IMG/VR virus record: IMGVR_UViG_3300045260_000030
Span: 1-28,088 of that record
From: a virus
Length of the DNA: 28,088 nucleotides
Strand: one strand, 5' to 3'
Under the pieces are notes generated by a model. The model had not been told where the DNA came from. It ran no database searches and saw nothing but the letters and a program-made list of their open reading frames with translations. The translations under genes were made by a program, and so were the position numbers. This document shows positions 1 through 28,088 of the stretch, piece by piece; position 1 is the stretch's first letter; the number at the start of each line of letters is the position of its first letter.

Positions 1-3000
1 CGATCGGGGATCAGGAGAACTGGACCGAGCAGGTGTCCAGCGACGACTACATCGCTGCTCTGCAGCATTTCAAGCGGCAGATGCAGAACAACCTCGACCC
101 GATGGCCGGTGGTGCGCTGCCGCTCATGCATCCGAAACTCGCCATCGCCCTGACCAACGCCGGCAAATGGGCTCCGGCCCGCCGCGATGCCGGGGCGAAC
201 GGGCGGGAACTGGCAGTCGGCTGGGACGAATGGGTCAAGTCGCTGTTCGGCCAGATGCTCGACTCCCCGATCCCGCTGCACCGTCTGTTCCTGGAGGAGT
301 TCGACGGGCTGCTGCAGATCTGGAAGGACTACGCGGACACGCTGGACGGGCTCGGGCTGTCGCTGGACGACATCCGCAACATGCTCCCCAAGTCCCGCCG
401 CATCAACGAGACGCTGCGCAGCATCGAGCTGCTCTCCGCCCGTGGCCTGGAAGACCCGCTGGTCCTCGAGGCATGGGACGCCGCATCCGTCTACATGATG
501 GGCGAGCGCAGCGAGGCGGACATGATCACGTTCCTGGAGAGGCGCAACGGCCAGGTCCAGAAGCAGAACCGCCGTCGGCGCGAGTGGCTCGCCAAGAACA
601 AACTGCCGAAGCCGGCTGACGAGAACATGACCGTCAAGGACTACATGACCAACGGTCACTACCTCATCCAGAACAAGGCCGGGGAGCATGCGTTCTTCAA
701 CGGGCTGACCAACCTGTCGCACATGACCCGGCTCGGGGACCCGGCGATCTTCGCCTCCGGCTACGTCGAGCAGCCCATCCGCATGACGTTCGAGCACATC
801 ACCGACCTGCTCACCGGGCGCTACACGGGCCGGGGCAGCCAGACGGTGCGCCGGGCGATGGCATCCGACAGCATCCAGAAGATCACCCAGTCGAGGACCG
901 TGCGCGACACGCTGGGCTTCGGGGACTTCCAGGGCACGTACAGCGCCGAGGACCAGATGATCCTCAAGCAGACGGCGCAGGCCCTCGGCCAGGACAGCCG
1001 CTGGCTGGAACTGCTCTACGAGGATTCGGAGTACACGAACCTCGTGAAGGAGGGCGCCGGCAAACCGACGAAGTGGTTGGAGAAGGGCGCGGGCTTCGTG
1101 GCCCGTACGTTCTCCGATCCGCTGTACGGCACCAGCCAGTACGCCGTGGCGAACCGCTACCTGACCGGAGCGATCGAGCATCTGCACGGCATGGGCATCC
1201 GGGTGCCGATGGCATCGCTGGCGCTGGAGATCACGAAGAACCCGCGCTACTTGGAGGAGCAGTACGGCGGGGCGGGGCTCAACGCGCACAAGGCGGGCAT
1301 GAACCGTGTGAAGCAGGTGCGCAGCCAGAAGCTGACTCCTGCCTCGCGGGCCGTGAAGGGCAGCGTGGACTTCCTCACCAGCAGCCCGAACCGCGCGTTC
1401 AAGATCGCGGGCTGGATGCTGAACATCCCGTTCGCCTACACCCGGTTCCAGATGAACGGGCTGCAGTTCATCTCCGGCATGGACGGCTGGTCGCAGGCAT
1501 CCATGATGTTCTTCGCCGGACGGCGGCGGCCCAAGTGGCTGCGCGGCGGCGTCGGGGACAACGCCAACTACTGGGACCTCGACGATGTGCTGGAGACGAT
1601 CGACCTGCGCCGCTCGTTCGTGCGCTCCGGGGCCACGCTGACCACGCTGTTCACGATGGGCATGCTGGCCGGTGGCACGTTCGGCTTCGGCGGCGAGAAC
1701 GAGGATGAGAAGCGCCGGCGCAAGCAGGCGATGTACCTGGGACTGGTGGACTACAAGGACCCGTCGGAGCCGGAGAACAACTTCCGCAACGCCGACGCCA
1801 TCTTCGTGGACAGCATCCCGATCCTGTCGAACCTGTTCGACGACGGGAAGGGCGCGAACGCCATCGTCCCGCACTGGATCTTCCGCCAGTTCACCTCGCC
1901 GATCATCGGGTTCTCCCGGTTCTTCGAGACGGGCGACCCGCGCGAGATCGGCTACGGATTCCTCGATGCGTTCAGTGCCGTGCCGTACAGCGTGAAGCGC
2001 CTGTGGGACGAGGCGGACGCCACCGCCCGCATGGTCATCACCGAGGCGGAGGAGTCGGCGGCGGACCCGTCGGCCATCGGCACCGCCCGCACGATGCAGA
2101 TGCTGGTCACAGCGGTCGGCATCTACGAGCGGGCACTGTTCGAGAACCAGTTCATCAACACGCTGTACGTGGGCCGCGACCGTTACGACCGCGACCCGTG
2201 GACCGTGCCCGATGTGGACGAGATCGGCCGCATCAAGATCGGTCCCGACGGGCAGCCGGTCCCGACCGATTCCCTGGTGGAGTACTTCGACCCGGAGACG
2301 GAGACGGTGAAGAACGCCTACCTGACCCGCGGCGGGTCGGAGGGCACGCGGTACGCCTACGCGGAGAACAACGCCGTGTTCGCCGGGTTGATGGCGCTGA
2401 TCTCCGGCGACGGGATGTCCAGCGACTACCTCCGGCAGAACATGGTCACCCGCAAGCGGGAGATCGAACTGGAGGAGACGGAGGAGTCCAAGGCCGAGGC
2501 CGCGCTCTACGGGCTGTACCTCCAGCAGGGCGGGCTCGATGCGCTGAGCGTGGAGGAGATCGAGTTCGCGCTCAGGGACAGGTACTCGGACATGGATGTG
2601 TTCGTGGACTACGACGATGTCCGCGAGGAGGCGGAGGCCATCTACGCCACCGGCCAGCCCGAGGGTGCGCTCAGCTTCATGCAGCCGGATGGCGAGGTGA
2701 TCTCCGAATGGGGAGCCGACCGCGTCATCGACGGCATCGTGAAGGGCACCGTCCAACTCGGCAGCCCCGAGCTGATCGGCGTGTCGATGGACAGGGAGAT
2801 GCGCCGCCGCCTCACGGTCAGGATCAAAGAGCGGCTGGTGCAGGACGGCCTCGACCTGGGCCTGCCGCAGAAGACGGCGGAGTATCGGGCCGACCGCTTC
2901 TGGTACGGCGAGGACGACCGTCCCGATGTCCCCGGCATCCGCGACATCCTGTGGAGCAAGCAGATCCCGTACTCCAACACGGTCAAGTACAACCAGTTGA

Positions 3001-3476
3001 ACGTCACGTACCAGATGGGTCCGGACGGGAAGCCGTGGGCGACGCCGTTCGAGCGCAAGACGATGATGCAGGCGCTGCTGCCGCTGCCGCACAACATGGT
3101 CAGCCCTGGCTCCGGCCTGGCGAACGACGGCACCGGAACGCTGATGGACGAGATCCTCGGCATCAACACCGGGCTGGCCGGTATCGAGCGCATCCCCACC
3201 GAGCCGATCGACATCGAGCCGGACGACGAACTGTTCGAGGGGACCAAGAGCGGCGAGCCGGAGAAGCGCTCGTTCGGGAAGTACCGGCGGCGGGGCGGCT
3301 ACAGCAGCGGCGGCGGGGCCGGGTACACCCCGTCCATGCGCGCGCTGCCCAACGGGGCCGCACCGAGGTTCGACGGGCTGCCGTTCGGGAACTTCAACAA
3401 CCCGTACATCCGACGCAGCAGGATGAATAGGCAGCGGATCTGGGCCGAGAAGGGCAGGCTGAAGCAATGGCAGTGA
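1..3476 (+). CDS. Very large virion-associated (probably injected) protein, 5' end outside window
   Basis: The frame is open to the left edge: bases 3-32 read IGDQENWTEQ straight into the GTG at 33, and no ribosome binding site sits at proper distance from that GTG. The gene therefore very likely starts upstream. At least 1157 residues are visible. Most of the sequence looks helical. One hydrophobic, Gly-rich segment (bases about 1630-1695) is followed by a charged patch (ENEDEKRRRK), so it may span a membrane. The C-terminus is Gly/Arg/Ser-rich and basic. Very large proteins with a late hydrophobic segment next to the portal resemble the ejected internal virion proteins or 'polyvalent' proteins of large podoviruses; that is inference. 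The last 10 bases overlap the portal start, implying coupled translation. The product class is moderately uncertain; that it is coding is near certain from size, G/C-rich third positions and overlap. Confidence 0.8.
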   Translation, partial: IGDQENWTEQVSSDDYIAALQHFKRQMQNNLDPMAGGALPLMHPKLAIALTNAGKWAPARRDAGANGRELAVGWDEWVKSLFGQMLDSPIPLHRLFLEEFDGLLQIWKDYADTLDGLGLSLDDIRNMLPKSRRINETLRSIELLSARGLEDPLVLEAWDAASVYMMGERSEADMITFLERRNGQVQKQNRRRREWLAKNKLPKPADENMTVKDYMTNGHYLIQNKAGEHAFFNGLTNLSHMTRLGDPAIFASGYVEQPIRMTFEHITDLLTGRYTGRGSQTVRRAMASDSIQKITQSRTVRDTLGFGDFQGTYSAEDQMILKQTAQALGQDSRWLELLYEDSEYTNLVKEGAGKPTKWLEKGAGFVARTFSDPLYGTSQYAVANRYLTGAIEHLHGMGIRVPMASLALEITKNPRYLEEQYGGAGLNAHKAGMNRVKQVRSQKLTPASRAVKGSVDFLTSSPNRAFKIAGWMLNIPFAYTRFQMNGLQFISGMDGWSQASMMFFAGRRRPKWLRGGVGDNANYWDLDDVLETIDLRRSFVRSGATLTTLFTMGMLAGGTFGFGGENEDEKRRRKQAMYLGLVDYKDPSEPENNFRNADAIFVDSIPILSNLFDDGKGANAIVPHWIFRQFTSPIIGFSRFFETGDPREIGYGFLDAFSAVPYSVKRLWDEADATARMVITEAEESAADPSAIGTARTMQMLVTAVGIYERALFENQFINTLYVGRDRYDRDPWTVPDVDEIGRIKIGPDGQPVPTDSLVEYFDPETETVKNAYLTRGGSEGTRYAYAENNAVFAGLMALISGDGMSSDYLRQNMVTRKREIELEETEESKAEAALYGLYLQQGGLDALSVEEIEFALRDRYSDMDVFVDYDDVREEAEAIYATGQPEGALSFMQPDGEVISEWGADRVIDGIVKGTVQLGSPELIGVSMDREMRRRLTVRIKERLVQDGLDLGLPQKTAEYRADRFWYGEDDRPDVPGIRDILWSKQIPYSNTVKYNQLNVTYQMGPDGKPWATPFERKTMMQALLPLPHNMVSPGSGLANDGTGTLMDEILGINTGLAGIERIPTEPIDIEPDDELFEGTKSGEPEKRSFGKYRRRGGYSSGGGAGYTPSMRALPNGAAPRFDGLPFGNFNNPYIRRSRMNRQRIWAEKGRLKQWQ

Positions 3477-5452
3477 CGATGGACCCCATCACTTCCTTCG
3501 AGGATTGGTACGGAGCGGGGGGACGGCGGATCAACGAGCGCGATGGCACGCTCGATGTGCGCAACATCTCCGAGTACGCCTCGTACATCACCCATCTGTT
3601 CGACCACGCCCAGCGCGAGATGGACATGCGGGTGGAGGACTACGACAAGTTGGAGCGGCTGGTCGATTCCCAGGTGATCTCGCCCAAGCCGGATCTGCCC
3701 AACGTGTCCAGCGGCGAGACTGCCGGGCTGGTGCGGAGGATCGCCCGCAACCTCGTGCAGAATACGCCGAACGTCGAGGTGCTGTCGAGGTTCGACGACG
3801 ACTCCGTGCCCGGCATCTTCAGCCGCCACATCCTCACCTCGAAGATCATCGGCTCCGACGAGTACAGCAACGACATGCAGCAGAACCTGTTCGCCAGCGT
3901 GAAGACCGCGCTGACGCTCGGGTTCTCCGTCGTGGTGCCCGCGCTGCTGCAGGACGCCGGCGGCTCCTGGTACATCGAGTACGACTCGATCCACTACCGG
4001 GATGTGTTCCCCGAGCCCGGGGCCAAGGATGTGCGCAGGGCCGAGTTCGTCTTCATCCGGCGCTATCTGACCAAGGCCGAGATCAAGTCCATGATCCGGG
4101 AGGAGACGCCCGGGTGGGACATCGCTGCCCTGAAGTCCCTGCTGCACGGCGCCCCGAACAACATGGCGCTCGAGTCCGTCGATTACCAGTCGAGCAAGTT
4201 CGGCATCATCCCCGACGGTTATGAGATCGTTACCTACTACACCAGCAGCGGCGATCCGTTCCTCACCTTCTCCCCGTACACCAAGCACCTGCTGCGCATC
4301 GAGAAGAACAAGCACCCGCTGAAGAAGCACCCGGTCCACTTCCTCGTGCTGGAGAAGGACGACCAGCAGCCGCTCGGCAAGAGCCAGGTGGAGATGCTGA
4401 TCGGCCGCCAGGACTTCCAGGACCTCATGCTGAACGGCGCGATGAAGCTCTGGTATCGCAACATCAACCCGAGCATCCTCGGCTTCGGATCGGCCAACGC
4501 CATCCCGAACCTGAGCCCGGGCAAGTACACGCAGATCAGCAACCCGAACGCGCGCATCGAACCGTTCGAGGTGAACACGCAGACGCTGCTGCAGTACGGC
4601 ACCATCAGCCAGCAGAACCTCGGCAGCATGGTGAATCTCGTCGGTGCCGCCGATCAGCAGATGGCGGTGCAGGCCGGCTCGGGCATGAGCGCCACCCCGC
4701 AGGGCGTGGAAGCCCAGGAGCAGATGGTGGACATCACCACCAACAACTACCAGAAGGCGATCGAATCGTTCTTCTCCCACTACTGCTCGTACGCGCTGAC
4801 GATCTACTTCCAGGAACTCAAGGCGGTGAAGAAGGTCAAGCCCACCGCCGAGGCCAGGATCAAGCTGCTGGAGGCGGGGCTGCCCACGGCGCTGGTGAAG
4901 GACGACGGCACCATCGACATGGACTTCACCGAACTCGCCACCGAGTACTGGGTGCGCGTCGTCCCCGGCTCCCTGGTGGAGATGGAGGATGAGAAGCAGT
5001 TGCGCATCCTCAACGAACTGTTCATCCCGCTGTCCCAGGCGATGCCCGCGCTCGCGGCGTCCCAGGATCAGGAAGCACTCGATCGCGCAGCCAAGGCGAT
5101 GGAGTACATCATCGCCAAGCAGATCGAACTGTCCGGCTCCACCTCTGCCAAGCAGATCGGCCTCGCCTTCACCGGGGACATCGAGCAGGTCAACGCCCGC
5201 GACCAGAGGATCGACGCCCTCGAGGCGGGCATGTCCGGGATGGGCGATGGACTGGGCGGTCTGCTCGATCAGACGACCACCTCCATGCAGCAGATGCAGG
5301 AGCAGATCGGCCTGCTGGCGCAGACGCAGGAGGTGATTCTTCAGCGGCTAGGTGCCCAACCGCCTGCTAGCGGTGCTGGTGAAGGGGGAACAGAGCCGGG
5401 TCCGAACACAAGTCCAGAACAACCCGCTAACGTCGCTGCTGTAAGCGCCTAG
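3467..5452 (+). CDS. Portal protein
   Basis: This is the predicted dodecameric portal at the head vertex through which DNA is packaged and ejected. The 661 residues are in the size range of podovirus portals. Portal-like features are the N-terminal helical part, the RIARNLVQNTPNVEV stretch near residue 87, and the central block with HPVHFLVLEKDDQQPLGKS, then QDFQDLMLNG and a Trp/Tyr/Arg-rich helix (residues about 290-340). A Q/M-rich likely coiled coil follows at about 590-630, then a disordered Gly/Pro/Glu tail. It lies directly upstream of the capsid gene, the usual order. The start overlaps the preceding gene by 10 bases; an in-frame ATG at 3479 is a second possibility. The last 35 or so codons use A/T-ending codons far more than the rest of the gene. 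Confidence 0.9.
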   Translation: MAVTMDPITSFEDWYGAGGRRINERDGTLDVRNISEYASYITHLFDHAQREMDMRVEDYDKLERLVDSQVISPKPDLPNVSSGETAGLVRRIARNLVQNTPNVEVLSRFDDDSVPGIFSRHILTSKIIGSDEYSNDMQQNLFASVKTALTLGFSVVVPALLQDAGGSWYIEYDSIHYRDVFPEPGAKDVRRAEFVFIRRYLTKAEIKSMIREETPGWDIAALKSLLHGAPNNMALESVDYQSSKFGIIPDGYEIVTYYTSSGDPFLTFSPYTKHLLRIEKNKHPLKKHPVHFLVLEKDDQQPLGKSQVEMLIGRQDFQDLMLNGAMKLWYRNINPSILGFGSANAIPNLSPGKYTQISNPNARIEPFEVNTQTLLQYGTISQQNLGSMVNLVGAADQQMAVQAGSGMSATPQGVEAQEQMVDITTNNYQKAIESFFSHYCSYALTIYFQELKAVKKVKPTAEARIKLLEAGLPTALVKDDGTIDMDFTELATEYWVRVVPGSLVEMEDEKQLRILNELFIPLSQAMPALAASQDQEALDRAAKAMEYIIAKQIELSGSTSAKQIGLAFTGDIEQVNARDQRIDALEAGMSGMGDGLGGLLDQTTTSMQQMQEQIGLLAQTQEVILQRLGAQPPASGAGEGGTEPGPNTSPEQPANVAAVSA

Positions 5453-5469
5453 AAAAGGAGGAGGCGGCA

Positions 5470-6852
5470 ATGGTCGCTCCGGTCCAGAAGGACAGCCTTA
5501 CCGATTACCAGATCGCACTGGCTACGTACCTTCGCATCACCAGCCCCGTGTCGGGCATGTTCACGGGATCGGAGATCAAGCCGAACCCGAACGCCCGATC
5601 CATCCGCGTCCCCGACATCCGTGTCGATGACTACATCGTGGATGCCGACATCGCCCGGATCGGAGCCGATCACTACTCCGGCACCGAGTTCACGGACGAG
5701 TGGAAGAACGGCATTCCGCCCATCGAGTGGCGCACCTACTCGATGAGCCGGCACCGTGCCTTCGGCTTCACCGTCTTCGACGAGCAGCTCCGGTACTCGC
5801 CGATCAAGAACATCGTGCAGGAGTACACGGGTCGCAAGATGCAGACCACCGTGCTGCGCGACCACGACAAGTACTGCCTGCTGGCAGCCGTGTCCGGCCA
5901 CATGACCGGCAAGCTGATCCCGCGGACCCCTGGGGACACCGTGCCCCCGGTCACCACGGACGCGCATCGCATCGCCTGCACGGGCAACGCGGGCGACTAC
6001 CGCTGGATCGCGGAGCCGGGCGAGGATTTCGACAACGAGATCCAGCCGTCGTTCGCCACCATCAAGGGCATGTACCTGGACGATGTCGATCCGCTGGCGA
6101 CGCTCGATGCGCTGAGCCTGCTGTTCTCGGACAACTGGTTCGACAGCAACTTCGGCAACAGCGAGCGCTTCCTGCTGATCACCTCGGCCCTGGAACTGGT
6201 GTTCATCAACGCGCTGATCGACAAAGGCGTGGGCACCGAGTCGGCGTTCAAGTTGTACCGGGACGGCGACATCTCCGGCGCTCAGGCTTCCGGCTACCTC
6301 GGCACCCTGAAGGGCTCGTGGAAGCTTGTGAAGATCCACCCCGAGTTCCTGCCCAAGGTGTTCGTGGACGCCAACCTCGTGGTCGATCCGGTGGCCGACA
6401 CCACCACGGTGGACCGCACCCTCGAGCAGGTCGTCGCCCTGGCCGCGTACAAGAACGCGATCCAGACCTACGAGCACTTCTCCGAGAAGCGCCAGCAGGA
6501 CGGCGGCACCCGGTTCAAGGGCACCGAGTACGTGCAGGACTTCAGCTATGACTGCTGGGTCATCGACCAGATGAGCGAAGGAGTGGTCCCGTTGTTCCTC
6601 CCGGCCACCACTACGAACCTCCAGATCGTGGACGATTCGTTCAACTTCGTTGCCAGCAAGGTTGCTGCGGCTCGTGCGCAACTCTCGGTCTACCCCGAGA
6701 CGTACCCGCTGTCCGGCCCGGACACCCTCAAGAGCCGCCCCGAGTGGTTCCACCAGGATGCTCCGACCGCCCCCTACAGTGGGACCACGGCGCTCGATCC
6801 GGACGCCACGATCCAGGCGACCGGCGACGTTGCCGGGCGTCACCTGCCGTAG
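5470..6852 (+). CDS. Major capsid protein
   Basis: This is the predicted main head shell protein of 460 residues. Support is its position directly after the portal, a very strong ribosome binding site (AAAAGGAGGAGG, ending 5 bases before the ATG), its size, and mixed alpha/beta sequence with no enzyme motif. The N-terminus lists hydrophobic and charged segments typical of capsid arms (for example PNARSIRVPDIRVDDYIV, near residue 40). An HK97 fold is expected for any tailed-phage capsid but cannot be read from sequence here. No protease or classical scaffold gene lies between portal and capsid. The stop overlaps the AGGAGG used by the next small gene, and a strong hairpin follows that gene, which would suit high, bounded expression. 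Confidence 0.85.
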   Translation: MVAPVQKDSLTDYQIALATYLRITSPVSGMFTGSEIKPNPNARSIRVPDIRVDDYIVDADIARIGADHYSGTEFTDEWKNGIPPIEWRTYSMSRHRAFGFTVFDEQLRYSPIKNIVQEYTGRKMQTTVLRDHDKYCLLAAVSGHMTGKLIPRTPGDTVPPVTTDAHRIACTGNAGDYRWIAEPGEDFDNEIQPSFATIKGMYLDDVDPLATLDALSLLFSDNWFDSNFGNSERFLLITSALELVFINALIDKGVGTESAFKLYRDGDISGAQASGYLGTLKGSWKLVKIHPEFLPKVFVDANLVVDPVADTTTVDRTLEQVVALAAYKNAIQTYEHFSEKRQQDGGTRFKGTEYVQDFSYDCWVIDQMSEGVVPLFLPATTTNLQIVDDSFNFVASKVAAARAQLSVYPETYPLSGPDTLKSRPEWFHQDAPTAPYSGTTALDPDATIQATGDVAGRHLP

Positions 6853-6864
6853 GAGGTCGGACAG

Positions 6865-7011
6865 ATGGAACAACTCATCGAGCTGCTCCGCCAGATCCAG
6901 GAACTCGCCGGTGTCGGCATCGAGGCCCTGGAGCAGGCGGCTGGTGGCGGTGCCCCGGCCGGAGGCGAAGGCGGTCCCCCGCCGGAAGGTCCTCCGCCGG
7001 AAGGCCAGTAA
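6865..7011 (+). CDS. Small 48-residue protein downstream of capsid
   Basis: An ATG lies 8 bases after a perfect AGGAGG (6851-6856) that overlaps the capsid stop codon. The reading frame runs 48 codons to TAA. The product starts MEQLIELLRQIQELAG, an amphipathic helix with a leucine every three to four residues. It continues through an Ala/Gly linker and ends in PPPEGPPPEGQ. No family is recognised. Its position directly after the capsid gene and before a terminator-like hairpin suggests a head-associated or assembly role, such as a minor capsid partner, but this is inference only. It is short enough to be missed by automatic gene calling; the strong ribosome binding site is the main support. 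Confidence 0.65.
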   Translation: MEQLIELLRQIQELAGVGIEALEQAAGGGAPAGGEGGPPPEGPPPEGQ

Positions 7012-7020
7012 GTAACCACC

Positions 7021-7059
7021 GAGGGGCGGGTGCTGGGTAGAGGCCCGCACCCGCCCCTC
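7021..7059. terminator. Strong GC hairpin after the capsid unit, terminator-like
   Basis: The arms GAGGGGCGGGTGC (7021-7033) and GCACCCGCCCCTC (7047-7059) are perfect complements of 13 bp. After a one-base bulge, GGG (7035-7037) can pair with CCC (7044-7046), leaving the six-base loop TAGAGG. Only a weak T run (TTGCT) follows, which is common for terminators in GC-rich actinobacterial systems. It lies in the 67-base gap between the 48-residue gene and the fibre gene. It could end or attenuate transcription after capsid, or protect the 3' end of capsid mRNA. Confidence 0.65.
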
Positions 7060-7078
7060 TTGCTCGGAAGGCAGCCCA

Positions 7079-10000
7079 GTGCTCGGGAACACACCGAAGC
7101 AGTTGACGAACCTCCGGCTCGAAGAAGCGAAATCCTTCGCCCTGGTCCTGGAGTTCGTGGACAAGGATGGGAGCGCCTTCCATCTGGCCGGGTACGAAGT
7201 TCGTCTCATCGTCCGGCAGCCCCAGCGGTACGGCGGCGAGATCGTCATCGAACGGCTGGCTGACATCATCGACCCGATCGCCGGTACCAACCGTGCGACG
7301 TTCAACCTCCAGGCCGCGGACCTGGCGCTCCCGGCGGGGGAGTATCCCTACGACATCACGCTCCTCGGCAGCAGCGGCTACTCCACGCCCATCGTCAAGG
7401 GCTACTTCGTCATGGGGGACAACACCGACGAGAACACGGACAACGTGTACGACGAGGTGTTCCCTTCGGAGAGCCTGCTCGTCACGATGGGCGGCGGCTA
7501 CTGCATCGAGGTGTGTCTGCAATATGCGGACGCTCTGCGCGGCGACACCGGGGCACAGGGTCCGAAGGGCGATCCGACCGGCGTATTCATCCAGCCGGAC
7601 GAGCCGGGCCCGGGCGAAGATCCGCCGTACTACCCGCTGTGGGTGGACACCGACGAGCCGACGCCCGAGTACGGCCCGACCGGCCCGACCGGCAGCACCG
7701 GGCCACAGGGCATCCAGGGACCGACCGGACCCACTGGTGCCGACTCCACAGTGCCCGGGCCGACCGGGCCCACGGGCGCGGCCTCGACGGTGACCGGGCC
7801 CACGGGATCGACCGGACCACGGGGATTGCCCGGAGATACCGGACCCACGGGACCTCAAGGCGTCAGAGGCGAAACCGGCAGCCCGGGAGCGACCGGCCCC
7901 ACTGGACCGATGGGACCGCCCGGAGACGGTTCGGGCGGCGGCGAGACAGGCCCGACCGGAGCCACCGGAGCAACAGGCCCTACAGGCCCTACTGGTCCGA
8001 ACGGCCCGTTGAACATCCTCACCGATGTGGACACCGCCGGACAGGGTGCCGGGGAGGTGCTCACGTTCAACGGTGCTATCTGGGTGCCGAAGCTGAATAC
8101 CGGCGGCGCGGGCATCATCACGATGGGCTACCGCTACGTGAACTCGACGGCCACCCCGGCGTCGGGGCGGCTGACCAGCAACAACACCGCTACTCCGGCA
8201 TCGGCGACCATCGTCTACATCCATCGGCAGAACGAGGTCGGCGACGATATGTCGCTGATCCTGGAGTCGCTGGGGAACGGCGACTGGTGCAACATCCACG
8301 AAGCCTCCAACGCCAACGATCACGAGGCGTACGACATCATCGGCCCGCCGGTCCTGAACGGCGATATCTACGAGGTGCCGGTCACCCACTTCCGTTCCTC
8401 AGGTGCCGGGCTGGCGAACAACATGCAGGTGCTGCTCGCCGTGCGGAAGGTGGTCAACGAGGTTCCCGGGGCAACCGGCCCCACCGGGCCGCAGGGACCA
8501 GTCGGAGCCACAGGACCGACCGGAGCCGTTGGAGCAACTGGCCCGACCGGGCCGACGGGCCCAACGGGCAGCACAGGTCTGCAGGGCGATATCGGTCCCA
8601 CGGGGCCTCAGGGCCTCGTAGGCTCCACGGGGCCGACCGGCCCGGCCGGACAAGCAACGGTCATCATCGCCGCCGGGACGTTCGACCCGTTGACGCTGCC
8701 CGCAGACGGACTGATCCCTGTCGATTTCCTCGACCCCGGCGTTCCCTCCGCCCCGTACCAGATGCAGCCCGGCGAGTCGATCATCCATTCGCCGACCTCT
8801 GATCTGTGGGTATGGAACGATCAGCCGGCTCCCGGCTACTGGACGAACCTGGGACCGATCCAGGGGCCGCAGGGCGAGCCCGGAGCGACCGGCGCAACAG
8901 GCCCGACCGGAGCCACCGGAGCACAGGGAGGCGTCGGAGCCACGGGCCCGCAGGGCTTGGCCGGGCCGACAGGACCCACCGGCAGCACGGGCAGCACCGG
9001 AGCCGTCGGACCCACGGGACCGTCCGGAACGGCTGGAGCGGTCGGAGCCACCGGCCCGACCGGAGCCGCCGGAGCAACAGGCCCTACAGGCCCTACTGGT
9101 CCGCAAGGAGCCGAGGGCCAGGCCACGGTCATCATCGGGAACGGAACGTTCGACCCGTTGACGCTGCCCGCGGACGGCCTGATCCCGGTGGACTTCTTCG
9201 AGCCGGGCGTCCCGTCGGTGCCGTACCAGATGGAGCCCGGGCAGTCGATCGTCCACGAACCGACCTCCGATCTGTGGTCGTGGCTGGACGAGCCGCCGCC
9301 CGGCGTCTGGACGAACCTCGGGCCGATCCAGGGCCCGGCAGGAGCAACAGGGCCCACAGGAGCCGATGGAGCAGTCGGAGCAGCAGGACCGACCGGCCCC
9401 ACAGGAGCCGATGGAGCAGTCGGAGCAGCAGGGCCGACCGGACCCACCGGAGCAGCCGGAGCCGTCGGAGCGACAGGACCGCAGGGCCCTGTCGGTTCCA
9501 CAGGCCCCACGGGCAGCACCGGAGCAGCAGGAGCTATCGGAGCGACAGGACCGCAGGGCCCTGTCGGTTCCACAGGTCCGACCGGAGCAGCAGGAGCCGT
9601 CGGAGCGACAGGACCGCAGGGCCTGGAGGGGATGGCGACCCGCATCATCTTCAGCGCTGTATTCGATCCGGCGACGCTGCCCGCCGATGGACTCATCCCC
9701 ATCGACTTCTTCGAGCCGGGCTCTCCCTCCGCCGCGTACCAGATGCAGCCGGGCGAGACGCTGGTGCATGAGCCGACCACCGATCTGTGGACCTGGCTCG
9801 ACGAACCGGCTCCCGGCGTGTGGTCGAACCTGGGACCGATCCAAGGACCGATCGGCCCGACCGGACCCACCGGCAGCACGGGAGCGGCAGGAGGCATCGG
9901 ACCCACCGGGCCGCAGGGCTCTGTCGGTTCGACGGGACCGACCGGGGCGACGGGCGCTGCATCGACGGTTCCCGGCCCGACAGGCCCGACCGGGGCGGAC

Positions 10001-10384
10001 GGAGCGCCATCGACGGTTGCCGGACCCACCGGGCCCACCGGGCCTCAGGGCGCGGCGTCCACGGTTCCCGGCCCGACAGGCCCGACCGGGGCGGACGGAG
10101 CAGTCGGAGCCGCAGGGCCCACGGGACCGACCGGAGCCGCTGGTGCGGACGGAGCGGCTGGACCGGCTGGAGCCACAGGTCCGACCGGAGCCGATGGATC
10201 GGACGGAGCGGCTGGACCGGCTGGAGCCACAGGGCCGACCGGAGCCGATGGATCGGACGGAGCGGCTGGCCCGGCTGGACCGACCGGGCCCACCGGGCCT
10301 GCAGGCGTCGGACTGGCGGAGGTAGTGGTCGGAACGACCGAGCCGGTCGAGGCGAACGTTCTACTGTGGGTCAACACCGCGTAA
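7079..10384 (+). CDS. Collagen-like tail fibre protein
   Basis: This is a predicted trimeric, elongated fibre of 1101 residues. The GTG start lies 7 bases after GGAAGG (7066-7071). Residues 1 to about 150 form a beta-rich N-terminal domain that may attach to the tail; it loosely recalls upper-baseplate Ig-like domains. Five collagen-type Gly-X-Y runs, dominated by GPT, follow at bases about 7673-8005, 8468-8647, 8870-9115, 9338-9628 and 9851-10312. A globular domain separates runs 1 and 2, and three copies of a 74-residue module separate the others. The tail end (VVVGTTEP...LLWVNTA) resembles C-termini common in actinophage fibres. The repeated DNA may allow length change by recombination. 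The many threonines in GPT triplets are possible sugar attachment sites, relevant to the glycosyltransferase nearby. Confidence 0.88.
8648..9850 (+). repeat. Three copies of a 74-residue protein module in the collagen-like fibre
   Basis: The module occurs at 8648-8869, 9116-9337 and 9629-9850. Each copy reads roughly G-x-AT-x-II, then FDP[10 protein letters not shown](I/V)-DF, a PYQM or AYQM segment, a HxPT(S/T)DLW core, and a final LGPIQGP. Each copy is flanked on both sides by Gly-X-Y runs. Exact length conservation with scattered substitutions indicates duplication together with collagen segments, then divergence. The regular spacing would give a beads-on-a-rod fibre. The module's fold and ligand are not recognised. 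Confidence 0.9.
10147..10280 (+). repeat. 54-bp tandem repeat in collagen coding region
   Basis: Two adjacent 54-base units (10147-10200 and 10201-10254) differ at one base, and a partial third unit follows from 10255. Each unit encodes six Gly-X-Y triplets, so gain or loss keeps frame and collagen register. Similar in-frame tandem copies occur nearby, for example a 45-base unit at 9356-9400 and 9401-9445. Confidence 0.85.
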
Positions 10385-10393
10385 GGAGATTCC

Positions 10394-10819
10394 ATGTACT
10401 TGACTCAGAGCGTCATCGCAGACGACGCCTACATGCGGCTGCGCGTCGCATCGGTCGCCGCCCAGCAGGGCTGCGCCAACGACTTCGGCATCGACCCGGA
10501 CCTGTGGACGCAGGAATGGCGGCGGGTGTGGGCGGCCAGCCCCGGCTGGGACACGGCCTGGGAATCGGCGCAGGCCGCAGGCATCACCGAAATCGGTGCC
10601 AAGCCGGATGTGATCACCGACCCGATGATCCTGTCGCAGGTGCAGGTGATGATGCCGTTCGACCATGTGAGCGACCATCGCCCCGAGGTCACCCCCGAGG
10701 AGGAGTGGATCAAGGACTACGTGGATCAGCGGCACGAGACGGCGCTGGCGGAGATCGGGAGAGTAGAAGCGAAGGTGGACGGGTACCACCCGCTGCCCGC
10801 CGAGAACCCCGAGGCGTAG
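10394..10819 (+). CDS. Conserved small protein of the fibre region, function unknown
   Basis: The product has 141 residues, and its ATG follows AAGGAGA by 5 bases, 9 bases after the fibre stop. It is rich in Trp and charged residues in the N-terminal half (RVASVAAQQG..., QEWRRVWAASPGWDTAWE). A segment near residue 75 reads ITDPMILSQVQ. The remainder looks like a charged helix (DQRHETALAEIGRVEAKVDG). The general appearance matches short proteins found next to minor tail proteins in actinophages, but I cannot name a function. Its place between the collagen fibre and the collar genes suggests a minor tail or fibre assembly role. Confidence 0.75.
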   Translation: MYLTQSVIADDAYMRLRVASVAAQQGCANDFGIDPDLWTQEWRRVWAASPGWDTAWESAQAAGITEIGAKPDVITDPMILSQVQVMMPFDHVSDHRPEVTPEEEWIKDYVDQRHETALAEIGRVEAKVDGYHPLPAENPEA

Positions 10820-10822
10820 CGC

Positions 10823-11518
10823 ATGCCAGGTTTCCACTATCGCGATCCGGTCAGCGGCGACATGGTGCTGCTGCCGGACACGACGGTGCGCGAAACCGAG
10901 GCAGATGCGAAGTACGTGAACCTGTCCGGCGATACCGTCACCGGCCCGCTCACCCCGGAGGAACCTCCGACCGATCCCGGTCAGGTGGTGACGAAGGGCT
11001 ACATCGACACGCTGCTGCCCATCGGCTCCATCGCAGCGGTCGTCGATGGCATGGCGTACGGCAGCGGCTGGCTGGTGTGCGACGGTTCGGTGAAGGCACA
11101 GGCCGAGTACCCCGATCTGTACGCGGTGATCGGGACGACCTACGGCGCTGGGGCTGCCGGGGAGTTCAAGCTGCCGGACACCAGGGGCCGGGCCATCGCC
11201 GGGTACCTCGGTTCCGATACCAACTACTCGCCGCTGGGCAAGACCGCCGGTGTGAAGACGGTGACACTGTCCACCTCCCAGGTGCCGAACAAGACCGGCA
11301 ACTGGAACATGCACGGCGGCGGCGACCGCACCTCGTTGCACGCGGTCAGCGGGCGGCTGCTGTCCACCGGCAGCCTGAGCAAGTACGCCAACCCGCAGTA
11401 CGCGAACGGTACCCCTGGCTCCGTCGGTATCGGCGTGTTCAACCTAGGGCACGGCGGAGGCTCGCACACGAACCTCCAGCCGTACCTCGTGGCGCAGTTC
11501 GTGATCAGGGCGGAGTGA
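10823..11518 (+). CDS. Tail collar domain fibre protein, copy 1 of 3
   Basis: The 231 residues begin with a short attachment segment (YRDPVSGDMVLL), then a hinge (TEADAKYVNLSGDTVTGPL) and a KGYIDT stretch seen in phage fibres. A phage tail collar domain follows at residues about 66-128: PIGSI start, GWLVCDGS, YPDLYAVIGTTYG, then FKLPDTRGR. The C-terminal part has NMHGGGDRTS and ends GGGSHTNLQPYLVAQFVI, matching the receptor-facing end of collar/microcystin-dependent-type proteins. It probably sits at a fibre tip or tail side. It starts 3 bases after the previous stop and has only a weak ribosome binding site, so coupled translation is likely. Confidence 0.85.
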   Translation: MPGFHYRDPVSGDMVLLPDTTVRETEADAKYVNLSGDTVTGPLTPEEPPTDPGQVVTKGYIDTLLPIGSIAAVVDGMAYGSGWLVCDGSVKAQAEYPDLYAVIGTTYGAGAAGEFKLPDTRGRAIAGYLGSDTNYSPLGKTAGVKTVTLSTSQVPNKTGNWNMHGGGDRTSLHAVSGRLLSTGSLSKYANPQYANGTPGSVGIGVFNLGHGGGSHTNLQPYLVAQFVIRAE

Positions 11519-11519
11519 T

Positions 11520-12194
11520 ATGGCCGAGCTGAGAGCGCGCGACGGCACTTTCGTCCATGTGATGGGCGGCGGGATGACCGAGGCCGAGGCGGATGCACGG
11601 TATCTGCCGCTGGCCGGGGGCACCATGACCGGCCCGCTGATCGTCCCCGATCCCGTGGAGGACGACGAGGCGGCGAATCTCGACTACCTCTCGTCGGCGT
11701 TCACCGGCCTGATCGTGCTGTATGCGGGGGCGACGGTTCCCGACGGCTGGCTGCCCTGCGACGGCTCCGCGGTCCTGCGCGAGCAGTACAGCGCGCTGTT
11801 CGACCGGATCGGCACCATGTACGGCACGGGCGACGGCGTCACCACGTTCGCCCTGCCCGACCTCGACGGCCGTCTGCTGGTCGGATTGAACGAGGGCGAT
11901 TCGGATTTCAACGCGCTGGGCAAGACCGGCGGCGCAGCCTCGGTGACGCTCAGCAAGAGCCAGGTGCCCAACGCCAGCGGCCAGTTCAACATGCACGACT
12001 CGGCGAATCGCACGGCGGTGCATACCGTTTCCGGAGTATTCACCTCGAGCCTGAACGCGCCGAACCACAGGGTCGGCTACTACAACACCGGAGCATCTTC
12101 GATCATCTACTCCAACCTGAACCTGGGATTCGGCGGCGGCAGCCACGAGAACCGGATGCCGTCCATCGTCCTGCAATACATCATCGGAGCCTGA
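11520..12194 (+). CDS. Tail collar domain fibre protein, copy 2 of 3
   Basis: The 224 residues have the same architecture as the preceding gene. The N-terminal segment leads to the hinge TEAEADARYLPLAGGTMTGPL (residues about 20-40). The collar domain spans about 62-122, with PDGWLPCDGS, YSALFDRIGTMYG and FALPDLDGRLLVG. The C-terminal part contains FNMHDSANRT and ends NLGFGGGSHENRMPSIVLQYII. The start is one base after the previous stop (TGATATG). It is a paralogue by tandem duplication, strongly diverged outside the core motifs. Likely role: surface recognition or structural fibre tip. Confidence 0.85.
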   Translation: MAELRARDGTFVHVMGGGMTEAEADARYLPLAGGTMTGPLIVPDPVEDDEAANLDYLSSAFTGLIVLYAGATVPDGWLPCDGSAVLREQYSALFDRIGTMYGTGDGVTTFALPDLDGRLLVGLNEGDSDFNALGKTGGAASVTLSKSQVPNASGQFNMHDSANRTAVHTVSGVFTSSLNAPNHRVGYYNTGASSIIYSNLNLGFGGGSHENRMPSIVLQYIIGA

Positions 12195-12195
12195 C

Positions 12196-12861
12196 ATGGC
12201 CGAGTTGTATTACCGCAACGCCAGCGGGGACATGGTGCCGCTCATCGACTTCCACACCACGGAGGCCGATGCGAAGTACGTGCCGGTGACCGGCGGCGAC
12301 ACCGGCCCGATCATCGGCCCGTCCGCCACTGCAGGGAGCGAAGCGGTCACGATGGCCGACGCCGACCTGCCCGCCGGGATCGTGATGCCGTTCGCCGGGG
12401 CCACCGCACCGGACGGCTGGTTGATCTGCGACGGCTCGGCAGTCTCCCGCACCACGTACGCCGATCTGTTCACCGCCATCGGCACCACGTTCGGCGTCGG
12501 CGACGGCTCCACCACGTTCAACCTGCCGGGCATCCGAACGCTGACACCGATCGGCGGCACTTCGCTGAACGACAAGCCCGGGGCCTCGACGGTGACGATC
12601 AGTGCTGCGCAGATGCCGAACTCCACCGGACAGATCAAGATGCACGGCTCGTCCGACGGAGCGGGAGGATGGCGCTCGGTCCTCGCCAGTTCCACAGGCG
12701 TTCTCGCCCCTTCCGGCGGCGGGAACACCTATCAGTCGCACGCCACCGCATCCACCGGGGCGGGCAGCCACAACGGTTTCTCGCTGAATCTCGGATTCGG
12801 CGGCGGGTCGCACGAGAACAGGCAGCCGTACATCGCTATGCACTACATGATCAGGACATGA
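12196..12861 (+). CDS. Tail collar domain fibre protein, copy 3 of 3
   Basis: The 221 residues are a third collar paralogue. It opens AELYYRNASGDMVPL, close to copy 1 (SGDMV-LL), then TEADAKYVPVTGGDTGP. The collar domain is at about 58-118: PDGWLICDGS, YADLFTAIGTTFG, GSTTFNLPGIRT. The end is NLGFGGGSHENRQPYIAMHYMI. It begins one base after copy 2 ends and overlaps the glycosyltransferase start by 4 bases. The middle (residues about 150-190), where the three copies differ most, is the best place to look for specificity. Confidence 0.85.
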   Translation: MAELYYRNASGDMVPLIDFHTTEADAKYVPVTGGDTGPIIGPSATAGSEAVTMADADLPAGIVMPFAGATAPDGWLICDGSAVSRTTYADLFTAIGTTFGVGDGSTTFNLPGIRTLTPIGGTSLNDKPGASTVTISAAQMPNSTGQIKMHGSSDGAGGWRSVLASSTGVLAPSGGGNTYQSHATASTGAGSHNGFSLNLGFGGGSHENRQPYIAMHYMIRT

Positions 12862-13775
12862 GCATGAAGATCGCAGTCGCCACCATCGCACTCAACGAAG
12901 CGTCGTTCGTCCGTCGCTGGTACGAATCTGCCAAGGATGCCGACTACTTGGTCATCGGCGATACCGGGTCGGAGGACGACACGATCAACGAGGCCCGGTC
13001 GCGGAGCATCCATGTCCACTCCCTGACCATCAAGCCGTGGCGGTTCGACGACGCGAGGAACGCGCTGCTGGCGCTGATCCCCGCAGACATCGACGTAGTG
13101 GTGACCCTCGACATGGACGAGGTGCTGATGCCCGGGTGGAGGTCCAAGCTCGAAGCCGCACCCTCGGCGGACAGGTACCTCTACGACTACCTGTGGTCGG
13201 ACGACATCAGGTTCACAGGCGAGCGGTGCGTCAGCCGGAACAACTGGCGGTGGAAGCATCCCGTCCACGAGACGCTGCAGTTCACCGGGGAGCCGGAGAT
13301 GGTGGCGGTGAACGCCGGCTTCGTCATCAAGCACCTCCCGGACGACACCAAGTCGCGGAGCCAGTACCTGCCGCTGCTGGCGAAGGCGGCGCAGGAATCT
13401 CCGAACGACGACCGCATCGCCCACTACTACGCCAGGGAACTGTTCTTCCACGGCAGATGGGCCGCGGCCCGTGTGGAGTTCATGCGCCACCTCGGCATGC
13501 CGAGCGCAGTGTGGGCCGACGAGCGGGCACAGTCCTACCGCTACCTGGCGAAGATGGACGACTATCCGGAGCGGTGGCTGCTGAAGGCGTGCGCCGAGGC
13601 CCCGCATCTGCGGGAGCCGTGGGTCGATCTGGCCCGCCACTACATGGCCGAAGGGCGCAAGGAGGAAGCAGCCGGAATGATGGCCCGTGCGCTGTCCATC
13701 ACCCAGCGTCTGGGCACCTACATCTCCGAGGACTCTGCCTGGAACGATGCCGAACTGGAGGCGTTGGTGAGATGA
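12858..13775 (+). CDS. Family-2-like glycosyltransferase
   Basis: The predicted sugar transferase has 305 residues and should be cytoplasmic, as no signal or membrane segment is seen. It starts IAVATIALNEASFVRRWYESAKDADYLVIGDTGSEDDT-like: the N-terminal nucleotide-sugar fold with NE near residue 13 and GDTGS at 34-38. The metal-binding DxD is DMD at 85-87 (TLDMDEVL). The RFDDARN segment (62-68) matches the conserved (F)-x-ARN site of this subgroup. The C-terminal half has helical pairs like TPR repeats (DRIAHYYARELFFHGRWAAARVEF). The start chosen is the ATG at 12858 overlapping the previous stop as ATGA; 12864 is also possible. An earlier in-frame start would run inside collar copy 3 and is rejected. 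Possible targets are the Thr-rich collagen fibre, other virion proteins, or host wall sugars. Confidence 0.8.
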   Translation: MSMKIAVATIALNEASFVRRWYESAKDADYLVIGDTGSEDDTINEARSRSIHVHSLTIKPWRFDDARNALLALIPADIDVVVTLDMDEVLMPGWRSKLEAAPSADRYLYDYLWSDDIRFTGERCVSRNNWRWKHPVHETLQFTGEPEMVAVNAGFVIKHLPDDTKSRSQYLPLLAKAAQESPNDDRIAHYYARELFFHGRWAAARVEFMRHLGMPSAVWADERAQSYRYLAKMDDYPERWLLKACAEAPHLREPWVDLARHYMAEGRKEEAAGMMARALSITQRLGTYISEDSAWNDAELEALVR

Positions 13776-14005
13776 GAACCGGCTGGCCGCTGCTCTTCAT
13801 CGGCGCACTGCTCACCATCGGGTCGGGCGCAGCGCTGGTGGTCCGCACCGATTTCAATACCGAGGAACTCGCAGCCGCTTTCATCCTGATGGGTGCTGGC
13901 CTGGTGATGCTGGGCTCATGGGCTGCCATCGAGATCAAGACGCTGAAAGGCGGCAACCGTCTGAAGACTGCCGAGGTTCAGGAGGAGTCCGATGATTCCG
14001 GGTGA
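13772..14005 (+). CDS. Two-helix membrane protein, holin candidate
   Basis: The 77 residues start at an ATG overlapping the glycosyltransferase stop (ATGA). Two hydrophobic segments are visible, residues about 5-24 (WPLLFIGALLTIGSGAALVV) and 33-53 (LAAAFILMGAGLVMLGSWAAI), joined by a short polar turn with an acidic pair. The C-terminal 20 residues are charged (KTLKGGNRLKTAEVQEESDD). Size, two helices, charged tail and a peptidoglycan hydrolase two genes further on fit a class II-like holin, which would form lesions in the host membrane to trigger lysis. No family-specific motif proves this, and another small membrane protein remains possible. It overlaps the next gene by 14 bases. Confidence 0.65.
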   Translation: MRTGWPLLFIGALLTIGSGAALVVRTDFNTEELAAAFILMGAGLVMLGSWAAIEIKTLKGGNRLKTAEVQEESDDSG

Positions 14006-14237
14006 ATGGGTGCGCGAGGCGGCATGCCGCGGCGTCGGCGATCTGGAGATGTTCTTCCCCGACACGGCTGCCGAGGCCCGCAAGGCGAAACAGTTCTGCT
14101 TCTCCTGCCCCGTGCAGCAGCAGTGCCTGCAGTACGCGCTGAAGTCGCAGGCGTCGTCCTACGGGCACGCAGGGATCTGGGGCGGGACCGATGAGCGGGA
14201 GCGCAACAAGATTCTGAAGCGGATGAAAACGCTATGA
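13992..14237 (+). CDS. WhiB-family iron-sulfur regulator
   Basis: The 81 residues contain the four cysteines of a WhiB-like 4Fe-4S cluster: Cys12, Cys36, Cys39 and Cys45 (C-x23-CxxC-x5-C). The G-(I/V)-W-G-G turn is at 61-65 (GIWGG), followed by a basic C-terminal stretch (ERERNKILKRMK). The family is restricted to actinobacteria and their phages and acts with the primary sigma factor on transcription. The known phage example from mycobacteriophage TM4 interferes with host WhiB2 and septation. The start follows GGAGGAG closely (about 4-5 bases) and lies inside the previous gene by 14 bases. It is encoded within the putative lysis set, an uncommon position. Confidence 0.93.
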   Translation: MIPGEWVREAACRGVGDLEMFFPDTAAEARKAKQFCFSCPVQQQCLQYALKSQASSYGHAGIWGGTDERERNKILKRMKTL

Positions 14238-14335
14238 GGCTGATCGCGATCATCATGTTCATGATCCTTGTGGCGGCAGGTACCTCTTATCTGGTGTTCT
14301 GGTTCGAGAAGGAGAACGGAGAAGACGATGACTAA
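14234..14335 (+). CDS. 33-residue single-span membrane peptide
   Basis: A short frame starts with the ATG that overlaps the WhiB stop (ATGA) and ends at TAA 14333-14335, overlapping the next gene by 8 bases. The product is one hydrophobic helix (residues 3-23, LIAIIMFMILVAAGTSYLVFW) followed by the charged tail FEKENGEDDD. Overlaps at both ends argue for translation in the operon. A role as second holin, antiholin or regulator of lysis is plausible from position and size only. Confidence 0.55.
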   Translation: MRLIAIIMFMILVAAGTSYLVFWFEKENGEDDD

Positions 14336-15041
14336 TCCATGCCCCGGCAAGAGTGTGACCACCGGCTACGGAGTTCCGGGCGGGTGGTGCGGAGGCTCGC
14401 ACAAGGCGTACGACTATGCGGCGAACACCGGCCACGATGTGGTCGCGGCTGTTCCCGGTGTCGTCACCGGCCTGTCGTGGGGTTCCAGCTTCGGCACGCA
14501 GATCGTCATCGACAACGACCGCTTCCCCGACGGCAGCCCCGGGCTGTGGGCGCTGTACGCGCACCTGTCGAAGAAGTCGGTGTCCGTCGGGCAGCGCGTA
14601 TCGGCCGGTCAGAAGATCGGCGAGGTCGGGAACACCGGCAACTCGACCGGCCCGCACCTGCACTTCGAGGTGCAGGGGCAGGACTACTGGGTGTGCGGCG
14701 GCGGCAAGAACCCGCAGAAGTGGACCTCCTTCAACGCTGGCTCCGGCGGCACCGATCCGTACCCGACGCCCAGCGGCAAGGTCGTGTACCTCGACAAGCT
14801 CCGCTACGGGCAGGACGACAGCGACAGCGTGTGGCACCTGCAAGATGTGCTGAACGGGCATCCGCTCAACGGAGGGCAGACCCTGCCGACCACCGCCTAC
14901 TACGGCGAGATGACCGATCACGAGGTGCGGTTGTGCCAGCAGCAGCACGGGTTCGGCAACGACCCGAACAACCAGTCCTACGTCGGGCCGCAGCAGGCGG
15001 AGCATCTGTTCGGCGGCAAGGGCTACGACATCAGGAGTTGA
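14328..15041 (+). CDS. M23 peptidase with C-terminal wall-binding-like domain, endolysin candidate
   Basis: The 237 residues form a predicted zinc endopeptidase that cuts peptidoglycan peptide bridges. The M23 zinc and catalytic residues are visible: His25 and Asp29 (HKAYD, in place of the usual HxGxD with Gly replaced by Ala), His79 (LYAHLS), and His110 and His112 (GPHLHFE). The catalytic domain covers about 10-115. After a linker, residues about 155-235 (LRYGQDDSDSVWHLQDVLNG..., TAYYGEMTDHEVRLCQQQHGFG) resemble peptidoglycan-binding domains of actinophage lysins. No signal peptide is seen, consistent with holin-dependent release. The start at 14328 was chosen because it overlaps the upstream peptide and follows GGAG. 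A virion-bound lytic enzyme is the alternative, as fibre genes flank it. Confidence 0.85.
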   Translation: MTNPCPGKSVTTGYGVPGGWCGGSHKAYDYAANTGHDVVAAVPGVVTGLSWGSSFGTQIVIDNDRFPDGSPGLWALYAHLSKKSVSVGQRVSAGQKIGEVGNTGNSTGPHLHFEVQGQDYWVCGGGKNPQKWTSFNAGSGGTDPYPTPSGKVVYLDKLRYGQDDSDSVWHLQDVLNGHPLNGGQTLPTTAYYGEMTDHEVRLCQQQHGFGNDPNNQSYVGPQQAEHLFGGKGYDIRS

Positions 15042-15042
15042 T

Positions 15043-15525
15043 ATGCCAGCGCTCAAATACTGGGACAGCAACATGGGGCAGTACGTCCCGTTGTCCTGGG
15101 CAGCCATCGGCCCCACCGGACCCACGGGACCGGCGGGCCCTGCTGGTGGCGAGCAGGCGCTGGACGATCTGACCGATGTGGTTGCGCCTGCCACCACACC
15201 CGCCGGCAAACTGCTGGGCACGACGGCGGAGGGTGCCTGGGGAGCGGTGGACGCCCCGACCGGCGAGGTCGAGGAAGCACCGATCGACGGCACGCCGTAC
15301 ATGCGGCAGGACGCGGACTGGGTCAGCGGCCAGACCGGGGCGTTCCTGCCGCTGACCGGCGGCACCATGCTCGGCCCGCTGATCCTGGACGGCACGGAGC
15401 CCGCGAGCGGCCCGGCAGCGGCCGACAAGGATTATGTGGACTCCCGCATCTGGACCGGCACCCAGGCGCAGTACGACGCCATCGGCACCAAGGACCCCGA
15501 AGTCCTGTACGTGGTGACCGGCTGA
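15043..15525 (+). CDS. Fibre or minor tail protein with short collagen segment
   Basis: The 160 residues begin with an attachment segment like that of the collar proteins (LKYWDSNMGQYVPL), then a short collagen run ([13 protein letters not shown], residues about 23-35), a low-complexity linker (DLTDVVAPATTPAG) and the fibre hinge FLPLTGGTMLGPLIL near residue 105, followed by KDYVDS. It ends WTGTQAQYDAIGTKDPEVLYVVTG-like, a short C-terminal cap found in many actinophage fibre proteins. AGGAG lies 7 bases before the ATG. It probably links or caps fibres. The stop and the next start share one base (TGATG). Confidence 0.8.
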   Translation: MPALKYWDSNMGQYVPLSWAAIGPTGPTGPAGPAGGEQALDDLTDVVAPATTPAGKLLGTTAEGAWGAVDAPTGEVEEAPIDGTPYMRQDADWVSGQTGAFLPLTGGTMLGPLILDGTEPASGPAAADKDYVDSRIWTGTQAQYDAIGTKDPEVLYVVTG

Positions 15526-16445
15526 TGCTGATCAACACGGCGGACCAGATCTACCTGGGCGACCAATCGGTCTCCCGGGTGTACCAGGGCGATGTCCTGG
15601 TGTGGCCCTCGGAGAGCGGCAATACGTTATCCGCCGCATTGACGAAGATAGCGGGCCAGGCGAAGGTGCGCTGCACCGTGTCCTACGACGGCACGGACCC
15701 CGACGAGTACAAGTACTGGCTGTCCGTGAACGGCGGGGCGTACCAGTTGAAGGGCACAACCGCTGCCACGACGTTCGATATGTCCACGACGTACAGCTCG
15801 AAGAACCGGGCGAAGGTGGAGTCGCTGAAGAACGGGCTGCTCATCACCACGGCGCTGACGAACGAGGTCACCACCGATGCGGCACCGCCGCCCCCCACGA
15901 AGCAGAAGACGGTGACGCTGAGCCGGGTGGAGTGGGGCACCTGGCGCGGCAACGGCACGCAGCGGTACTACAACAGCAACGCGCTGTACTCCGGGTACTT
16001 CTCCGGCACCAACGGCAACCAGCGCAGTTCTGCAAGGTTCAACATCCCCGGCGATCTGCGCAACTGCAAGAGCGTGGACAAGGTGGAGTTCTCCGCCTGG
16101 AACGATCACGCCTACAACGGCGATCTCACCTCCTCTCCCGGCCGCACGGTGTGGCTGGCCGTCCACCACTACGGCGACTTGAACTCCGCCAACGGCATCC
16201 GCTACGGCAGTACGGCACCGTTCGCCTCGTTCCGGGCCGCCAAGCGCGACGCATGGGTGGGCGGTGCGCAGTGGGTGGACATCACGAACTACGTCTGCCC
16301 GGGCCGTTATTCGGTGAAGGAGGAGTTCCGGCGCTGGGGAGCGCAGGGGCTGCATTTCCATCAGGCACCGAACAACAGCCAGGCCCACTACGGCTACGTC
16401 AGGAACGACGTGCGCCTGCGCATCACGTATACGGTGTACACGTAG
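15525..16445 (+). CDS. Minor tail / receptor-binding-type protein
   Basis: The 306 residues start with ADQIYLGDQSVSRVYQGDVLVWP, a short N-terminal attachment motif common in actinophage minor tail proteins. An Ig-like beta-rich domain follows (residues about 30-115). A Pro-rich linker (APPPPTKQ) then leads to a C-terminal beta-rich domain of about 180 residues with many Trp, Tyr, Asn and Ser (EWGTWRGNGTQRYYNSNALYSG-like start). The C-terminal domain is a good candidate for host contact. The coding start overlaps the preceding stop by one base, so expression is likely coupled to it. The exact receptor and fold are unknown. Confidence 0.75.
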   Translation: MLINTADQIYLGDQSVSRVYQGDVLVWPSESGNTLSAALTKIAGQAKVRCTVSYDGTDPDEYKYWLSVNGGAYQLKGTTAATTFDMSTTYSSKNRAKVESLKNGLLITTALTNEVTTDAAPPPPTKQKTVTLSRVEWGTWRGNGTQRYYNSNALYSGYFSGTNGNQRSSARFNIPGDLRNCKSVDKVEFSAWNDHAYNGDLTSSPGRTVWLAVHHYGDLNSANGIRYGSTAPFASFRAAKRDAWVGGAQWVDITNYVCPGRYSVKEEFRRWGAQGLHFHQAPNNSQAHYGYVRNDVRLRITYTVYT

Positions 16446-16454
16446 GAGGCGACG

Positions 16455-17708
16455 ATGGCTTGGTGGGAATGGCTCTCCCCGAACAAGTGGTTGAACGCTG
16501 CTGCCTGGGGTAGGGAGCCCTACTACGAAAGCGAGAAGTACGATCCGGGCCCTATGCCCTCCGGCTACAGCACCAAGGGCGACGCACTGATCTCCCCCGA
16601 GGGCCGACAGGTCACGTACCCCGGAGGCAAGCCGTACGGCACCCCGCTGCAGCAGTGGAAGCCCGAGCAGGCCAGCCGGCCCACGCAGCGGTACCTGCGC
16701 TCCGCCGGGTGGCATGACCGCACCTACAAGCCGCTGGATCAGCAGCTCGATTCCCGGTTCCAGTCCGACAGCAAGAGCGAGATGGCCCAGCACTCGTACA
16801 CGCTGAGCCCCTGGCAGATGGATCAGGCGGAACTCAGCTTCGGCATCGAGAGGCCCAGCAACCCGGTGCGCCTGATGGGTCCGAGCGCGGTCACTGCTCG
16901 CTATACCGAGGAGGCGATGGGCGAGTTGAACGAGGCGCAGATGGATGCTGTGCGCTTCAACGACATCCTCCTCCCCGCGGTGCAGGCCGACCGTGCGCTC
17001 CAGCGCCCCGAGGACGGCGACTCCCAGTACGACGATCAGGTGGCGGAGATGTTCGGCACCGAGGGCGGATCGGAGATGTACGCCCCGAACACCATGAACG
17101 CGCTGCAGCAGTTGGGCATGGGACGGCTGCGCGGCCAGGACCTCGACGAATATCTGACGCTGGACCGCGCCTTCGACATCGAGGAGATCGCCGCGCTGCA
17201 GCCGTGGGACGAGACGCCGACCTTCGACCGCTACCAGAGCGCCGGGAGGTCTGCTTCTGCTCCGGTGCAGCAGGCGCTCGACATGCGGCAGGCCGATCTG
17301 GCGGGGCAACTGGTGCAGACGGCAATGGAAGCCGGAGCCCCGGGCTGGGACAACAACTCCCGCATCCTGAACTTCCTCAACCTGCCGATGCCCCCGCAGG
17401 AGCAGATCCCGTTCGGTTACATCGGCGCGGACGGCATCCGCACCGGAGCGACCGATCAAGAGACGGCGGAACTCACCGCCAAGGAACAGTTCTACGGCGG
17501 CTGGTGGCAGCATTTCACCGACAAGGGCATGGAGAACCTGGACGACTTCTGGCTCTCCGCCGACAACTACGAGTTCACCGACGCGGATGTGCAGGAGTTC
17601 TTCGACTACATCTACAACCGCACCTTCGATCAGGACAGAATGACTATCGACGATCCGAACATCCGCACCGGAACAGAGATCCGGCAGTGGTTGGGGATGG
17701 GAGCCTGA
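16455..17708 (+). CDS. Unrecognised virion-region protein
   Basis: The 417 residues match no family I recognise. GGAGG precedes the ATG by about 6 bases. The N-terminus is unusually aromatic (MAWWEWLSPNKWLN), then comes a Tyr/Pro/Gly-rich stretch to about 100. The rest is acidic and mostly helical, with many Asp, Glu and Gln. The next gene has a similar aromatic, amphipathic start followed by a Pro-rich stretch. Its place directly before another helical protein and the tail adaptor/nozzle pair matches where podoviruses often encode internal, ejected virion proteins. That role is inference. Confidence 0.7.
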   Translation: MAWWEWLSPNKWLNAAAWGREPYYESEKYDPGPMPSGYSTKGDALISPEGRQVTYPGGKPYGTPLQQWKPEQASRPTQRYLRSAGWHDRTYKPLDQQLDSRFQSDSKSEMAQHSYTLSPWQMDQAELSFGIERPSNPVRLMGPSAVTARYTEEAMGELNEAQMDAVRFNDILLPAVQADRALQRPEDGDSQYDDQVAEMFGTEGGSEMYAPNTMNALQQLGMGRLRGQDLDEYLTLDRAFDIEEIAALQPWDETPTFDRYQSAGRSASAPVQQALDMRQADLAGQLVQTAMEAGAPGWDNNSRILNFLNLPMPPQEQIPFGYIGADGIRTGATDQETAELTAKEQFYGGWWQHFTDKGMENLDDFWLSADNYEFTDADVQEFFDYIYNRTFDQDRMTIDDPNIRTGTEIRQWLGMGA

Positions 17709-17709
17709 T

Positions 17710-18801
17710 ATGGGACTCTTCGACTGGTTGAGGGACAACAACCCGTTCGCCGCCCCGAACCCGTACCGGCCCAACGACATGCAGCCCCCGCCGCTGCTGC
17801 GGAGGCCGATGAATCTGCAGCAGCCGAGGTCGGCGCAGGCGGCGAGGAGCGGTACCGCCGTGTACCCGCAGTCGGGCGGCCAGGGAGCGGGGCAGAGCGC
17901 TCCGAGCTATCCGAACCGGACCCCGCGGCAGGACCCGTACGCAGCGGCTCTGGCCCGGCAGCGGGCGGAGCAGGCCGCTGCGATGGCACGGGCAGGCAAG
18001 AAGTACCAGTCGATGGCAGGCAACCTCGACCCGCAGATCGCTGCGCTCCGAGCAGCGCTCGACAAGGAGTTCAAGAAGAACCTCGACCAGAACCTCGCAG
18101 ATGTCGGGCAGTTGATCGACGAGCAGACCGGCATGCTCAAGGATCAGGCCGAGGCCAGGGGTGCCGAGTACCGGGCGTCGGGGAAGAACAACACCCTCGC
18201 CAACGCTGCCCAGCAGGAGAACTCGATCGAGAACCTCGTGCGGGAGCGGTCGGACACGCTGGCAGGATTGGTGACGCAGGGAGCCGGCCAGTCCGACATG
18301 CTGCGCGCGATGGTGGCCTCGGCCCGGAACTGGCGCGACAACACCGATGCCAGCAACCGGGACTACTACGACACGCTGCAGTCCATCAACCAGGGCATCA
18401 CCGAGTCGAACCTGGATACCCAGACCTCGCTCGCCAACGTGTTCACGCAGGGCGAGTCGGAGCGGGAGCGGCTGTGGCAGGACTACTACAACCGGCGCTC
18501 CGAGACGTACACCCAGTTGGGCAACCTGTACCAGCAGCAGGCCGACTACCTGGACCTGGCCGAGGAGAACAAGGTCGGCAGCGGCGGCGGGACGAAGAAG
18601 ACCAGCGCCGGAGATGCGTTCATGAAAGCTTCCCGTGAGTCCGGCAAGTCCTACGTGAAACAGGGGCTGCCCGACTGGATCTCCGACTACGAGGGCCAGA
18701 AGCGGCTGGAGAGCACCGTCACCAACAACGATCTCGCCGCACGTATGCGGTTCCAGCCCATCGGCCAGGCGCAGGGCGCGACCTCGAGGAGCCTGTCATG
18801 A
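17710..18801 (+). CDS. Helical protein, internal virion protein candidate
   Basis: The 363 residues begin with an amphipathic stretch (MGLFDWLRDNNPF), then about 80 residues rich in Pro, Gln, Ser and Ala, likely disordered. A long helical, Gln/Ala/Glu-rich region follows (about 85-290), probably coiled coil (for example ALRAALDKEFKKNLDQNLADV). The C-terminus is polar. No enzyme motif is visible. Podovirus ejection proteins and scaffolds both show this profile; position next to the tail adaptor favours an ejected protein. The start is one base after the preceding stop, and its end overlaps the next start as ATGA. Confidence 0.7.
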   Translation: MGLFDWLRDNNPFAAPNPYRPNDMQPPPLLRRPMNLQQPRSAQAARSGTAVYPQSGGQGAGQSAPSYPNRTPRQDPYAAALARQRAEQAAAMARAGKKYQSMAGNLDPQIAALRAALDKEFKKNLDQNLADVGQLIDEQTGMLKDQAEARGAEYRASGKNNTLANAAQQENSIENLVRERSDTLAGLVTQGAGQSDMLRAMVASARNWRDNTDASNRDYYDTLQSINQGITESNLDTQTSLANVFTQGESERERLWQDYYNRRSETYTQLGNLYQQQADYLDLAEENKVGSGGGTKKTSAGDAFMKASRESGKSYVKQGLPDWISDYEGQKRLESTVTNNDLAARMRFQPIGQAQGATSRSLS

Positions 18802-19562
18802 CTATCAACCCCGAGGTCGAGCTGACGCTGGACGATGCGGTTGCCGAAGTACTCGGGCTGCTGACCGGGTTGGACCTCACCTACCATCCGGAGAAGGACC
18901 GCTACCGCTCCATCACCCGCGCGCTGAACCGGGCGCTGCGGGCCAATGCCCTGGAGAACGAGTGGTCCTACTACGCCTCCACGCAGGCACTCGGCACTGC
19001 GCAGGACTGCACCTCCGCCATCCACCTGCCGGGCTCGCTGCGACCGCGCATCATCGACGACGACGCCGTGCGGCTGCAGGAGTGCGATTCCGGCAGGGTG
19101 CTGCGCTGGGCGTACTTCCTGCCCAGGGACGCGCTGCACAAGTACCTGTACCGGCCGGGGCTGTGGGTGTCGATCGAGGGCACGATGCTGCGGTTCAGCC
19201 GTCCGTTCACCACCGAGGAGGACGGGCTCGAGATCCATGTGCCGGTGATGCGGGAGCCGGTCATGTTCCGGCTGCCCGACATCGGCGAGGAGGTCCCCGA
19301 CCATATCCGCGAGCAGCCGGTGGACTTCGCTTACCCGGATCTGGTGATCTCCCGCGCCGCCTACTTCTACGCGCAGACCGACCCTGTCATGCAGCCCAGG
19401 GTGCAGACGCTGGAGATGGACTACAAGACGCTGATGTACCAGTTGATCGAGCGGGACACCCGGCACACCGACGCGCCGTACCAGAACGACTTCGTGCTGC
19501 CGCTGCAGAACGGGCTGCATCGGGACAACAGCGCCAACCGGCCCCCGTTCGCCAACTACTGA
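18798..19562 (+). CDS. Tail adaptor (tail tubular protein A-like)
   Basis: This is a predicted ring protein that bridges portal and nozzle in short-tailed phages. Its 254 residues are close to the usual 190-250. An N-terminal helical part (TLDDAVAEVLGLLTGLDLTYH, RYRSITRALNRALRANALENEW) and a beta-rich middle (RAYFLP-type segment, LWVSIEGTMLRFSRPF) are followed by a helical C-terminal part (YPDLVISRAAYFYAQTDPVMQPRVQTLEMDYKTLMYQLIERD), the order seen in gp11-like adaptors. It is directly followed by the nozzle gene, the usual pairing. The start uses an ATGA overlap. Confidence 0.78.
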   Translation: MTINPEVELTLDDAVAEVLGLLTGLDLTYHPEKDRYRSITRALNRALRANALENEWSYYASTQALGTAQDCTSAIHLPGSLRPRIIDDDAVRLQECDSGRVLRWAYFLPRDALHKYLYRPGLWVSIEGTMLRFSRPFTTEEDGLEIHVPVMREPVMFRLPDIGEEVPDHIREQPVDFAYPDLVISRAAYFYAQTDPVMQPRVQTLEMDYKTLMYQLIERDTRHTDAPYQNDFVLPLQNGLHRDNSANRPPFANY

Positions 19563-19569
19563 GGCTGAC

Positions 19570-22500
19570 ATGGCGAACAAGAAGATCCCCGCCCCCATCG
19601 ACAGACCGCTGTCGAAGGCGTACCTGCGCGAGTTCCGCGGCTGGTCCACGGCGTTCCCGCCCGGCACCTCGGAGCCCAACAGCCTGCGCCTGATGGAGAA
19701 CGTGTGGGTGGACCGCAACCAGGGGATCGCTGTGCGCCCCGGGCTGCGGAACCTGACGTACCTGACGGCCCCAGGGCTGGACCCCCTGGTACCGAACACC
19801 CCGGGCACCGGGCTGGGGCTGCCGGTGCTGTCCAGCGGGGAACTGTTCTACACCAACGACGGCAAGCCCGCTCTGCTCATCGCGGTGAGGGAGGCTGGCG
19901 GAGGCGTCGGGTTCCGCGCCATCAAGTACTCCCTGGTCGAGAAGTCGGTGTATGCGCTGACCGATCCGGAGATCGGCTTCACCATCCCGCAGGGAGAGGA
20001 TGTTCTGAACTTCACGGAGGAGACCACGCATGTGGAGTACCTCCAGATCAACAACCGCATCGTGGCGCTGTCGGACAAGGGCGAGTCGGCGCGCATGTTC
20101 TTCGTCGGCGGGCAGAAGATCGCCAAGAAGCTGAAGTCCATCTCGGTGCCGGAATGGACCGACGCGGACAAGTTGATCGTGGTGCATCCCGATGCGGCAT
20201 GGATCAACCAGGCGAACCCGACCCGCCGCCGGAACTCTGTACTGAATCCATCTTTCGAGATCGGCACGCTGTTCTGGAAGAAGACCGCCGGTACCGGCTG
20301 GAGCACGGTGGCGGACAGCACCGCTCCCGGAGGCTTCTCGCTGGAGATGTGGTCGCTGCCGGAGCGCACCAATCTGATGCCCGCTCCGCTGCACGATGTG
20401 GTCGGCCTCGGCATCGACGGCTGGTGGTCCGGGCGGGGGCTGCCCGAACTGGATGCTGCAGGGCCGTGGCTGCAGGTCAGCCCGCTCACCTACGAGTCCT
20501 ACAGCAGCGAGGACTTCTTCCTCTCCACCGGCCCGCGGATGATCCACGACATCGACGACCGGGCCTCGTACCGGGTGGCGGTGGATTTCGACACCGACCC
20601 GGGAGCGCTGCCTATCGCCGTACTGGAGTTCTATGCGGTGAACGGGATGCCCGTCGGGCAGTTCGTCATGGACATCGAGGGCGGGGCCGGGCGCTGGGCG
20701 AGCTCTTCGATCAAGGCACCCGAGGCCGCGGTGTCCATGCAACTGCACCTGGGCGCACGGGGCGGCGAGGAACTGGCATCGGTGCGATTCAGCAACATCG
20801 TGGTGTGCCGGGACGGCGAGAGCACCGATATGTTCCACGGCGGCTCGGGCACCGATTACTTCTGGGAGGGGACGCCGAACCAGTCGGCCTCCACCTACCA
20901 CCCGCCCGTCGATCTCAAGATCGCCTCGACCCCGATGCCGCACAGCGGAACAGCCGTGTCGGCCTCGGCTGCTATGAAGTCGGTGAACGGGGAGACGAAT
21001 GACGGACGCATCAACGTCCTCATGTACCCCGCCGATCTGGCGAACCCGACCAGTTCGGGAACGCAGCAGGCGCTGACGGGCAACTGGGAGACCCTCACCG
21101 TCCACAACGCTTCGGTGCCCGCCACTACGGTCAGTACGGCGGTGAACCTCATCGTCTATGCAGCGGCACGGGGGCAGAAGTTCCGGTGCGATTCGACGAT
21201 CATGGAGTCTGCAGCGCCGGGCGCGTTCTTCGACGGCTCCACGCCCAGCACCACGACCCAACTGCGCAGGTGGGAGGGAGTGCTGACCAACCTGCCGCAC
21301 GAGGGCCCGTCGATCGAGGACACCTATGCCACGGCCCGGACGTACCCGCCGGCCGAGACGCCCACCACCAAGACGCTGATCGCCTCGGGCGGAGCGGACA
21401 ACAACCCGAACAAGATCGCGTTCTTCTACACCTTCGAGAACGACATCGGCGAGTCGGCGGCGTCCAGGATCTCCGAGGTCCGGGTGCAGCGCGCCTGGTC
21501 GGACTGGGTCTGGGAGACGGCCAACGCCGCCGGGGAGCCGTCGGGGACGTACACCCCGATCCCGGAGAAGTGCGCCGACCAACTGGTGGTGCGCATGCCG
21601 CGGGCCGTCTACGACCAGGCGGTGGCGGAGAACGCGCTGCGCTGGAACCTGTACGCCTTCGCCTGGACGGAGCAGCAGCCCGTGCCGGTGGTCGCGCAGA
21701 TGGTGGCGTCCAAGGACATCTTCCCGGACCAGGGCTCGATCGGCGGCGCTCCGGTGCCGTACGAGGAGGGCGGCTGGATTCAGATCACCCCGTCCCGCAG
21801 GGCGGGCACGCTGGACATGATGCTGCCCACGCAGGAGAACCGGGTGAACTCCTCGATACCGCCCGACCACCGCAACGGGATCGTGGCTGGTGACCGCATG
21901 GTGCTGGTGGGCAGCCCGACGGAGCCTGCCACCATCTCCTGGTCGTCATCGGCACCCGGCCGGTACACGATGTTCACCCCGAACCACGGCGGCGGGAAGA
22001 AGACACTGACCTCCGGCAACCTGAACCTGCCGCACAGCGTGGTGCTGTGGCAGAACCCGCAGTCGGTGGACACGCTGACGGTGCTCTGCTCCTACGACAA
22101 CGGCAGGTCGTCCTCGTACTACATGCAGCCCGCGGAGATCCAGGCCGGGAACACCGGGTTCACCTCGATCATGGGGTTCGAGGAGACCACCAGCACCCCC
22201 GGCTCGGTGGCACCGTTCGGGGCGCAGGTGCTGAACAACGCCCTGTACCGCCCGATGGACCGGGAACTGGTGAAGTCCACGGCCAACAACTACAACATCA
22301 ACCACAAGTCGATGTCGGACATGATCGCCGACAAGTGGCTGCTGCTGCAGTCGAAGCCGTGGATCATGTCGGCTGCGCTGGACAACAGGCTGTACTTCCT
22401 GGTCCACAACCCGCAGGGCGAGCTGCTGCTGCCCGAGTGCAAGGGCAACGAGATCTGGATCTACGACATCGCGGCGGAGGAGGGGCACTGGTCCCGCTTC

Positions 22501-23097
22501 CTCGTGCAGGGCTCGGCGCTGAAGCCGGTGTCGGTCGGGGACCGCACGTTCATGAGTGTGTCGGGCCCCGACGGCATCCGCTACTTCGACGATGAGTACC
22601 TCGTGGACGACGAGTTGAACGATGCCGGGGTGGTGCAGGAGGCCCGCATCTCCTGGATGTTCGAGACGAACACGCAGGGAGCGAACCGGGCGCACGATGC
22701 CTGGGCGCACCTGCAGCAGGTGGGCGTGACGTTCGGCAACTGGCGGGGCCGGGCGAGGTACGGCATCCGCGGCCGCACGGTGAACGGCGTCGAGCTGAAC
22801 ATCGACAAGGTGTTCATCGAGGACGAGAAGGCACCTCGCATCGAGGAGCACTGGAACGCCGAGGACTACCTGCTGATCCGCAGGGATCTCAAGGAGTGGG
22901 TGTTCCGTGCCTCGTCGGTGGACGGCTACCTGGGCACCGGGATGGTGGGGTACGTGCAGTACCGCTACACGCCGGTCAGTGTGAACGTGGGCTACGAGGC
23001 AGGGAGCATCGAGACGTTCGAGTACGGAGCGGTGCTGCCGGATTACGCGCGCAACGGGATCGTGCTGCCCCGGATGGACGGCCACGACTTCGCCTGA
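19570..23097 (+). CDS. Tail nozzle (tail tubular protein B-like) with large insertion
   Basis: This is the predicted distal tube of a short tail, 1175 residues, clearly longer than the roughly 800 of T7-type nozzles. The N-terminal 70 residues have the typical nozzle opening (FPPGTSEPNSLRLMENVWVD...IAVRPGLRNL: gene products that list 'many entries' followed by an Rx-GL segment). Residues about 222-590 look like inserted jelly-roll domains (NPSFEIGTLFW..., then a second similar Thr/Ser/Ala-rich beta domain). The core resumes near 600 (NKIAFFYTFENDIGESAAS) and continues through PGRYTMFTP, repeated beta-propeller-like strands and a C-terminal YVQYRYTP. The insertion resembles carbohydrate-binding modules, so the nozzle may contact surface glycans. 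Translation follows the adaptor by 7 bases. Confidence 0.78.
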   Translation: MANKKIPAPIDRPLSKAYLREFRGWSTAFPPGTSEPNSLRLMENVWVDRNQGIAVRPGLRNLTYLTAPGLDPLVPNTPGTGLGLPVLSSGELFYTNDGKPALLIAVREAGGGVGFRAIKYSLVEKSVYALTDPEIGFTIPQGEDVLNFTEETTHVEYLQINNRIVALSDKGESARMFFVGGQKIAKKLKSISVPEWTDADKLIVVHPDAAWINQANPTRRRNSVLNPSFEIGTLFWKKTAGTGWSTVADSTAPGGFSLEMWSLPERTNLMPAPLHDVVGLGIDGWWSGRGLPELDAAGPWLQVSPLTYESYSSEDFFLSTGPRMIHDIDDRASYRVAVDFDTDPGALPIAVLEFYAVNGMPVGQFVMDIEGGAGRWASSSIKAPEAAVSMQLHLGARGGEELASVRFSNIVVCRDGESTDMFHGGSGTDYFWEGTPNQSASTYHPPVDLKIASTPMPHSGTAVSASAAMKSVNGETNDGRINVLMYPADLANPTSSGTQQALTGNWETLTVHNASVPATTVSTAVNLIVYAAARGQKFRCDSTIMESAAPGAFFDGSTPSTTTQLRRWEGVLTNLPHEGPSIEDTYATARTYPPAETPTTKTLIASGGADNNPNKIAFFYTFENDIGESAASRISEVRVQRAWSDWVWETANAAGEPSGTYTPIPEKCADQLVVRMPRAVYDQAVAENALRWNLYAFAWTEQQPVPVVAQMVASKDIFPDQGSIGGAPVPYEEGGWIQITPSRRAGTLDMMLPTQENRVNSSIPPDHRNGIVAGDRMVLVGSPTEPATISWSSSAPGRYTMFTPNHGGGKKTLTSGNLNLPHSVVLWQNPQSVDTLTVLCSYDNGRSSSYYMQPAEIQAGNTGFTSIMGFEETTSTPGSVAPFGAQVLNNALYRPMDRELVKSTANNYNINHKSMSDMIADKWLLLQSKPWIMSAALDNRLYFLVHNPQGELLLPECKGNEIWIYDIAAEEGHWSRFLVQGSALKPVSVGDRTFMSVSGPDGIRYFDDEYLVDDELNDAGVVQEARISWMFETNTQGANRAHDAWAHLQQVGVTFGNWRGRARYGIRGRTVNGVELNIDKVFIEDEKAPRIEEHWNAEDYLLIRRDLKEWVFRASSVDGYLGTGMVGYVQYRYTPVSVNVGYEAGSIETFEYGAVLPDYARNGIVLPRMDGHDFA

Positions 23098-23198
23098 GTG
23101 TAGACATGTAGACATGTACCAGCGTCTACTTCATATGTTGTAACTCAAAAAGGGGATATATAAGGAATACCGGGGTACACGTGTCTACATGACTACAC
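23098..23198. repeat. Long interrupted inverted repeat with tandem TGTAGACA
   Basis: The left arm (23098-23119, 22 bases) and right arm (23175-23198, 24 bases) are inverted copies: 21 of the left arm's 22 bases match, with one mismatch and a two-base insertion in the right arm. A 55-base, A/T-rich stretch lies between. The left arm has two head-to-tail TGTAGACA units (23099-23106, 23107-23114). The right arm has TGTCTACA (23182-23189) and the variant TGACTACA (23190-23197). A further GTCTAC is at 23124-23129. Likely uses are an operator, a looping site or a replication/packaging signal. Confidence 0.85.
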
Positions 23199-23236
23199 CC
23201 CAGCGCGCGCTCCTACCCCCACTCCACCGCATCCGC

Positions 23237-23245
23237 TGCTAGAGT
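23237..23245 (+). promoter_or_regulatory. Extended -10 promoter candidate
   Basis: TGCTAGAGT fits an extended -10 element (TGn followed by TAGAGT). No recognisable -35 hexamer is seen about 17 bases upstream, where the sequence is C-rich. Transcription would start near 23252, giving a leader of about 30 bases that includes the strong AGGAGG (23273-23278) before the ATG at 23283. It lies just downstream of the inverted repeat, so a bound regulator could control it. Confidence 0.4.
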
Positions 23246-23282
23246 CGCACCGTAGGCGGATTTACGGCACCTAGGAGGACGC

Positions 23283-23915
23283 ATGCCGGGGAAGACGGCT
23301 CGCGCCGATCTGTACAACACGCTGAAGGAGCAGGGCTGGGAGCCCGACAAGCCCTTCGCCAAGTACTCGACGGCTGAGTTGCAGGAGATCAGCAGCCTGT
23401 ACATCTCACCCGAGCCTGCGCCGGCTCCGCCCACAGCGCCTCCTCCGCAAGCCCCTGCCCGCGATGAGGAAGTCCTGCGCACCGATGAGCAGGGACGGCA
23501 GTGGCTGCAGGAGGAGGTGCGCAAGCCCGCCTACCCCAAGCCCCGCGGCAGGCGGGTGCTGACCTACGTGGACCCGGGCGTCGAGCAGCAGACCGTCCGC
23601 AACGGCGAGTACATCGAGACGGTCGAGGTCGCGGGCAACCGCACCAACCGCACCTCGGAGATCAAGATCACCCTTCCCTCCTTCCAGGTCGGCATCTACC
23701 GGGACCGGCGCTACCCGTTCCGCATCCACACCTACAACGGGCGCGAGGGCTTCGACCTGCGCGATGTCGAGCAGTTCTACGGCGGGGCCGAGCTGGTGCC
23801 CAACGAGTGCAAGCGCGTCTACATCGAGAACGACCTGTGCTACGACATCCGCTCCGTCGTCGCAGCCATCCGCACCGAGTTCCGCCAGCAGCAGCTTCAG
23901 AGGGAGATCCGATGA
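23283..23915 (+). CDS. Unrecognised protein, first gene of the terminase block
   Basis: The 210 residues have a textbook ribosome binding site (AGGAGG, 4 bases before ATG). The N-terminal ~40 residues look helical (DLYNTLKEQGWEPDKPFAKYSTAELQEISSLY), followed by a Pro/Ala linker (about 43-62). The C-terminal ~110 residues form a compact mixed domain (EIKITLPSFQVGIYRDRRYPFRIHTYNG, then FDLRDVEQFYGGAELVPNECKRVYIENDLCYDIRS). No family is recognised. As the first gene after the regulatory region it may be made with the terminase. It overlaps the next start by 4 bases (ATGA). Confidence 0.75.
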   Translation: MPGKTARADLYNTLKEQGWEPDKPFAKYSTAELQEISSLYISPEPAPAPPTAPPPQAPARDEEVLRTDEQGRQWLQEEVRKPAYPKPRGRRVLTYVDPGVEQQTVRNGEYIETVEVAGNRTNRTSEIKITLPSFQVGIYRDRRYPFRIHTYNGREGFDLRDVEQFYGGAELVPNECKRVYIENDLCYDIRSVVAAIRTEFRQQQLQREIR

Positions 23916-24463
23916 CCGACACCACCGTCAACGAACTGGCCGCCGACGCCGCCGAGGCCGAGTACCACACCGTGCTGGAACTGTGGGCGAAGGTGCTGGC
24001 ACCGGCCAGGACGGAGCGGCACAAGCAGGTGACGCCGCAGTGGGCCAGCCGCATCGTGAACGCCTTCACCGGCATCGCCTTCCGGGACATGCCCGCCTAC
24101 CGGGACCTCTACTTCGAGAAGGTCATCGAACTGCTCGAGACGCTCGAGGCCGAGATCGACCTGGACGACGAGGCGCTGAACCACACCTCCCCGGAGGAGG
24201 ACGCCGAGCACAACGCCATGCACTACCTGAACGTGCTGCTGCTGTGGCAGAAGCAGGTGCTGCAGTGGGAGTTGGACTGGGACCCCACTGCCGACAACGC
24301 CGCCATCGACATGGCCTCGATCTCCGAGGTCCACAAGATGTTCTTCGCCGAGCAGGGGCTGACCTCGCTGCTCGACCAGATCAAGTTCGAGTTCACCGAT
24401 GACCATCGAGACCTGTTCGCGGCAGAGCTCCAGGCCATGCGCGATGAGAGGGATGGACAGTGA
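23912..24463 (+). CDS. Unrecognised acidic helical protein
   Basis: The 183 residues start at ATGA overlapping the preceding gene. The longer upstream open frame runs inside that gene and is not used. The product is acidic and almost all helical (AAEAEYHTVLELWAKVLAP; KVIELLETLEAEIDLDDEALNH; NAMHYLNVLLLWQKQVLQWELDWD), ending in charged residues. No membrane segment or enzyme motif is seen. Position three genes before LysM/terminase leaves a head assembly or small terminase role possible, but no DNA-binding motif was recognised. Confidence 0.72.
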   Translation: MTDTTVNELAADAAEAEYHTVLELWAKVLAPARTERHKQVTPQWASRIVNAFTGIAFRDMPAYRDLYFEKVIELLETLEAEIDLDDEALNHTSPEEDAEHNAMHYLNVLLLWQKQVLQWELDWDPTADNAAIDMASISEVHKMFFAEQGLTSLLDQIKFEFTDDHRDLFAAELQAMRDERDGQ

Positions 24464-25485
24464 GCGGTGAAGAAGAAGCAACAGCCCTCGAGATTACGAA
24501 CGATGTGGCGTTCTCTGCTCTCATGGATCAACTGGCCCCGGCGGAGGAGGCTGAAGCAGATCCAGGAGCAGGAGAGGCAGCGGCACCTGATGCTGCAGCA
24601 ACTGATCCCGGCCCTGCTGGCAGCGATGGAACCCCTGCTCCACAGGTACGCGATGCAGCAGAGGGACAGCCTGCACAACCAGTTGATGGAGATGGCGGGG
24701 CCGCTGAGCCTGGCGCTGAGCAGGCAGGACCAGAGGCGGGAGGAGACGCAGGAGGAGACGGTCAGCCTGTTGATGGACGTGCTGAACAGCCTGCAGCCCA
24801 GTCCGCAGCAGCAACTGCTCCCGGAAGCGCAGACCCCAATACCGTCGTCGCTCGTCTCGGCGATCTCAGCGGGGCGATAGAGCAGAACCTCGTCACCGGC
24901 TACCGCAACGCCGCGTACGAGGATGTGCAGCGCAAGCACGGCCGCTACTTCGAGGCGCTGTCCGTGCATCCCCGCATGCTCGTGGGCCGGGAGGTGCCGT
25001 CCATGACCAAGGAGGGCACCGAGACACTGGAGAACACGCAGGACGCCCGCGAGTGGCAGGAAGCGGTGCAACTCGTCCTCCAGCAGGAGATCGAGAACAC
25101 CGCCGGCTCCTGGATTCAGGACTCCGTCGGGTTCATGGAGACGGTCCACTCCAGCATCGACCTGTTCCGCAACAACCCCGACCTGATCCCGGGCACCAAG
25201 GGCTTCAACAAGGAACTCGCGGACTCGTTCGCCAGCATGGCCTCGGCGTACGAGGTGCGCATCGACGGCAAGTTGCACGGGTACTCGGTCCCGGTGCAGC
25301 CCATCATCGAGAGCCTGCGCAAGCAGCTCGGCAACCGTCCCCCCGCTGCGGGGAAACATGCACAGCGTCAGGCTCAAGAGGAGCCGCCGCAGCGGGGGGT
25401 ACGATCCAAGGCTCCGAGCAGTTCTGAGCCAGAAGACTTCTCAACGCTGTTCGGCACGATAGGCTTGCCACACCTGAAGATCTAG
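24460..25485 (+). CDS. Acidic low-complexity protein with conserved-looking C-terminal domain, scaffold candidate
   Basis: The 341 residues start with GTG, 7 bases after AGAGGG (24447-24452), overlapping the previous stop. Residues about 1-30 look helical and acidic. Residues about 30-125 are Ala/Pro/Gly/Glu/Asp/Gln only and surely disordered. Residues about 126-290 form a more ordered helical domain (VVARLGDLSGAIEQNL, EWQEAVQLVLQQEIENT, GFMETVHSSIDLFRNNPDLIPGTKGFNKEL). The last ~50 are again disordered. Acidic, disordered-then-helical layout is typical of scaffolding proteins, but the gene is far from the capsid gene. The low-complexity part uses A/T-ending codons in about 70% of positions, unlike neighbours, and another frame is open there. 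Confidence 0.7.
   Translation: MSGEEEATALEITNDVAFSALMDQLAPAEEAEADPGAGEAAAPDAAATDPGPAGSDGTPAPQVRDAAEGQPAQPVDGDGGAAEPGAEQAGPEAGGDAGGDGQPVDGRAEQPAAQSAAATAPGSADPNTVVARLGDLSGAIEQNLVTGYRNAAYEDVQRKHGRYFEALSVHPRMLVGREVPSMTKEGTETLENTQDAREWQEAVQLVLQQEIENTAGSWIQDSVGFMETVHSSIDLFRNNPDLIPGTKGFNKELADSFASMASAYEVRIDGKLHGYSVPVQPIIESLRKQLGNRPPAAGKHAQRQAQEEPPQRGVRSKAPSSSEPEDFSTLFGTIGLPHLKI
24467..24880 (+). CDS. Possible overprinted ORF inside the acidic protein gene
   Basis: A second frame, shifted by one base, starts at GTG 24467 and runs 137 codons to TAG. Its product is basic then helical (MKKKQQPSRLRTMWRSLL, RRRRLKQIQEQERQRHLMLQQL, LLMDVLNSLQP) and nearly every codon after about 24550 ends in G or C. However, in the main frame the Ala/Pro/Gly/Glu/Asp codons start with G or C, and that first base is this frame's third base. 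High third-position G/C and lack of stops are therefore partly automatic. Rare codons (AGA, TTA, CGA) occur near its start. Treat as a hypothesis. Confidence 0.25.
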   Translation: MKKKQQPSRLRTMWRSLLSWINWPRRRRLKQIQEQERQRHLMLQQLIPALLAAMEPLLHRYAMQQRDSLHNQLMEMAGPLSLALSRQDQRREETQEETVSLLMDVLNSLQPSPQQQLLPEAQTPIPSSLVSAISAGR

Positions 25486-25493
25486 GAGTCGGG

Positions 25494-25838
25494 ATGGCTA
25501 CACCGAGAGAGAATCAGATCGACTGGATGCCGGACCAGGGAGAGCACCTGGCGGTGTACCTCCCTCGTGTCGTCATCAACTACCGCCTCGCTACCGGGAT
25601 GGAGGAGACGGGGCCGATCGAACCGCCCGTCATCACCGACCTCACGGTGACGCTCACCCTCGGGTGGGACGGCATCACCAAGACGGTGGACTGGGGCGAC
25701 GGCACCGTCGAGGATGTCACCGGCACCGTGGCGACGCACACCTATGCGGCGGCCGGGACCTACGACGTACTCGTGACTGCCGAGGGCTCGACCCTGTTCG
25801 ACGCTCCGGTGACTGTTACTGCTCCGGTGGGAGGCTGA
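25494..25838 (+). CDS. Small PKD/Ig-like domain protein
   Basis: The 114 residues follow AGGAGTCGGG closely. After ~45 mixed residues the sequence has the PKD signature: beta strands, VDWGDGTVEDVTG, then THTYAAAGTYDVLVTAEG (residues about 64-100), with the conserved W-GDGT and (H)TY-x-x-x-GTY. PKD folds are used in phage virions and other surface proteins for protein or sugar contact. A head decoration or fibre-associated role is plausible given the virion neighbours. No signal peptide or membrane segment is seen. The next gene begins one base after its stop. Confidence 0.75.
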   Translation: MATPRENQIDWMPDQGEHLAVYLPRVVINYRLATGMEETGPIEPPVITDLTVTLTLGWDGITKTVDWGDGTVEDVTGTVATHTYAAAGTYDVLVTAEGSTLFDAPVTVTAPVGG

Positions 25839-25839
25839 C

Positions 25840-26820
25840 ATGGCTCTGTACACAGTGGAACGCGGCGACTCGGTGTGGAACATCGCCGAGAAGTCGCTGG
25901 GCATGCAGTACCCGGGCCAGCCACTGGACCCGAACCTGATCGCCCAGGAGATGCAGAAGATCATCGGGTTGAATCTTCCGAAGTTGAAGAACAACCCCGA
26001 ACTGATCTACTCCGGCCTGGTGCTCGACATCGGCGGCAGCCCCACACCGGGGCAGGCGGTCGAGAACGGCAAGGGCAGCAACGGCAAGAAGCCCCAGCCG
26101 TCGGCCTTCCCCGAGGGCGAGGGCGTGGGCAGCAACGGCAACATCGCAGGCCAGGGCCAGCAGGGCGGCGGTCGCAACCTCAGCGACGAGCGCGACGAGC
26201 GTATCGCCGCAGCGGGCAGCGAGCGGGAGAGCATCCCCGAGCTGAACGACGGGAAGCGCACCCAGGAGCCCTGGCAGTACGGCCAGGGCCAGCAGAGCAA
26301 CATCCCCAGCACGGGCTGGAACTACCAGCAGCCCAACCGGGGCATGATGCAGGCTCCTCCTCCTGCGGGCGGCGGACCTGGCGGAGCCGGTGGGAACTTC
26401 CCGCCGGGCTCGGTGTTCAGCGGCGGCGACTACGACATCAACGGCAATCTGATGGGCGAGGAGGGCTACCGGCCACCGGCCCAGGGCGCTCCGTTCTACA
26501 CCTGGGGCCGTGGCGTGGGCGGCGGCGGCGCACCGGCCGGCGGAGGTCCGGCAGGCACCAATGCCGCTAGTCCGGTGCCCGGTACGGGCGGGCTGTCGGC
26601 GGCCGATGTCTACCAGCAGGGCCGCAACCCGCAGTCACCGCGGGCCACGCCGTACTCGCCGGGGTTCAATCCGGTATGGGGCCCGCCCCGACCGGCCAGC
26701 ACTCCGGTGGCGGCGAGCCCGGTGCCCGGTACCAACGGCATGTCGGCCGCGCAGATCTACCAGCAGGGCCGCTACCCCGGGCGCAGCTTCGATGCCAACG
26801 GACGACGCACTCCTCGGTAG
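25840..26820 (+). CDS. LysM-like domain protein with disordered Gly/Pro/Gln tail
   Basis: The 326 residues begin with a LysM-like domain (residues about 3-66): YTVERGDSVWNIAEKSLG, then a longer than usual middle, and ELIYSGLVLDIG at the end, matching YxVxxGDxxWxIA...NxxxIxxGxxLxI. LysM binds N-acetylglucosamine polymers such as peptidoglycan. The remaining 250 residues are Gly/Gln/Pro/Asn-rich and probably disordered, with a two-fold repeat (ASPVPGT-x-G-SAA-x-(V/I)-YQQGR) near residues 245-265 and 290-312. The gene sits directly before terminase with no gap. LysM in phage virion proteins often helps attachment or hub assembly; a soluble wall-binding role is the alternative. Confidence 0.8.
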   Translation: MALYTVERGDSVWNIAEKSLGMQYPGQPLDPNLIAQEMQKIIGLNLPKLKNNPELIYSGLVLDIGGSPTPGQAVENGKGSNGKKPQPSAFPEGEGVGSNGNIAGQGQQGGGRNLSDERDERIAAAGSERESIPELNDGKRTQEPWQYGQGQQSNIPSTGWNYQQPNRGMMQAPPPAGGGPGGAGGNFPPGSVFSGGDYDINGNLMGEEGYRPPAQGAPFYTWGRGVGGGGAPAGGGPAGTNAASPVPGTGGLSAADVYQQGRNPQSPRATPYSPGFNPVWGPPRPASTPVAASPVPGTNGMSAAQIYQQGRYPGRSFDANGRRTPR

Positions 26821-28088
26821 ATGACGAAGTTCCCTGCGTACTACCAGGCGAGGCCGTACCAGCAGGAACTCCACCAGATGTGGAGGTCCAAGCGGTACGG
26901 CCTCGCTGTTCTGCCCAGGCAGTCGGGCAAAGATGTGGCCGCCAGCATGGAGCAATGCCACGCCAGACTCTCCACCCCCAAGACGACTGGGGTGTACATC
27001 AGCCTATCCAACCCGATGATCCGAGACATCCTCTGGGACAAGACCTACATCGACCCGCCGTCCGGCGAGTTCGTCCGTGCGCTGCGGGACAACGTGCCCG
27101 AGGAACTGGTGCGCTGGAAGGACACGGTCATGGAGGGCCGCTTCACCAACCACAGCAGGCTCAAACTGCAGGGCTACTTCCAGTCGGGGCAGGACAAGAG
27201 CGGTGTGGGCACGGCGTTCCAGGACTACACGATCACCGAGTTGGCGCTGTTCACCAGGGAAGATCCGATCCCACGGATGATGCCCATCTTCGAGAACAGG
27301 GCAGAGAACAAGCGCCTGATGGTGGTGAGCACTCCCCGTGGCAAGCGGCGCAATCCGCTGTGGCAGTTGATGGAGTCGCTCAGGGACAACCCCGAGAGCC
27401 AGGTCATCATCCGCACCATCGACGACCTGAACGAGATCATGAAGCGGGAGGGGCTGCCGCCCGTCCTGACCGAGCCGGAGTTGGAGCGCATCGAGGAGGC
27501 GTACCTCCGGCGCTTCGGCAACGCCCGCATGTTCGAGCAGGAGTACCACTGCTCGTTCGAGGAGATGGACGCTGCCGCCGTGTACGGCGAGGCGTACATG
27601 AAGATGGTGAACGAGGGCCGGACCACCGAGTTCAACCTCGACCCGGGCAAGCCGGTGTACGTGGTGTTCGACATCGGTGCCTCCGGCTTCCAGTCCGATG
27701 CCACTGCGTGGATCGCGTTCCAATGGATCAACGGCAAGCTGATGATCTACGACTGCGGCGAGGGGCACGGGCGTGCGCTGCCCGAGTACGTGGATGTGCT
27801 GCAGACCAAGCACTACTTCAACAAGCTGGGCTACATCATCCTGCCGTGGGACGGCGAGCACCACGAGCGTGCGGTGAACATGACCCCGGCCGACATGATG
27901 CGGGAGCGGTTCCCGAACGTGGCGGTGCTCGCCAAGAGCAGCAGCGTGTGGAAGATCCCGAACTCCAGGGCGGGGGACGCCAGCCTGATCACCGACATCC
28001 AGCAGACGAGGATGGCGCTGTACAACACCATCGTCCACAGCGAGAACTGCCAGTGGCTGCTCGAGTGCCTGGAGAACTACAAGTACGA
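26821..28088 (+). CDS. terL: Terminase large subunit, 3' end outside window
   Basis: This is the DNA-packaging motor ATPase and nuclease. The frame starts at ATG next to the previous stop (TAGATG) and stays open to the right edge, 422 full codons. Walker A is LPRQSGKD at residues 31-38 (Asp instead of Ser/Thr after the Lys, as in some terminases). The Walker B-like strand is YTITE (136-140) with the catalytic Glu. The coupling motif is VVSTPRGK (168-175). The nuclease begins with VVFDIGASG (Asp284) and LPWDGEHHE (Asp344). The final catalytic Asp should lie beyond the edge. The gene is complete at its 5' end and lies after the tail genes, an unusual order for many phages. Confidence 0.92.
   Translation, partial: MTKFPAYYQARPYQQELHQMWRSKRYGLAVLPRQSGKDVAASMEQCHARLSTPKTTGVYISLSNPMIRDILWDKTYIDPPSGEFVRALRDNVPEELVRWKDTVMEGRFTNHSRLKLQGYFQSGQDKSGVGTAFQDYTITELALFTREDPIPRMMPIFENRAENKRLMVVSTPRGKRRNPLWQLMESLRDNPESQVIIRTIDDLNEIMKREGLPPVLTEPELERIEEAYLRRFGNARMFEQEYHCSFEEMDAAAVYGEAYMKMVNEGRTTEFNLDPGKPVYVVFDIGASGFQSDATAWIAFQWINGKLMIYDCGEGHGRALPEYVDVLQTKHYFNKLGYIILPWDGEHHERAVNMTPADMMRERFPNVAVLAKSSSVWKIPNSRAGDASLITDIQQTRMALYNTIVHSENCQWLLECLENYKY

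Follow-up and report, generated by a model that had tools for sequence, protein, structure and literature searches.

Phage P4 carries two separate cis regions, ori1 and crr, whose short repeats are bound by the primase-helicase alpha, and archaeal origins of the ORB type have an AT-rich unwinding element between inverted binding boxes, with Orc1/Cdc6 as the initiator. The SaPI origins studied by Ubeda and colleagues are said to consist of short iterons arranged as two sets flanking an AT-rich region. In both SaPIs and SCCmec, short iterons are recognized by the C-terminal domain of a helicase, of the D5/SF3 type in SaPIs and of the D5 family in the case of Cch2 from SCCmec, where the iterons lie at a putative origin and a partner primase is encoded alongside (PMC7581432). 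For EK/Burro-type podoviruses, no published origin or repeats were found in the open-access literature, nor in the genome paper (PMC7302621).

We analyzed a 28,088-bp stretch of viral DNA, referred to here as the window, in which an array of short boxes in both orientations lies ahead of the gene block ending in terminase (Table 1). We judge this element to be a replication origin of the phage, a podovirus of soil bacteria, or a second origin-like initiator site, with a probability of about 0.8. The observations on which this is based are a layout conserved among relatives, two fixed positions in the genome, the helicase fold of the early protein gp3, and co-variation of the boxes with a residue in the gp3 wing.

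Table 1 Features of the array and its flanking genes in the window
Feature	Position	Strand	Remarks
Upstream gene	19570..23097	+	1175 aa, MissAmericana nozzle protein homologue; stop codon abuts the first arm
Left arm	23098..23120	+	Two tandem inward-pointing boxes (23099-23106, 23107-23114) and TGTACC; reads GTGTAGACATGTAGACATGTACC
Degenerate box	23123..23129	-	CGTCTAC (GTAGACG on the minus strand) at the inner edge; a box in the array count
AT-richer core	23130..23181		GC 0.38, contains GATATATAAGG; putative DNA unwinding element
Right arm	23174..23198	-	Inward-pointing boxes TGTAGACA (23182-23189) and TGTAGTCA (23190-23197, a fourth box with one mismatch to TGTAGACA); minus strand reads GTGTAGTCATGTAGACACGTGTACC
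Extended -10-like stretch and ribosome site	23237..23282	+	TGCTAGAGT (23237-23245) and CCTAGGAGG, the ribosome site of the next gene; found by eye
Downstream gene	23283..23915	+	210 aa, opens the block that ends in terminase
Large terminase gene	26821..28088	+	Continues beyond the window; anchor for locating site 1 in relatives

The virus in the window is related to the Microbacterium/Arthrobacter podoviruses Akoni, Burro, Casino, and MissAmericana. The IMG/VR contig 3300045736_000024 (G001 / L054) represents the same virus, matching window positions 18176-28088 with 99.9% identity over 9.9 kb, and reaches past the terminase as far as gp3; the gp3 of the window's own virus was found on contigs L054/L214. 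Homologues of the 210-aa downstream protein in G008 and G011 had no Pfam match, and the G008 homologue had no PHROG match. Elsewhere in the window, a collagen-like protein of 1101 aa that contains long GPTGPTG repeats is encoded at 7079-10384 between the capsid and tail-collar genes, and three similar-looking tandem paralogous ORFs, the first with a phage tail collar domain (Pfam), occupy 10823-12861. An ORF combining a glycosyltransferase family 2 domain with TPR (12861-13775) lies within the tail gene block, and a small PKD-domain protein is encoded directly ahead of the terminase block at 25494-25838.

Three exact copies of TGTAGACA occur in the window, all inside the 91 bp from 23099 to 23189, compared to a shuffle mean of 0.28 and a maximum of 2. 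When one mismatch was allowed, the 8-mer was not enriched across the window (13 observed versus 9.3 expected), and the signal therefore lies in the cluster. The site scores 19 as a gapped inverted repeat, a value that none of 2000 dinucleotide shuffles attained (mean 7.1, maximum 15). The initial annotation had described near-perfect inverted arms around an A/T-rich spacer in a GC-rich genome, and both descriptions were borne out: the arms differ by one mismatch and one 2-base insertion, and the core has 38% GC compared to 66% for the contig. The only detail to be corrected was arm length, which is 23 and 25 rather than 22 and 24 bases. The possibility it had raised that the 8-mer might stand at background frequency is contradicted by the copy number given above.

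Other signals were sought at the site. No sigma-70 promoter or terminator was detected by consensus scan, Rfam gave no match, and the GC skew around both this site and the second site described below had no clear switch at either and was uninformative. Across six cores no stable hairpin was conserved, with z-scores ranging from -5.05 to +0.87; a strong hairpin was present in two of the six and absent from the window core (z 0.87). A core hairpin was rejected as a conserved feature, and an N4-type hairpin promoter or cruciform is not supported on the same grounds.

Relatives were found via homologues of the flanking genes, and the gap upstream of the terminase, designated site 1, was located in each using the terminase as anchor. 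A mechanical search for 7-mers repeated in both directions, applied to the 42 loci with enough upstream sequence, recovered an array at site 1 in 32, so that the layout is kept in relatives, and the lack of conservation that the initial annotation had named as grounds for refutation does not apply. Two of the ten scan-negative loci, the window's own virus included, do have an array whose box number is below that required by the scan; a few relatives, L008 among them, have no site-1 array. The typical array consists of two or three inward-pointing boxes, an AT-richer core, and two or three inward-pointing boxes from the opposite side. This order of plus boxes, core, and minus boxes was found in 40 of 45 arrays, and most of the remaining five look like failures of the mechanical choice of core. 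The length of the core, mostly 54-58 bp, is conserved among relatives and its sequence is variable; likewise, the spelling of the boxes varies by lineage (TGTAGACA, TGTAGTCA, CTAGTCACC, GTGTCACAA, AGGTAACG, GCGTAACC, or CGGTTCGC) around a constant layout. The array in the window has fewer boxes than most copies.

Longer contigs revealed a second array of the same spelling at site 2, the large intergenic region between the leftward early operon and a giant gene. Site 2 is occupied in nearly every genome long enough for checking, and among records of at least 52.9 kb with TAG[A/T]CA boxes, all eight have a pair of arrays that share one box type. The two copies are mutually inverted in the genome, which gives them identical orientations with respect to the transcription units that they precede. 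The window's virus probably also has a second copy before its early operon. The distance from site 1 to the downstream terminase is 2.6-5 kb; in G011, gp3 is approximately 7 kb from site 1 and 10 kb from site 2.

Twelve cultured Microbacterium/Arthrobacter podoviruses carry the array at site 2 only, approximately 20 kb from the terminase, with boxes spelled CGGTTCGC, CGGTTCAC, GCGTAACC, AGGTAACG, or GTAACGA. A look-alike at site 1 was sought in these phages and rejected, as their site-1 gaps are short or gene-filled and boxes are largely confined to site 2. This spot often has extra genes, a purple acid phosphatase among them (Akoni gp46-47, ArMaWen gp45-46, Burro gp42, Casino gp41), which suggests an insertion hot spot. 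No prophage relatives were found in bacterial genomes.

The early proteins common to all groups include gp2, a Prim-Pol (PF09250), and gp3 (PF19263), which has an SF3-type Walker A motif (G.GRNGK). The gp3 profile matched the SaPI5 primase-helicase in the PDB (7OLA, E 3.7e-10). An AlphaFold model of gp3 from contig L190 (pLDDT 90.1) had the same enzyme as its best PDB match (Foldseek E 2.9e-17; Z 28.7 over 378 residues), followed by ASFV C962R, poxvirus D5/E5, and NrS-1, and aligned to PriRep1 with dsDNA (7PDS) with Z 14.6. The C-terminus of the model forms a winged helix with helices at 379-392 and 401-408 and strands at 412-421 and 424-434. By profile and model, gp3 is a D5/SF3-type helicase.

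The co-variation of boxes and helicase was followed in the 22 genomes having both gp3 and boxes, in which base 6 of TGTAG[A/T]CA was tallied across the arrays. At one column of the wing, residue 426 in the second wing strand of L190, arginine was found in 12 of 12 T-box genomes and in none of eight A-box genomes (V, S, A, I, S, L, I, T), and both mixed-box genomes (L213 and L222) had arginine. This column was first spotted by eye, and the fair statistic is therefore a scan of all columns: one of 456 in gp3 separated the box classes perfectly, the runner-up reaching 0.73 and the best column of the control protein gp2 0.62, and no perfect gp3 column arose in 500 label shuffles, a correction that applies within gp3 and ignores relatedness. 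Relatedness was addressed with a tree of the gp3 core built without the C-terminal domain, on which box class changed seven times and the arginine state six times. Well-supported branches gave four independent pairs; among pure-box genomes every pair was concordant (p = 0.125, the floor of a sign test with four pairs), and where a mixed-box genome was drawn three of the four were.

Outside the 22 genomes, the T-type L163 and L203 also have arginine, and the window's virus, examined via L054, has isoleucine at the wing together with mainly A boxes, which fits the A-box rule. Further genomes have neither arginine at the wing nor TAG[A/T]CA arrays, mostly carrying GTAAC-type arrays, and are compatible with the A/T rule although outside its reach. 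These data make gp3 the best candidate for the protein that binds the boxes; the co-variation points to binding by gp3, not to what binding does.

Comparison with the described systems placed the element closest to SaPI origins. Iteron sets flank an AT-rich region in both, the phages encode a D5/SF3-type helicase with a C-terminal winged helix, as expected for iteron origins of the SaPI/Cch2 kind, and gp3 is structurally closest to PriRep1, the SaPI5 primase-helicase. The phage arrays differ in occurring in tailed actinobacteriophages, kilobases from the helicase gene and often in two copies per genome, with a core of approximately 55 bp and separate genes for Prim-Pol and helicase. They do not lie directly downstream of a rep gene, as a strict SaPI origin does; because the array is distant from the initiator gene and duplicated, we describe it as working like a SaPI-type origin rather than as one. 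The Cch2 system shares a D5-family helicase, short iterons, and a partner primase gene alongside, but its iterons are three direct AAGTG repeats next to the gene, and it has no symmetric double array. Phage P4 resembles the phages in its two separate short-repeat cis regions for a primase-helicase, but differs in its repeat sequences, in having a fusion protein as alpha, and in the structure of crr, a direct duplication in its own right. ORB-type origins share the inverted boxes around an AT-rich element and differ in their initiator, which is not an SF3 helicase.

A candidate by layout, fold, and co-variation, the element most likely acts as an initiator-binding origin in the manner of SaPI origins. 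The gp3 protein, an early-operon product, would use its C-terminal winged helix to bind the 8-bp boxes on both flanks of the core and would assemble probably as two facing hexamers, one on each side. It would then melt the core, load onto the strands, and unwind outward, while the adjacently encoded gp2 would prime synthesis for extension by the phage DNA polymerase. Physical binding, the number of hexamers, melting, and firing of the origin are steps that we infer, the last three from SaPI/Cch2-type systems. Counting against an origin are the lack of a clear GC skew switch, the location of arrays away from gp3, and the relatives without site 1. Site 2 is present in nearly every genome that could be checked and is the stronger candidate for the main origin; site 1, to which the window's array belongs, may act as a second origin or a late one.

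Boxes in both directions and a conserved layout lend good support to the proposal of the initial annotation that multiple protein copies bind in both directions; its preferred binder, a cooperative regulator such as WhiB, is not supported. It is improbable that the arrays are operators at which WhiB, a ribbon-helix-helix protein, or another phage regulator, binding cooperatively or looping the DNA, would control the terminase block from site 1 and the early operon from site 2. A transcription unit does follow each site in the same relative orientation, some repressors of the ribbon-helix-helix type are suited to tandem 8-bp boxes, and the extended -10-like TGCTAGAGT lies downstream of the window array; that stretch, with CCTAGGAGG, is distinct from the boxes and was negative in the consensus scan, which detected neither promoter nor terminator. 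The element is general, whereas in the genomes compared homologues of WhiB were found in EK phages only: tblastn gave no match in Casino, Araxxi, Burro, MissAmericana, or the array-bearing contigs searched, all of which have the element, and WhiB is thus not encoded wherever the element occurs, as a WhiB-regulated operator would require. A ribbon-helix-helix protein was rejected as universal binder on account of its restriction to Casino, Burro, and Araxxi, as were the "DNA binding protein" genes beside site 2, which are not common to all groups. Moreover, the boxes track the wing of the helicase and no column of gp2.

That same co-variation, from the scan of gp3 and gp2 columns, argues against packaging initiation, in which terminase would bind the boxes and cut the AT-rich core. 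The pac site of P1, with its hexanucleotide arrays, is the model for such a function. Relatives have circularly permuted genomes (PMC8281081, PMC7302621), and the short distance from site 1 to the terminase would suit a pac site; a genome with two pac sites would be unusual, however, and the cultured relatives lack site 1 and keep their single copy far from the terminase, making this a very remote prospect. A gp3-binding site that is not an origin, with site 1 serving initiator titration or replication restart or being silent and site 2 as the sole working origin, is a less strained reading, though we consider it unlikely. Site 2 alone suffices in the cultured phages, and the low box number of the window array would be in keeping with it, but the full symmetric layout and core length at site 1 in many lineages exceed the needs of titration. 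Replication initiation, which the initial annotation had named as its other option, is thus favored by the layout and by the co-variation with a replicative helicase.

If the element is an origin, the arrays would point to origins across many genomes at once and name an initiator candidate, and the wing residue yields a one-residue prediction of specificity. Initiator origins of the SaPI type have been described in satellites and mobile elements, and a similar logic appears to serve a free-living lytic phage. Two origins on a small lytic genome, the second in the late region, would bear on the switch from early to late replication. We give even odds to the broader proposition that this large group of lytic podoviruses, with genomes of approximately 54 kb, has two full initiator-helicase origins 20-30 kb apart whose box spelling was repeatedly switched by a single wing residue, arginine or not, which would make the pairing of initiator and iteron readable as a code and the replicons incompatible with one another.

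Two further motifs were observed near the arrays. A palindromic CCATG(C/G)GAGACATGG-like motif, distinct from the boxes, occurs in 2-5 copies in the site-2 region of cultured phages, for example in Akoni (L030) at 16553, 16703, and 16769 and in Casino (L029) at 18268 and 18391. At site 1 of G003, G004, G007, and G011, a conserved sequence of approximately 20 bp, GATTTTGTGCTCAGAATGACC, lies between the outer boxes and the inner array (for example, L039 17003-17025) and is perhaps the site of a second protein.
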